DNA of 64,000 nt from Anaerolineales bacterium (GTDB taxonomy: Bacteria > Chloroflexota > Anaerolineae > Anaerolineales > Villigracilaceae). Made by a program: the position numbers and the translations under genes. This document shows, piece after piece, positions 1-64,000 of this stretch; within the stretch, counting starts at the first letter, position 1; each line of letters starts with the position of its first letter. Under the pieces are notes generated by a model. That model saw only the letters and a program-made list of their open reading frames with translations, ran no database searches and was not told where the DNA came from. The stretch is from the NCBI GenBank assembly GCA_013140605.1, contig JABFSL010000001.1:1-64000 (forward strand). Reading direction: 5' to 3'.

Positions 1-1
1 A

Positions 2-433
2 ACCATCGGCGTGATCGGATTTTTCGTTCAGGTGATCGGACTCTTGCGCTGGGTCTTCGTCATCCCTGTTCTCGCCCGCCTCTTCGCCGACCCGACGACT
101 GATTCAGTTACGAAGGCAGCCATCCCCGCTGTATTCATTGCAGTTCACCAATACGGCGGAGTCATACTCGGCGAACACCTCGGACAATTCCTGATCATCA
201 TTTGGATGAGCATCATCAGCGGCATTATTTTCAATTCAAAGATATTCAGCAAATGGGTTGCGTGGCTGGGATGGTTCGCCTCCGCAATTTATCTGCTTGC
301 ACAGACAGAACTCTTCGCCACCGCCATTCCCAATTTCCCCGTCATCGATTGGGCTGGACTGGTCGGCAGCCTGCTCTGGATTTTGTGGATGATCGTATTG
401 GGTGTATATTTGGTCAAGTACAAGGAACAATAA
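2..433 (+). CDS. Polytopic membrane protein, DUF4386-like, 5' truncated at window edge
   Basis: Frame is open to the left edge; multiple hydrophobic helices; family call from overall look only. Confidence 0.5.
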   Translation, partial: TIGVIGFFVQVIGLLRWVFVIPVLARLFADPTTDSVTKAAIPAVFIAVHQYGGVILGEHLGQFLIIIWMSIISGIIFNSKIFSKWVAWLGWFASAIYLLAQTELFATAIPNFPVIDWAGLVGSLLWILWMIVLGVYLVKYKEQ

Positions 434-440
434 ACCAAAA

Positions 441-1385
441 ATGCAACTCCCTGATTCATTTATCACTACAATTCAAAAAGCCTTCAAAGAGGACGGCGAG
501 AAATTTCTCGCCGTCCTTCCCACATTAATTGAGGATGCCTCCCAACGCTGGGGGCTGACAGATGTTCAACCTGTTCCAAACTTATCCTATAATTTTGTGG
601 CATTTGCAAAACGCGGCAAAGAAGATGTAATGCTAAAAATTGGCATACCAAACCCGGAGTTGAACAGTGAAATGGCCGCGCTGAAATTATTCAATGGTGA
701 TGGCGCATGTCAACTGCTTGCATGTGACGAGGAACGCGGCTTTTTATTGCTGGAAAGACTTAAGCCCGGAACAATTCTCGCGGATTTAACAGATGATGAT
801 GAGCGCACGAATATCGCTATCGATGTGATGCAGAAGATTTGGAGGCCTGCAGAAATTCTGGAGTCTGGCAGCTTGCTGCCAGATGCGGAACAGCAAGCTG
901 TTCCACTCCAGAGTTTCATAAAATTGTTAGATTGGTTTGGTGAATTGAAGAATATCCGTCCGCATTTCAACGGCGGGACGGGACCCTTTCCGAAAAAACT
1001 TTTGGAGCGGGTCGAATCTTTTTTGCCTGAATTACTCGCAGATGAAAATGTAAAATTGATCCACGGGGATTTCCATCACTTCAACATTTTATTGTCAGAA
1101 CGCGGCTGGCTGGCTATTGACCCGAAGGGAGTCCTCGGGCCTGCGGGGTATGAGATAGGTCCACTGATGATAAATCCATGGGGCAGCGTTTCGGACGGAG
1201 TCAGCTTCAAAGCGCAGACAAAGAGGCGGATGAGCATCCTCTCGGAGAGATTAGGCTGGGAGCGCGAATCCATCCTTAACTGGGCAACTGCCCATACTGT
1301 CCTCTCCACATGGTGGGACACGCAGCCAGATGGGACTGGCGGTGAATATTCGCTCTGGTGCGCGGAATTATTTGCAAGCCTTTAA
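441..1385 (+). CDS. Aminoglycoside phosphotransferase / streptomycin 6-kinase family protein
   Basis: HGDFHHFNIL Brenner-type motif, LAIDPKGVLG, LLLERLKPG; start placed at MQLPDSF (441), not 402, to avoid overlap with the upstream ORF. Confidence 0.8.
   Translation: MQLPDSFITTIQKAFKEDGEKFLAVLPTLIEDASQRWGLTDVQPVPNLSYNFVAFAKRGKEDVMLKIGIPNPELNSEMAALKLFNGDGACQLLACDEERGFLLLERLKPGTILADLTDDDERTNIAIDVMQKIWRPAEILESGSLLPDAEQQAVPLQSFIKLLDWFGELKNIRPHFNGGTGPFPKKLLERVESFLPELLADENVKLIHGDFHHFNILLSERGWLAIDPKGVLGPAGYEIGPLMINPWGSVSDGVSFKAQTKRRMSILSERLGWERESILNWATAHTVLSTWWDTQPDGTGGEYSLWCAELFASL
857..912. repeat. In-frame cloverleaf-like palindromic repeat in APH gene (related to 17563-17643)
   Basis: tctggagt (857-864) / actccaga (905-912) outer stem; internal tctggcagc-tt-gctgccaga and ggaacagc-aa-gctgttcc hairpins. 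Confidence 0.7.
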
Positions 1386-1387
1386 AC

Positions 1388-1417
1388 AACACAACCTCCC
1401 TTGCGGGAGGTTGTGTT
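1388..1417. terminator. Bidirectional hairpin terminator
   Basis: 13-bp inverted repeat aacacaacctccc/gggaggttgtgtt (13-bp arms around ttgc loop) between convergent genes. Confidence 0.65.
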
Positions 1418-1432
1418 TGATAACAATGAGAA

Positions 1433-1585
1433 TTATTTGCCGAGTAATGTAAAGACCGCCGCGCCAAGCGCAAAGATGGCCGCAAGCATTCCGAAGAAGG
1501 TAAGCCCCGAAAGGAAGTAGCCAAGACCAAAGCACACGAAGAACAAGAAAGTACACCAGCCGGCAATCGAAGTGGGTGTTTTCAT
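1433..1585 (-). CDS. 50-aa hydrophobic small membrane protein (below ORF-track cutoff)
   Basis: Reading the minus strand: MKTPTSIAGWCTFLFFVCFGLGYFLSGLTFFGMLAAIFALGAAVFTLLGK*; preceded by TAAGGAGACTATATA-ATG (strong SD). Confidence 0.65.
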   Translation of the reverse strand: MKTPTSIAGWCTFLFFVCFGLGYFLSGLTFFGMLAAIFALGAAVFTLLGK

Positions 1586-1776
1586 TATATAGTCTCCTTA
1601 AATATGGAATGGCAAAATTACCAATCTATTAAAGACAACCCTGATTTGATTCGCGGGTTACGAAAGGCAAATCAGGCCAAAATGGTACAATTACGGAGTA
1701 TCGCATAATTTGACAAACAGAAATTTTGATTTTACTTTGCATTCTTCGATGAAAAATTTACTTAGAGTATGAGACA

Positions 1777-3585
1777 GTGATAAAAATGTCCTCCATTTCC
1801 CTTCCCGCAGAATTTACCCTAAAACGAAAAAATACTTATAACCACACCAGCGCTACCAAGTGGATTATTTCGCACGCGCGACCTTATTCATGGATCATGG
1901 TGATGCTCGTCGTGGGAGCGATTGGCAACGCGGCGCTGGCGGCCTACGTCCCTGTGCTGACCGGCAGTGCGTTCAATGCGATGATCCAAATCAATCCGGA
2001 TACTACGGTGCTGTTGCCGCTCGCCCTTACCATTGGGATTTCACAGATCATCCGCGGCGTGCTGCAGCTTGGACGAAACTTCGGTGCGGAACTGATGGCG
2101 CAATATTTGGAACGCGATATTCGCGATGAGTTGTATCTATCATTGCTGGGCAAGAGCATGACCTTCCACAACTTGCAGCCGGTTGGCGATACGATGGCGC
2201 GCGCCACGAATGATGTGCGCGAAGTGAACTTCATGTTCAACCCCGGTGTGAACCTGGTGGTCGGTTCATTCATGTTCATCGTGATGCCGTTCTTTGCCGC
2301 GCCGCAGTATCACCCATCCCTGCTGATCACGCCTGCCATCTTTACGATCTTTTATTTCGTTGCGCTGGCGCGATATCTCAAAACGCTTTCGCCCATCACC
2401 GATGAAGTGCGTGCGACCTTTGGCGATATGAACACGCATCTCTCTGAATCATTGGATGGCGTTGAGGTGATGAAAGGCGCGGCGCAGGAAGGCGCGGAGG
2501 TGGATCGCTTCGTCTCCAATGCGCGGCGTGTGCGCGATGCTTTTGTACGTCAGGGTGATCTCGAAGGCCGCTACGTTGCCATGCTGCTGCTTGGCACAGC
2601 CTACGCGGGCGGACTTGTCCATGCGCTGTTGCTCTTCCGCGCGGGAACAATTGACCTCGGTGCGGTCATCGCGTATTTTGGTCTGCTGCGTTTGTTGGAA
2701 TTCCCAACCTTTACATCCACCTGGGCTTATTCACAGATATCTTCGGGAATGTCCAGCGCACGCCGAATTTTGGAACTCATCAACAGTGAGACCCGCCTCG
2801 ATCAAAACGCATCGGGCCTGACCTCGGGCATGCGCGGCGAAGTTGAGTTTCGCAATGTCTCATTCCATTATCCCTCTCCCTTAGGGAGAGGGATGCGCGA
2901 AGCGCAGGGTGAGGGTGAATCTGTGATCGAGAATATTTCATTCAAGATCAAACAAGGACAGACCGTCGCCATTGTCGGTCAGACCGGCGCGGGAAAAACT
3001 TCGCTGGCAAAACTGATCAACCGCACTTACGATGTAACAACTGGTCAGGTGTTGATCGATGGTGTGGATGCGCGCGAATGGAATCTGGCGGCGCTGCGTT
3101 CGCAGATATCCATTATCGAGCAGGACATCTTTTTGTTCTCGCGTTCATTGAGCAATAACATTGCCTTCGGAAAACCAGATGCGACAAAAGAGGAAATCAC
3201 AGCCGCATCCGTTGCATCGCAGGCACATGACTTCATCCTCGAGTTTGACCAGCAATACGACACGGTCGTAGGCGAACGCGGAGTGACTCTCTCCGGCGGA
3301 CAACGTCAGCGCATCGCACTTGCCCGGGCTTTTCTCACCGACCCGCGCATTCTCGTGCTGGATGATTCCACCTCCGCAATCGACTCGGCCACCGAGGACA
3401 AAATCCAGCGTGCCATCTCCAATGCCGCGCGCGGACGCACCACATTTATCATCACGCACCGCCTGTCGCAGATACGCTGGGCAGACTTGATCATCGTCAT
3501 GCGCAAAGGCCGCATCGCTGCCATCGGCACGCATGATGATTTGATGAAAACATCGGAAGCATATTCGAGAATTTTTAGAGAATAG
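1777..3585 (+). CDS. ABC exporter, fused permease-ATPase
   Basis: Walker A GQTGAGKT, LSGGQRQR signature, Walker B ILVLDDSTSAID, H-loop; N-terminal TM domain. Confidence 0.93.
   Translation: MIKMSSISLPAEFTLKRKNTYNHTSATKWIISHARPYSWIMVMLVVGAIGNAALAAYVPVLTGSAFNAMIQINPDTTVLLPLALTIGISQIIRGVLQLGRNFGAELMAQYLERDIRDELYLSLLGKSMTFHNLQPVGDTMARATNDVREVNFMFNPGVNLVVGSFMFIVMPFFAAPQYHPSLLITPAIFTIFYFVALARYLKTLSPITDEVRATFGDMNTHLSESLDGVEVMKGAAQEGAEVDRFVSNARRVRDAFVRQGDLEGRYVAMLLLGTAYAGGLVHALLLFRAGTIDLGAVIAYFGLLRLLEFPTFTSTWAYSQISSGMSSARRILELINSETRLDQNASGLTSGMRGEVEFRNVSFHYPSPLGRGMREAQGEGESVIENISFKIKQGQTVAIVGQTGAGKTSLAKLINRTYDVTTGQVLIDGVDAREWNLAALRSQISIIEQDIFLFSRSLSNNIAFGKPDATKEEITAASVASQAHDFILEFDQQYDTVVGERGVTLSGGQRQRIALARAFLTDPRILVLDDSTSAIDSATEDKIQRAISNAARGRTTFIITHRLSQIRWADLIIVMRKGRIAAIGTHDDLMKTSEAYSRIFRE
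2872..2915. repeat. In-frame palindromic repeat inside ABC exporter
   Basis: ccctctccc-tta-gggagaggg hairpin followed by tgcgc-gaa-gcgca hairpin and gggtgaggg; encodes SPLGRGMREAQGEGE between FHYP and VIENISFKI. Confidence 0.75.
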
Positions 3586-3587
3586 TG

Positions 3588-3657
3588 ATTAGCTGTTAGC
3601 TATTAGCGTTTAGCTAAAAGCCAACAGCCAACCGCTAAAAGCTAATAGCTAAAGGCT
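3588..3657. repeat. Intergenic quasi-palindromic TTAGCTATTAGC word repeat
   Basis: ttagctattagc (3596-3607) is the exact reverse complement of gctaatagctaa (3641-3652). Confidence 0.65.
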
Positions 3658-3663
3658 GAACTT

Positions 3664-5478
3664 ATGGGTTTCTTTGCAGGACTAAACGACGAAAAATATG
3701 ACCGTCAGTATACCGACCGTGAACTCACGCGGCGCATCACTGACTTTTTCCGCACACAAGTTTCAAGGCTTGTGTATTCATCGATCATTATCATCATCCT
3801 GGCTTTCATCGGCGCGGCATTGCCGGTGGTCGTCAGCCGCATGGTGGACTTGCTGCGCGAAGAGCCAACTCCGCAGGCGATTGCACTGGTGGGAGTCACA
3901 CTCATGGGTGTTGGAGTCGGCTTGTGGGGACTGAACTGGATTCGGCGGAGTCTGATCGTGCGCGCGGTCGGAGATGTTGTCCTCGACTTGCGCACGCGCG
4001 CATTCCGCGCCGCCGCCGAGCATGATCTCTCATTCTACGATCAATTCTCATCGGGCCGAATCGTATCGCGCATCACATCCGATACAAATGATTTTGGTCA
4101 ACTCGTGGTCATCATCACTGATGTTGTTTCGCAAATGATGCAGGCGCTGATCCTTGGCATCGTGCTCTTTCGCACCGAGTGGCGTTTGTCATTGCTGCTG
4201 CTGGCGTTCATGCCCATCATCTTCGGCGTGGCATCGGGCTTTCGCCTGTTGGCGCGACGTGTTACCAAGCGCGGTATGAAAGCCATGGCCGACGTGAATG
4301 CCGCCATCAAGGAAACCATCAGCGGAATTTCGATCGCGAAAAATTTTCGTCAGGAAGAAAGTATTTTCAAATCATTCGATGAATCAAATCAGCAATCGTA
4401 TCAGGTCAATGTGCGGCGCGGGTTTGTGCTGTCGCTTGTCTTTCCCACACTCAATGCGCTTTCGGGAATTTTCGTTGGCGTGCTGATCTACGCCGGCGGC
4501 ATGAGCGCGAGGCAGGGGCTGGTCAGCATTGGCGCGTGGTATCTTTTCATTATGAGCCTCGATCAATTCTTCTTTCCCGTTTTAAATCTCACCGCTTTCT
4601 GGGCGCAAATTCAGGGCGGATTGTCTGCGGCGGAACGAGTCTTCGCTTTGATCGATGCCGACCCGAATGTGATCCAAAAGGAAAAACAGGATGTGCCGCG
4701 GCTGAAGAGTGAAATTAAATTCGAGAATTTCGATTTCAGTTATTCGGATAAAGAACCGATCCTGACGAACTTCAATCTGGTCATACAACCCGGAGAGACT
4801 CTTGCGCTTGTCGGTCACACCGGCGCGGGCAAATCATCCATAGCAAAATTGATCGCTCGTTTTTATGAATTCCAAAAAGGGAAGCTGCTTATTGATGGCC
4901 GCGACATTCGCACATTTGACTTGAGTCAATACCGACGGCAATTGGGAATTGTCTCTCAAGTCCCATTTTTATTTTCAGGGACCGTGATCGACAATATCCG
5001 TTATGCGGTGCCCGGCGTGCCTGAGGATGAAATGATCAAGCTCGCAAAAAAGATCGGCGACGGTGAATGGCTTGAGACTTTACCTGATGGGTTACATACC
5101 GAAGTGGGCGAACGCGGAAACAGACTCTCAATGGGGCAGCGTCAACTGGTGGCATTGATGCGGGTGCTGGTGCAAAATCCCGCCATCTTCATTTTGGATG
5201 AAGCCACCGCCAGCATTGACCCATTCACCGAATGGCAAATCCAGCAGGCGTTGAATCTAATTTTGAAGAATACAACCAGCATCCTGATCGCGCATCGTCT
5301 ATCCACAGTGAAAGCGGCGGACAGAATCGTGGTTATGAAAAAAGGCGCCATCATCGAGCAGGGAAGTCACGATGGATTATTGACTCAAGGCGGGCATTAT
5401 GCCGAGTTGTATAACACTTATTTCAGGCATCAAAGCTTGTCTTATATCGAGCATGTCAAAGAGATGGTTGGCAGGTAA
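3664..5478 (+). CDS. ABC exporter, fused permease-ATPase (partner of upstream gene)
   Basis: GHTGAGKS, LSMGQRQL, IFILDEATASID. Confidence 0.93.
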   Translation: MGFFAGLNDEKYDRQYTDRELTRRITDFFRTQVSRLVYSSIIIIILAFIGAALPVVVSRMVDLLREEPTPQAIALVGVTLMGVGVGLWGLNWIRRSLIVRAVGDVVLDLRTRAFRAAAEHDLSFYDQFSSGRIVSRITSDTNDFGQLVVIITDVVSQMMQALILGIVLFRTEWRLSLLLLAFMPIIFGVASGFRLLARRVTKRGMKAMADVNAAIKETISGISIAKNFRQEESIFKSFDESNQQSYQVNVRRGFVLSLVFPTLNALSGIFVGVLIYAGGMSARQGLVSIGAWYLFIMSLDQFFFPVLNLTAFWAQIQGGLSAAERVFALIDADPNVIQKEKQDVPRLKSEIKFENFDFSYSDKEPILTNFNLVIQPGETLALVGHTGAGKSSIAKLIARFYEFQKGKLLIDGRDIRTFDLSQYRRQLGIVSQVPFLFSGTVIDNIRYAVPGVPEDEMIKLAKKIGDGEWLETLPDGLHTEVGERGNRLSMGQRQLVALMRVLVQNPAIFILDEATASIDPFTEWQIQQALNLILKNTTSILIAHRLSTVKAADRIVVMKKGAIIEQGSHDGLLTQGGHYAELYNTYFRHQSLSYIEHVKEMVGR

Positions 5479-5524
5479 AACAAAATCTCCCGATGAATTA
5501 AATTTCATCGGGAGATTTTGTTTT
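5477..5524. terminator. Strong hairpin terminator
   Basis: 21-bp inverted repeat aaaacaaaatctcccgatgaa ... ttcatcgggagattttgtttt. Confidence 0.8.
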
Positions 5525-5679
5525 AGATAACGTCAATAATGGATACGCAAAAGTCAACAGTGTATCGCCCTGAGAGAGCGTGTTTTTCGCGACCGAAGGG
5601 TCTCTGAGCCAGACAAGAGATGCTTCGTGCCTAAAAAGCGGCACTCAGCATGACACAGAATCGTTATCCATTATTCACG

Positions 5680-6360
5680 TTAGATAACAGGTCTTGAAGG
5701 GGGTTCGAGTAATTTCGCCAGTTCCTTGGCGCCCTCGGGATCTGTCACTGCCAGTACCTCATCGCCTTCTTCGAGTTTGGTCGTGCCGCGCGGCAGGGTG
5801 ATCTGTCCGTGGCGGATGATGGCCGCGATCACGCATTGGTCGGGCAATCCCAACTCTTTGAGTTGCCTGCCAATCGCCTTTGCGCCGGGTGGTACCTTTT
5901 CTTCGACCAATGCATATCGTCCACGGCGGAGCTTGAGCAGGGTCATCATGTCGCCGAGAGACATTTCCTCCTGGATCAAATGCGCCATCACATCGGCTTG
6001 ATTGATGGTCTCATCCACATGGAAGTTCTGGTCAAATAACCAGGCATTGCGCGGATTGTTGATGCGGGCAATCGTACGACGGGTCTTGAACATGGTGCGA
6101 GCCAGATAGCACAAGACAAGGTTGGTCGCATCATCATTGGTGCAGGCCACAAGAACATTTGCCTTGTTCAGGCCCGCCTGCTTTAAAACATTCGGATCTG
6201 TCGCGATGCCTTCATAGATCACTTCAGTGGGGATTTCATGATGCAGCAGTGCAAGCAATTCACGGCGATGTTCGATCAGACGCACTTGATGGTTTTGATC
6301 CAATAATTGCGCCGCCAGTTGTGCGCCGGTTCGTCCGCCGCCAGCAATAAAAACAAACAT
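5680..6360 (-). CDS. TrkA-type RCK/NAD-binding K+ regulatory protein
   Basis: Rossmann GGGRTGAQLAAQLL, TrkA_C-like C-terminus. Confidence 0.88.
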   Translation of the reverse strand: MFVFIAGGGRTGAQLAAQLLDQNHQVRLIEHRRELLALLHHEIPTEVIYEGIATDPNVLKQAGLNKANVLVACTNDDATNLVLCYLARTMFKTRRTIARINNPRNAWLFDQNFHVDETINQADVMAHLIQEEMSLGDMMTLLKLRRGRYALVEEKVPPGAKAIGRQLKELGLPDQCVIAAIIRHGQITLPRGTTKLEEGDEVLAVTDPEGAKELAKLLEPPSRPVI

Positions 6361-6361
6361 T

Positions 6362-7036
6362 TTAAGCCTCCGTTCCTTCCTGCAAGCGTGAACGCAGGGT
6401 TGTCACACCTTCCAGGGTTGTGCTGACCGTGAGCACGTCTCCGCTTTTGAGGACCGAGTCAGGGGAAGGTAATTCTGCGCGGCCGGCACGAGTCAGCGCG
6501 GCAACAACAACATTGTTTTTGCAACCATCCAACAGGGCGGAAACGATGCGCCCATCCCAGTTTTGAGGAATGTACATTTCGTATAATTCCACTTCGCCAT
6601 TTCCAGCTGAGAAGACTGCGCGGAAGGAGGGGTCGATCAACAATTCCTGCAATCGTTCCGCGCCCCAGGCTGTGGAGCTGACGATCTGCAATCCAAAGGC
6701 TTCGAGCATTTCACGCATGGCGGGGTCATAATTTCGGACAAGCACCTGTTTTACCTCGGGGTAGTGTATGCGAATGGTATGGCCGATGACCGCGTTCATG
6801 GTGTCGGAATTGGTGACGACAGCAACACCGTCGGCATGTTCCAACCCTGCGCGTTTTAGCGTGTCGGCAGAAAGCGCTTCGCCCTCAACTGTGCGGCCAT
6901 GAAAATCCGAGTGGATGCGGTTGAAAGCGTCTTTGTTGCTGTCCAGAACCACGACATGATGTCCGTTTTTGTACAGGCGGTAGGAGAGTTCAGCTCCAAC
7001 TCTGCCGCACCCTATGACGATAAAATTCATATTCAT
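6362..7036 (-). CDS. TrkA-type RCK/NAD-binding K+ regulatory protein
   Basis: GCGRVGAELSYRLYKNGHHVVVLD; TrkA_C tail. Confidence 0.88.
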   Translation of the reverse strand: MNMNFIVIGCGRVGAELSYRLYKNGHHVVVLDSNKDAFNRIHSDFHGRTVEGEALSADTLKRAGLEHADGVAVVTNSDTMNAVIGHTIRIHYPEVKQVLVRNYDPAMREMLEAFGLQIVSSTAWGAERLQELLIDPSFRAVFSAGNGEVELYEMYIPQNWDGRIVSALLDGCKNNVVVAALTRAGRAELPSPDSVLKSGDVLTVSTTLEGVTTLRSRLQEGTEA

Positions 7037-7042
7037 AACTCC

Positions 7043-9007
7043 TTACTCTTCGCCTTCTTCATCATGTACATGATAAGGCACATTGGTGATCACGATACCG
7101 TGTTGATTTTTTAATTGTTCACGCAAAATATTTGCGGTATTTGTATGCAGCGCACTGGTCATGCGGTTTTCCGAAACGAATTCAGGGACCACAATCGTGA
7201 TTGTCTCGCCCGGCTGACGTTTGGCGGCGATCTCAGAGATATAGCCCAGGATCGGTTCAATGAAAAGACGATAGGGGGAATCGAGCAACACCATGCGCAC
7301 GCCTTCGCCCCAGGTTTCCCATTTGGCGCGGACTTTCTCAGCGTCGGCTGGTTCGATCACGACATGCACGGCTGTCACGTCATCTGACAACATGCGGGCA
7401 TAACGCAGCGCGGCCAATGTCCCCTGATGCACACCGCTAACCGGCATGATCACACGGTGACGCATGGTGTGCGGCGGGATAATTCCAAAGTTATCGAGCG
7501 AAAGTTTTTTGGCGAGGTTGTTGTAATGGCGGTGAATGAACCAAAAGGCCGCGACCAGAATGGGAATAAGGATCAATACAACCCACGCGCCATCTTGAAA
7601 TTTTGTGATCGCAAAGACCATCATCACAACCGCCGTACAGACCGATCCAAATCCATTGACGATCATTTTGACAGGCCAGTCTTTTACGAAGCGCAGAGTC
7701 GAACCGCGTTCCACTTTCTCTTCGTCAGGCTTGAGTTTGCCGATCTTGAACCAGCGCAGCGCCATGCCGCCTTGTGACAGAGTAAATGATAAAAACACAC
7801 CGATCGCATACAATGGGATCAGGCGTGTGACACTTGCCTGAAAAATTATAAGTATGACGGATGCAATCAAAGCCAGTGCGATAATACCGCGCGAGTAAAC
7901 AAGGCGGCTTCCACGATATGTAAGCTGGCGTGGGAGGAATCCGTCTTTTGCAACAAGAGCGCCCAGGCGCGGAAAATCCGCAAAAGCTGTATTGGCCGCC
8001 ATGATAAGAATGACAGTAGTGGCGCCAATCAACATGAGATACAAGGTGCCGCGCCCGGCAAAGATCGTGCGCGCCAGTTGCGAGACCACAGTTTCACTTT
8101 CCGATGGAACCGCGCCGATCATTTTTGTGAGGTAGGAAATTCCAAGAAAGAGCGAACCGAGAATAAGAGACATCCAGACCAGAGTGATGCCCGCATTTTT
8201 ACTGCGGGGTTCTTTAAAGGCGGTAATGCCGTTTGAGATCGCTTCCACACCTGTTAACGCAGTGGTGCCGCTGGCAAAGGCATGCAGGATCAGGAAGGGC
8301 GTGATGGCTGAAACACCATGTGCCAACAGTTCGGGCGGATCAATGACTGTGCCAAGTGAGTTTGTAACGAACAGGCGGAAAAGACCAGTCCCAACCGCAG
8401 TGAACATCAATGCCACGAAGAAATAGGTTGGGATGGCAAAGGCCGTACCCGACTCTTTTACGCCGCGCAGATTCATCAACATGACGAACATGATGAACCC
8501 GACAGAGAGCACAACACGATAATCATACAGCCCTGGAAACGCGGATACGATCTGCGCAACCCCGGATGCTATCGAAACCGAGACAGTGAGAATATAGTCA
8601 GTTAGCAGGGAAGCTCCGGCAATCAGAGCGGGAAATTCACCGAGATTATCACGCGCTACAATGTAGGCGCCGCCACCGTCCGGATAGGCATGGATGGTCT
8701 GCTCATATGAGATCGTGACAATGGCCAATAAAATTACAATGGCTATGGAAATGGGAACAACGATCCCAAAAGCAAGCGTACCCGCTGCCGCAAGAATGAC
8801 AAGAATTTCCTGGGTGGCATATGCTGTCGAGGAAAGCGCATCCGATGCAAAAACCGCAAGGCCAACAGCCTTTCCAATCGTTTGGTGGGATGCGTCTGCT
8901 GTGGATAAAGGTCTGCCAATAAACCAGGATCTCCAGGTTTTCGGCGGGGTGTAATCTGTTGTACGTTCAATAATGGAATGTTTTGAATTGTTTTCGTGAT
9001 CTATCAT
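7043..9007 (-). CDS. KimA-like APC-superfamily K+ (or amino acid) importer
   Basis: SDALSSTAYATQEIL, YPDGGGAYIVARDNLGE, ALTGVEAISNG, long cytosolic C-terminus; resembles B. subtilis KimA/YdaO from memory. Confidence 0.82.
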   Translation of the reverse strand: MIDHENNSKHSIIERTTDYTPPKTWRSWFIGRPLSTADASHQTIGKAVGLAVFASDALSSTAYATQEILVILAAAGTLAFGIVVPISIAIVILLAIVTISYEQTIHAYPDGGGAYIVARDNLGEFPALIAGASLLTDYILTVSVSIASGVAQIVSAFPGLYDYRVVLSVGFIMFVMLMNLRGVKESGTAFAIPTYFFVALMFTAVGTGLFRLFVTNSLGTVIDPPELLAHGVSAITPFLILHAFASGTTALTGVEAISNGITAFKEPRSKNAGITLVWMSLILGSLFLGISYLTKMIGAVPSESETVVSQLARTIFAGRGTLYLMLIGATTVILIMAANTAFADFPRLGALVAKDGFLPRQLTYRGSRLVYSRGIIALALIASVILIIFQASVTRLIPLYAIGVFLSFTLSQGGMALRWFKIGKLKPDEEKVERGSTLRFVKDWPVKMIVNGFGSVCTAVVMMVFAITKFQDGAWVVLILIPILVAAFWFIHRHYNNLAKKLSLDNFGIIPPHTMRHRVIMPVSGVHQGTLAALRYARMLSDDVTAVHVVIEPADAEKVRAKWETWGEGVRMVLLDSPYRLFIEPILGYISEIAAKRQPGETITIVVPEFVSENRMTSALHTNTANILREQLKNQHGIVITNVPYHVHDEEGEE

Positions 9008-9080
9008 AAAAACCAGCTTGCATACAAAAATATATGCCCTATACGGTAGGGCAAGGCGTGATTATAGTCTAAATCCAGTT

Positions 9081-12000
9081 TTATGTGGATTTGGAGTCTT
9101 TGGGTTGAGTAAGGGGAATTTGCAGGTAGAAGGTGCTGCCTTTGCCCACCACGCTATCCACCCACACGCGTCCGCCGTGATTGGTCGCAACCGAATGAAC
9201 AATGGCAAGACCCAGGCCCGAGCCAGGCTGGGAGCGCGCCTCACGCTGTTTACCTCGATAGAATTTCTCGAACAGATGCGGCAGATCTTCAGCGGAAATG
9301 CCCAAGCCAGAATCTTCTATTGAGAAGATCAAATAACCGGGTTGGGACAATGTGCGTATCGCAACATGGCCACCCTCCGGGGTGTATTTGATGGCATTTT
9401 CCACCAGGTTATACACAGCCTGATGCAAAAGCGCCTGATCCGCCTCCACTGCGTGAGGCATATCCTTGGGAAGCTCAACGTTCAACGTAATATTTTTTTG
9501 AGAAGCCTGCAACTGCAAGGCGCTGGTCACGCGTTCGATAATATCCAACACGGTCACATGCTCAACTTGAAGGCCGACCCCGATCTCGATCCGTCCCAGA
9601 TCGAGCAGGTTGTTCACAAGGCGGGACATATTCTCCACGCCTGAGATGATCTTCCTGACATAACCCTGCTGCTGCTCGTTCAACTCGCCGACCATTTCAA
9701 GCATCGTGGCATAACCGCGCATCAGCGTGAGCGGAGACCGCAGGTCATGACTGACAGTTGCCACGAATTCCGACTTCATTGAGTCCAATTCCTTGAAGTG
9801 AGTCACATCACGCATAATACACACGCGCCCGATCTGCCGCCCCTCCACCATTACCGATGAAGCAGTTGCAAGATACGTGCGTTTGTCCGCCAGCATGATC
9901 TCGGTGGATTGAATTTGAGTGTGCGTACCTTGCAGCAATACAAGCAGAGGTCTTAGCTTTATCACCTTCTCGGTATCCAGGCCGCTGCTGTTATCGATGT
10001 TTTGACCCAGCGCCACCTGTGCCGCATGGTTGGTGAGCAGCAACCGGTTGCGATGATCGGTCACCAGAACCGGGTCAGATGTGGAATTAAGAACTGCTTC
10101 CAACTGTCGGCGGGAGGCTTCCACGCTCAAATATAAATGCGCATTCGCCACTGCCAGCGCGGCCTGCCCGGCAAGAGTGGTCACAAAACGCACATCCGAA
10201 TCGGAGAACATGCGCGGCTGTTCATATCCCGCCCATACCACCCCATAATAACGATTCTCATGCCGCAATGCCACGGCCAGCAAGGCAAGCGGATGCGGTT
10301 GGGTGGAGTCAAAAACCAGATCGTGTGAACGGTTTAAATTCGGTAATACGATCTTTTCCTGACTCTGGGCAAGCGCCAGAATTTGCCCGTCAAGATGGGC
10401 ATAACCTTCCTCGGTAAGGCCCAGGGTAAAACGCGAAGGTAATTCGATGAACGTATCCGGCAAAATACCGGGCGAGAGCACAACGCTGACTGAATTGGCG
10501 CCTGTAGAAAGGATGGCTTCCAAAACTGGTTTCACGGAATCCCGCATCTCAAGGCTGGAGGCCACATCCTGACTGACGCGCAGGAGGCTGTTGATCTCTT
10601 CGAGCCGCGCCTGCAAACTGGAACGCATCTGCTCGAAGGCGCGGCGCAATTGACCGACCTCATCCACGCCTTCCGTTTGGAGCGGATGATCAAGGTTGCC
10701 ATCCGCAATACGATTGGCTTCGCTTGCCAACCCCTGCAGGGAACCAGTCACCACACGCAGACCCACACGTAAAGAGACCATCGCCGCCAGCGCCAGGAAA
10801 ATGATCATGAGCGAAAGCGGCATGGCAATATCCAATGCGATTTGCTGCGCCTGCTGTGCGGGGACTGTCAACACAATTGCCCACGGGCGTCCGATCACGG
10901 GATGGTAATACACCAATTGACGTGTGCCGTCCGGGGCTGTGTCATCATAAAAGGAAGCCTCATTACTGCGTTCACCGTTATATCCAGTTGACTGTGTGCC
11001 TTCAGAATGATAAATAATACGGTTATTCTCATCCAACAAAATACCCGTACCGCCAAGGTCACGCATGTGGTCGATGCTCTCAATCAGCGGCAGGGTCAGC
11101 GGATTTGTCTCCAGTGTGGTGCGTCCGATCAACACGCGCTGCACCTGACCAAACGCATCCACAATGGCAACCATGAAAGAGACTCGCGGCTTATCGTTTA
11201 CGGAGTTCGGTGGAACCGAATAGATCTGTGTCAGCACGCCGCTGGAAGCCAGTATCATGCCCGTTTCTTCATCGGGATATAAATTGAAACTTGTTGAGGT
11301 TGCGGGAGCAGGGTAACCGGCAAGCAAAGATTTACTGTTCGCATCCAGCACAAGGAATTGATCGAAATACGGTACGGCCTGAATACGCAAACCGATAATG
11401 GATTTCAATTCATCGCCGGAAGCGGTCAACAAGCGCGGGTCGGAAGCAAGTTGAACGGTCAGGTTCTGACCGGTCTCAAGAAAGAATGGAACAGTTTGAG
11501 CCGCAGATTCACCAGCGCTTGTAAGACGGTCTGCCAGCATTTCGCGCGCCGCGCGGCCTGCCACCACCCAATCTCCGATCAATAAAGTTAAGAGCAGCAG
11601 GGAAATAAATGTGCCCACCGCAAAAATGAAGCGCGATTCAAGGCTCTTCTCAGCGGGCGAGGGTTGCAAAGGTTGTTTACCACCCCATAAACCGGGCAGC
11701 GCGAAAGATACCACTTGCGCCACAATACCCGCCACCAGCATTTCACCGCCAAATGCGAGTGTCACAATACCGGAATTACTTAGAGCAAAATCCAATCTGG
11801 CAGTGGCGGGCGCGGAAATATCCACACCCCATTGGGTGAATAATGAACTGATGACATAGAATAAAGTGTGAAAAGGGATCAGCAGCAAAGCGCTCACAAA
11901 AGGCTGGCGCAATAACCGATACGAGCGCGTGCGATATCTTTGACGGGTATTGGTGGCAAACCACGCGCCCATCAGCGCCAGTTCAAGAATGGAAAACAGG

Positions 12001-12389
12001 GAATACGTATCCCAAACTCCGCGCAACAGGCCGGCAAATGCGCCAAGCACGGCAGCGCCCGCGGGCCCCAACAAGCCTCCGCCTAACAGCCAGGGGATAC
12101 CGGAAAAAACCATCAGCGCCGAACCAGGCGCATTGGCGGGCAACCCAGGCAACGGGCGGGCGGAAGCGGAAGTCAGTCTTAATCCAATAAAAAGGCTGGT
12201 AAGCGGAATAAGCGCCAAAAAGGCAATAAAAAATCCCCATTCACGGCCATTCCAGGCTGGCTGGTATACACGCCAGGCCACCAGTGCATACACCAACAAA
12301 CCGAGCAAAAGCACCCATACAACCCAACCTGCAAGAGTTGGCGGGGCGGGGAAGGCGATGCCTGCAAGGAGTGTTACAAAGAACGTCAT
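9081..12389 (-). CDS. Membrane sensor histidine kinase (TM/Cache-like, HAMP, GAF, PAS, HisKA, HATPase)
   Basis: ATVSHDLRSPLTLMRGY H-box, NLVENAIKYTPEGG N-box, DSGLGIS and GSGLGLAIV G-boxes. Confidence 0.92.
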   Translation of the reverse strand: MTFFVTLLAGIAFPAPPTLAGWVVWVLLLGLLVYALVAWRVYQPAWNGREWGFFIAFLALIPLTSLFIGLRLTSASARPLPGLPANAPGSALMVFSGIPWLLGGGLLGPAGAAVLGAFAGLLRGVWDTYSLFSILELALMGAWFATNTRQRYRTRSYRLLRQPFVSALLLIPFHTLFYVISSLFTQWGVDISAPATARLDFALSNSGIVTLAFGGEMLVAGIVAQVVSFALPGLWGGKQPLQPSPAEKSLESRFIFAVGTFISLLLLTLLIGDWVVAGRAAREMLADRLTSAGESAAQTVPFFLETGQNLTVQLASDPRLLTASGDELKSIIGLRIQAVPYFDQFLVLDANSKSLLAGYPAPATSTSFNLYPDEETGMILASSGVLTQIYSVPPNSVNDKPRVSFMVAIVDAFGQVQRVLIGRTTLETNPLTLPLIESIDHMRDLGGTGILLDENNRIIYHSEGTQSTGYNGERSNEASFYDDTAPDGTRQLVYYHPVIGRPWAIVLTVPAQQAQQIALDIAMPLSLMIIFLALAAMVSLRVGLRVVTGSLQGLASEANRIADGNLDHPLQTEGVDEVGQLRRAFEQMRSSLQARLEEINSLLRVSQDVASSLEMRDSVKPVLEAILSTGANSVSVVLSPGILPDTFIELPSRFTLGLTEEGYAHLDGQILALAQSQEKIVLPNLNRSHDLVFDSTQPHPLALLAVALRHENRYYGVVWAGYEQPRMFSDSDVRFVTTLAGQAALAVANAHLYLSVEASRRQLEAVLNSTSDPVLVTDHRNRLLLTNHAAQVALGQNIDNSSGLDTEKVIKLRPLLVLLQGTHTQIQSTEIMLADKRTYLATASSVMVEGRQIGRVCIMRDVTHFKELDSMKSEFVATVSHDLRSPLTLMRGYATMLEMVGELNEQQQGYVRKIISGVENMSRLVNNLLDLGRIEIGVGLQVEHVTVLDIIERVTSALQLQASQKNITLNVELPKDMPHAVEADQALLHQAVYNLVENAIKYTPEGGHVAIRTLSQPGYLIFSIEDSGLGISAEDLPHLFEKFYRGKQREARSQPGSGLGLAIVHSVATNHGGRVWVDSVVGKGSTFYLQIPLTQPKDSKST

Positions 12390-12427
12390 TTCTTTGAATT
12401 ATAGCCCTAAATAAATTACTCGTGTGA

Positions 12428-13153
12428 TTACAAGCTTGTTTTTGATGAATACGCCCCGCGATATTTTTCTGGAAGCAGTTCAGCCAGCGCCTGCATGATC
12501 TGACTCGTCCCCAGCGCCACCGCTTCCTGCCTGCTTTCGGCCTGCTCGGCCAACTTGAACATTTTCCCCACTGTGACATGTACCGCCGCACGCCGAAACT
12601 TTTTCAGGCATCCATACACATTTTCATTCTCTGTGCCGGTAACGGCAATCGGCAGGATCGACGCTCCCGATTTATACGCAAGAAATGCCGCCCCGCCGCT
12701 GCCCTCCTCCAACGCTCCAGTTACCGAATATCGGCCTTCCGGCGCAATAACGATGATCCGTCCTTCGGCGAAACCATCCAAGGCGGCGCGCAAGGCGCGT
12801 GTATCCGCGCGGCCGCGATGCAGCCAGATCACGCCGTACCAATCTATTAATCTTCCAAGAATTGGGAAGTCATATAATTCGATCTTTCCAAGCGCATCGG
12901 GAGGAAATGGAAAGGTCGAGATCAAAGCCGGCACATCTGAATCCCCAAGGTGATTAATGACAACAAGGAGCGGGCCTTGCTGTGGGAAATTCTCCATTCC
13001 AGTCACTGTAACTTTCAGGCAAACTTTTGCAACAAGTTTTATCAAACCGTGGGCAAAGGAGCGAAAAAGGCGGCGTTGGTACGTCATCTGCGGCAAACGC
13101 ACCAACTCTGGCTTCCATACTTCGGCTACTGGCTTGGGAATCGGACTGTTCAT
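12428..13153 (-). CDS. 1-acyl-sn-glycerol-3-phosphate acyltransferase family protein
   Basis: VINHLGDSD (NHxxxxD), IVIAPEGRYS. Confidence 0.85.
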   Translation of the reverse strand: MNSPIPKPVAEVWKPELVRLPQMTYQRRLFRSFAHGLIKLVAKVCLKVTVTGMENFPQQGPLLVVINHLGDSDVPALISTFPFPPDALGKIELYDFPILGRLIDWYGVIWLHRGRADTRALRAALDGFAEGRIIVIAPEGRYSVTGALEEGSGGAAFLAYKSGASILPIAVTGTENENVYGCLKKFRRAAVHVTVGKMFKLAEQAESRQEAVALGTSQIMQALAELLPEKYRGAYSSKTSL

Positions 13154-13837
13154 TTACGAAGAAACAGCCTGCCCGGCATAAACCCCATGATATTCCTCAG
13201 GCAAAAGCCCGGCGATATATCGCATGACCAGATCCGCATTATGCTGGCGCACTTCTCTTCTCTCCGCGCCTTTTTGAGTAATCGGCGGAAAGATGATCGG
13301 TTTGCCGATCCGCATTTCAAGCAATGGCTTTTCGCCGCGTTTGGCGCGCTGCCAGAAATCATCCAATGTGCCCACCAGGCCGACCGGTATCACCGGTACC
13401 TGTGTATGTTCGATAATATAGCCGACTCCGGGCATGGCGCGGCGCATGGCCGGCTCATGAGAGCGCCCGCCTTCGGGAGCGATCACCAGCGGACGGCCAG
13501 ATTTTATGATCGCCAAAATTTTCTCAAGCAAGGCACGGTCATAATCACCGCGATGGACGGGGATGACCCCATACAAGGAAAGGATGGCGCCCTGCCCTTT
13601 TTTCTCGAACACATCCGCCGCGCCGATGACTTCAGGCTCTTCCGGCCAAAAGGAAACTGTCAACGGTGGGTCGAAAATGGAAATATGATTGATCGCGATC
13701 ACATAGGGTTTTCCAAGCGGAACATTTTCCCGCCCCACAACTTTTACACGCCCCAGAATATTAAATAAGGTTCGAATACCAAAACGCAAATAGAGGCGGT
13801 TGAATTGAATATGGAGGGGGACACGATATGGTTTCAT
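13154..13837 (-). CDS. 1-acyl-sn-glycerol-3-phosphate acyltransferase (PlsC-like)
   Basis: AINHISIFD, VIAPEGGRS. Confidence 0.87.
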   Translation of the reverse strand: MKPYRVPLHIQFNRLYLRFGIRTLFNILGRVKVVGRENVPLGKPYVIAINHISIFDPPLTVSFWPEEPEVIGAADVFEKKGQGAILSLYGVIPVHRGDYDRALLEKILAIIKSGRPLVIAPEGGRSHEPAMRRAMPGVGYIIEHTQVPVIPVGLVGTLDDFWQRAKRGEKPLLEMRIGKPIIFPPITQKGAERREVRQHNADLVMRYIAGLLPEEYHGVYAGQAVSS

Positions 13838-13860
13838 TTGAAAACCTGACGCGACTTTTT

Positions 13861-14538
13861 TTATTTACACAATTCCAGAACATGGTTAAAGACCTGGGCC
13901 GCATCCATTTTGTCCGAGTCAATAATGACCGCATCGTCGGCTGGCCGCAGCGGCGCAACCGCGCGCGTGGAATCGATCCGATCGCGCTCGATGACCTTCT
14001 TGAGAATTTCGTCATAGTCGGCGTTCTCACCGCGCGCGATGATCTCTTCATATCTGCGTTTGGCGCGTTCCTCGGCGCTCGCATCCAAATAGATTTTCAA
14101 ATCCGCTTCGGGCAAAACAACGGTGCCAATGTCACGGCCAACCATCACCACCCTGCCGCGCAAACCGATCCGCCGCTGATGTTCAGACAAAGCCTTACGC
14201 ACACCGGCATACGCGGAAACCACGGATACATTCGCATCCACATCATCTCCGCGCATATCCCAGGTGACATCTTTTTCGCCAATGACCACATCGCAGGCGC
14301 GACCATCATCCTTTGATGAAGGGCGGATATCTATCTGCGCATTTTGCGCGAGCTCAGTGATCGCGGTTTCGTCACGCAGATCCATATCATGCTGAAGCGC
14401 GATCCATGTGATGGCGCGATACATGATGCCTGTATCAAAGAAAAGATAGCCAAGAGAATCAGCCAGTGTTCGTCCAAGGGTGGATTTGCCCGATGCGGCA
14501 GGGCCGTCAAGCGCGATGATCGAAATATTTTTTGTCAT
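13861..14538 (-). CDS. cmk: Cytidylate kinase
   Basis: IALDGPAASGKSTLGRTLAD, FDTGIMYRAITW, GRDIGTVVLPEADLKIYLDAS. Confidence 0.93.
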   Translation of the reverse strand: MTKNISIIALDGPAASGKSTLGRTLADSLGYLFFDTGIMYRAITWIALQHDMDLRDETAITELAQNAQIDIRPSSKDDGRACDVVIGEKDVTWDMRGDDVDANVSVVSAYAGVRKALSEHQRRIGLRGRVVMVGRDIGTVVLPEADLKIYLDASAEERAKRRYEEIIARGENADYDEILKKVIERDRIDSTRAVAPLRPADDAVIIDSDKMDAAQVFNHVLELCK

Positions 14539-14610
14539 GTATTATCCAGATAACCAAAAAGGAATTTTTGAAATTATTTTATACAGGACTTACACAGAAT
14601 AATTTTTTAT

Positions 14611-14675
14611 CCGCTAATCTTCACGAATTTTCGCTAATCCTTTTAAAACTCGCGCGGATTGGCGCAGATTAGCGG
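14611..14675. repeat. Intergenic long imperfect hairpin repeat
   Basis: ccgctaatct ... agattagcgg terminal arms; related to 16486-16526. Confidence 0.6.
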
Positions 14676-14715
14676 ATTCTTCCGTGGTTTTGCGTGAGTC
14701 TTATTATAGTGAGAA

Positions 14716-16425
14716 TTACGGCGAAACTGCCGTGCCTAAAAAGAGGTCATCGCGCACCCAGAGGATGATGGTTTCACCGGACTGCGGCATCTCACGCAGA
14801 GCGACCCATCGCACCCAATCTTGAGGCAGGGTTGCGTTCCAATTGGGAGTTTGCCGCCACGTGAAATCCTGTCCGCGATAGGAGGCGGAAAGAGTGGGGT
14901 CATCTTGAAGAGGCGTAATCACAAAATCTGGCGAACTGGATATATCCAGCGATTCGGCGAGTACAACATGATGTTCGCGCAGAGTCCATTCAAGCGCGGG
15001 AGAATTCACCCCGGCGATGATCACCGGCACGGCGTTGTCATCCCCCATGCTCCACTCGGACATATCGCTGACGGTCTTTTGCAAAAGATCAGCCTGCATG
15101 GGAATGGATGGAGACCACCATAGTTCCGGGTTGCCCATTCCGCGCAGACCAGCAGAACCGAGCGCACCGCCAAACCCGAGCACACCCAATGCGAGCGCCA
15201 ATCCCCATACTCCGCCAATGCGCGCAGTACGGATCGACCAGCCTGCGGCGATCAACAGGAGACTGAATACCAGCAATAATAATGCGCCGATCAAAAGCCA
15301 GAAGCGCACAATATATTCACGAGAGTCGGTTGGAATCCAGATCAGACCTGAAAAATCGAGCCAGGCAAAGACCCAGACAAAGGCTGTTAGTAATACAACA
15401 CCGATAATCTCGGCGCGCTCGCCGGGGGAAACAAAAACGTTACGGACAAGTTCCAAAGCGGCCAGCGCACAAAGCGGAATAAGCGCCCATGCGAGATCGG
15501 CTACCTGACGAGAAGGGAGAAAGATCGCAAGCAATAAAGCGACCAGAAACCATAAGCTCAATGGGATAATGCGCGAACTCCCTTTGACCCATCCGCGAAT
15601 GATGGCAAACAAGGCAAGTAAAAAGGCAAGCGGTTGATACACAAGCAGGGAAAGAAATACCCTGGCCCGGGGGACGTCTGAAGGAATGAGCCAGCTATTG
15701 ATAAAAGTTGGAATGGATGCCAGCGCAGAACTTAATCCATTGGGGGCGATGAAGAAGAGTGTGCCTGCGGTTATGAATGTGACAACGAGGGAAATAGTCG
15801 AAAGTCTATAATCGAAGTTTGAAGGTTGATGATTAGCATCAACTTCAAGGTCTGATGTGGATTGAGGACGGCGAATCTTTATTCCTTGAGTGAGCGCCCA
15901 TGTGATTCCGAGTCCGAGCAGGCCAGCCCAAATGGATGGTCCGCCAAGGAGGGCAAGGGCGGCGAAGAAGCCAGCCAGACGCGGTTTGTTTTGATCAAAG
16001 AATCCGAATGCGAAGAGCAGGAAGGTGATGGCGAGGATGGGACTCGCGGCCTGACGGGATAGGGAGATCAAACCCGGGTCGATGGCAATGAAAAAGGCGA
16101 GGAACAGGCTCGGGCGGGGCTTGATCCGCCGCAATATAAGTGGAGCAAACACCAGCAGGCTGCCTGTCAAAGCGGGGATGAATCGCGCAAGGAAATCAGT
16201 CCCACTGCCGTAAAGGAAAAAAAGAACCGAGGTCGAAAGAATGTAAAAGGGATAGGGGCTGAGTGCGGGCTTGAGGCCTTGCGCGATCTGAAGGGCTTGC
16301 AAGGCGGGCGCGGCTTCGATATCGGTGAGGGGCATGGCGCCGAGTTGAATAAAGCGCAAGCCAACGGCGAGGATAAAAGCCAGCGCATACAGCCAGCCTT
16401 CGCGTTTAAAATGTTCGTAGGTCAT
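14716..16425 (-). CDS. Polytopic membrane protein, GT39/ArnT-like
   Basis: Many TM helices, PLTDIEAAPALQALQIAQG N-terminal GT-C-like motif. Confidence 0.6.
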   Translation of the reverse strand: MTYEHFKREGWLYALAFILAVGLRFIQLGAMPLTDIEAAPALQALQIAQGLKPALSPYPFYILSTSVLFFLYGSGTDFLARFIPALTGSLLVFAPLILRRIKPRPSLFLAFFIAIDPGLISLSRQAASPILAITFLLFAFGFFDQNKPRLAGFFAALALLGGPSIWAGLLGLGITWALTQGIKIRRPQSTSDLEVDANHQPSNFDYRLSTISLVVTFITAGTLFFIAPNGLSSALASIPTFINSWLIPSDVPRARVFLSLLVYQPLAFLLALFAIIRGWVKGSSRIIPLSLWFLVALLLAIFLPSRQVADLAWALIPLCALAALELVRNVFVSPGERAEIIGVVLLTAFVWVFAWLDFSGLIWIPTDSREYIVRFWLLIGALLLLVFSLLLIAAGWSIRTARIGGVWGLALALGVLGFGGALGSAGLRGMGNPELWWSPSIPMQADLLQKTVSDMSEWSMGDDNAVPVIIAGVNSPALEWTLREHHVVLAESLDISSSPDFVITPLQDDPTLSASYRGQDFTWRQTPNWNATLPQDWVRWVALREMPQSGETIILWVRDDLFLGTAVSP

Positions 16426-16485
16426 GGGGCAATTGTAATCGGTAAATTGAGTTGATTTGGTCTGCGCAGAATGAAATTTTTATCA

Positions 16486-16526
16486 GCTAATCTGCGCCAA
16501 TCTTCGCGAATTTTTAAAAGATTAGC
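16486..16526. repeat. Intergenic hairpin repeat, same word family as 14611-14675
   Basis: gctaatct ... agattagc arms; shared words gcgccaatcttcgcgaatttt. Confidence 0.5.
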
Positions 16527-16530
16527 TTAA

Positions 16531-19074
16531 TCACGGCACTTCGTAAATGACCGTATCATCCTTTTGGAAAATGGGTTTGAGATATGTTTTGAATTTCTCT
16601 TCGCTCACTGGGGTGGACGTTCGTTCAAGAATGCCAATATAAATATAGCGGATATTATATTTCTCGATGATCAGCTGCGCTTCCTCCCAGCGGGCGGTGG
16701 CATATAGTTTTGAGATGTCTTCGCGGCGGGAACCTTGCGGCTCGAAACTGCCGCGCCACTGTGATTCATGTCCGGGCCAGCCAAGCACGGTCTGTAAACC
16801 GGTGTGTGTGGAAATACGCGCGTAACCGCTGTAGCCATCTCCAACCGCTTCAGCAATGACTCCGTCCGGCACAGTGCGCAGGAATTCAATGGCGGCGGCT
16901 TCTTCGGGATTCTCGCGCAGGATGCGGTCAAAATCGTCGAGGGTGAATCCATCCACAGGTTTGAAATCGTTCGTTTTTGTGAGCAGGCCAAAGGCGGGAT
17001 ATAACAAGCCTGAAAAAATCACAATGCCGATCAACACGCGGAAGAGAATACTCTTCAGGCCGCGCAGGTTTATTAATAGTGTGCTCACGGCAAACGCGGC
17101 GGCGAGACTCCATAACATCCACGCTTGATAGTAGAACTTGAAAACTGTATTGATGCGGTATCCGAATTGATCGCGCAGATAAACGAATTCCGGGGCGATG
17201 ATGAGAACAGCACCGATGGTAATGAGGAGAAGGATAAATTGAGATGGACGGTTGACGGTGGACAGTGGACGGTGAATGGTTTCGGAGTTTTCGAATTCAG
17301 GCTTATGTTCACGCGTAAATAAAAATGCGAGTGAGGGGATCAGAACTGCAAGCAAGGTGATGAGGCTGGCGATATAACTTAATCTGCGCAGGGAGGTTGC
17401 GCCAATAAATTGAGCGGCGGTCATACCTTGTGAGTTTAGAAAGTTCAGGACAAAATCCTTTTCAACGATGGAACCGATCCAGCCCAAGGAGAAGGTGAGA
17501 AGGAAAAGGAGAAAAGTAAAACCAAGTCCGAGTGAAAAGCCAAGTTTCCAGTTTGGGGAAATTCTGGAGTCGGACAGCTCATTTGCCCTGTGGGTGCTGT
17601 CCGATTGTGTAGAAAGTGAAGCAGCAAGCTGCTTCACTCCAGAAGAAAGATAAATTAGATATGCAAAGATGGGAATGAGCAGTGTGCCCCACATCACCCA
17701 TAAATGGACTCCGCGGGTGGGATACATGAAGTTGGGCAAAATTCCGCCCGCTTGAGATGAAAATCCCAGATAGAAGGGAAAGTATAAAAGTATGGAAACA
17801 ATTCCAAGCGGCAGGGCAAGCAAGAATAAATCTTCGATGCGATTCCAACGCCAGCCATCTTCATTGGCGCGCCAGAAAATATACGCAGCCACGATCAACG
17901 TTGCGCCAACGAGAATATCCCAGGTGTTAAGGAAGGCAAGTCCGCCAATGACAAGGGCGGAGAATAAAAAGCCTGTGACGTTAATATGCAAACGCGCACC
18001 AAATAGATTTATGGAACCGCGAAAACCGCCAAGATAAAGATTCAGCGCAACAGCAATGGCAAGCAAACTAAATGGGAGCGCCAACACATGCGGATGCAAG
18101 TCACCGAGCAGGAAGGAGAAGAACGGGAATTCATCTATGACTTCGCGGAAACTTCCGAGCATGTCGTAATCCTGGATGACACGCGAAGAACGCCACCACC
18201 ACAGGTAACGATCAAGAGGTATCCAGTGAAGCGGCTCAAACGGCGGCTGTGACAGTTCCTTCATATCCAGCCATGTCCAAAAACTACTGGAGTATTCACC
18301 TGTCACCGAATCTTTTACCCAAAACAATCCGCCCTGGTGAAAAATTTCAAGCAGCGCGCCAAAGTTGGAAACGAGAAGCAGGAAGAGGGGGGCGAGAAGA
18401 GCGTTTCCGATTTTCGATTTTCGATTTTCGATTTTCGATTGGGAAAGCAGGTTGTATAAAATCCCGTACGAACCGACCGCGCCTAGCGCAAAGATGAGCG
18501 AAGTCATCAGGTTGTGCGCCATACTGCCGGTGATTCCAGAAACACGCGCGAGCATGGCGGTCATCACATAGCCAAAGTAATAATATGAAATTGCGTATCC
18601 AGATAACCACGGGTCCTGTGGAGGGAAAGTTTGCGAGCGCAGAATCCCGTTGATGAACGCCAATTCCATTGGCTTTTCGGTGCTGAGCAATTCAGGGTTG
18701 GCAGAACGGACAAAAGCAAGGAATGCAAATGCGACAAGGAATAAAACTTCAGTTGTAAGAATAAGGGAGAGATTCGATTTTAGGAAATTTACGATTTCGG
18801 ATTTACGATTTACGATTAACGATTGACGATTGAAAACCGCAAAAGTGCTTAAGCCGACGATAAATGCGAGTGCTAGAAGAATTCCGCCCATGTCATTTTG
18901 CGCGATGCCAAGCGAAGCGAGTAACCAGAAAACATATCCCCAGATCAACAGGCCCGCGGCGCGTGACAGGGTATAGCCCCTGTCAGCCAGCGCGGGGAAA
19001 AGTGCATACGCGAGCGGAAAGGTCAGCCAGCCGAGGAGCGTGAGAAAAATATACCAGACGAAGAATGCGGTCAT
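16531..19074 (-). CDS. DUF2298 (Chlor_Arch_YYY) polytopic membrane protein
   Basis: YAISYYYFGYVMTAMLARVSG motif, 'LGDLHPHVLALPF'. Confidence 0.85.
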   Translation of the reverse strand: MTAFFVWYIFLTLLGWLTFPLAYALFPALADRGYTLSRAAGLLIWGYVFWLLASLGIAQNDMGGILLALAFIVGLSTFAVFNRQSLIVNRKSEIVNFLKSNLSLILTTEVLFLVAFAFLAFVRSANPELLSTEKPMELAFINGILRSQTFPPQDPWLSGYAISYYYFGYVMTAMLARVSGITGSMAHNLMTSLIFALGAVGSYGILYNLLSQSKIENRKSKIGNALLAPLFLLLVSNFGALLEIFHQGGLFWVKDSVTGEYSSSFWTWLDMKELSQPPFEPLHWIPLDRYLWWWRSSRVIQDYDMLGSFREVIDEFPFFSFLLGDLHPHVLALPFSLLAIAVALNLYLGGFRGSINLFGARLHINVTGFLFSALVIGGLAFLNTWDILVGATLIVAAYIFWRANEDGWRWNRIEDLFLLALPLGIVSILLYFPFYLGFSSQAGGILPNFMYPTRGVHLWVMWGTLLIPIFAYLIYLSSGVKQLAASLSTQSDSTHRANELSDSRISPNWKLGFSLGLGFTFLLFLLTFSLGWIGSIVEKDFVLNFLNSQGMTAAQFIGATSLRRLSYIASLITLLAVLIPSLAFLFTREHKPEFENSETIHRPLSTVNRPSQFILLLITIGAVLIIAPEFVYLRDQFGYRINTVFKFYYQAWMLWSLAAAFAVSTLLINLRGLKSILFRVLIGIVIFSGLLYPAFGLLTKTNDFKPVDGFTLDDFDRILRENPEEAAAIEFLRTVPDGVIAEAVGDGYSGYARISTHTGLQTVLGWPGHESQWRGSFEPQGSRREDISKLYATARWEEAQLIIEKYNIRYIYIGILERTSTPVSEEKFKTYLKPIFQKDDTVIYEVP
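17563..17643. repeat. In-frame cloverleaf-like palindromic repeat in DUF2298 ORF (related to 857-912)
   Basis: tctggagt (17563-17570) / actccaga (17636-17643) outer stem; internal gtgaagcagc-aa-gctgcttcac hairpin and cggacagc/gctgtccg pair. Confidence 0.65.
18408..18440. repeat. Tandem 7-mer (cgatttt)n inside DUF2298 ORF
   Basis: cgattttcgattttcgattttcgattttcgatt; encodes KIENRKSKI. Confidence 0.8.
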
Positions 19075-19427
19075 GCCAAAGGTGGGAGAATGAACATTCC
19101 AGCAGAATCAGGCACAAAGTCCAAAACTGAGGCGACTGCTGTTAAGTTGATCGGGCCAAAGATGTGCGGGAATTTATCGGAGTCGGAAATGCCCGGGGCG
19201 GGAGATCCAGCAGGCGGTTCCCATTTTAACTCGGGCTTGAGTTGTGCTTCGTCCAGTTTTAACAACACGAGATCATTTCCTCCGCGATAAAAAGCGTTCG
19301 CGACATACAATACTTGTTTTTCGGTGGAGCAGTGAATAAAGCCTTCGGTCCGCAAACTTGGCGCGATGTATTCACCGCGAGTCTGCGCTTCGTTCCATTC
19401 GGCGCGCGATGTGATGTGCAGGATCAT
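19071..19427 (-). CDS. DUF952 family protein
   Basis: ILHITSRAEWNEAQTRGEYIAPSLRTEGFIHCS; 4-bp overlaps with both neighbours. Confidence 0.85.
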   Translation of the reverse strand: MILHITSRAEWNEAQTRGEYIAPSLRTEGFIHCSTEKQVLYVANAFYRGGNDLVLLKLDEAQLKPELKWEPPAGSPAPGISDSDKFPHIFGPINLTAVASVLDFVPDSAGMFILPPLA

Positions 19428-22400
19428 GGCAGGACCTCGTAGATGGTTGTATTTTTATCTTGATAAACCGCGCTCCAATACTTGCCTTCGAATTTTTCGA
19501 ACTTGGCAAAACCGTCCAAAGAGGGATCAAGGAGCGGGTAGACATTCCGTTCAAGCTGACCGACGATAAAATATTTAACCTGATGTTTCTTCAGGAATGT
19601 GCGCGCCCATTCAACATCCAAAGTATTGTAGAACGTGGATATATCAGCGACGCGGTCGGTAATAATATTCGGCGCGATCAGCGCGCGCTGCTGGCGTTGA
19701 TGGAAATTCCAGCCGATCACGCCGGGCAAACCGGTGTAAATAGTAAAGCGTGTACACCAGCGATATTCCGAGCAATTGGCTTCAACGATCACCAGCGAAC
19801 CCTGCACATTATCCTGCATCCAGCGGATGGCGCGATAATCTTCGCTCAAGTCCATGGTGTTGCCATCCCAATGCTGGGAATAATTCATGTAGCTCATACT
19901 GTCGAGCGTGTGCGGAGCGGTGGGAGTCATGCGGTCGCTGATCTTGTCAGACGTGGCTGTGATCGTAAACAAGAACGCGCCCGCGAACAGAATATAAAGT
20001 CCAGTCTGGTAGATCGTGCGCCAGCGCAAACGCCAAAACGGGAAGGCGTTCAACAGCCAGCCAAAAGCCACCGCCGCGCTGACCGAGAACAATAACCAGA
20101 CCTGCATATATAGTTTGAAGATCGTGTTCATGCGGCCAAGATCGCCGCGCAATGCAATGACTTCCACGGCCATTGTCAGCGCAAGCCCGGTGCCGATCAT
20201 CAGCAAGACGCCGCGTTTCACACTCGGCATGTTAGGGCGCAGAAGCAGAATCCCAGCCCAAACTGCGAGTGGCAAAGCCAGCCATGCGATGCGCGCATCT
20301 TTGATCGCGAAGAAGGCCAGCAAAGCAACGATCAATCCCAATCCTATTTCGATAAACAATGAATAGGGATTTAATTTTTTCAAATGTGAAACGGGAGTGA
20401 ATGCCATCCATTCGCGCGTTTCCCAGATAAGCCAGGCGGTGATGATAAAGAGGAACAATCCCCATTGCGTGAAATAGGATGAGAAGGGCGTATGCGTCGC
20501 AGTCCACGGATCAATGCTGTTATAAGCCTGACTGTACCAGACGTTGAACGGCAAATACATCAACGAGCCAAGCGCATACAAAACAATAACCGCGCCGATT
20601 GAAAATAACAAACGCCCAAGCCAGTCTGGAAGATTGAAACGTCCCTTCCATTCAAAGTGACGGTTGATGGCATAGATCATTGCCAGCGCCGTGAACGGGA
20701 AGAAAGTGTACAAGTCCCATGTGTTGGTCGGTTTGAGCGCGCCGATCATCAACGCGCCGATGCCAAAGGCGGCGATCCATTCTGCGCGGCTTAATTGTGC
20801 GCGCGATTTGATGAACGAAACCGCCCACGCAATGATGAACAAAGTCAACGGCATGACAAGCATATGCGCGTGCAGATCGCTGTATAGGAATGTGAATAAC
20901 GGAAATTCCGTGATCTCATTGCCCGGTCCCGATGGGATCACGCGGCTTGGATTCCAATACCAATCTCCGCGCCCGATCGGCAGGATGGCATCGCCCGCCA
21001 GAAGAATGATTCCCTTGAATGCCCATATCCATCTTTGCACCAGCGGAGCATCCGCAAGGACTGTATCAACCGGCATGGCAAGACGCTGGAATGCCTGGAA
21101 GACCATTTGCACCGTGCCAAGATTCCCAATAAAGACAGCCATCACAGATGCGGCAATTCCAGAAACCAAGGTGGAATGCGGAATGCGGAATGCAGAATCT
21201 TCATCCGTTGCAACAAGTGAATAAGCAACGCTAAACGCCCCAATCGCAACCAACGCATACCATGTCGGCAAAATAAAATTGAATCCAATCGAAGGCACAA
21301 TGCCGAGCAGTTTCAACGGCGTGCCAGCCAGCACAAAACCGTAATAGTAATAATTGATGTATCCGCCCGCGAACCACGGATCATACGGCGGGAAACTCGT
21401 GCTCTTCAAGACCGCGTTGAAATACGAAAAATCCATTGGCCGTTCGCCGCCCTTGGAAGGATGCCAAAGATCGGAGTTGCCGAGTCGGATAAGAAGATCG
21501 ATCAGGAAGAAGACGAGGAACAGGATCTCCACCATGACGAAGAATCTGCGGCTTGAATCCCACTCATCTTTGAACTGGTTTCTGCGGATCAGCCCCAAGC
21601 TGATGCCTGCCACAGCGATAATGGCAAACGCCACACTGATGGAGACTCGCGTATACGGCACGCCCACTGAACCGCCCATCCACGAGATCCACGCCAGCAA
21701 TGCCAGCCCAACAATTCGGCCCAACGGATAGGCATATTGACGAAGCCCCGGCAAAGCCAGCCGTGTGATCGGGTAGGCAAAGAGTCCGAGTACAAAAATA
21801 AATCCATACCAAAACAAAACACCCACAACAGGATATTTATTTTGTATCCAATCATAATTAAATAACTGTGACCATGTCCCGCCCGCGCGTTGTTGCGCAA
21901 GGCGTGTCTCGGGCAGCATCAGGTCCTTGTAATTGCCAGCCTGCTTCGGTGTGAGATGAACGGCATTCGTCAAATCCACAGAGCCAAGCAAGGCTTGCGC
22001 TTTCGCCGCATCAAAGTCATCAGTTTTTTGGAAGATCAAAACTTTTGGATGATCGTAAAAAGTAAAAGCTTCCTCCGCGGCTTGATCGTTTATTACCAGC
22101 GGCCCAAGCGTGGGATACGATTCAAAGACCGCCACCAACTCAAAACCCAGGTTGCCCTGATATTGTCCGGGCTGAGCCACACGATAACACTTGATGATAT
22201 TTTCGTTTTCCGGGCAGCCAAGCAGTTCACGATAATATTTTGTCGTAAGCGGATATCTGTCCGGCAGGCGCGTGATCTGCGCGTACTGGTGATTGGTCGG
22301 GATGAAAATGTAATCGGTCTGACTCAGCGTATCCATGAAACGAGTCAGCTTTTCGGCATTGTCGTCCCAATAGACTTGCAAATTCAGATCGCCGCGATAC

Positions 22401-24361
22401 ATTCCGCCAAACGGATCAAACCCATCAATGCGGAAGGGAAGGCCATAATCATAATCCGTCTCGTTGGCAAAGGACGCGCCGGAAAGAGTCAGGTTTTGTC
22501 TGCCGAAAGTTTCCAACGTCAACGCGTATGTCGCATTCGCCGAGACAGGCACAGGCTCGGCAAAAGTAAATGAAATTTTCGGGCCGCGCGGGTCTTTTGA
22601 ATCAGGCGCATAGAGTTTGGCGGATGCGCTCGCAAATATCTGTCCGGGATCATCGACAGCGGCAATGGACAGATCGAGTCTGACTGCGGATGTTGAAAGA
22701 TCGGTAGCGTGAGCAAGAATTACGCCGGTCAACACGCCATCTTGATTCGGCGTTATCACGGTGGTATACGGAACTCCAGATTGAACAAACCCGCCAATCG
22801 GGAATGATATGGGCTGCAAGATGACGTTTCCATCACTCGCGCGAATCTGTAAATTGATCGGACCCGGTACATTCTCGTAAATCCAGCGCGAGGCGGCCAT
22901 GCGCGGTTCAGGACGTAGATAAATACTTTGAAATGCGAAAGCCCAGATGGCGGTGAGGGTGAGGACGACAGTCCCAACGAAAGCAGCAACCATAGACCGT
23001 GGACGGTTGACCGTTTGCGTCACGGTCTGTTGTCCATCGTCAATGGTCTTCTTCAAACCTGCAAACTCGAACACGCCCCAAGCCGCCATCATCGCCAAAA
23101 GCGGATAGACCGGCAATTGATAGCGCATGGTCGGGTTGAACTGCATGGATTGCCAGCCGAAGTAAAACGCGGTCCAACCCCACAGCAAAAGATGATGCCA
23201 TTCGCCTTTGATGATCCGCCAGCCCATCAGCAAAAATCCAGCCCACGCCAGAATGCCGAGAGGAAGTCCCAGCCCCCAAACGGTTAGATTGGTGAATGAA
23301 TATAAATGCGTGCGCTGTGCCCATTGCAAATTCCAGGGCAAATCTGAATCACCGGAAGCCTGCGCGCGCTGTTCGCTGATATTCTCAACCCATTGCGGAT
23401 TCAAGCCCAACCCGCTAAATGCATACGGCTGGAAGATGCGGAAGGAGATGATCGTAGCCAATCCGCCTGCCATCAAGCAGATCACAATAAATTTAAATAT
23501 TTCATTGTTGATCTGTTTTTTATTGACCAGTTGCCGCACAATAAACGCGCCCGGCAATGCGATCGCCAGCGCGGCCGCGTTGATCTTTGAAGCCATCGCC
23601 ATACCCAGCGCAACGCCAAACCCAATGCTGAGCCAGAAAAGAGGAGAGCGGACGATGTGTAAAACAGAATGCGGAACGCGGAATGCGGAATGCAAATTTT
23701 GCACATCCTTTTCCGCATCACTTTCTGCCTTCTGCTCCGTGAAGCGGCCTTCCGCCTTTTGGCTGACAATCCCCACCGCAATATAAAGCGTCAGGAACAT
23801 GAATAGATTGGTAAACGAGTCTGTTGTGAAAAAATGCGATTGCTGTATCTGCATGACCGCAAATGAAGAGAACGCCGCCGCGATCAAAGCAACCCGCCGC
23901 CCATACAATTTCGAAACCATAAGATAAAGCAGGAAGATGGTCAATAGATCGGCCAGTGCGGAGAGCTGCCTCGCAAAGAATTTCGATTTGCCGATATCCT
24001 CGTTGTTGGTGATTTCAATTGCGACACGCGTCAGCGTCATTGGCAGATTGCCGTATACATAAAAACCAAAACCACGGTTATAGGGGTTGAGTGTGGATGT
24101 GTCGGAATCCAAATATTCTCCCAAGCTTAGCCAGCGTTTTTGTTCCGCTGGGCACGCCTCCACAGGTAGAAGTGGGTCTTCACAAGTATGCGCTTGTAAA
24201 TTATCCAACACACCGCTGAAAAACAATTCATCCGGATGCTGGTGATAGCCCTCGCCCCAATTCACACCACTCAAACGCAAATAGCCCGCCAACAGCAGGA
24301 TAAGAATAAAAAGCAGATCGTAAACCCACGCGCGTTTTTCGTTCATAGTTTTCCATGTCAA
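19424..24361 (-). CDS. 1645-aa fusion: GT39-like membrane glycosyltransferase + DUF2298 domain
   Basis: N-terminal GVNWGEGYHQHPDE GT-C motif; C-terminal YINYYYYGFVLAGTPLKLLG YYY motif and YSDLHAHMLVMP. Confidence 0.8.
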   Translation of the reverse strand: MTWKTMNEKRAWVYDLLFILILLLAGYLRLSGVNWGEGYHQHPDELFFSGVLDNLQAHTCEDPLLPVEACPAEQKRWLSLGEYLDSDTSTLNPYNRGFGFYVYGNLPMTLTRVAIEITNNEDIGKSKFFARQLSALADLLTIFLLYLMVSKLYGRRVALIAAAFSSFAVMQIQQSHFFTTDSFTNLFMFLTLYIAVGIVSQKAEGRFTEQKAESDAEKDVQNLHSAFRVPHSVLHIVRSPLFWLSIGFGVALGMAMASKINAAALAIALPGAFIVRQLVNKKQINNEIFKFIVICLMAGGLATIISFRIFQPYAFSGLGLNPQWVENISEQRAQASGDSDLPWNLQWAQRTHLYSFTNLTVWGLGLPLGILAWAGFLLMGWRIIKGEWHHLLLWGWTAFYFGWQSMQFNPTMRYQLPVYPLLAMMAAWGVFEFAGLKKTIDDGQQTVTQTVNRPRSMVAAFVGTVVLTLTAIWAFAFQSIYLRPEPRMAASRWIYENVPGPINLQIRASDGNVILQPISFPIGGFVQSGVPYTTVITPNQDGVLTGVILAHATDLSTSAVRLDLSIAAVDDPGQIFASASAKLYAPDSKDPRGPKISFTFAEPVPVSANATYALTLETFGRQNLTLSGASFANETDYDYGLPFRIDGFDPFGGMYRGDLNLQVYWDDNAEKLTRFMDTLSQTDYIFIPTNHQYAQITRLPDRYPLTTKYYRELLGCPENENIIKCYRVAQPGQYQGNLGFELVAVFESYPTLGPLVINDQAAEEAFTFYDHPKVLIFQKTDDFDAAKAQALLGSVDLTNAVHLTPKQAGNYKDLMLPETRLAQQRAGGTWSQLFNYDWIQNKYPVVGVLFWYGFIFVLGLFAYPITRLALPGLRQYAYPLGRIVGLALLAWISWMGGSVGVPYTRVSISVAFAIIAVAGISLGLIRRNQFKDEWDSSRRFFVMVEILFLVFFLIDLLIRLGNSDLWHPSKGGERPMDFSYFNAVLKSTSFPPYDPWFAGGYINYYYYGFVLAGTPLKLLGIVPSIGFNFILPTWYALVAIGAFSVAYSLVATDEDSAFRIPHSTLVSGIAASVMAVFIGNLGTVQMVFQAFQRLAMPVDTVLADAPLVQRWIWAFKGIILLAGDAILPIGRGDWYWNPSRVIPSGPGNEITEFPLFTFLYSDLHAHMLVMPLTLFIIAWAVSFIKSRAQLSRAEWIAAFGIGALMIGALKPTNTWDLYTFFPFTALAMIYAINRHFEWKGRFNLPDWLGRLLFSIGAVIVLYALGSLMYLPFNVWYSQAYNSIDPWTATHTPFSSYFTQWGLFLFIITAWLIWETREWMAFTPVSHLKKLNPYSLFIEIGLGLIVALLAFFAIKDARIAWLALPLAVWAGILLLRPNMPSVKRGVLLMIGTGLALTMAVEVIALRGDLGRMNTIFKLYMQVWLLFSVSAAVAFGWLLNAFPFWRLRWRTIYQTGLYILFAGAFLFTITATSDKISDRMTPTAPHTLDSMSYMNYSQHWDGNTMDLSEDYRAIRWMQDNVQGSLVIVEANCSEYRWCTRFTIYTGLPGVIGWNFHQRQQRALIAPNIITDRVADISTFYNTLDVEWARTFLKKHQVKYFIVGQLERNVYPLLDPSLDGFAKFEKFEGKYWSAVYQDKNTTIYEVLP

Positions 24362-24367
24362 GGAGTC

Positions 24368-24491
24368 ATGTCGTTGCGAGGGCGCTCCTGGTCTTCGCCC
24401 GACACTTGCGCCGCGCCAGTGCGGTGAGCAATCTCCAATGGCGATGAGATTGCTTCGTCGGAAAGAGCAAGTGCCCTCCTCGCAACGACAT
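24368..24491. repeat. MITE-like palindromic element with 13-bp perfect TIRs
   Basis: atgtcgttgcgag (24368-24380) / ctcgcaacgacat (24479-24491); same TIRs as 44452-44549. Confidence 0.75.
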
Positions 24492-24505
24492 TATTTGCAA
24501 TGACA

Positions 24506-26683
24506 TTATCTCTCCACAAAAAATAACATAAAATCTTTGCCCGCGAACGTCGAAGTATAGCGGGTCAACACACCATTCGGGTAGAGTTCTTTAAGAGCAT
24601 TCTCAGTTTTCAGATCCTCGGGCCAGAAGATGAACATCTTCGGAGCTGGCAAAACCAATGTGGCTGAAAAATTCTCAGGCCAGAGCGCAAAATCACGATT
24701 TGGAATACCGGCCCAAACGCCCGGCAGACGCGTATCCACCCAATACGGGAACGGCACGATCCAGAACGTATCCGTCTGCCCATATTGCGCGCGGAAATCG
24801 CTGATCACCTGTCCCATTTCAGAGGTATTCCACGCGCCTCCCCTGAAATTTTTATCGAACTTGTTGAAGACCAGATCAAAATTCTGGTAAGCGGATGCGG
24901 CCAATAAGATACCGGTCAACCCATAGGCGATGAAGAGCCGCTTCCCACTTCGCGCTGCGCCCAGGCCTGTTACCAACCCATCGAGAGCCAGCGCGCTGAC
25001 AAGGATTGCCGGCACCGCCCCGCCGCCCGAGCGATTCAACGCGGGGTTTTCACCGGGATACGCCAACGAAAGAATCGACGGCATCAGCAGCACGGGAATT
25101 GAAACCAGCAGAAGCAAGTCGCGCCAATCACGCTGACGGACATAACGCACGATCAACAAGACAATGCCGATCACGAACAATGCGCCCGTTACCATATCCA
25201 ACGCGGGGCGGTGAGGAAGTGAGTTGACCCAGATCTCACCATCATCCCAATTGAACATCAACATGGCGCGATACAAATTCGACAGGAATATCTGCCAGGC
25301 GGGGCCGGGCAGAGGGACGCTTATCCCGGTCACCTGGGAAATACCGGTCAAACGGGTAATGGCTCGTTCGCCAAAATATTCCGGGAACTCGATCCAATAA
25401 CTCAGGAGAGGTAAAAAGATAAAGAATGAGGTGACCGCAATAATAACCAGCCACAAGACTCCCTGCTCACGATTCCCTTTTGATTGGGCGTGCAGGAAGT
25501 AAATCATAAAAGCGATCACAACGAGGAAAGGCACGATTCGGAACGGGCTGTATCCATGCAAACCGAGCCCGAGGAAAATGCCGGAGAGGATGAAATCGTT
25601 TCGGTTTCGAGTACGCAGGCCGCGGATCAGGTAAAGAAGCGTCGGCGCGGCGAAGAGTGGATAAAGCGGGAAGCGCAATCCAATGCGCGAGATCACGTTC
25701 GGCCAGTAGGCGATCCCAAAAAGAAAAAGCGCGAAGAGCCCCACACGCTCATTTCCCAATTCTTTTCCAAGCAAATAAATATAGGGCAGTGTAAGAATTC
25801 CGAGCAATGCCGTGCCAAGTTTGAGGCTTAAGTACGAAAGCCCGGTGCCAAAAACATTGGCGACCAGCAGTGTCCAGTACATTTGGAAGGCTTCACGGCC
25901 TGTGTTGCGCCGAAAGAAAATGCTGGTATCACCCTGCGTGATATCGTAGACATCCAGAATTTTTTCGGCATGGTCGCTGAACGGTTCCACGGGAACAGAG
26001 TCGGTGCGGTAGAGGCGGTAGAAGATCGTGATCGCAAATACGCCGACAACGAGCGCGTTCCAAACAAGTCTTTTTCTGCGTTCGTCGGGGTCCGCTTCCT
26101 GCGCGATCTTCGGATTTTTCAACCACAACGAATAAACAAGAAGCGCCAGAGACGTCATCCAAAGTGTGACATTGACAACTGAAAACTTCCCGCCGCCGAA
26201 GAACCAAAATGCCAGCAGCGCAAAAATAATGGAGGAAATAAATGGAATGATGCGCGTGCTCATGGGTTCAGGCATTTGCACAAAAACAGGCAGCGCCGGC
26301 AAATGCCATTCATCCTTGATGTAGGCCCAGATCAAAAACCCGATCGCAAAAATATAGAGCGCGACACCAAGGTTGGCCTGCTCACGCATGGACTCCAATG
26401 AAAACTGCGCCACAAGCGCGAGAAAAAGCGCCAGCACGGAACGCCATGGAAAATAAGAAGAGCGCGCCGGTTCTTCCGGTTTGGATTCTTCAATAATGTA
26501 AGCTGTCTCTGCAACAAGGGAGCGATTGAGTTCATCGCGGCGGCGCGCATCCCACAGGGAGCGTATGAAATTGAAGAACGAAGTCCAGTCTTTGGTGACG
26601 GATTTATACAGGTCAAGAACTGTGGGTTCCTGGGACTCTTTATCTTGTAATTCGGGAATTGGGAATTGGGAATGGTTGCTCAT
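24506..26683 (-). CDS. Polytopic GT39-like glycosyltransferase
   Basis: Many TM helices, PVEPFSDHAEKILDVYDITQG, LGNERVGLFALFLFG. Confidence 0.72.
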   Translation of the reverse strand: MSNHSQFPIPELQDKESQEPTVLDLYKSVTKDWTSFFNFIRSLWDARRRDELNRSLVAETAYIIEESKPEEPARSSYFPWRSVLALFLALVAQFSLESMREQANLGVALYIFAIGFLIWAYIKDEWHLPALPVFVQMPEPMSTRIIPFISSIIFALLAFWFFGGGKFSVVNVTLWMTSLALLVYSLWLKNPKIAQEADPDERRKRLVWNALVVGVFAITIFYRLYRTDSVPVEPFSDHAEKILDVYDITQGDTSIFFRRNTGREAFQMYWTLLVANVFGTGLSYLSLKLGTALLGILTLPYIYLLGKELGNERVGLFALFLFGIAYWPNVISRIGLRFPLYPLFAAPTLLYLIRGLRTRNRNDFILSGIFLGLGLHGYSPFRIVPFLVVIAFMIYFLHAQSKGNREQGVLWLVIIAVTSFFIFLPLLSYWIEFPEYFGERAITRLTGISQVTGISVPLPGPAWQIFLSNLYRAMLMFNWDDGEIWVNSLPHRPALDMVTGALFVIGIVLLIVRYVRQRDWRDLLLLVSIPVLLMPSILSLAYPGENPALNRSGGGAVPAILVSALALDGLVTGLGAARSGKRLFIAYGLTGILLAASAYQNFDLVFNKFDKNFRGGAWNTSEMGQVISDFRAQYGQTDTFWIVPFPYWVDTRLPGVWAGIPNRDFALWPENFSATLVLPAPKMFIFWPEDLKTENALKELYPNGVLTRYTSTFAGKDFMLFFVER

Positions 26684-26696
26684 TCAACAATACTCT

Positions 26697-27410
26697 TTAT
26701 TTCTTTTTTGCCAACACTAAAATACTTTCGCCCCAGGTCATCGGGAGAAATACGATCCCTGTAATGGCTTGAATCCCGCCTAATGAGCCGAAGAATAATT
26801 TTTGAATTTGTTTCGGCACAAAGCGGATGTATGGCACATCCCAGAAGCCGTCGGAAAAAACTCTTAGCGGGCTGAAGCCCGCATTCCTAATTAACTCGAG
26901 CCATTCCTGCGGCTGTTTCAATGAGATATGCGTCGGGTCCTGATAGCCGATCCACTTGTCACCCTTCCACGGTTTGAGCATCGACCCGAGATTCGGCGTG
27001 GCAAGGATCAGCGTTCCGCCCTTTTCAGTGACACGTCCAATTTCATTGATCGCTTTTTCTGGGTTCGGCAAATGCTCCACGATGTGTTTGATGATGACCA
27101 CATTGAAAGAGTTATTGGTAAATGGTAATTCCTGTGCGGAAGCAGTTTGCAAGGATGATTTGTTGACCACTGCTTTGGATTGCTTCACCGCCCAATGATT
27201 CAGGTCAACCCCGACCGTATCAAACGTATCTTCGAGTTGGGCGACCAAATGCCCCATGCCTGATCCCACCTCAAGCAGACGCGCTCCGCGTTTACCATGG
27301 CGCCGCGCAAGCATGGCGAAGAATCGGTTAGACCACCAATACATGCTGTACTTGGCGAAGGTGATATTGGCGTACGTGTGAGTGGAAAAATATTTTTCGT
27401 CGAATGACAT
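26697..27410 (-). CDS. Class I SAM-dependent methyltransferase
   Basis: LLEVGSGMGHLVAQL, VVIIKHIVEHLPNPEKAINEIGRV. Confidence 0.85.
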   Translation of the reverse strand: MSFDEKYFSTHTYANITFAKYSMYWWSNRFFAMLARRHGKRGARLLEVGSGMGHLVAQLEDTFDTVGVDLNHWAVKQSKAVVNKSSLQTASAQELPFTNNSFNVVIIKHIVEHLPNPEKAINEIGRVTEKGGTLILATPNLGSMLKPWKGDKWIGYQDPTHISLKQPQEWLELIRNAGFSPLRVFSDGFWDVPYIRFVPKQIQKLFFGSLGGIQAITGIVFLPMTWGESILVLAKKK

Positions 27411-27480
27411 GGGTTGGACGGTGGACGGTCCCCAAAGGGGATGATATGGACGGTGGACAGCACGGTCAGCGGTCTATCGT

Positions 27481-28248
27481 CTACGGTCTCTTTTTAGCAA
27501 TATAAAACGTAAAAGTCCCATTCGCAATTGGGTCCGGCGATGCGTATTTTTTTACGAAGTTTTTCGTGAGAGCCAGATTCCATTCGGTGCGTGAGATGAT
27601 CCACTTGCCTGTTAATACCCGCGCAACTACAGACGGGACGCCGAAGTAATGTCCCCATTCTAACACGCGCATCGCGGAGGGTGAAAAGTAATGCCACCAG
27701 CGTTCGAGTTTGAATCCAGCACGTTCAAGGCGCTGTTCCCAAATATCGGGTTCATCGGCATGAGAAACACGCGAAATCTTGCGGAACCATTCGGTGTAAC
27801 CCTTACCCAAAACTTTTGAAATGGACAATTCGCTTAAGTATCTTGTGTTCGGTACGCAGAAGTAAAACGGCGCATTGGGTTTCAACACACGCGCTGTTTC
27901 CTTAAGCACATCGTCAATGTGCGGGATATGTTCCAACACCGAGTTGCTGAATCCGCTGGAGAAATAATTGGAAGGAAAGGGCGTTTGCGCGCCGTCGGCT
28001 TCCACTAGTGATTTATACGCGCCGAATTTTTTCGCTTCGTGAATGGGACCGTGCCAGGGGTCGAGTCCTACATCCAGTTTTTGATCAAAAGTTAAAGAGG
28101 CAAAATGACCATCGCCGCAGCCCACATCATAGATCGGCGCGGGCAGGGGCAGGTCTTGATAATATCCGCTCTCTATCGCGCGCAGAAATGCGCGGAAGTA
28201 AGGCAGGTCACGGAGTTGTAAGTAAAGGAAATCTTTTTGCGAGCCCAT
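27481..28248 (-). CDS. Class I SAM-dependent methyltransferase
   Basis: YDVGCGDGHFASL, GFSNSVLEHIPHIDDVLKETARVLKP. Confidence 0.85.
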   Translation of the reverse strand: MGSQKDFLYLQLRDLPYFRAFLRAIESGYYQDLPLPAPIYDVGCGDGHFASLTFDQKLDVGLDPWHGPIHEAKKFGAYKSLVEADGAQTPFPSNYFSSGFSNSVLEHIPHIDDVLKETARVLKPNAPFYFCVPNTRYLSELSISKVLGKGYTEWFRKISRVSHADEPDIWEQRLERAGFKLERWWHYFSPSAMRVLEWGHYFGVPSVVARVLTGKWIISRTEWNLALTKNFVKKYASPDPIANGTFTFYIAKKRP

Positions 28249-28461
28249 TTATCTAATCTCTGCGGAAGGTTTGATGAGCCAATATGCCAGCGAACCGATT
28301 ACCGGAATAGCACAAATAATAAGCGCCCATATTCCAAGTGTTACGCCACTTAAGTTTTTCTTTCTAAGATCAAGCAGTGAGATGACCGGTAACCCGATGA
28401 ATAGAATGACCGGAAGTATCTGAACAAAAAGCAAACCAGTATTAATGCCAAGGGCATCCAT
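28249..28461 (-). CDS. PLD nuclease N-terminal-like small membrane protein
   Basis: LGIWALIICAIPVIGSLAYWLI pattern. Confidence 0.65.
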   Translation of the reverse strand: MDALGINTGLLFVQILPVILFIGLPVISLLDLRKKNLSGVTLGIWALIICAIPVIGSLAYWLIKPSAEIR

Positions 28462-28464
28462 TTT

Positions 28465-29628
28465 TTATTTGCTCCTCTTCATCAATCGCTCAAATAACTT
28501 TTCATATTCCTGCGCGATTGAATCAGGGTCATAGGCCTTTTTGATGGCGGCAATATCACCCTGATATTTCTGCGGTTCATCCAATACGCCCAAAATTGAT
28601 TCTGCCAAAGAAGCGGAATCTCCGATTTGAGAGACTACTCCCATGCCGTGCATTTGGACAGGTCTTCGCACCCCGGGCAATCCCGAAGGAACTGACGGCA
28701 CTTTGTTCATCATCGCTTCAATTTGAACGAGGCCGAAGGCTTCTGTGGAATTAAGTGAAGGCACTGTCAGCACATCCAGATTTGGGTAGAAGGCCGCCAT
28801 TTGAATGGGATCGAGGTTGCCGAGGAAAGTCCAATGTCCCTGCTGTTCATATTCATGGATGCGCGGCATGAGCCGGTCTGAGTAGGCTTGTTCGCCCATT
28901 ACGTTTTGATAGGTACCAGCAAATAACACCTGCGCCTTTGGATATTTTTTTAGAATGATGGGAAGCGCATCGAGCAAAACTTCAACACCTTTTTCGGCGG
29001 CGAGACGGGCAGCCATGCCGATGACCGGCTTGCGTTCATCAATGTGATGTTCGCGCGCGAAAGCGGAGACAGCCTGAGGTGTAGGAACAGGCAATTCGAC
29101 CGGAGGCAGGATCGGGGTCAGTTTTGATGCGTAGCGTGAGAGGTAGGGCGAGTTATCCGCATAGTCCTGTGTGTAAGTCACAATATGATTCGCGAGTCGT
29201 CCCGCCATATTGTTTTGGAAATCCACAACAAAATTCACGAAGCGATTGAACCATGTGCGCGTGAGAAACAGATCGCAGTGATATGTAAGCACGGCAGGCT
29301 TGCCAAAAAGACGCGCGCGCAGGGCAACGCCGGGCGCGTCAAATTGCGGAAGGTGCAATTGAACAACATCATGCTGCGCGACGAGTTTCGTAGCGACAAA
29401 GCCGAATGTCGGCGCAATGACACCCTTGCTGACGCGCGCCGCCACTGGAATACGAATGACCTTCACGCCATCCATGATTTCTTCAAGCGGAAGGGACGGG
29501 TCATACTGCGTGGTCATCACGGTTACTTGATGTCCGCGTTTGACGAAGGCGCGCGCGAGGCGCTCGGCGTAAATGGTCAATCCGCTGGTGTGCGGACGAT
29601 AATATGTGAGAACAGTGAGAATTTTCAT
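28465..29628 (-). CDS. Glycosyltransferase family 4
   Basis: YYRPHTSGLTIYAERLARAFVKRGHQVTVMT; GMAARLAAEKGVEVLLDALP; EAFGLVQIEAM. Confidence 0.9.
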   Translation of the reverse strand: MKILTVLTYYRPHTSGLTIYAERLARAFVKRGHQVTVMTTQYDPSLPLEEIMDGVKVIRIPVAARVSKGVIAPTFGFVATKLVAQHDVVQLHLPQFDAPGVALRARLFGKPAVLTYHCDLFLTRTWFNRFVNFVVDFQNNMAGRLANHIVTYTQDYADNSPYLSRYASKLTPILPPVELPVPTPQAVSAFAREHHIDERKPVIGMAARLAAEKGVEVLLDALPIILKKYPKAQVLFAGTYQNVMGEQAYSDRLMPRIHEYEQQGHWTFLGNLDPIQMAAFYPNLDVLTVPSLNSTEAFGLVQIEAMMNKVPSVPSGLPGVRRPVQMHGMGVVSQIGDSASLAESILGVLDEPQKYQGDIAAIKKAYDPDSIAQEYEKLFERLMKRSK

Positions 29629-29745
29629 AAAGCGGAAAGATTATACACTAAGGGAAACCCGCGCTTTGAAAGTCGGATTGTTGCAACTTTGTGGTTTAAT
29701 TGGGTTAACCATTTCAAGGAAAAATAAATTTCAAAAGGAAAAATC

Positions 29746-30147
29746 ATGACAACCAAGAAGACGGTACAACCTTTGGCAGACAAAGAAGCAGAAATTATTG
29801 AAAATTGGAAACTTCTATTAAAGTGGCTTTTCATTCTTGGCGCGCTTACAGCCGGCGTGACCTATGCGCTCGCGCCGGACACGGGCACTTATCAACCCCA
29901 GGCATTGATCTGGACTTTGATGATCATCGGGATCGTCGTGGGCATCTTTTATTTTGACTCGGATGATGTCATCAACATCGGCCTGCGTTACCTGATCTTT
30001 GGAACGGTCGTTGGCGCGGTGGAAAACCTTTACTTTGTCGGCATCCACATCACCAATTTTTTCCTCGGGATTCGTTTATATCTCGGCCCGATCGTTTTGA
30101 CGATTGTAGTGGTTTATTTTGTGAAGAAGTATTTTTTGAACAAGTAG
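29746..30147 (+). CDS. Small polytopic membrane protein of unknown function
   Basis: Hydrophobic ORF with aaggaaaaatcATG upstream. Confidence 0.65.
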   Translation: MTTKKTVQPLADKEAEIIENWKLLLKWLFILGALTAGVTYALAPDTGTYQPQALIWTLMIIGIVVGIFYFDSDDVINIGLRYLIFGTVVGAVENLYFVGIHITNFFLGIRLYLGPIVLTIVVVYFVKKYFLNK

Positions 30148-30211
30148 GGGCAATCATAAAAGATTGCTCTCGGTGGCGTCCCCGCCGCCGGGGACTGCGG
30201 CTTGAGCGGTT

Positions 30212-30253
30212 AAGCAAAAGAACCGCCATGAATTCATGGCGGTTCTTTTGCTT
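30212..30253. terminator. 42-bp perfect palindrome, bidirectional terminator
   Basis: aagcaaaagaaccgccatgaattcatggcggttcttttgctt between convergent genes. Confidence 0.75.
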
Positions 30254-31278
30254 TAAAACAGTTTCTGATTTTCCTTCACCCATTCGAATAACTTCTGCAC
30301 GCCTGCCTCCACATTGATCTTTGGCTTCCAGCCTAATTCCTTTTCGGCCTTTGCAATGTCAGCGTAGAAGACTCTCTGATCACCGGGCCGCCAATCGCCG
30401 CGCGCCACTTCGATGGATTCTCCAATGAGGCGCTCCAGCTTCGGGCCGAACTCGGCCCAGATCGACATCACGTTATCCGGTCCGCCGCCCATGTTGTAGA
30501 CCTGTCCCGCAGAGACATCAATCTTCTCAACTGCGAGATCATAGCCATTCAACAGATCGTCCACATATAAAATATCGCGCACCTGTTTTCCGTCACCGTA
30601 AATGGTAATGTCCCGCCGCATCACAGCGGCGATGATGAACCACGCCACCCAACCCTGATCCTCAATCCCGAATTGGCGCGGACCATAAATGCAACTTTGA
30701 CGGAAGACGATGGACCGTAGACCATACATTCTTGCGTAATCACGCACATATTGATCGCCCGTTCCCTTTGAACAGCCATACGGCGAATGGAAATCCAAAG
30801 GCTGAGTCTCGGGGCAGCCGTTCGCCAAATCCTTGTAGCGCCAGCGCGTGGATTCTTCAAACAGTTCCACATCATCCATACCGCCGTACACTTTATTCGT
30901 GGATGCGTAAATGAAAATTGGATTTCTTCCAGAAAGACGAGCAGCTTCCAACACATTGAACGTGCCCAGCGCATTGGATTCAAAATCATCTCTGGGATTG
31001 ATTACGGATGTCGTCACTGCGACTTGACCAGCTAGATGAACGATCACATCCGCGCCCTTAGCTGATTCAGCGATCCTATCGGCATCGCGCACATCCCCGA
31101 CAACGACATCGAAAGCATTCCCCCCGAATTCCTGCTTCAACCAATCCAAGTTGCGGGGTGCGCCCGCGCGGGAAAAATTATCGTAGATGGTAACCTTCTC
31201 GCCGCGCTTCAACAAACGATGGACATAATTCGAGCCGATAAAACCCGCTCCGCCCGTAATGAGATATTGTTTGGTCAT
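30253..31278 (-). CDS. NAD-dependent epimerase/dehydratase, CDP-paratose 2-epimerase-like
   Basis: ITGGAGFIGSNYVHRLL, STNKVYG, SPYGCSKGTGDQYVRDYARMYG. Confidence 0.85.
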   Translation of the reverse strand: MTKQYLITGGAGFIGSNYVHRLLKRGEKVTIYDNFSRAGAPRNLDWLKQEFGGNAFDVVVGDVRDADRIAESAKGADVIVHLAGQVAVTTSVINPRDDFESNALGTFNVLEAARLSGRNPIFIYASTNKVYGGMDDVELFEESTRWRYKDLANGCPETQPLDFHSPYGCSKGTGDQYVRDYARMYGLRSIVFRQSCIYGPRQFGIEDQGWVAWFIIAAVMRRDITIYGDGKQVRDILYVDDLLNGYDLAVEKIDVSAGQVYNMGGGPDNVMSIWAEFGPKLERLIGESIEVARGDWRPGDQRVFYADIAKAEKELGWKPKINVEAGVQKLFEWVKENQKLF

Positions 31279-31535
31279 GGATTCTTTACCTCTTTGTGAT
31301 TACTTACTGATATTTTGCAACACTCCCCGAAGGGTTGTCACAATCCTTACGACCATATCATCCCTTCGGGATTTGATGATGGTGTTGGCATTTTTCTATA
31401 ATCCTACCATCCCTTCGGGATTGAAGACTTAATAATTCACCTTATGCGCCAATCGTGATTCCCTCCCGAAGGACATCGGGACGATGTGAGCGGCACCGCG
31501 TAAGGTGAGTGATTAAGTAAAGTGCAACGCACTTT

Positions 31536-32189
31536 CTAATAATGCCTTCTTGCAAAAAAGCCAACTGCGAACATTCCGAAAACAAATCCGCCAATGTGCG
31601 CCCACCAGGCCACGCTGTTAATGTCTGCGCCTTGCAAGGCGAGCCAGCCTGAAAATAATTGCGAAATGAACCAAAAGCCCAGAAAAATAACGGCGGGAAT
31701 TTCAATGATCGTAAAAATGAACAAAATGGGAACGAGGCTTGCGATCCGTGCCTGCGGGAAAAGGATCAAATATGCGCCAAGCACCCCTGCAATTGCGCCG
31801 CTTGCTCCGATCATCGGCATATCGTTTGCGGCGGAGAGATACGTTTGCAATGATGCCGCGGCAATGCCGCTCAATAAATAAAAGAGGAAATATCGTCCGC
31901 TGCCCATTTGGGCTTCGACATTATTCCCGAAAATGGCGAGGATCCACATGTTACTTAATATATGGAACCAGCCTCCATGCAGGAACATGCTGGTGAAGAC
32001 CGTGACCCATGTCTCAGCGGGATTGGATGTCAACTGAAACGGAACCAGTCCCCAGTCATGGATGAAGCGGTTGAGTCCCGCTTTGCCCAGTTTTAATTCG
32101 TAGTAGAACACCAGCGCATTTAATATGATCAACATCCAGTTGACAATTGGGAATCTGCGCGAACGCAAGGTGCTGTACAGGGGAAACAT
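31536..32189 (-). CDS. Rhomboid family intramembrane serine protease
   Basis: FLHGGWFHILSNMWIL, IGASGAIAGVLGAYL, WWAHIGGFVFG. Confidence 0.92.
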   Translation of the reverse strand: MFPLYSTLRSRRFPIVNWMLIILNALVFYYELKLGKAGLNRFIHDWGLVPFQLTSNPAETWVTVFTSMFLHGGWFHILSNMWILAIFGNNVEAQMGSGRYFLFYLLSGIAAASLQTYLSAANDMPMIGASGAIAGVLGAYLILFPQARIASLVPILFIFTIIEIPAVIFLGFWFISQLFSGWLALQGADINSVAWWAHIGGFVFGMFAVGFFARRHY

Positions 32190-33215
32190 TTATTTTGGTT
32201 CTTCGGCCTTCTCGTTATTTCTAAGATTCATCAATTGGCGATAAACGCCTGAAAGTGTCTGACCTTCTCTCATCAGACCGATACCGCCAATTACACCGCT
32301 ATTTATATAATTGTACAAGCGGGCCGTTAGTGCTACTGCGAGCGAAGTGGATTGATCGCCGGTGAACAATACCAGGGCGGCGCTGACCGCGCCTTCGAAA
32401 GTTCCAACTCCGCCGGGCAGGGCGGGGATCGCACCGCCAAAGGCCGCCGCACCCAAGACAAAGAGAGTCCAGACCGGCTGAGCTTGAGGGAAAAACGCAA
32501 GGATGATCAAATAATAAGAGACCAGCGCAATGGCCCAATCCAATGTCATCCAAAACAGGAAGCGCAGGAAGAGCCAGCCATCGGTTAGAACGCCTAGTCC
32601 CTGAAAAAATGACTCAAGAAAACTGCCGCCGAATTTTTGCAGGGACGGCCAGCGCACGCTGAGTTTGTGGAATAAATCCAGCGCCCATTTGTTATTGCGC
32701 GCCAGCACGTACATCATGATCAACCCAAAAATTACAACACCGCCAACGATATAACCTATTTGTCCTGAACCTTCCGCGCCAACCACAAACGGCAGGGCCG
32801 CGATCAGGAAGGCGGCGGAAAAGGCGAGGTCCACTACACGTTCAATAATGATGGTGGGTAATATTTCGCTGAAAGTCATCCCCGATTTTCGGCTGAGAAG
32901 AAAGGCGCGCCCAAGTTCGCCAAGACGGAAGGGTAAAAAATTATTGAGTAAATATCCTTCGCCCGCTGAATAAAGCACATCCATATATTTCGGCTTATCG
33001 CGCAATAAGGTCTGCCAAACTTTTGCGCGAACGATCATCCACAAAAAGGACAGGATCACCGAGCCAGCCAGAAGCGTGTAATTGGCAGTGCGGATCGCGT
33101 TCCACATTGTGCCGAAGTCAACGAAATATAAAATGGCGGCGATCAGCGCAATGCTGATCAGCGCGCCGGGAAGCCAACGTTTAGAATCTTTGAGGAATTT
33201 TGACATGGGGTTCAA
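32190..33215 (-). CDS. Lysylphosphatidylglycerol synthase TM / UPF0104 flippase family protein
   Basis: LLNNFLPFRLGELGRAFLLSRKSG, PALPGGVGTFEGAV. Confidence 0.85.
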   Translation of the reverse strand: MNPMSKFLKDSKRWLPGALISIALIAAILYFVDFGTMWNAIRTANYTLLAGSVILSFLWMIVRAKVWQTLLRDKPKYMDVLYSAGEGYLLNNFLPFRLGELGRAFLLSRKSGMTFSEILPTIIIERVVDLAFSAAFLIAALPFVVGAEGSGQIGYIVGGVVIFGLIMMYVLARNNKWALDLFHKLSVRWPSLQKFGGSFLESFFQGLGVLTDGWLFLRFLFWMTLDWAIALVSYYLIILAFFPQAQPVWTLFVLGAAAFGGAIPALPGGVGTFEGAVSAALVLFTGDQSTSLAVALTARLYNYINSGVIGGIGLMREGQTLSGVYRQLMNLRNNEKAEEPK

Positions 33216-33221
33216 TTACGA

Positions 33222-33268
33222 ATACCCATTTACCAATTTCACAACATGTAATTGGTAAATGGGTATTG
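33222..33268. terminator. 18-bp-stem hairpin after lepA (terminator or intergenic repeat)
   Basis: aatacccatttaccaatt (33222-33239) / aattggtaaatgggtatt (33251-33268). Confidence 0.6.
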
Positions 33269-33270
33269 AA

Positions 33271-35070
33271 TTAATCATCATCCAATTTCAACACAGCCAT
33301 GAAAGCGTCCTGCGGAATTTCCACACTGCCAACCATCTTCATGCGTTTCTTGCCCTTCTTCTGTTTTTCGAGCAATTTCTTTTTACGCGAGATGTCACCG
33401 CCATAGCATTTTGCGAGTACATCTTTACGCGTGGCTTTGACGTTTGCGCGTGAAATAATGCGGCCACCCGAAGAGGCTTGAACAGCAACATCAAACAATT
33501 GGCGCGGAATTAGATCCTTGAGCTTGGTGATGAGACGCTGTCCCTTATGGAACGCATCCTTCTCATGGACAATTGCCGCCAACGCATCCACAGGTTCGCC
33601 GTTGACAAGGATTTCCAGCTTCTGCAATTTGTCGGCGCGATATTCGAGGAATTGATAATCGAGCGAGGCGTAGCCTTTGGTGCGTGACTTCAACGAATCG
33701 AAGAAGTCAATAATAATTTCAGAGAGTGGAATTTCAAAATCAAGCTGAACTCGATGAGGCGCGGGATATTCCTGCTGCTTGAAGATACCGCGTCGCTTTG
33801 TGACCAGTTCCATGATGGGGCCATAATAATCAGTCGGCGTGATGATCTCGATATTCATCCACGGTTCACGGACTTCGACGATCTTGCTGGGGTCGGGCAG
33901 TTCAGCGGGAGAGTCAACGGTAATAACTTTATCGCCGATCATCAAGACTTCATATTCCACGGATGGCGCGGTGAATAAAACATCCAGGTCATATTCCCGT
34001 TCGATACGTTCCTGAATAATTTCCATGTGGAACAAGCCGAGGAAACCCGCGCGGAATCCAAAACCCAAAGCCTGTGAAGTCTCAGGTTGGAAAGTCAATG
34101 AAGCGTCGTTGAGTTGCAATTTATCGAGCGACTCACGCAGAGTGGTGTAATCATCCGCTTCGACGGGATAGATGCCAGCAAAGACCATCGGCTTGGGGAC
34201 GTGATAACCGGGCAAGGGTTCGTCAGCGGGCGCGGATGCGAGCGTGATCGTGTCGCCCACGCGGCATTCATGTACAGTCTTGAATCCAGTGGCAATGTAA
34301 CCTACTTCACCGGAGCCAAGCATGTCCACGGGCTGCATCTTCGGCACAAAGATGCCGATTTCAACGGGACGCAGATCGAGTTTGGTCGCCAACATACGCA
34401 GCACATCGGTGGATTTGATCTTGCCTTCCATGATGCGGACGTAGGCGATGACGCCTTTATACGAATCATAATGCGCGTCAAAGATCAGCGCGCGGACAGG
34501 TTTGTTATCCACATCTTTTGGAGGCGGCACGCGTTGGACAATCGCTTCGAGGATGTTCTCGATATTGATGCCTTCCTTGGCGGAGACGCGCAGAACCGCA
34601 TCGGGATCAACCCCAAGCAGGGAGCCTACATCCTCAGCCACTTCGTCGGGACGGGCCGAGGGGAGATCAATTTTGTTGATAACAGGAACAATTGTCAGGT
34701 CGGCATCGAGCGCCTGATACAGGTTGGCCAATGTCTGGGCTTCGATCCCCTGAGTCGCATCCACTACAAGAATTGCTCCCTCACAGGCTTTCAACGCGCG
34801 GCTGACTTCGTAGCCGAAGTCCACGTGTCCGGGCGTGTCGATCAAGTTCATCTCGTAGCGTTGATTGTCCTGCGCGGTGTAAAACATGCGGACAGCCGAA
34901 GACTTGATGGTGACGCCTTTTTCGCGTTCGAGGTCCATGCTGTCGAGCGCCTGCTCGGTCATGTCGCGCTCAGAGATGGCGCCTGTCAATTGAAGCAGGC
35001 GGTCTGCAAGCGTGGATTTGCCATGGTCAACATGGGCGATGATACAGAAATTACGGATGTGGTCAGTCAT
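33271..35070 (-). CDS. lepA: Elongation factor 4 (LepA)
   Basis: IRNFCIIAHVDHGKSTLADRLLQLTG; full-length LepA; start moved to MTDHIRNF. Confidence 0.96.
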   Translation of the reverse strand: MTDHIRNFCIIAHVDHGKSTLADRLLQLTGAISERDMTEQALDSMDLEREKGVTIKSSAVRMFYTAQDNQRYEMNLIDTPGHVDFGYEVSRALKACEGAILVVDATQGIEAQTLANLYQALDADLTIVPVINKIDLPSARPDEVAEDVGSLLGVDPDAVLRVSAKEGINIENILEAIVQRVPPPKDVDNKPVRALIFDAHYDSYKGVIAYVRIMEGKIKSTDVLRMLATKLDLRPVEIGIFVPKMQPVDMLGSGEVGYIATGFKTVHECRVGDTITLASAPADEPLPGYHVPKPMVFAGIYPVEADDYTTLRESLDKLQLNDASLTFQPETSQALGFGFRAGFLGLFHMEIIQERIEREYDLDVLFTAPSVEYEVLMIGDKVITVDSPAELPDPSKIVEVREPWMNIEIITPTDYYGPIMELVTKRRGIFKQQEYPAPHRVQLDFEIPLSEIIIDFFDSLKSRTKGYASLDYQFLEYRADKLQKLEILVNGEPVDALAAIVHEKDAFHKGQRLITKLKDLIPRQLFDVAVQASSGGRIISRANVKATRKDVLAKCYGGDISRKKKLLEKQKKGKKRMKMVGSVEIPQDAFMAVLKLDDD

Positions 35071-35228
35071 AGTTTGCGGGGCAAAGTATAACCGAGATTT
35101 AAACACGAAGGACACAAAGGGCACGAAGGTTTTTAATGAGTGTCAAAAGTGTCGGGTGTCGAAGTGTCAAGCGTCACGTTCCGCCCTAAAAAACTTTCCG
35201 TCACACCTGCACTTGCGTGCGGTGCAAG

Positions 35229-35306
35229 TGTTGCGAGGAGGGTGTTCTTCCCGACGAAGCAATCCAAAATATGTGTGGAGATTGCTTCGCTCGCTCGTAA
35301 TGACGA
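35229..35306. repeat. Degenerate copy of MITE-like palindromic element
   Basis: gcgaggagggtgttcttcccgacgaagcaatc core shared with 44461-44492; ctcgtaatgacga end. Confidence 0.55.
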
Positions 35307-35354
35307 AATTAAGAAATGAAGGTTTCCACCCCGGGCCGTGTCTAATCCATTAGA

Positions 35355-35906
35355 ATGACCGTCATGGACAGCCACTGGCTTGAACAATGCCGGGAGGGAG
35401 ATTCATTCGCCATCGAAAAAATGGTGCATACCTATCAAAGGGATGTGTACCGTCTGGCGCTCTCCATTCTCGACGACCCCGACGAAGCGGAAGACGGCAC
35501 GCAGGAAACCTTCCTTGCCGCTTTACGCGCCATTTCGTCGTTCCGCGAGGATGCGGCTTTCAAGACCTGGCTGTTCAGCATCACCATCAATGTGTGTCGT
35601 TCCCGTTTGCAGCGCGGAAAAACTCGCGGGCGGTTACAGCAGATTCTGCAGAGTCTGTTTCACCTGCGCGGCGAGGTTGAACATCCCGAAACAACAGCGA
35701 TACAGGATGAGTCAGATGCGGAACTCTGGAATACAGTCCGCACCCTCGATGAAAAACACCGCATCCCAATTGTGCTGCGCTACTATCATGACCTGCCGAT
35801 AGCTGACATCGCCGCGATGTTAAATATCCCACCCGGAACGGTGCACTCCCGCCTGAACCATGCGCGCGAAAAATTACGCGCCCAATTGAAGGAAGAACCA
35901 AGATGA
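35355..35906 (+). CDS. ECF-type RNA polymerase sigma factor
   Basis: Sigma-70 region 2 and region 4 (YYHDLPIADIAAMLNIPPGTVHSRLNHAREKL). Confidence 0.92.
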   Translation: MTVMDSHWLEQCREGDSFAIEKMVHTYQRDVYRLALSILDDPDEAEDGTQETFLAALRAISSFREDAAFKTWLFSITINVCRSRLQRGKTRGRLQQILQSLFHLRGEVEHPETTAIQDESDAELWNTVRTLDEKHRIPIVLRYYHDLPIADIAAMLNIPPGTVHSRLNHAREKLRAQLKEEPR

Positions 35907-38035
35907 CAGGGATCAACCATAAACAAGCCCACCGTTATCTGCGCGCCGCCGCGGACGGATTGCTCCGCGAGAATCAGCGCGCCCTGCTCGACGCGCACCT
36001 GCGCGACTGCGCCTCATGCCGCGCCGAAGCGGACGAGTTGAACGCACTCGAAGCGCGTTTGAAGAAAAACTTTCAGGCAAGATGGGATGCACACGACGGT
36101 CCTTCCACGAATGTGATGACAACGATTCATTCACGATCACGGAGGATCATTATGACGAACCGAATCAATACCGGACTAAAAACGCTCGCGGGGATTGCTG
36201 CATTGCTCGTATTGGGTTTGATATTCAGCTCTGTTATTCGACAATTACAAAAATCTTCAACAAATATATCTGCGCCAATTTCTCCTGCACAGCAAGCAAT
36301 TGGTGCGGACAAGTCCAATGGCGGATTGCTTGCGTTCGTTTCAGAAAAAAGTGGTGATCCTGAAATTTACACCATGTATGCCGATGGTAGTGAACTGGCT
36401 AACCTCACCAACAACCCCGCGCAGGATATGAATCCGGTCTGGTCACCGGATGGGAAGCGCATCGCGTTTGAAAGTGACAGGACTGGTTTCAGGCAGATAT
36501 TTCTGATGAATGCGGATGGTTCCGACGTTACCCAACTCACGGTCGATAAAGCCGACCACTGGATTGGCGAACCGTATAATCTTAGCCTGAACCTCTGGTC
36601 ACCTGATGGGAATAAGTTGATCTTTTCACAAATAGTTCCCGGGGAGGAAAATGGGATTCTTTATAGCATAGATGCCAATGGAGAAAATAAAAAGCCGCTT
36701 GTCAATGAAGCGGGCAAATATTCTTCTCCATCTTGGTCGCCTGATGGAAAACAGATTGCTTTTATTGTTTTTGAAAATAGTGTAACTCGTATCTATTCGA
36801 CCGATGCAGATGGAAACAACCTCACAAATGTTACAAAAATATTGCCGTCGGATGAGACGCTTTATCCTGTGAATTATTCCTGGTCTCGTGATGGACAGTC
36901 CATTTCCTTTATTGCCTCCAACTGGAATTCTTTACTTGGCGGTGGCGGTAGCGGAGAAAACTATAAATGGACGGCTTATGAGGCTAGCTTGGATGGCAAC
37001 ACACTCATTACAAATGCTAAAGCGGATTCACAAATAGGAGGCTACTGGGATGGAACATATTTCCTTTCAGGTTCCGCCATAGTGTCTTCATCCCCTGCAT
37101 TTACTTGGGTACGTTCAGACGGCACAATTACCACGGCAAACCCAATCGAAAATTGTCACAACCTTTTGGACAGTAATACAGGCGGCTACTCCTCTTATAA
37201 ACAGTCATCCAATGGGAATGTAGTGATCGGCGCTTATTGCCCAAATGGTGACAAGTGGCTGTTTTGGGCAAATTCAACAGGTACAGTCAGATCGCTTCTT
37301 AATTCCCCAATACACGTCGAAGGCACTACTAGTAATGCCATGCACTTATGGGCACCTTCAGACTTTATCTGGTCGCCCGATGATAAATATATTGCATTCA
37401 ACATCTTTTCTCTCGGCAAAACCGACATGTACATAGTGAATGTGAATGAGTCTTTGAAAGACCCATCGATTCAGCCTTTTCAAATTGCAATTGGCAATGG
37501 TTCCTTGTATTACAGTCCATCCTGGCAACCACGGTCAGATAATAACGATATCGTCGAATACACATCAACCCCTGAGCCTCTGGAATTCTCGCTTACAGTA
37601 GAGGAAGCAGAAAAATTGGCCGGGTTTGATGTGTTGGAACCATCTTATCTTCCTGAAGGATATATTTTCAATGGAGCATCTTATAATTCCGGGGCACGAT
37701 GGGTCGCCTTGGAATTCATTTCACAACTCGAAGGATCGGAATATTCGAAAGTAATATATATTTTACAGCGACGCGGGACATTTGACTTGGGACCAGCTCT
37801 GCATCCTTACGAGACACCTGTGCCAATCGGTGATGTTGAGGGAGTGTTTATTCGGGGAGCGTATGTTTACGAATCACCAGATACAACGGCGTATAAGTGG
37901 GATGCCTCTGCGGATAGTTATGCTCTCAGTTGGAAAATAGATGACATGGCATTCTCCATCAATTTTCTGGGCGGCGAGACGATCCCGCCGATACCATTGG
38001 CTGATCTGGTGGCCATTGCTGAAAGTATGAAATAG
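35903..38035 (+). CDS. Anti-sigma factor (zf-HC2) fused via TM to TolB-like propeller and DUF4367-like domain
   Basis: HLRDCASCRAEADEL zinc-finger, single TM, repeated WSPDGKRIAF blades; ATGA overlap with sigma gene. Confidence 0.85.
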   Translation: MTGINHKQAHRYLRAAADGLLRENQRALLDAHLRDCASCRAEADELNALEARLKKNFQARWDAHDGPSTNVMTTIHSRSRRIIMTNRINTGLKTLAGIAALLVLGLIFSSVIRQLQKSSTNISAPISPAQQAIGADKSNGGLLAFVSEKSGDPEIYTMYADGSELANLTNNPAQDMNPVWSPDGKRIAFESDRTGFRQIFLMNADGSDVTQLTVDKADHWIGEPYNLSLNLWSPDGNKLIFSQIVPGEENGILYSIDANGENKKPLVNEAGKYSSPSWSPDGKQIAFIVFENSVTRIYSTDADGNNLTNVTKILPSDETLYPVNYSWSRDGQSISFIASNWNSLLGGGGSGENYKWTAYEASLDGNTLITNAKADSQIGGYWDGTYFLSGSAIVSSSPAFTWVRSDGTITTANPIENCHNLLDSNTGGYSSYKQSSNGNVVIGAYCPNGDKWLFWANSTGTVRSLLNSPIHVEGTTSNAMHLWAPSDFIWSPDDKYIAFNIFSLGKTDMYIVNVNESLKDPSIQPFQIAIGNGSLYYSPSWQPRSDNNDIVEYTSTPEPLEFSLTVEEAEKLAGFDVLEPSYLPEGYIFNGASYNSGARWVALEFISQLEGSEYSKVIYILQRRGTFDLGPALHPYETPVPIGDVEGVFIRGAYVYESPDTTAYKWDASADSYALSWKIDDMAFSINFLGGETIPPIPLADLVAIAESMK

Positions 38036-38134
38036 GCTTGCATATCCCTATCATTAAACGCGTGCAAATCAAACGTTCACCTAAAATCAGCGCATTGCGT
38101 GAACAGATTCACAAAATATGAAAAAGAAGAATTA

Positions 38135-38167
38135 AAAATGGACTGGTCTCAATAACCAGTCCATTTT
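38135..38167. terminator. Bidirectional hairpin terminator
   Basis: aaaatggactggt ... accagtccatttt. Confidence 0.75.
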
Positions 38168-38172
38168 ACAAA

Positions 38173-38793
38173 CTACATCTTTGCCAGTAACTCTTTTTTC
38201 TTTGCCTTGAATTCTTCATCGGTCACGATGCCCTGCTTGCGCAATTCATCCAGTTCAGCGATCTGCGCAGGGATGCTGACAGAGCGTTGCGTGTGAGTGC
38301 CTGTCCCTTCGTAGCCCAGTTTTTCCTTGGCGTTCAGCATCGCGGTCTTGAATTTGACCGGGTCGCCGATGCGCTTGAAGAGGTTGACTCCCGTCTCGCT
38401 GGCGGTCATGATCTCAACATCACCGTAATCGAACAGCCTGCCAAAGAAGGATTGGGTCATCTTGACATCGTTGACCTTTTCCAGAGACGAGTCAACCACA
38501 TCCTTATTGATGATGCCGGAGATCTGGATCACGCGTCGGTTGGTCACAATGTATTGATGATTGTTCCAGGCCAGGATGTCGCGCGTCATGATGGCAAGCG
38601 GCACCAGAGCAAGCAGAAAACCAAATGCCGCCACAGGGTTGGTAAGGGTCATTACAATGAATGAAGCGATCACGATCAATGTGACAACGATCTCCGCCAC
38701 GATGGAACTGAAGAGCACAAATCCATGCTGACGGGTGACCAAAATAACGCGCTCATTTTCGCCCAGCATATTCTGAATATAAGTCTTTGCCAT
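38173..38793 (-). CDS. PH (bPH2-like) domain protein with C-terminal SHOCT motif
   Basis: ILAWNNHQYIVTNRRVIQISGIINKDVVDSSLEKVNDV; AELDELRKQGIVTDEEFKAKKKELLAKM. Confidence 0.88.
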   Translation of the reverse strand: MAKTYIQNMLGENERVILVTRQHGFVLFSSIVAEIVVTLIVIASFIVMTLTNPVAAFGFLLALVPLAIMTRDILAWNNHQYIVTNRRVIQISGIINKDVVDSSLEKVNDVKMTQSFFGRLFDYGDVEIMTASETGVNLFKRIGDPVKFKTAMLNAKEKLGYEGTGTHTQRSVSIPAQIAELDELRKQGIVTDEEFKAKKKELLAKM

Positions 38794-39008
38794 AATTTTT
38801 CTCCTGTCTTGAACGGGAAAATATAGTTGTTTGGTATTGTACTCTTTTTCATGGCAGTGTTTCACTTCATATTTACCTCAATACCCACACCTGAAATAGC
38901 ACCAAAGAGCGATACAGGTTACCTTTCAAAAGAGTAAAATACAGCAACCTTGCCTCGGCAAATCCGTAATTATGTATTGTGCGTAATTCTGCGCACAAAG
39001 GAGAAAAA

Positions 39009-40973
39009 ATGTCTGTACTATTAGTTGTGGGTTATGTAGTGCTTGGAATTCTGGCTCTCATCATGCTATCCGGGATACGGTTCATCCCCAATAACCGCAT
39101 TGGCATTATTGAGAAGCGCTTCAGCGGTAAAGGCTCTGTAAAATCGGGCTTTATCGCCATGAACGGCGAAGCGGGTTACCAGCCGCAAATCCTGCGCGGT
39201 GGTCTGCACTACCTGATGCCCATCCAGTATGTTGTCCATATGATGCCTTTGGTGACCATTTCCCAGGGCAAGATCGGTTATGTCTTCGCGCGTGACGGCA
39301 AGCAATTGGACCCCGCGCAGGTGTTGGCTTCCAATGCCACAGTGACCGACTTTCAGGATGTGGAAGCTTTCCTCAAGAACGGCGGACAGCGCGGTCCGCA
39401 GCGCCGTATTTTGCGTGAAGGTACTTACGCGTTCAATCTGGTGCAGTTCATTGTCATCACCGAAGAACGCATTTACACGCTGGCACTCAGCAAGGAAGAA
39501 GGCGATACGATCCGCGGTATGGCGCAAGTGATCGCAGAACGCGGCGGCTTCCGCCCTGTGGTGATTAAGGATACAGACGACACGATCGGTGTTGTCACCA
39601 TCCATGACGGCCCGTCGCTCGCGCAAGGTGAGATCATTGCCCCAGTAGTGGGTGATAACCCTGCTCAGACAGATACCTATCATAATAAATTCCAGGATGC
39701 CGATAACTTCCTGCGCGCCGGCGGGTTGCGTGGACGCCAGTTACAAGTGCTGGTCGAAGGCACATATTACGTTAACCGTCTGTTCGGCACGATCGAGATG
39801 ATCCAGAAGACGATCATCGAGGTCGGTAATGTAGGCGTGGTAGTTTCATACACAGGTGAAATGGGCGCGGACCTTTCAGGCGTAGACTATCGTCACGGCG
39901 AGCTGGCGTCCAAAGGCAACCGTGGTATTTGGAATGAGCCGCTCCTGCCCGGTAAATACGCCTTCAACACGTATGCGGGTAAGATCATTTCCGTCCCGAC
40001 GACCAACTTCATCTTAAAGTGGATCCGCGCGGATGTTGGCGCGCACAAATTCGATGAAAATCTAACCGAAGTCTCACTCATCACAAAGGACGCGTTCGAA
40101 CCGTCGCTCCCGTTGTCGGTCGTTGTCCATATTGACTATCAGAAAGCCCCGCTCGTCATCCAGCGGTTTGGTGATATCAAAAAACTGGTGGAACAAACCC
40201 TCGACCCGATGGTATCCGCCTACTTCAAGAACGTCGGCCAGACGCGCACACTCATTCAACTCCTGCAGGAACGAAGCGCCATTCAGCAGCAATCCAGCCT
40301 GGAGATGAAGGAAAAGTTCGAGCACTACAACCTTGAGCTGGAGGAAGTGTTGATCGGTACGCCTTCTTCGCCCGAGGGTGATACTCAAATCGAGACGATC
40401 CTCAACCAGTTACGCTCGCGCCAGGTGGCTGCCGAACAGATCGAGACGTACGCCCAGCAGGAAAAAGCCTCCGTTAAGGAACGCGAGCTAAAAGAAGCCC
40501 AATCACGCGCGCAAATGCAAACGAGATTGACCGAAGCCGAGTTGAACATCAACATCCAAACCGACCAGGGTAAAGCTGAGTATCAGCGCTCGCTGCAACA
40601 GGCCCAACAGATCCGCGCGCTGGCGGAAGCGGAAGCTGAAAAGATCGCCCGCATCGGTATCGCGCAGGCTCTGGCCACCGAGGAACAGGTCCGCGCCTAT
40701 GGCGGACCACAATTCCAGGTGACTCAGCAGGTGCTGAATCGTTTCTCGGAAGCCATCCAGTCGTCTGGTGTGGATGTGGTGCCGCGTGTCGTAGTTGGCG
40801 GTAACAACAGCGAAGGCGGAAGCACTACCAGTAATGTGATGGAAGGCTTGCTGACGATGTTATTGTCAGATCGCTTTAGCGCCATGGCAAATGAGGCATC
40901 TAAAACGCAGCGCTCACCTGAAGCAGATGCTTTGAGAGAGCAGATCCGCAAGGATATGGAAAAGAAGAAGTAA
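39009..40973 (+). CDS. SPFH/Band 7 (flotillin-like) membrane protein
   Basis: N-terminal TM, SPFH core, long coiled-coil AEAEAEKIARIG; start moved to MSVLLVVG after AAGGAG. Confidence 0.87.
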   Translation: MSVLLVVGYVVLGILALIMLSGIRFIPNNRIGIIEKRFSGKGSVKSGFIAMNGEAGYQPQILRGGLHYLMPIQYVVHMMPLVTISQGKIGYVFARDGKQLDPAQVLASNATVTDFQDVEAFLKNGGQRGPQRRILREGTYAFNLVQFIVITEERIYTLALSKEEGDTIRGMAQVIAERGGFRPVVIKDTDDTIGVVTIHDGPSLAQGEIIAPVVGDNPAQTDTYHNKFQDADNFLRAGGLRGRQLQVLVEGTYYVNRLFGTIEMIQKTIIEVGNVGVVVSYTGEMGADLSGVDYRHGELASKGNRGIWNEPLLPGKYAFNTYAGKIISVPTTNFILKWIRADVGAHKFDENLTEVSLITKDAFEPSLPLSVVVHIDYQKAPLVIQRFGDIKKLVEQTLDPMVSAYFKNVGQTRTLIQLLQERSAIQQQSSLEMKEKFEHYNLELEEVLIGTPSSPEGDTQIETILNQLRSRQVAAEQIETYAQQEKASVKERELKEAQSRAQMQTRLTEAELNINIQTDQGKAEYQRSLQQAQQIRALAEAEAEKIARIGIAQALATEEQVRAYGGPQFQVTQQVLNRFSEAIQSSGVDVVPRVVVGGNNSEGGSTTSNVMEGLLTMLLSDRFSAMANEASKTQRSPEADALREQIRKDMEKKK

Positions 40974-40975
40974 TA

Positions 40976-41005
40976 AAAAAGGACTGGCCGCGGCCAGTCC
41001 TTTTT
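40976..41005. terminator. 30-bp perfect palindromic terminator
   Basis: aaaaaggactggccgcggccagtccttttt. Confidence 0.85.
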
Positions 41006-41023
41006 GTATCCATTTTAATAAAA

Positions 41024-41419
41024 TCAACCAAGCAGAATGGCATTGACCAGATCATGGCTCGCAGTGGCAATGACACCATTCTTACGATCATAAACTGTAT
41101 CCTGTTCATCCCGCCTATCGTATACATCGATCATGTTATTGCATAGCCGCAAAAAAATAACGCGCACCCCAATGAATGAGGGAACCGATGAAAGCAGCTT
41201 TAAGATACGCATCGAGTCGCCGGAAGCCGCCTCATTCACAAGGATCACATCCGGGCGCGCCAACTCCACATCCTTCAGGAAAGTTACATCATCCTGATAT
41301 TCCCTGCCCCAGACCCGTAATTTGGTTTTGGAAGACAACACGTGAGTAACGCCTTCATCCAACATGGAACCATTTCCCAGGATATATACGCATTGCGGCA
41401 GGAATGGGGATTGCAACAT
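41024..41419 (-). CDS. Hypothetical protein, possibly divergent receiver-like
   Basis: 131-aa ORF with alternating hydrophobic strands (DVILVNEA); weak. Confidence 0.4.
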   Translation of the reverse strand: MLQSPFLPQCVYILGNGSMLDEGVTHVLSSKTKLRVWGREYQDDVTFLKDVELARPDVILVNEAASGDSMRILKLLSSVPSFIGVRVIFLRLCNNMIDVYDRRDEQDTVYDRKNGVIATASHDLVNAILLG

Positions 41420-41634
41420 AAGTTTGCTCCAACAAAGATAGATATGGATACCTCAACATGATTAGGTTTTGATATCCATGTCATGATAACAAGTTCTCCT
41501 CCCAGGTTGCATGGGCAAAGGTATTAAATTTGGGCTGACCAAGGTCGTACAAAATCAGGACTTTAGTCGGACGATCATTAATTCCTGATTAAATAAAAAT
41601 GGAGCGGGTTTTTCGCCCGCTCCATTTCGTTTTA

Positions 41635-44346
41635 CTACTTCACTAAATTTCTCAACACTGTATGCAGAATACCGCCGTTGCGATAATAATTCACCTCAAC
41701 ATCGGTATTCAACAACACTGTCGTTTTGAATTCAAGCACCTTGCCGTCGGATTTCTTCGCCTTGACCGTGATCTCGCTTTGGGGTTTGATCTGGTCATTG
41801 AGGCCTTCGATGGTAAAGACTTCGCTTCCATCCAGACCGAGGGACTCGGCGTTTTGTCCCTGAGTGAATCTCAGCGGAAGCACGCCCATGCCGACTAAAT
41901 TCGAACGATGAATGCGCTCGAACGATTCAGCGATGACCGCCTTCACGCCTTGCAGCATCGGACCCTTTGCGGCCCAGTCACGGCTGGAGCCTGTGCCATA
42001 TTCCTTGCCTGCGAGGACAATGGATGCGACACCCGCTTCCTTGTATTTCATCGCCGCATCGAAGATGGACATTTCTGCGCCATCGGGTTGATGTTTCGTT
42101 AAATTGCCTTCCTTCGGCGCGACCATCACATTCTTCAAGCGGATATTCGCAAACGTTCCACGTGCCATGACCAGATCATTGCCACGGCGTGTGCCGTATT
42201 GATTGAAGTCCTTCGGCTGAACTCCGCGCTCCTGTAAAAATTTTCCAGCAGGAGAATCTGCAGCGATGTTGCCCGCAGGCGAGATATGATCGGTGGTAAT
42301 CGAATCACCAAACATGCCAAGCACGCGCGCATCCTTGATTTCTTGAATGGACGGCGTATCCAATGTCAAAGTCTGGAAATATGGCGGATGATGAATATAG
42401 GTCGAGTCATCGTTCCACTCGAATAGATTGCCTTCTTTGACTTTAATTTCTTTCCACATATCAGAACCAGAGAATACGTCCGCATATTTGGATTTGAACA
42501 TCTCAGCACGGACATTCGCCTCAATCGCTTCGCTGATTTCCTGTTGGCTGGGCCACAAATCTTTGAGATATACAGGCTGATTGTTTTTATCTGTGCCAAG
42601 CGGCTCGGTGACCAGATCAATATCCACGGTGCCGGCGAGGGCATACGCGACGACTAAAGGTGGAGATGCAAGATAATTTGCTTTGACTAACGGATGCACG
42701 CGGCCTTCAAAGTTGCGATTGCCGGAGATCACGGCCGCAGCAACAAGGTCACTGCCTGTGACAGCCTTCGCAACTTCACCGGGCAATGGACCGGAGTTGC
42801 CGATACAAGTTGTGCAGCCATAAGCGATGACATTGAAACCAAGTTTGGAAAGAGGCTCGATCAAGCCAGCGCTCTTAAGATATTCAGTCACAACCAATGA
42901 GCCGGGTGCAAGAGAGGTCTTCACATACGGCTTTACATTCAAACCTTTTTCAACTGCCTTCTTTGCGACAAGTCCAGCCGCGATCAATACGGACGGATTG
43001 GATGTGTTGGTACAGGAGGTAATGGCGGCGATCACAACCGCGCCATGCTTCATGATTTGTGAGCCGCCGTTCGTACCGAAAGTGGCTTCGCGATTCAAGG
43101 CATCACCGGAAAGTTCGTAGCCGCGATCTTTAATCGGGGCGGTAAGAGCTTTTCGGAATGTATCCTTCATATCGGTCAGAGCGACGCGGTCCTGTGGTCG
43201 CTTGGGTCCCGCCAAAGATGGCACAACAGATGAGAGGTCAAGTTCGAGGGTGTCGGTGAATTCTGGTTCGGGGGAATTTGCGTCGCGGAATAATCCCTGC
43301 GCGCGCATGTATGCTTCGGTGCGATCAATCACTTCGTCTGGCCGACCCGTTAGACGCATGTAGCGAAGCGTCTCTTCATCGACTGGGAAATATCCCATCG
43401 TGGCGCCATATTCGGGAGCCATGTTCGCAATTGTGGCGCGATCTGTTAGCGACATGTTGTTGAGGCCTTCGCCAAAGAACTCAACGAATTTATCAACCAC
43501 GCCTTTTTTACGCAGCATTTGAGTGACGGTCAGCACGAGGTCGGTGGCAGTGACACCTTCATTAAGTTTGCCGTAAAGTTTGAAACCGATCACATCGGGG
43601 AGAAGCATGTCCATCGGCTGGCCGAGCATGACGGCTTCGGCTTCGATACCGCCCACGCCCCAGCCGACAACGCCGAGGCCGTTGATCATGGTGGTGTGCG
43701 AGTCAGTGCCGACGACGGTGTCGGGAAATGCCAAAACCTCCGAGGTTTTGGAAACCTCGGAGGTCTCCTTTGTCATCACAACTTCGGCAAGATTTTCCAA
43801 ATTGACTTGATGCACAATGCCGGTCATCGGAGGCACAACGCGGAAATTGGTGAAAGCTTTTTGTCCCCATTTCAAAAATTCATAACGTTCGCGGTTGCGT
43901 GTGAACTCGACTTCAGTATTGCGGTTGAGCGCATCGGCTGTGGCGAAAAAATCAACCTGCACCGAGTGGTCAATGACGAGGTCAACCGGCACGAGCGGAT
44001 TAATTTTCTTCGGGTCGCCGCCCAAACGTGCAACGGCTGAACGCATGGATGCGAGGTCAACGACTGCGGGCACGCCTGTAAAATCCTGCATCACCACGCG
44101 GCCGGGCAAAAACGGAATGCCGGGTCGCGCCCCTTTCGGCGTCCACGCGGCGATGTTCTTCACATCATTCTGCGTGATCTCGTTATCATTGCATTGACGA
44201 AGGGCGGCTTCCAACACGATGCGGATCGAGAAAGGCAGTTTGCTCAACTTGACGAGACCCGCCTTCTCCAGCGCATCGAGGCGGAAGAAAATATATTCCT
44301 TATTCCCCACTTTCAATACATCACGGGACTTAAATAGATCGTTCAT
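41635..44346 (-). CDS. acnA: Aconitate hydratase AcnA
   Basis: [56 protein letters not shown]. Confidence 0.96.
43731..43767. repeat. In-frame palindromic repeat in acnA
   Basis: acctccgaggttt (43736-43748) - tgg - aaacctcggaggt (43752-43764), 13-bp perfect stem; encodes [12 protein letters not shown]. Confidence 0.8.
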
Positions 44347-44451
44347 AGGTTCACTCCTTTGGTGGTATTACAATATTTTCACCACAGCTTTTGAAGAACC
44401 CAAAGGAGCGCCTTTGATATCCTTGACACCGTGTGGTGGGGTTTATTAACC

Positions 44452-44549
44452 ATGTCGTTGCGAGGAGGGCGTTCTTCCCGACGAAGCAACCTCTCACCAT
44501 ATTAGGAGATTGCTTCGGGCTAAGATCAAGAGCGCCCTCGCAACGACAT
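44452..44549. repeat. MITE-like palindromic element with 13-bp perfect TIRs
   Basis: atgtcgttgcgag (44452-44464) / ctcgcaacgacat (44537-44549), identical to TIRs at 24368-24491. Confidence 0.8.
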
Positions 44550-44553
44550 AAAC

Positions 44554-45591
44554 TTACAACTCCATTTCCTTCTTCAGCGATGCAACCAGCTTTTGTTTTT
44601 CCACATCAGGCAAAAATGCCGCCTGCACCGCATCGATCACAGAGTTCTTCAACACATCCATTGGCACAAGCAACTCTTCACATACATGCTGATATTCATG
44701 CGACAATGTAATTCTCGAAACACTTGGGTCATCTGTGTTGACGGTCGCCTTTATACCAGCTTCAAGCATGCGCGGCAGCGGATGTTCGACCAGCGACCCG
44801 ACAACACCGGATTGATAATTACTTGTCACGCACACTTCAAAGACTGCGCCAAGTTCGCGCGCCAGTTGAGTGGCTTTCTCACTTTCCAAGACACGCACAC
44901 CGTGACCAATACGCTCCGCGCTCAAATTTTGCAAAGCATCGCTTACATTCTCAGCGGGACCCCATTCTCCGGCATGGATCGTGATATGCAGGCCAGCCTG
45001 TTTTGCTTCCCTGAAAATTCCATAAAACGGTTCGGATTTAAATTCCGCTTCATTGCCAGCCAGATCCAACCCTGTCAAACCATCTTTAATATATTCGGCC
45101 GCCAGCCAGGCCACCTGTTCGGCGAGCTCAGGGCTTTCATGACGATTCACCGAAGCGATCAAACCAACCTTTATTTTATATTTCTTCGCGGCTTCCTGCG
45201 CGCTGGCGACCACCCAATCCATCACATCGTTTAATGGAAACCCCTCAGCACGGCTGAGCGCAACAGGGGTGAAGCGCAGTTCAAGGTAACGAACATTATC
45301 CTTTGCTGCATCCTCCACGGCCTCCCGTGTGACACGGTCGATCACATCGGGAGATTTATAAAAGAGCCGCAGGGTTTTAAATTTATCGAGGAAGTTGGTG
45401 AAGGTCATCGGGTCCTGATCCTGCACCTGCACCAGGCCGCTCAAGTTATACATACTGGCAGGAACCGTCACGCCGTGCTGTCTGGCAACATCCAGCATGG
45501 TTGTCAGCCGCAAAGACCCTTCAAGATGGCGATGAAGCTCCACCTTTGGAAGAGAAAAATACTTATTTAGCGGAGCAGTATCTTCGCGCAA
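44554..45591 (-). CDS. add: Adenosine deaminase
   Basis: LPKVELHRHLEGSLR, THAGEWGPAENV, RIGHGVRVLES, NTDDPSVS. Confidence 0.95.
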   Translation of the reverse strand: MREDTAPLNKYFSLPKVELHRHLEGSLRLTTMLDVARQHGVTVPASMYNLSGLVQVQDQDPMTFTNFLDKFKTLRLFYKSPDVIDRVTREAVEDAAKDNVRYLELRFTPVALSRAEGFPLNDVMDWVVASAQEAAKKYKIKVGLIASVNRHESPELAEQVAWLAAEYIKDGLTGLDLAGNEAEFKSEPFYGIFREAKQAGLHITIHAGEWGPAENVSDALQNLSAERIGHGVRVLESEKATQLARELGAVFEVCVTSNYQSGVVGSLVEHPLPRMLEAGIKATVNTDDPSVSRITLSHEYQHVCEELLVPMDVLKNSVIDAVQAAFLPDVEKQKLVASLKKEMEL

Positions 45592-45607
45592 CAGCCTGCC
45601 TCTAAAT

Positions 45608-48600
45608 TTAACGACGTTTCCTTTTCTTCTTATTGCCGCCGATCTGTACCTGCGTTTCAGCGGGCGCGGCGGCCATCACATTGCTCTCGGAAGTTTCGAT
45701 CGGAGTGATCTCAACCCGCCGCGGTCTTGCCGCAAATGCGCGCCCGATCACAAGGCCGCGCACATCTTCAAGTAACTGCTGGAACATCTCAGACGCACGG
45801 CCTTTGTATTGTACCAGCGGGTCACGTTGGGCGTAAGCTTCGAGACCGATGGACACACGCAAGGCCTCGACCTTCGTCAAATATTCGACCCACAACTCGC
45901 TGAACGCGCTTAATAATAATTGACGATGGACTTCATTCAGCACATATTTGCCAATCGAGTCGACAAGAACCGCGCGGTCTGACTCACTGATGGCTGGTGC
46001 AGTCTCGTTGAGCCGCCCTTCCCCGAATGCGATGCGCGCCGCGGGCCCGAAATCTGAAAGTTTCTGCGCGTTCTGATTCAAACGTGAGAATTCACTCTGG
46101 CCCCAGGTGGCGCGCAAAGCCGCTTCAGCAGACTCGAGATGCGCCATCACATCTTCATCTATATCCAGCGCTTCGCGGCCATCCAGTAATTGCGCACCCA
46201 GGAAAACATAGGTGAAGCGCATATAGATCTGCCTGACCTGCTTGTGCGTTTTCTGATCGAAAGACGCTCGCGCGCCCTGAGCCAGAGTTAATAACAAACG
46301 CAATTTCGATGCATCTGTATCGGCTGGCTCACGCTGGAGCAGAACATCCAGATCGCGTTCGATCTCTTTATTCAGCCGTTCACGCTTGTGGAGGAGTCCC
46401 TCGCGTGTGGTTTGCAAAACAACTTCGTCCAGTTCATCCCAATCCGCAGGCAGGGGATTCGGCCAGGGCAATTGCTCGCCCACACGGTTCTGAATGGCGC
46501 CGACCAGACGATTGGCGTTCAGCAAAGACATTTGCTGTGCGATCAAATCCAGAATATCTTCCTTCACGCTTTCCGGATCGTCAGTCAAGCCACGCATGAT
46601 CTCGTTATTGAAACGCAAAGGCAAATGCACCAGCGCGTTGATCTCTTCCTGTATCTTTTGCGGACGGGGGCGCTCCGCGTCTTCCATGTCGCGCAGACCC
46701 TGGAAATATGCGTCGAGGGCATCTTCGCGTTCCGATGTTTGTGTCTCAAAGGATTCGCGCGTTTTTTCCACCAGCGATTCGATGGCGCGCAAATTATGAG
46801 CTTCCTCGGCTTCGATGGCGCGCGAGATAAGGTTCAAGGTTGAAGCGCGAACATCCGATGAAATTTGACCAAGAATTAACTTGAACCCATAGGATGGGAA
46901 CAAACCGTTCTGCGACTCGAACGCGGGCTGAACCTGGTCCAGCCAGGCGATCAGTTTCCACGGACCTTCCTCATCGGCGAGGCCAAGGTCAACGCGCTTG
47001 GTCACTTCATTTTGCAGCATCTCGGCGATATCTTCGCTCAAATCTTCCTTCTGGAAAATGAGGTCACGCTGACCGTAGATCTGTGAGCGCTGTGTATTCA
47101 ACACATCGTCGTATTCAAGCAAATGTTTGCGGACGTCAAAGTTAGCGCCTTCCACGCGGGTCTGCGAGCTTTCGATGATGTTACTCACGACACGCACTTC
47201 CAAAGGCAGCGAGTCATCCACTTTGAGGCGTTCCATCAACCCGCTGACCTGCTCGCCGCCAAAAAGGCGCATTAGGTCATCTTGAAGCGAGAGGTAAAAA
47301 CGTGACGAACCCGGGTCACCTTGACGGGCGGCACGGCCGCGGAGCTGATTATCGATGCGGCGCGCTTCGTGACGTTCCGAGCCGATGACATGCAAGCCGC
47401 CCAACTCTTTGACTCTTTCCATATCTTCGAAATATTGCAGGAAGAGTTTTACTTCAGCGTCATAAATGCCAAAGTTGACAGGATCAACTTTCAGCAAAGC
47501 CTGACGGCGCTCTTCGAGAGTCATGTCAAACGGGTCTTCGTATCCTGCCTTTCGAAGCACGCGATTCGCAGCGGAGATGACCTCCTCAGCCACTTCGCCG
47601 CCGAGTTTAATATCCACACCACGGCCAGCCATGTTGGTGGCGATGGTCACCGCGCCGAACGCCCCCGCGCCCGCGATGATCTGCGATTCTTCGGTGTGCT
47701 TGCGCGCGTTCAAGACGAGATGCGAAACACCGCCCTGAATGATCGACTTCAAACGCTCGCCCGCACTTTCAGGCAGGAAGAGCAATTCAAGCAGAGTCTT
47801 TAAATTGGATGGTTCTTCAGGATTGATATTCGTTAAACCATGCGGCTTGATGAAATTCCGCATCGCATCCGGCGTGATCTTTTCGAGCGGTTCATTGAAC
47901 GGCGCGAGTTCGGGAATGAGACGGCCGTCCTCCTCCTTGTTGGTGGCTTTGATAAAAGCCTCCCGGACCAGAGTCACTTGCAGTAAACGGCGGACAGGCT
48001 CGGCCTTGAGTCGACCCGAAAGACGGTCGGATGATTCAACCGAGGTGGTGCCAACCAGCATCGGTTTGCCAAGCGCGTTATAGCGGATGATCTCGGTCGC
48101 AATGGCGCGCAATTTTGCTTCGACCGTGCGATAGATCACATCCGGAAAATCTTTTCGTTTATAGAACAATGGCGCGGTTTCACCCATGCGCGCAAAATAT
48201 GAATAGGGATAGCCTTCATCATCTTTTGTCTTGATCTCTGTCAATGAAGCGCCCTTGCCATAGGATTGATATTCCAGATTCGGCGGGACGGGCGCGACTT
48301 CCAATTTATAGATCTTGTTGAATTCCTCGGCTTCGGTCAGCGCGGTACCGGTCATGCCCGCCAGTTTTTGATACATGCGAAAATAATTTTGCAATGTGAT
48401 GGTGGCATAGGTGACGTTCTCCGGCTCGACCTTCACACCTTCCTTGGCTTCCACGGCCTGATGCAGACCGTCGCTCCAACGGCGGCCGGGCATTTGGCGC
48501 CCCGTGAATTCATCCACGATGACAACCTTGCCGCCCAGCACAAGATATTCCTTGTTGCGGATAAACAGGAACTGCGCGCGCAAGGATTGTTCGAGATAGC

Positions 48601-49630
48601 CTGTGAGACGCGCCTGCTCGGGAGTTAAATCTTCGGGTCTATCTGGGTCGAGCAGGGTCGTACCCAAAATGGATTCAACGTGACTGATACCGACTTCGGT
48701 CAAAGAGACGTTGCGATTCTTTTCATCCACTTCAAAATCTTCAGGTCTGAGTTGCTTGACGACCTGCGCCATCTTGCCGTACCACTCCAGGTCACCGGAA
48801 GCAGGCCCGGAGATAATAAGCGGCGTGCGCGCCTCATCGATCAGCACGTTATCCACTTCATCGACGATGGCGTAATAATGTCCGCGCTGAACACGTTGAT
48901 CCAAACGCATGGCCATGTTATCGCGCAGATAGTCGAAACCGAATTCAGAATTCGTGCCGTAGGTGACATCCGCGCTGTAGGCTTCGACACGATCCACGAG
49001 ACGCAAATGATGCTGATCTTCATGCGGTGACTCGCGTTCGAAATCCACCATGAAGGCTTTCTTGCCGTTCTCGGTGGCGGCGGCCATTTGCAAAACACCG
49101 ACCGAAACGCCGAGGGCGGTGAAAATGGGAGCCATCCAACGCGCATCACGCCGCGCCAGATAATCATTGGTTGTAATGAGATGCACACCATGACCGGTCA
49201 GCGTGTTGAGATAGACAGGCATGGTCGAAACGAGAGTCTTGCCTTCGCCTGTGCGCATCTCCGCGATCTGACCGCTATGCAGGGCCGCGCCGCCGATGAT
49301 CTGTACATCATAATGGCGCTGACCTATCGTGCGCTTGGAGGCCTCACGCACGGCGGCAAAGGCCTCAGGCATGATCTCATCCAACGCATCCTGTTCGAAC
49401 TTCTGGCGTTCATCGTTCCCCCCCTGCCCCCCGACTGGCGGGGGGTTTAAGCCCTCCAATGCCCGCGCGATGCGAGCCTTGAATTCGTCTGTCTTGGCGC
49501 GCAAGGCATCATCACTTAAGGCTTCATACTCCGCCTCAAGCGCATTGACCTGTACAACGAGGTCGGCAAATTGGTCAACTGTCTTTTTTGTGGGGTCGCC
49601 ACTGAATAATTTTACAAAGTTTTTAAGCAT
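45608..49630 (-). CDS. secA: Preprotein translocase SecA (long, 1340 aa)
   Basis: GEGKTLVSTMPVYLNTLTGHGVHLITTNDYLARRD, NMAGRGVDIKLG, RQGDPGSSRFYLSLQDDLMRLFG. Confidence 0.95.
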   Translation of the reverse strand: MLKNFVKLFSGDPTKKTVDQFADLVVQVNALEAEYEALSDDALRAKTDEFKARIARALEGLNPPPVGGQGGNDERQKFEQDALDEIMPEAFAAVREASKRTIGQRHYDVQIIGGAALHSGQIAEMRTGEGKTLVSTMPVYLNTLTGHGVHLITTNDYLARRDARWMAPIFTALGVSVGVLQMAAATENGKKAFMVDFERESPHEDQHHLRLVDRVEAYSADVTYGTNSEFGFDYLRDNMAMRLDQRVQRGHYYAIVDEVDNVLIDEARTPLIISGPASGDLEWYGKMAQVVKQLRPEDFEVDEKNRNVSLTEVGISHVESILGTTLLDPDRPEDLTPEQARLTGYLEQSLRAQFLFIRNKEYLVLGGKVVIVDEFTGRQMPGRRWSDGLHQAVEAKEGVKVEPENVTYATITLQNYFRMYQKLAGMTGTALTEAEEFNKIYKLEVAPVPPNLEYQSYGKGASLTEIKTKDDEGYPYSYFARMGETAPLFYKRKDFPDVIYRTVEAKLRAIATEIIRYNALGKPMLVGTTSVESSDRLSGRLKAEPVRRLLQVTLVREAFIKATNKEEDGRLIPELAPFNEPLEKITPDAMRNFIKPHGLTNINPEEPSNLKTLLELLFLPESAGERLKSIIQGGVSHLVLNARKHTEESQIIAGAGAFGAVTIATNMAGRGVDIKLGGEVAEEVISAANRVLRKAGYEDPFDMTLEERRQALLKVDPVNFGIYDAEVKLFLQYFEDMERVKELGGLHVIGSERHEARRIDNQLRGRAARQGDPGSSRFYLSLQDDLMRLFGGEQVSGLMERLKVDDSLPLEVRVVSNIIESSQTRVEGANFDVRKHLLEYDDVLNTQRSQIYGQRDLIFQKEDLSEDIAEMLQNEVTKRVDLGLADEEGPWKLIAWLDQVQPAFESQNGLFPSYGFKLILGQISSDVRASTLNLISRAIEAEEAHNLRAIESLVEKTRESFETQTSEREDALDAYFQGLRDMEDAERPRPQKIQEEINALVHLPLRFNNEIMRGLTDDPESVKEDILDLIAQQMSLLNANRLVGAIQNRVGEQLPWPNPLPADWDELDEVVLQTTREGLLHKRERLNKEIERDLDVLLQREPADTDASKLRLLLTLAQGARASFDQKTHKQVRQIYMRFTYVFLGAQLLDGREALDIDEDVMAHLESAEAALRATWGQSEFSRLNQNAQKLSDFGPAARIAFGEGRLNETAPAISESDRAVLVDSIGKYVLNEVHRQLLLSAFSELWVEYLTKVEALRVSIGLEAYAQRDPLVQYKGRASEMFQQLLEDVRGLVIGRAFAARPRRVEITPIETSESNVMAAAPAETQVQIGGNKKKRKRR
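49415..49447. repeat. In-frame palindromic GC-rich repeat in secA
   Basis: ccccccg (49427-49433) - actgg - cgggggg (49439-49445); encodes NPPPVGGQGGN. Confidence 0.65.
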
Positions 49631-49651
49631 AAGTTCCCTTTCAAGAAAGGG

Positions 49652-49657
49652 ATTATA
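49652..49657 (-). promoter_or_regulatory. Putative extended -10 promoter of secA
   Basis: Minus strand TGCTATAAT followed by CCCTTTC-TT-GAAAGGGAACTT-ATG. Confidence 0.45.
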
Positions 49658-49744
49658 GCATGGGAGGGAATATGGAAAATTTGAATTGCGTTAATGTTTT
49701 TAGCATGCCCCTACCAACAAAGCCATATAAAGATATTCCGTTTA

Positions 49745-52700
49745 TTATTGAAATCTACTGAATAGAAAATTAAAAAAAGTGCTAGAAAAAAATTGTGTGC
49801 CCAAACATATTAATATTAATACTAACACAACCAAAATCAAAACTCCTATAACAGGTAATATCGTCTGAGGCTTCTCAACGCGATTCAAAGGCAAGTAACT
49901 ATCTTCAGCAAGTCTTTTTCGCGCCCAACTTACCGCATTTGCATCAACATCCAAGGGCTTTATTTTTTTTCTAGGATATTGTTGCTTCGTTGGCTGCTCA
50001 ATTAAATTTAGCGAACCATCTTGACTGATCACAGCTGATCCTTGTTCTTGCAAAAGGTCAATCTGTTTAATATTCTTTTTCATTATTGAAATATTAGGTG
50101 AGGGACGTTCAAGAGTAATTACATCTTTAATTTTATTTAAAGTTGCAGAATCACGGGAAAGTTTTGAAATATAGTGTTTCGCTCTCTCATAATATAAAGA
50201 TGTTTTTCTATCCTGATATTCCACCATAGCTTTTACAGCTTCTAATCTAACTTTATAGTCAACTTCGACGGGCATGTTAGAATCACCTAAAGACTTAATA
50301 TGATTAGAAAAAGTCGAGAATTTACTATTAGGGTCAGACTGTTTCCAATTGGTTATTTTCTCTACATACTCATCCCATATAAAAATTTCTGGAAATAACG
50401 CCAAATAATCCTCTACAAAAACTTCCCAACCAAAATCATCACTTAAGAAATTGGCCGAAATTGCATATCCACGCAACATATCTTCGCCTGTACCGGGCTT
50501 TTCATAAAATCTTCGAAGTAATGATGTTCGTGTATTTACCAACCATAGACGGAAGGTTTGAACTTGAATTACAGAGTTATTCAAGTTATCTGAAAGCAGT
50601 TCTCCATCCATCACTATCATTGCCAGCAATTGGTTTGAAAAAGAGTTTGTAGAAATTTTACCAATAAAATATTGCAGCACTTTGTCTATGTTATTTATAT
50701 CGTTCCATTGAGATTTTAAAATCACGTATAAAACTCTAACATTTTCATCACACAAAGAACCTAGCCTAGGGAGATCTCTATCAAAGTTTATCTTTAAAAA
50801 CCTCTCCAATCTCGGGTTTTTTTCAAAGATAAATTTCGGCCTGCTCAATTTTCGATATTCATTATACAAATTCTCGTAGAAATAAATAATATAGTCCATC
50901 TCTTCAAGATTGACTATGACATCAAAAAACCATTGCTCAGGAAAGTTTGACCTTGTAACAGAAATAGATGTTAGTCGATTAATAAGGTCGAAACATCTCT
51001 TTCTATCCAAATCGTGCAAAACTAAAATTTCCGTTTTCAGCATCATAACCAAAGATTCAACATGATCTATCTGTATTGAAATTTCATCATCCGTCAATGG
51101 GACTTCAAGGAACCTAAACAACAATTCTGAAAAAAGTTCACTATCATCCCTGCCAGAGTTAAGTAACCAAATTAAACCACTAATCTTCTTCTCTTGGCAA
51201 AAATATTCAGTAACTTCAAGCCAATTGGCATCTGATCTGGTTACAAACCCCATTAATGATTTATTGAAAACTTCAAAGTCAAAAGGAAATAATTTCAACA
51301 AATATCTCAAGGAAAAATCAGTAACTTCATTATTGCCGATTAAATCCACGCGCAAGAAAAGATCATTCATAATTTTCTGAGTAATAACACCGAAGTTTAT
51401 ACGCTCGTGATTTTCCACGTAATTGACAAACGAACTTCCTAAGAGCCTCAGCATATCTTTGTTATGAAGATCAACTTGTAGACACGAATAAAGTTCAAAC
51501 CAGTCTTCGCCTATCAAGTGTTGATCAAACAACCAATTCGTACGCAGAACAAACATTCTTAATGCTATATTATGATGCTTAGGAGAATAAAAGCTGGATT
51601 CTTGCATTACAAGTCGAAACAATTCATCATTAATATGTACAGAAAAGCTTTCCAATAAATCGGTATTACCGCTTATAGTCTCAGAAAACTTATGAATAAA
51701 CTCAAAAAACGAATCAACATCCCTTAAGCCAACATTATTTATTTTATTGCTAAAAGGCAAAAGGAGTGCCCGCTTTGCTTCGGACGATAGCTTTATAGGT
51801 GCCTGATCAATCAAAGCATAAAGCATATCAGTTGCAGGCAAATCATTTTTTATTCGAGATTCAATAAGCCCATAATCATTATTCTCTTTGATTGCTTGCA
51901 AAGTATTTTTATCTGAAATAACAGAAAAAATACTTGCACCTGGAGGCAAATCCTTCCCGGTCAGGATCGCCGCAATTAATGAGGCGTTCTTGACAGCACA
52001 ACCAACCAGAAAGTATTTTCTTAATTTCTGGATAAATTCTTCATCCGAAAAATCATTACTAAAATATGTGCTTATATAAAGCAAGTCCTCGTACAATTCA
52101 GTTTTGACACCTAAGATAGAATCAAGACTTGGAGGAATTATCCCGCCCAACGCTTTTGGGAGAGGGTTATTATAAAACCGTAGATTAACATTATTTTCCG
52201 TAATGTAATCAAGTGCAAAAGTTAATATGCCAAAAAGAGGCCAAAGAAGAATCTGGGCCTTTTGAACAATGTTTAATTTTTGATGCCATTCAAGATCAGA
52301 ACATAAAACAACTACATCCAAATTAGATCGTTTCTTGTTTAAGCTACCAGCAAAAGCATTGATAAGAGCAATTACAAAGGGATCATCCTTTTCATCCCAT
52401 CTTTCAATTGATTCTACATTTGGAAGCAATTCTGAACTTACACCTCCAGGAGAGGTGTAATCTTTTAGCGCGTTGGGATGTTTACCAAGGTTATTATTTT
52501 TTTTGTTTTCATACAAGAGTCTCGAATAAAAAAGCTTGCTTATACTAAGATAAGAAGAAATTTGACTTTCATCAAGAAGAGTAAATCGAAGTTGATTAAA
52601 CGGTCTATTAATCCTTGGAATAGAGTCCATACTACGCGCAAACTCTCCCTCCTCACGTCGTTGTATTTGAACAAATAAATAACTTCCCCTAAAAGGTAGA

Positions 52701-52912
52701 AGGGCGACCGAATGATTTGGTACTTTTTGAATAAACGGAGACTTACTGGGTGGTTGTGGAAAATTCAAGCCCCAATCTATAAACTGTTCACATCGTTCGC
52801 GACCGGCAATAGCCAGAATTTCATCTCCGGACCGGTCAAGGATTTGAAAATCCGTAGCATCATGGTGCGTAAACACCTTCCCATATTCAATATATTGTTT
52901 ATTGTCTGCCAT
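49745..52912 (-). CDS. 1055-aa GAP1-like (GTPase-associated protein 1-like) protein with C-terminal TM helix
   Basis: N-terminal ~150 aa (IEYGKVFTHHDATDFQILDRSGDE...FRFTLLDES) resembles GAP1-N; helical-repeat middle; C-terminal VIGVLILVVLVLILICLG TM; adjacent to GTPase genes. Confidence 0.5.
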   Translation of the reverse strand: MADNKQYIEYGKVFTHHDATDFQILDRSGDEILAIAGRERCEQFIDWGLNFPQPPSKSPFIQKVPNHSVALLPFRGSYLFVQIQRREEGEFARSMDSIPRINRPFNQLRFTLLDESQISSYLSISKLFYSRLLYENKKNNNLGKHPNALKDYTSPGGVSSELLPNVESIERWDEKDDPFVIALINAFAGSLNKKRSNLDVVVLCSDLEWHQKLNIVQKAQILLWPLFGILTFALDYITENNVNLRFYNNPLPKALGGIIPPSLDSILGVKTELYEDLLYISTYFSNDFSDEEFIQKLRKYFLVGCAVKNASLIAAILTGKDLPPGASIFSVISDKNTLQAIKENNDYGLIESRIKNDLPATDMLYALIDQAPIKLSSEAKRALLLPFSNKINNVGLRDVDSFFEFIHKFSETISGNTDLLESFSVHINDELFRLVMQESSFYSPKHHNIALRMFVLRTNWLFDQHLIGEDWFELYSCLQVDLHNKDMLRLLGSSFVNYVENHERINFGVITQKIMNDLFLRVDLIGNNEVTDFSLRYLLKLFPFDFEVFNKSLMGFVTRSDANWLEVTEYFCQEKKISGLIWLLNSGRDDSELFSELLFRFLEVPLTDDEISIQIDHVESLVMMLKTEILVLHDLDRKRCFDLINRLTSISVTRSNFPEQWFFDVIVNLEEMDYIIYFYENLYNEYRKLSRPKFIFEKNPRLERFLKINFDRDLPRLGSLCDENVRVLYVILKSQWNDINNIDKVLQYFIGKISTNSFSNQLLAMIVMDGELLSDNLNNSVIQVQTFRLWLVNTRTSLLRRFYEKPGTGEDMLRGYAISANFLSDDFGWEVFVEDYLALFPEIFIWDEYVEKITNWKQSDPNSKFSTFSNHIKSLGDSNMPVEVDYKVRLEAVKAMVEYQDRKTSLYYERAKHYISKLSRDSATLNKIKDVITLERPSPNISIMKKNIKQIDLLQEQGSAVISQDGSLNLIEQPTKQQYPRKKIKPLDVDANAVSWARKRLAEDSYLPLNRVEKPQTILPVIGVLILVVLVLILICLGTQFFSSTFFNFLFSRFQ

Positions 52913-53020
52913 AATTCAATTATCCTAAATCTATCAATAACTCACTTCATGCAGAACATCCATACGTTGCAATAATTCAAGCCAATTTTTTCGACAACTT
53001 GAGAAAGGTAGCAACATCAC

Positions 53021-53932
53021 TTAATAAAACGGTTTAGGATAGCTTGGAACATCCTCTTCAGTTTGCTTCCAAGCAAAACTAATCTTTCTTGATCGCTCTA
53101 TTTCCCGCCTTTCAATCTCGTTAAACATCCAAAAAAAAGGAGCGGAGACATTCCAAGGCTGCCATTCATTTTCATGCAAAGGACCACTTTTATTTGCGTC
53201 GTAATTAGGGTGCTCAATTCCTTCTTTATCATAAAAGTATCCCATAGCAGAAGTAACAAAAAAACTAATATTTATGTTTCCGCGGGCATGATACATGATC
53301 GTATCTAAAAAATTTATTCCGAGATATATTTCAATTAGAGTTCTTGGGTCTTCCCAACGCAGACTCGATAGATCCATCTTGTTTAGGCATATGGCTATAT
53401 TTAATGGATATGATTTTTCAGATGCAATCTGAATTAATTTTTGTATGTAATTCAAATATTCAATTTTCGAAATCGCTTGTTTACTTTTAGGGAGATGTTT
53501 CTCCCAAACCGAATCGGTAATCAAAGTTAAATCAATCAAAGCAATTATATGTGTAGCTTCTCTTAATGACGATCCAGCTATGGTTGAACCTCTTGATTGA
53601 TTCAAAGCTTGCACCAAAGCATCACCTCGATCCTCATAAACGCGAATGGTGTGCTCAATGTCTTTCAACTTAGGTTTTTTTATATTATTAATAAAAACAA
53701 AATCCAAATCCTCAGCTCTAGTAGTTGGCGCACCAAATTCTTTATTCCACAGGTAACTTACCGGAATACGACTTCTTTTATCAAGCAATGAATATGCTGA
53801 AAATTCATTTTTTTTACTAAGAAAATGAATTTCACGCGCAAAAGCATTAAGCAGGCAGGTTTTTCCAGAACCGGAGGGTCCCCAAAGAAGTATTTTAGGG
53901 TTTGCCATTATGTCTTGCTTTAAATAGTCCAT
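53021..53932 (-). CDS. GTPase-like P-loop protein (paralogue 1)
   Basis: GPSGSGKT Walker A, NKMD G4 motif, WQPWNVSAPFFWMFNEIE C-terminal signature. Confidence 0.78.
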   Translation of the reverse strand: MDYLKQDIMANPKILLWGPSGSGKTCLLNAFAREIHFLSKKNEFSAYSLLDKRSRIPVSYLWNKEFGAPTTRAEDLDFVFINNIKKPKLKDIEHTIRVYEDRGDALVQALNQSRGSTIAGSSLREATHIIALIDLTLITDSVWEKHLPKSKQAISKIEYLNYIQKLIQIASEKSYPLNIAICLNKMDLSSLRWEDPRTLIEIYLGINFLDTIMYHARGNINISFFVTSAMGYFYDKEGIEHPNYDANKSGPLHENEWQPWNVSAPFFWMFNEIERREIERSRKISFAWKQTEEDVPSYPKPFY

Positions 53933-53944
53933 TTAACACCTTAA

Positions 53945-56287
53945 TTAATAATTTACTTCGTTTGGGTAAGGAATATATCCTTGTTTAGGCCAAGGTTTTT
54001 CGTTTTCTAGAATCCAAAAAATCGGGGAGGCCACACCTTCAGGTTTCCATTCATCAGGCAGTCTATTTTTTTTTGTATCCCCTAACGAAGACATTAGGAA
54101 AGCCTTACTTTTTAATTCCGGGATACTTTGTAGAGATTGGGCAATATCCCTGCCTAGAAAATCTTTAACCATATCCCAAGGCTCACGCTTCACCGGTAAA
54201 TCATCTTTTTTTGTTATACAGACTGAAAGATAGCGCAGATTCTTATAGTACGTCAATTCATTAAGAAGGTTTATTATGTTATCGCGTATTTCCTTTTTCT
54301 TTCTGTCATCATTATAAGAGATTGTAAAGTCCAGACATAAGAAGAGGGCATCAGAATGCTTATATATCGTCTTAATGAACCCGGGCAATTTAACACATTC
54401 TGCTCCAGGAAAGTCGTGAAAGCAAATCGTCTGCGAATAATTATTAATATCATCTTTCACATCGCCTTTAACCGACCGCTTAAACAAAAACAAATGATCT
54501 TGCATGCCTTTTGTAGCCCCATCCTCTGGGATTTGAATAGGAAATTGTGCGTGAGTGTTCCCATAATGATCGATCCTTGAGATATTAAACTCCAGTTTTT
54601 CAGATGTTTTTTCTAGTTCAAACAAATGTCTGGCAAGGGATTTTATCAACCAAGTCTTGCCGGAATTCTGCTCTCCCCATAAGCTTAAATGAAGTGGTTG
54701 ATATTTAAGATATTCAAAATTTGGAGCTTCAACTTGAAAGCCCTCACTTGAAACAATCTCATCAGGAATCTCATCAGGAACTAACTCCCAGAAGTCAATA
54801 GGAGTCCCGTTTTTATCTAATTGTTGAGGTCCCAGTATGTCATAAACATTTGCATTAATCCATAGCTGGTCTGCGCTGCTTAGTTTTTGTCTTAAATTTT
54901 CGGTGATTTCTTTATTCTTACTAAAAAAGAATTTTTCGTTTGCGGGAAGCAACACTCCAAACAGACTTAACTCGGCAAATACGTCCGGACGATATTCGTC
55001 CATCATCACTTTACAGAATGTTTTTAATTCACTCACTGTGTGAGGAAGCGCACTAGTCATAAGATAGCCAGCAAGCTGCTGAGCTTGAGACGAAGCATTT
55101 TCCAAAAATATTTGGGCTTGTTTTTCACGTGCAATGTTTTCATTGCTAGTAGAAAAGCTTTCTGGTAAGTTTTGCCCAATATAAATACAAGAAAGCTCTT
55201 TATCAACGTGACCTGCCACTAAATTTGTCCAAACTTCTAATTCATCAGGAACAAGCAACATCACTGGAATTGGAACAGAATCATCGTGCTTATCAATTAC
55301 ATTTAATGCTATGTTTGGAGAACCGGGAAAAGAAGCAGACACTTGATTGAATTCGCAAGCACTCAAACCACTATACGCCCACAATCTTTTTGGCATCATC
55401 TGAATAATAGAAACGGGGTGATACCTGCCCCAATCATACAAAATCTGCCCAATACCTTTCAAACCGCTGTTGATTTGCCAATTATCCCACAGCGGTGAAA
55501 CACAATCACTCAAAACAAGAAACACAGTTCTGCCACTAGGATCTAACAAACTTAAGTGTTCAGTGGCATTTTTTTCTGAATTACCAACCACAGAATTGAA
55601 CCCTCTCGGAGTTAATTTGGGCAGATAATTTCCGTCATCCTTAACTGTATGAAGCTCCCATATATCAACACGACGAAAAACACCACTTTGCTCTAAAATA
55701 AGTCTATAATTTTCAACATCATCACCCCACCATGCCATTGTGTCCCACTTGTCAACAACCAGCACCGCATCCAACCAACGCTCTTTACCTTGACGAATTA
55801 CTGGATTCAAGATGCTGGCATCTGCAACAAACTGAGCTTGGTCACTTTCTAAACCAATTTCATAACCAATATTTACATCTTCTGCATAGCGCTGAATGGT
55901 GGCTTGCACATCAATAACAGAAGGAACAAACGCAGTGTGAATTTTTCTTTTCAAGGGACGCAGTGTCCGCTGAATATCTAATGAACTTACCTTGAGAGAG
56001 AAAAATGGCGGGGCAATAAGGCCATTTGGTGTAGGAGTCATAACAACATTCCTATCGGTATTAGAAATATGGATAGATCCTTTAGCCTCATCGCTAGAGA
56101 GGATAGAAGAAATAGCGGGTAGCTGAAAGCTCAAATCGCCACTTAACTTATTGGGATCAGGTTGAGTATTGGTGAAATCTTTGATCTGCTGAGAAGATAG
56201 ACTCTCGAGAGAACCACCAGATTTTGCCAAAATACAAGCTGCTAGCCAAAGCGAATCAGCCAAATCATCAAATGTTTCGATCTTCAT
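53945..56287 (-). CDS. SAV_2336-like/vWA-like protein fused to C-terminal GTPase-like P-loop domain (paralogue 2)
   Basis: N-term DDLADSLWLAACIL; LDAVLVVDKWDTMAWWG...VFLVLSDCVSPLWDNW...PKRLWAYSGL; C-term GEQNSGKT, DFPG, TKKD, WKPEGVASPIFW. Confidence 0.75.
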   Translation of the reverse strand: MKIETFDDLADSLWLAACILAKSGGSLESLSSQQIKDFTNTQPDPNKLSGDLSFQLPAISSILSSDEAKGSIHISNTDRNVVMTPTPNGLIAPPFFSLKVSSLDIQRTLRPLKRKIHTAFVPSVIDVQATIQRYAEDVNIGYEIGLESDQAQFVADASILNPVIRQGKERWLDAVLVVDKWDTMAWWGDDVENYRLILEQSGVFRRVDIWELHTVKDDGNYLPKLTPRGFNSVVGNSEKNATEHLSLLDPSGRTVFLVLSDCVSPLWDNWQINSGLKGIGQILYDWGRYHPVSIIQMMPKRLWAYSGLSACEFNQVSASFPGSPNIALNVIDKHDDSVPIPVMLLVPDELEVWTNLVAGHVDKELSCIYIGQNLPESFSTSNENIAREKQAQIFLENASSQAQQLAGYLMTSALPHTVSELKTFCKVMMDEYRPDVFAELSLFGVLLPANEKFFFSKNKEITENLRQKLSSADQLWINANVYDILGPQQLDKNGTPIDFWELVPDEIPDEIVSSEGFQVEAPNFEYLKYQPLHLSLWGEQNSGKTWLIKSLARHLFELEKTSEKLEFNISRIDHYGNTHAQFPIQIPEDGATKGMQDHLFLFKRSVKGDVKDDINNYSQTICFHDFPGAECVKLPGFIKTIYKHSDALFLCLDFTISYNDDRKKKEIRDNIINLLNELTYYKNLRYLSVCITKKDDLPVKREPWDMVKDFLGRDIAQSLQSIPELKSKAFLMSSLGDTKKNRLPDEWKPEGVASPIFWILENEKPWPKQGYIPYPNEVNY

Positions 56288-56301
56288 ATTTTTCCTAAAC
56301 G

Positions 56302-57324
56302 CTACAATCCGCGAAACAAATCCTCGATAATTTCTTCCTGCTGACCACCATTAAGGTATAGGTATATAGCATTCAGCAATTGATCATTTGCCAACTCTGC
56401 CCCTTTTCTCTTATTAAAAAATTGTGTGATCAATTGTTGAATTTTTGTAGACTCTAATTTATCACCATAGTTTTGGAACTGCCTCTTAACAATTTCTGTT
56501 AATTTTTCTTCACTAGGTGGGTTTAGATCCAACCGAATACAACGTCGAAGAAAAGGTTTAGGAAATTCTCTTTCTCTATTACTAGTTATTACAACAAATG
56601 GAAAGGTCTGGCAATTAACTCTACCATTCTTTATTGGCAATCTCTCATCGTTTCCCGTTTGAAAGATAAAATCATCCTTACTGTTTTTTTCTCCCAACGA
56701 ATTTCTTACCAGCTCATCGATCATAAATTCCCCTTCTTCGAGTACGTGCAACAAATTGTTTGGAAGATCCATGTCTGATTTATCAAGTTCGTCAATTAAC
56801 AAGACTCTGGGCTTTTCATTCTTATTTGCAAGCGCAGTCCCCAAAGCGCGCAATGTAAAGAATTTCCCGCGATCAATTTCCGCACCCGACTTTGCGGATT
56901 TGGCTAATGGCTGCAAGGGTCTTGTATTCTCTCGCATTCGTCCTATAGGATCATATTCGTATAATGCCTCCTTAATTGTAGAGTGGCTACTCACTGGCCA
57001 TGTCAAAACTTCTCCCAATCCAAGCTCATATGCAACCGCATATGCCAGAGATGATTTTCCAATACCAGTTTTTCCAGTTACCAGCAAGGGACGACGTAAA
57101 TAAAGAGCTGCATTGATCAGATTAATTGTTTTTTTATCTTCCGGATATTTTGCATCCAGGAAAAATGCCTTTCCACGTTCACGATCTCTCACCTCTTTAT
57201 TTTTACCGAATGTTCTCCAAGGCGGATTTGTCTTATTCAGAAGCTTGTACGCATCCTCATCTATTTTCTTGTCGCCTTTAAAAATCAACCATTTTTCTGA
57301 ATTTGCTGTCACGACAACCTCCAC
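56302..57324 (-). CDS. MoxR-family AAA+ ATPase
   Basis: LLVTGKTGIGKSSLAYAVAYEL, VLLIDELDKSDMDLPNNLLHVLEEGEF, PFVVITSNREREFPKPFLRRCIRLDL. Confidence 0.9.
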   Translation of the reverse strand: MEVVVTANSEKWLIFKGDKKIDEDAYKLLNKTNPPWRTFGKNKEVRDRERGKAFFLDAKYPEDKKTINLINAALYLRRPLLVTGKTGIGKSSLAYAVAYELGLGEVLTWPVSSHSTIKEALYEYDPIGRMRENTRPLQPLAKSAKSGAEIDRGKFFTLRALGTALANKNEKPRVLLIDELDKSDMDLPNNLLHVLEEGEFMIDELVRNSLGEKNSKDDFIFQTGNDERLPIKNGRVNCQTFPFVVITSNREREFPKPFLRRCIRLDLNPPSEEKLTEIVKRQFQNYGDKLESTKIQQLITQFFNKRKGAELANDQLLNAIYLYLNGGQQEEIIEDLFRGL

Positions 57325-58910
57325 CTGTTGTTAAAATTATTAGCATTGAAAGAATTTACATAATTCCTAAAAATACTAGAGCGTATATACGCAGACACAT
57401 CAACTATCTTATCTCGATCGTCTGGATCATCATAAACAATAACAATTTTACTGCCTACAGGATTTGTGTTATTAACATTTTCGCGTTGATTCCTTACAAA
57501 CTTTAAGATACTTTCATCTTGAGAGCAAGACAGCCTAACAGCCTCAATAAACTCTGTCAATTTCAATGTGTGGTTGCATTTTCTTAAAAAAAGAATAATC
57601 GGGATATGCTGTTTATTCATTGTATGCCAGATCGTATCCCGAAATTTAGTTTGGTTTTCCGAAGTTTGCTCTAAACAAGCAAATACCGCGTTTACATCTT
57701 TGAGCGAATTGATATTTGCTCCAACGTGGTGCAACATATCATCATCCTTTACTAAAATCAACGGTTTTTTTCCACCTTCTTTGTGAAAAGACAAAAAGTG
57801 ATTCCTCATTGTGTCTTCATCTTCCGAATGCCTTCGATAAAGAATTAAATTTAAACTCCTAACAATGGTATGAGTTACGCTTCCTAGTAGGTACGTTTCT
57901 TGGTACTCCCACTGATCTATTTCTAGCTCATAAATATCTTCATCTTCCAAAATGAAATCGATGCGAAATGGAAGAGTTTTATAATTGTCTGCTATATATT
58001 TATTTAAACTCTTCTTGACACCATCGACATCAAGAGGCAGGAAAAACCACCTAGGCTTTATTGAGTTGAACGAAGAAAATACTGCACGATATAACTTTCC
58101 TTTGTTTTCTTTCTTAAGGAGAACAAACATTATATTATTTCGGCTTGACGGGGGCAAAGTGCCATTAATTTTTGAGGGAATTTCAGCAACTTCTCCCATA
58201 TATCTGATCAAATTCTTCAGATCATTTGTAAAGTTACCGACATTATCCGCTTCGTACCCTGGCTCTTTTAGTATATCAACTATTATATTGATTTTTTCAA
58301 AATTAATCGCTGCTTCTACCAATTGATATAGCTGCTGATATACGCCAGACGCATCTATTTGAGCCCCTAATTCAGAGCGATTAATTAACTCTCTCAATCT
58401 TTTTGGATCTTGAATACTCTTACACGCCCAAATCTTTTGAAGAAGCTCAGAAAAAGGTTTTTTTTGAGCTTCTTCAAAAACGGTGTTATTAGAAGACAAA
58501 CTCCTTCCACTTAATATATAATTAATACTTTTTTTGATTTCAACAACTTCTCCCAACTCAGAAGGCCAATACCCTTTACTTATATGAGAACTCAATTCCT
58601 TTAAAAACTTCATGTAAGCAGTAGATACATTTCCATTTCCATTTGAGAGAATATTATTTTCATTCAGCTTAAGTAGTAATTCCCCGAATTTATTATTACG
58701 AAAAACACGACCTACAAAGTTAATAAGATGCGAATAATCTAAAACAATCGATTCTGAAGCAGTAAAAGAAATCTCTAAATCTCTAGCAAGTTCCCCTATA
58801 AAATCAGCACTAATTCTGCCCAAGAGGATTTTGTCATGAAGTTGGGTTGCAATTTCTGTAATCATTTCTTCTTTGGGATAAACTCTATCTTCCATATAAA
58901 CCAACTCCAC
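57309..58910 (-). CDS. EAD-like domain + VMAP-C-like protein
   Basis: Duplicated helical domain at 58188-58460; C-terminal RIDFILEDEDIYELEIDQWEYQETYLLGSVTHTIVRSLN...KIVIVYDDPDDRDK matches remembered VMAP-C layout. Confidence 0.68.
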   Translation of the reverse strand: MELVYMEDRVYPKEEMITEIATQLHDKILLGRISADFIGELARDLEISFTASESIVLDYSHLINFVGRVFRNNKFGELLLKLNENNILSNGNGNVSTAYMKFLKELSSHISKGYWPSELGEVVEIKKSINYILSGRSLSSNNTVFEEAQKKPFSELLQKIWACKSIQDPKRLRELINRSELGAQIDASGVYQQLYQLVEAAINFEKINIIVDILKEPGYEADNVGNFTNDLKNLIRYMGEVAEIPSKINGTLPPSSRNNIMFVLLKKENKGKLYRAVFSSFNSIKPRWFFLPLDVDGVKKSLNKYIADNYKTLPFRIDFILEDEDIYELEIDQWEYQETYLLGSVTHTIVRSLNLILYRRHSEDEDTMRNHFLSFHKEGGKKPLILVKDDDMLHHVGANINSLKDVNAVFACLEQTSENQTKFRDTIWHTMNKQHIPIILFLRKCNHTLKLTEFIEAVRLSCSQDESILKFVRNQRENVNNTNPVGSKIVIVYDDPDDRDKIVDVSAYIRSSIFRNYVNSFNANNFNNRWRLS

Positions 58911-58915
58911 ACAAG

Positions 58916-59806
58916 CTATATGTCCTTGATGTATGCGATTAAATTTTTTAAATTAGATGTTAAGTTCCCAACATTATCAGCTTCATAGCCAGGCTCTTTT
59001 AATATATCAACCAATGTATCAAGTCCTCCAAAACTACATGCCGCCTGCACCAGTTGATATAGCTGTTGATATGCGCCAAGCGTATCTATTTGCGCCCCTA
59101 GTTGAGAGCGGTTAATTAAATTTCCCAATCTTCTTGAATCTTGAACGCTTCTGCACGCCCAAAATTTTTGTACAAGTTCCCGAATATCCTCCGGACATGG
59201 CCTATTCCCTGAAATATCAAGTGAGCTATTCATATGCGGAGGTTCACCCTTTGAAGAAGCGCTCAAGGTAGTCAATATTGAAGCCAAAAGCTTATTGGTT
59301 ACTTCAGCAGCAGCCAAAAGATCTATTATCTTCGTAGTTTGCAGCTTTTCCCGGTATTCATTGTTTTTCGGAAAGAGCGCAACATTTTTCTGAAAAATTT
59401 CGACGTATGCCTTGGCAGCTTCCTGAACTTGAGTATGTTTACTCTTCAAAGGCGGGACTTGTTCCAAATTCTTTATCAGTGCTTGCCGTAAATTGTCAAA
59501 ATTAACATCAGTCTCAAATTGTTCTGTGGCCGCGATTACTGAGGGTAAATCATAAAGAGGCAAGTCATGAAGGGCATCGTAAATATCCACATCCTTCTGC
59601 CGCCAGATATCCTTAAAAGATTCCTCGGTTTGTGATAATGCCCATACCAATTGCTTTACTCTTTCATCCCGATCATAGGGTTCCCTGATAATCTCAACCC
59701 CATTCTCACCAATTACCTGAGACACATAATATTCAATAATAGAAACTGAAAGTTTCCCTAAATTCCCGGCTAGCGCCTGCAAGCGTTCTTGTAGAGTTGA
59801 TGACAT
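58916..59806 (-). CDS. Helical adaptor with C-terminal EAD-like domain
   Basis: C-terminal 96 aa (58919-59206) strongly similar to domain in neighbouring VMAP-like protein. Confidence 0.7.
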   Translation of the reverse strand: MSSTLQERLQALAGNLGKLSVSIIEYYVSQVIGENGVEIIREPYDRDERVKQLVWALSQTEESFKDIWRQKDVDIYDALHDLPLYDLPSVIAATEQFETDVNFDNLRQALIKNLEQVPPLKSKHTQVQEAAKAYVEIFQKNVALFPKNNEYREKLQTTKIIDLLAAAEVTNKLLASILTTLSASSKGEPPHMNSSLDISGNRPCPEDIRELVQKFWACRSVQDSRRLGNLINRSQLGAQIDTLGAYQQLYQLVQAACSFGGLDTLVDILKEPGYEADNVGNLTSNLKNLIAYIKDI

Positions 59807-59841
59807 ACTTTACCATCCTTTTACAGTATTATTGCTTACTA

Positions 59842-60741
59842 TTATTTGATACGTGGCCTAGGGTACGGAAGATAAATTTTTCCTCTATCAGAAAACAATG
59901 TATTTCCGCCGCCTATTCGTGCGCGTTCAATAGCCTCAAATAACCAAAAAAACGGAGACACGACATTGAAAGGTTCCCATACTTCCTCATTTGAAATTTT
60001 CCCTTCAATAGTAATATTGGGGCTTTTCTTTCCGTGGGGCTGTCTTAAGAAACCAACTGATGACACCCGAAAAAAGCGCGTGTGAATTCTAGGATCTTGC
60101 AAGACCTTAAGAGTATCCACTCCAAAACACGCTTTCACAATTTCTTCCACCGGTAATATCAAGTTCAGCAAGTCCGATTTACTTAAACAAACAGCCAAGT
60201 GTCGCTCCACACCCTGTGCAGCCAAGGCATTTACCAAATTAAGAAGTAATTCAGTATATTCATGCTTTTCATACACAGTTGGCGGAGGAACAGGCGTACT
60301 GATCGACAGATTTTTCACCGTAGATGGGTCAAGTAAAATAATAATGTTCGGGGAGTACCTTAATGTTTCAATCGTTAAAGATTGTCCAACAAACGGCGTT
60401 ACCGCATCAACCAGATTTTGACCTTTATCGTCATGAACAATAATATTATGACGTTGTGTACTGATTATATGCGCCTGACTCTGTTTCTTCCCTTTTCTTT
60501 CAAAAGTCCACACGCGATCTTCAGGAGCCATAGTAGCCCCCTGATCAACTGAATTCGGCGGGCTCGGATATAACCTTACGCCTGTATCATCCACCAAAGA
60601 ATAACTAAAATCAGAATCTCTATCGTTGTACCAACTAAGCTCTTTTGCCAGTGCATGAATGAGCCAAGTCTTACCTGAACCGGGAGGCCCCCAAATAGCG
60701 ATATTCGTACTAATCTGGGCAGAATCATCTGGAGTACTCAT
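59842..60741 (-). CDS. GTPase-like P-loop protein (paralogue 3)
   Basis: GPPGSGKT, SKSD G4-like motif, WEPFNVVSPFFWLFEAIE. Confidence 0.75.
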   Translation of the reverse strand: MSTPDDSAQISTNIAIWGPPGSGKTWLIHALAKELSWYNDRDSDFSYSLVDDTGVRLYPSPPNSVDQGATMAPEDRVWTFERKGKKQSQAHIISTQRHNIIVHDDKGQNLVDAVTPFVGQSLTIETLRYSPNIIILLDPSTVKNLSISTPVPPPTVYEKHEYTELLLNLVNALAAQGVERHLAVCLSKSDLLNLILPVEEIVKACFGVDTLKVLQDPRIHTRFFRVSSVGFLRQPHGKKSPNITIEGKISNEEVWEPFNVVSPFFWLFEAIERARIGGGNTLFSDRGKIYLPYPRPRIK

Positions 60742-60783
60742 AATTAAAACCTTTCCTTATTCGTTCTACCCGTATTCTTATTT

Positions 60784-61725
60784 TCAAGCACGATTATAAA
60801 CATAGGGCACCCATTCTTTATTCCTATCAGAAAACAACCATTGGCTTATAAAGCTGTCATGCTGCTTTAATCTCAGCTTCTCTATCTCGTTGAACATCCA
60901 GAAAAACGGGGATTCAACATTATACGGTGCCCAATTTTCCGAATCAAGGATTTCCAGCTTTCCAAGATCAAAATTGCTCTTTCGCTTTCCATTTTTGTGA
61001 ACAAATCCGACAGATGAAACCGAAAAACTTTCCACATTCCATCCTAATCTGTTCCGACAATCAGTCAGAAGATCTGTCATATTCGAACCAAAATGCGCAT
61101 TAATCAGTTGCCACGGATCGCGGTTAATAGAAAGTAAATCCACCTTTACAAAACAAACAGCTAGCCAGCGTGTCTCCCGTGGTTTAGATTCAGCTAAAAA
61201 CCTAATAAATTTCTCAACTGAAGCAACATACTCTTGTTTTGTTACACCTGTTGTACTCCAGGGAGTTTGGATATTCTGACCGGCACTCGCCTCCGTTAAA
61301 AGTGTATGATCCAACATCAACAATACAAACTTGCTATTAGAAAAAATAGTCTTAGTCAACGAGTCGTCCAAGGCCACTGCTTTAACACCGGCCATATCGT
61401 GTATTTGAATTAAGTGAGTATGCACACTTACAGGCTGAACAAATTTAGATGTTGGCTTAAATCTTCTCTGAAATACCCACCGAAACGTCTCAGGAGAAAC
61501 CGTGCCTGATTGGTCTTTATCAAACGGCGGAGTAAAAAGATGCGAATAATCTATTTGGAGTTCTTCAGCATCAGCATCATAAATAAGATAATCAAAAAAC
61601 TTATCATGTTGACTGCGATCATAAAGGGAACGCATCAACGAATTCATTAACGAGGTTTTCCCAGAAGACGTTGGCCCCCACATGGATATCTCGTATTCGG
61701 ATTGATCTTCTTGAGTCTCTGCCAT
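60784..61725 (-). CDS. GTPase-like P-loop protein (paralogue 4)
   Basis: GPTSSGKT, DMAG G3, VKVD G4-like, WAPYNVESPFFWMFNEIE. Confidence 0.77.
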   Translation of the reverse strand: MAETQEDQSEYEISMWGPTSSGKTSLMNSLMRSLYDRSQHDKFFDYLIYDADAEELQIDYSHLFTPPFDKDQSGTVSPETFRWVFQRRFKPTSKFVQPVSVHTHLIQIHDMAGVKAVALDDSLTKTIFSNSKFVLLMLDHTLLTEASAGQNIQTPWSTTGVTKQEYVASVEKFIRFLAESKPRETRWLAVCFVKVDLLSINRDPWQLINAHFGSNMTDLLTDCRNRLGWNVESFSVSSVGFVHKNGKRKSNFDLGKLEILDSENWAPYNVESPFFWMFNEIEKLRLKQHDSFISQWLFSDRNKEWVPYVYNRA

Positions 61726-61744
61726 ATATTATTTCTCCAAACAT

Positions 61745-62788
61745 CTATTGAGATATAACGACAAATTGAATGTTCATTGAAGAATTTTGTGCTACAAACT
61801 TGATTCCACTACCTTGATAAATTGTCGGCAATGTAAACAATATGGGTTCACCCACCTCATTTAGCTGGATACGTAAATATCTTTGTTCATCAACCCATAT
61901 ATGCAAATAATTAATTTTATCTGAATAACACAAAACTGTATTGTTATTAATATCACGCGGTGGTTCTAATGAAACTCCATTTTCAATTAATTCAATTTGA
62001 CAACTATTTCTTATCCGGATTTCATAATAATTCTTCCCGTCATCCCAAAAACGTACCCCCCCATAATCATAATTTGGTCCCCAAACATAAGATGTATAGA
62101 GATTAAATGTTTCTAGCCATCCAAAGGGTTGTTCACGTACAATGGCTTGCTTTTGTGTTCCTTCAGCATTAAAGACAAGAGCCTGCCTTAGCACTTGTAT
62201 AGGAGAGCCATTTTCGTCAACCCACCTATATTTACCGTAAAAAGTTTCAGAAAACACAGCATTATTAATGCCCATCAAGAACGGCAACTCGGCGTTTGTT
62301 ATTTCACAATTAGTGTTTTCAATTTTGATGCTACTAGTCTCAACCCAACCCACAGTATCATTCATAGTTGAAGCTAAATACCAATCAAAGCCTTCTGTTT
62401 TACCCATGACCCGGATCTTAGCATTAGGCGAAAAAGCGAGTAAAACTTTCCCAGCGGTGCTAGGTACTGCAAAGAGGTTCGCAGAATTTAAGATTTTAGC
62501 ATCACAAGTAGACAATACAGGCAATGGAGTTGGAATTTGTGTATTTGTGGGAATAGGAGATGGAGTAAGAGTGGGTGTATTTGTGGGAAGAGCTGATTGA
62601 GTTTGTAGATAAGAATTGGTTACTGTGTATGCAATTGAAGTCCGCTCTGCTCTTGTTTGTGTTGCTACAGCATTATATTTAGGGTTTGCCAAAGAAAACA
62701 AAACAACACAAGCAAAAACAATAATGAAAGTAAAAATTACTATTATGGCAATAGAACGATTATTAAGAGAAGATATTTTCATCAACAA
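61745..62788 (-). CDS. Single-pass membrane protein with SH3b-like domain and C-terminal beta-sandwich-like region
   Basis: N-terminal TM, proline/threonine-rich stalk PTNTPTLTPSPIPTNTQIPTP, NLFAVPSTAGKVLLAFSPNAKIRVMGKTEGFDWYLAS SH3b pattern. Confidence 0.65.
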   Translation of the reverse strand: MLMKISSLNNRSIAIIVIFTFIIVFACVVLFSLANPKYNAVATQTRAERTSIAYTVTNSYLQTQSALPTNTPTLTPSPIPTNTQIPTPLPVLSTCDAKILNSANLFAVPSTAGKVLLAFSPNAKIRVMGKTEGFDWYLASTMNDTVGWVETSSIKIENTNCEITNAELPFLMGINNAVFSETFYGKYRWVDENGSPIQVLRQALVFNAEGTQKQAIVREQPFGWLETFNLYTSYVWGPNYDYGGVRFWDDGKNYYEIRIRNSCQIELIENGVSLEPPRDINNNTVLCYSDKINYLHIWVDEQRYLRIQLNEVGEPILFTLPTIYQGSGIKFVAQNSSMNIQFVVISQ

Positions 62789-62839
62789 GCCTCCTTGCTT
62801 GAATTAATATCAACCAAATTACATTACGAAACAATTTGT

Positions 62840-63079
62840 TTAATTAAACTGAATTTCCATAGTCTTAAGGAATACATAAATGGCCCCCGAAGCAACAGCC
62901 AATATTAAACATATAAAAATAATTACTAATATAGTAATTATTTGGGATCTTTCCCCACTATAAGTATATCCAATAAGGGGAGTTTTCCGGGATCCACACA
63001 TCGGACAAGGAACATTAAGGTCACTACTTCGAGATGAACCACATCGCTTGCATGCAACACTATTATAAAATTCCGCCAT
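62840..63079 (-). CDS. Small zinc-ribbon + TM protein
   Basis: CKRCGSS...CPMCGSRK followed by hydrophobic helix. Confidence 0.75.
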   Translation of the reverse strand: MAEFYNSVACKRCGSSRSSDLNVPCPMCGSRKTPLIGYTYSGERSQIITILVIIFICLILAVASGAIYVFLKTMEIQFN

Positions 63080-63091
63080 TGAATCCTCCAG

Positions 63092-64000
63092 CTACTTTAC
63101 TTGTACGTTAATTCCCTTACTTGTTACCCAAGTGTCTCGAGACTTTTTATAATTGCAATAGATAGTGTACCATACAGGAACATTTTCTGGTATATTATTA
63201 TCAATTATTTTTACCAAGCCTCGATTATCCGGTTTCTTTACATTTATGTCGTCTGAAATTTTAAGTTTATATCCTCGGAGGGGAGAAATTGAGGGTGAAT
63301 ATAAATTTCTAATAACTGAATATTGGCCTACATTTTGTGGAGGAAGCCACGTTAGAACGACTTTTGATTTATTTTCTCTTTCTGCATTTGCATTTTCAAC
63401 ATCGTCTGTTCTAATAAAAGCTTGTGAAGATCCTTTAGCAGGTGAAAAGTGTTCGCCATCATATACAAAAACAGTGTAGAACATTACCACGCCATTGATC
63501 ACACTGTTGTCCTCAAAACAATTTCCGTTGCAAATCCAATGCTGCTCCCCATCGCCTGGTTCTCGAGACTTTTTATAGTACTTCCTTACCAACCAGTAAT
63601 TAATACCACTCAGCCCAACACCTTCCCAGGTAATTATATTTGTTTTTTTACCTTGCACTTCTTTTTCATCAACATTTACACTTGGAATATAGTTAATGTT
63701 TTGAGCAGACACCAGCTTAAGTGTGCTTGAAGCCATTAAGATGTTGCTTTTATTGTTGCTAAAATTATTATGTTTTTTTATGTCTACAATTGGTAAAGAC
63801 AGGGTTGTTAATAACTCTTTGCAATCTTCAATAAAATCTAAAGTCGAATCATATCGTTCCGACAAATTTAATGCCATAGCTTTTCCAATAATTTTATGTG
63901 TAGAAATTGGCAATTCAGTGTACTTTTGTATCTGCTGCTCTAAATCATCCTTTACTAAACGAGCTACACTATCTTGAGGAACTTCACCTGTAATCATTGA
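63092..64000 (-). CDS. C-terminal part of Ser/Thr protein kinase with Fn3-like tail, truncated by window edge
   Basis: MITGEVPQDSVARLVKDDLEQQIQ...IIGKAMALNLSERYDSTLDFIEDCKELL kinase C-lobe; VVLTWLPPQNVGQYSVIRN Fn3-like. Confidence 0.7.
   Translation of the reverse strand, partial: SMITGEVPQDSVARLVKDDLEQQIQKYTELPISTHKIIGKAMALNLSERYDSTLDFIEDCKELLTTLSLPIVDIKKHNNFSNNKSNILMASSTLKLVSAQNINYIPSVNVDEKEVQGKKTNIITWEGVGLSGINYWLVRKYYKKSREPGDGEQHWICNGNCFEDNSVINGVVMFYTVFVYDGEHFSPAKGSSQAFIRTDDVENANAERENKSKVVLTWLPPQNVGQYSVIRNLYSPSISPLRGYKLKISDDINVKKPDNRGLVKIIDNNIPENVPVWYTIYCNYKKSRDTWVTSKGINVQVK

What the first reader, a model, noticed from the sequence alone, without database searches (positions are those of the whole stretch)
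58188..59206. Twin EAD-like domains in two adjacent proteins
The C-terminal ~96 aa of 58916-59806 and residues ~151-241 of 57309-58910 are strikingly similar: both have LINRS(Q/E)LGAQID..G.YQQLYQLV.AA..F.....VDILKEPGYEADNVGN.T..LKNLI.Y. Same-locus duplication of a small helical domain on different proteins is the hallmark of effector-associated domains that recruit partners by homotypic interaction. The conserved core may be a new EAD subtype.
Basis: partly seen in the sequence, partly recalled or inferred. Interest (0 to 1): 0.76.

Follow-up and report, generated by a model that had tools for sequence, protein, structure and literature searches.

The report
Paired docking domains in defence operon
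Two neighbouring bacterial proteins carry near-identical copies of a small docking domain inside a recognisable but highly diverged MoxR-vWA-VMAP immune-type operon, so this is a divergent example of an already described way of wiring such systems together rather than a new kind of system.

Summary
Residues 155-241 of 57309-58910 and 210-296 of 58916-59806 align without gaps at 67% identity (E 1e-36; 76% at DNA level), the only two copies in the genome.

The setting explains them. The larger protein ends in a diverged VMAP-C domain and is followed, in the published order, by a MoxR ATPase carrying both VMAP-system signature motifs and by a SAV_2336-type vWA component. A VMAP and its adjacent gene sharing one small domain is the published definition of an effector-associated domain (EAD) pair (Kaur et al. 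2020).

The "new EAD subtype" part is not supported. Weak but consistent evidence makes the domain a diverged EAD2: EAD2 is the only Pfam family it touches (E 0.09, below cut-off), and it beats all shuffles against a profile of EAD2s from the same phylum. A relative there has TIR-EAD2-VMAP-M0-VMAP-C.

The eleven-gene operon also has a kinase and four related GTPase domains, and is an AT-rich island (37% against 51% GC).

Homotypic binding is inferred, not tested; structure models were too poor to use.

The parts
58188..58448 (-). EAD copy 1: residues 155-241 of the VMAP protein
   Evidence: blastp E 1e-36 to copy 2
58919..59179 (-). EAD copy 2: residues 210-296 (C-terminus) of the adjacent protein
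   Evidence: only Pfam family touched is EAD2, E 0.086, below cut-off
57309..58910 (-). VMAP component: unassigned N-terminal region (res 1-150), EAD (155-241), VMAP-C (about 291-507)
   Evidence: Pfam VMAP-C E 5e-5 (whole protein) and 1.3e-5 (C-terminal part), just under the cut-off; own 4-sequence VMAP-C HMM E 6e-9 for this single target
57417..57980 (-). VMAP-C core match (residues 311-498)
58916..59806 (-). EAD partner protein: helical N-terminal domain (about res 15-190) plus C-terminal EAD
   Evidence: N-terminal domain matches NB-ARC/STAND proteins in related genomes, best E 4.8e-14
59186..59806 (-). N-terminal helical domain shared with NB-ARC/STAND proteins
   Evidence: no Pfam family over cut-off
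56302..57324 (-). MoxR-type AAA+ ATPase with the VMAP-system N-terminal motifs WLIFKG and PPWRTF
   Evidence: Pfam AAA_5 E 6.6e-8; aligned with three VMAP-linked MoxRs; motif definition in PMC7159879
53945..56287 (-). vWA component: SAV_2336-type region (res 8-450) plus C-terminal GTPase-like domain (res about 533-761)
   Evidence: NCBIfam NF041121 E 9.6e-64, over cut-off; C-terminal part is a paralogue of 59842-60741, E 6.6e-13
53021..53932 (-). P-loop GTPase-like protein
59842..60741 (-). P-loop GTPase-like protein
60784..61725 (-). P-loop GTPase-like protein
61745..62788 (-). membrane-anchored SH3_3-like protein
   Evidence: Pfam SH3_3 E 5.8e-4, below cut-off; one hydrophobic stretch
62840..63079 (-). 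small protein with paired CxxC motifs and one hydrophobic segment
63092..64000 (-). C-terminal part of a protein kinase whose gene runs past the window end to contig position 64606
   Evidence: Pfam Pkinase E 6.1e-39 on the full 504-aa protein, L007:93-1607
49745..52912 (-). last gene of the operon, 1055 aa, no family found, hydrophobic C-terminal segment

Best explanation
The two blocks are a matched pair of effector-associated domains, most likely diverged EAD2, in a MoxR-vWA-VMAP ternary operon that was probably acquired horizontally. Proposed mechanism: the MoxR ATPase and vWA protein form the energy-dependent switch and VMAP is the third core subunit (published model). The EAD in VMAP pairs with the same EAD at the C-terminus of the neighbouring protein, and this brings that protein's N-terminal helical domain onto the core. 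In related genomes that helical domain is fused to NB-ARC/STAND ATPases, so it is probably a signalling or adaptor module delivered here in trans. When the switch fires, the GTPase-like domain on the vWA tail and the free GTPase-like proteins act as output. Shown here: the duplicated domain, VMAP-C, MoxR motifs, vWA match, gene order, and kinship of the partner domain. Inferred: EAD-EAD binding, the switch, GTPase output, and a defence role.
For: Duplicate domain, only two copies in the genome, purifying selection on both. VMAP-C at the C-terminus. Gene order VMAP then MoxR then vWA, as published, with a 16-base overlap and a 14-base gap. MoxR signature motifs. vWA component by NCBIfam, E 9.6e-64. 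EAD2: sole Pfam family at E<=10 for copy 2; copy 2 beats all 4558 scored shuffles against an HMM of 14 EAD2s from the same phylum; the profile of both copies beats all 600 column shuffles, local and global; copy 2 ranks first of 284 tiles and its protein first of 113 ORFs. A same-phylum VMAP has TIR-EAD2-VMAP-M0-VMAP-C. The partner's N-terminal domain recurs at the N-terminus of NB-ARC/STAND proteins, E 4.8e-14, and once beside EAD10.
Against: No EAD or VMAP-C match in this locus reaches its Pfam cut-off. Copy 1 alone scores weakly against EAD2: 11 of 4665 shuffles and 2 of 284 tiles score as high or higher. The domain lies directly before VMAP-C, behind 150 unassigned residues, whereas published EADs sit at the N-terminus. 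No recognisable enzyme is fused to copy 2. No relative of the domain was found elsewhere, so recurrence could not be shown. Structure models are unusable.
Confidence: 0.72

Rival explanations
1. A genuinely separate EAD subtype, not derived from EAD2, with the same docking role in the VMAP operon.
For: Below the EAD2 cut-off (13.5 against 23.8 bits); no relatives in 397 genomes of the class; PGYEADNVGN segment without a counterpart in the EAD2 set.
Against: EAD2 is the only family touched, and the profile tests beat all shuffles; true EAD2s occur in the phylum, while EAD1 was not found in 151 genomes of it.
Confidence: 0.22
2. A duplicated VMAP middle-type (VMAP-M) domain: a copy of the VMAP linker region was fused to the next gene, with no pairing function.
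For: In the VMAP protein the block lies just before VMAP-C, where VMAP-M0 sits in L051 (EAD2 194-273, VMAP-M0 287-388, VMAP-C 420-668); VMAP-M regions are helical and variable.
Against: No match to any VMAP-M family at E<=10; the resemblance is to EAD2; both copies stay under purifying selection.
Confidence: 0.1
3. A tandem duplication between neighbouring genes (57309-58910 and 58916-59806 are 5 bases apart) maintained by chance or gene conversion, with no role in assembly.
For: The genes are adjacent and the repeats start 731 bases apart.
Against: dN/dS about 0.2 at dS about 1; the boundaries coincide with domain edges; copy 2 is joined to an unrelated domain that elsewhere belongs to NB-ARC proteins; it fits a published architecture.
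Confidence: 0.05

Closest known systems
VMAP-type MoxR-vWA ternary conflict system with EAD pair (Kaur et al. 2020, PMC7159879)
   Same: Gene order VMAP-MoxR-vWA, VMAP-C domain, MoxR N-terminal motifs, SAV_2336-type vWA with a variable C-terminal domain, one small domain shared by VMAP and the adjacent gene
   Different: VMAP-C and EAD both below Pfam cut-offs; no VMAP-M0 found; EAD directly before VMAP-C; EAD partner is a helical NB-ARC-associated domain, not a known enzyme; GTPase-like genes and a kinase in the same operon
EAD2 (Pfam PF19956)
   Same: Length, helical prediction (low confidence), N-terminal L..AC..xQD motif, downstream GLxxLv segment
   Different: 13.5 bits against a cut-off of 23.8; the middle and C-terminal parts align poorly
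TIR-EAD2-VMAP-M0-VMAP-C system in a genome of the same phylum (L051)
   Same: VMAP, MoxR and vWA in the same order; EAD2-class domain in the VMAP
   Different: TIR fused directly; VMAP-M0 present; its VMAP domains are over Pfam cut-off
DO-GTPase systems of GAP1-N2 type (Kaur et al. 2020)
   Same: Several GTPase-like proteins with weak DO-GTPase2 matches, protein kinase and zinc-ribbon/TM-like genes nearby
   Different: No GAP1 domain detected in the 1055-aa protein; resemblance only

Membership tests
VMAP ternary system | VMAP-C domain | tested here: met
   Pfam E 5e-5 (whole) and 1.3e-5 (C-terminal part), 25.7 bits against cut-off 27; own HMM from four same-phylum VMAPs E 6e-9 for one target. 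Met as a diverged member
VMAP ternary system | MoxR ATPase with WxhapG and PsWRxa motifs | tested here: met
   WLIFKG and PPWRTF present and aligned with three other VMAP-linked MoxRs
VMAP ternary system | vWA component with variable C-terminal domain | tested here: met
   SAV_2336_NTERM E 9.6e-64, over cut-off; C-terminal GTPase-like domain. That SAV_2336 is the vWA part is inferred from its position and from relatives L015-L017
VMAP ternary system | Gene order 5' VMAP, MoxR, vWA 3' | tested here: met
EAD class | One copy on the core component and a second on an adjacent gene's protein | tested here: met
EAD class | Second copy fused to an effector or signalling domain | tested here: inconclusive
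   Fused to a helical domain that in relatives is N-terminal to NB-ARC/STAND ATPases; no enzyme recognised
EAD class | Adjacent-gene copies closer to each other than to others | tested here: met
   67% identity to each other; no other relative found
EAD class | Small non-enzymatic, mostly helical domain | tested here: inconclusive
   AlphaFold models all-helical but pLDDT 37 and 45
EAD class | Homotypic interaction | not testable with these tools
   Needs binding assay or complex prediction
EAD2 (PF19956) | Score over curated cut-off | tested here: not met
   13.5 bits against 23.8
EAD2 (PF19956) | Profile similarity beyond chance | tested here: met
   Beats all 600 column shuffles by hhalign and all 4558 sequence shuffles for copy 2; copy 1 weaker
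DO-GTPase/GAP1 system | GAP1 protein | tested here: not met
   No Pfam GAP1 match at E<=1, no similarity to GAP1-N2 proteins

The most novel reading that the evidence does not exclude
A previously undescribed EAD subtype through which a VMAP core borrows, in trans, the N-terminal module of NLR-like NB-ARC proteins, in an operon that also joins a set of GTPase-like proteins and a kinase to the MoxR-vWA switch.
Probability: 0.2. Interest if true: 0.6.

Novelty: new member of a known kind. Interest (0 to 1): 0.42.

Why it matters
EAD homotypic pairing is a published prediction that I found no direct test of for EAD2. This pair, with two diverged copies on two soluble-looking proteins of one operon and both under purifying selection, is a compact test of it. 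The partner's N-terminal domain, shared with NB-ARC/STAND proteins, suggests that VMAP systems and bacterial NLR-like proteins exchange the same front-end modules.

Tried and rejected
The weak hit in a same-genus genome (L006, 39% over 62 residues, E 0.007) lies in an unrelated ORF; rejected as chance. The genome contigs and viral scans with the EAD pair found nothing, and tblastn of both proteins against plasmids found nothing. The genome-contig scan with the GTPase alignment gave two marginal loci, not informative. Idea that the 1055-aa protein is GAP1 and the locus a merged GAP1-N2/VMAP system: not supported by sequence; the kinase, GTPase-like and zinc-ribbon-like genes only resemble that theme. 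Structure search was not run because the models were too poor. PDB matches to the partner protein (dynein intermediate chain E 0.004, apolipoprotein A-I E 0.04) read as long-helix composition, not homology. FadR_C, DUF3877 and GvpK Pfam hits are below cut-off and not shared by most relatives (GvpK in two of five); rejected. The EAD1 control search found no EAD1 in 151 genomes, so it could not serve as a rival profile. The own-genome pattern search was only used to learn the contig.

Full report
OBSERVATION. The two proteins share one ungapped block of 87 residues, 67% identical (blastp 124 bits, E 1e-36; Smith-Waterman 312 against a maximum of 78 in 500 shuffles). It spans 58188-58448 (residues 155-241 of the 57309-58910 protein) and 58919-59179 (residues 210-296, the C-terminus, of the 58916-59806 protein). 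The DNA is 76% identical over 251 bases and is the only long direct repeat in 49000-64000. The genome holds no third copy. dN is about 0.20 at dS about 1.0 (NG86), so both copies have long been under purifying selection. This is not an artefact.

SURROUNDINGS. Eleven genes on the minus strand, contig positions 64606 to 49745, run head to tail. The gaps run from a 16-base overlap to 51 bases, except 108 before the last gene. In order: protein kinase (Pkinase E 6e-39), a small CxxC/TM protein, a membrane-anchored SH3-like protein, two GTPase-like proteins, the EAD partner (58916-59806), the VMAP (57309-58910), MoxR (56302-57324), the vWA protein (53945-56287), a third GTPase-like protein, and a 1055-aa protein of unknown family. 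GC is 36.8% for 49745-64000, against 50.9% for 1-49600 and 49.1% beyond the operon, so this looks like an acquired island. A search for the vWA protein found it in only 4 of 397 genomes of the class, this one included.

WHAT THE CORE IS. The 57309-58910 protein matches VMAP-C just under the Pfam cut-off (E 1.3e-5 for its C-terminal part, 25.7 bits against 27). An HMM from four VMAP-C domains of the same phylum finds it at E 6e-9 as single target. The vWA protein matches SAV_2336_NTERM at E 9.6e-64, over cut-off. The MoxR carries WLIFKG and PPWRTF, which fit the WxhapG and PsWRxa motifs described as unique to VMAP-system MoxRs (PMC7159879), and aligns with the MoxRs of three VMAP systems found here. 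The order VMAP, MoxR, vWA is the published strict order. Those relatives (L015 EAD8-VMAP, L016 and L017 caspase-VMAP, L051 TIR-EAD2-VMAP-M0-VMAP-C) confirm that such systems occur in this class or phylum.

WHAT THE SHARED DOMAIN IS. The authors of the EAD concept define EADs by this pattern: a copy on the VMAP and a second copy on the adjacent gene's protein, the two being each other's closest relatives (restated in PMC8195603). That is met. Which EAD? Scanned alone, copy 2 matches only EAD2 among 24,736 Pfam families (E 0.086, 13.5 bits, cut-off 23.8), and copy 1 matches nothing. I collected 14 EAD2 domains from genomes of the same phylum. Against their HMM copy 2 scores 11.1 bits, more than any of 4558 scored shuffles; copy 1 scores 5.8, matched or beaten by 11 of 4665. 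By hhalign the two-copy profile scores 22.35 local and 17.07 global; none of 600 column shuffles does as well. Copy 2 outranks all 284 tiles cut from other genes of the window, and copy 1 is beaten by two. The visible common ground is the N-terminal L..AC..(M/I/V)QD stretch and the downstream GLxxL segment. I read this as a diverged EAD2 (about 65-70%), not a proven one. AlphaFold made both constructs all-helical but at pLDDT 37 and 45, too low to use.

WHAT IS FUSED TO COPY 2. Residues about 15-190 of the partner protein match the N-terminal regions of larger proteins in related genomes: E 4.8e-14 and 5.7e-8 for two proteins of one genome, about 8e-5 for two others, confirmed by blastp at E 4e-10 to 2e-5. 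Three of those proteins continue into NB-ARC ATPase domains (E 4e-16, 8e-27, 1e-8), with TPR repeats in one and separate TPR genes next to another; a fourth has TPRs and a weak STAND-like match; one also holds EAD10 right after the shared domain. No Pfam family over cut-off covers this domain. So copy 2 is attached to a module that elsewhere fronts NLR-like ATPases. This fits the EAD principle, in which modules found fused to core or STAND proteins in one system are delivered in trans in another, but no enzymatic activity is apparent.

MECHANISM. Most likely the VMAP EAD and the partner EAD pair, docking the partner's N-terminal module onto the MoxR-vWA-VMAP switch. The GTPase-like domain fused to the vWA tail is a paralogue of the free GTPase-like proteins (E 6.6e-13; all four keep the P-loop and an xKxD motif), so output probably runs through them. 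Shown: the domain pair, core components, order, and kinships. Inferred: EAD binding, switching, GTPase output, defence role.

LIMITS. EAD and VMAP-C both stay under Pfam cut-offs; the domain was not found in any other genome searched, so recurrence beside other effectors could not be shown; the domain lies directly before VMAP-C rather than at the N-terminus, and residues 1-150 of the VMAP are unassigned. An apparent resemblance of the outer genes to GAP1-N2 GTPase systems was tested and not confirmed.

Noticed in passing
window 59186-59806; L061:8394-10022; L062:9458-12184; L063:7438-10419; L064:7805-11941: A helical N-terminal domain of about 190 aa, without a Pfam family, shared by the EAD partner and NB-ARC/STAND/TPR proteins; possibly a new NLR-type N-terminal module.
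   Followed up: partly
window 53021-53932, 54005-54691, 59842-60741, 60784-61725: Four paralogous GTPase-like domains (27-34% identical to one of them) in one operon, one fused to the vWA component; three with sub-threshold DO-GTPase2 matches.
   Followed up: partly
window 49745-52912: A 1055-aa protein with a C-terminal hydrophobic segment, no family and no relative in 250 genomes of the class.
   Followed up: partly
window 49745-64000 and on to contig position 64606: AT-rich island (36.8% GC) in a 50.9% GC neighbourhood, boundaries coinciding with the operon and ending 114 bases from the SecA-like gene at 45608-49630.
   Followed up: partly
L050:1-16000 and L052:1-17000: Same-phylum loci with EAD2 on CHAT, iSTAND and SAVED proteins near an AAA/FGE-sulfatase protein: another EAD2-coupled conflict system.
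   Followed up: no
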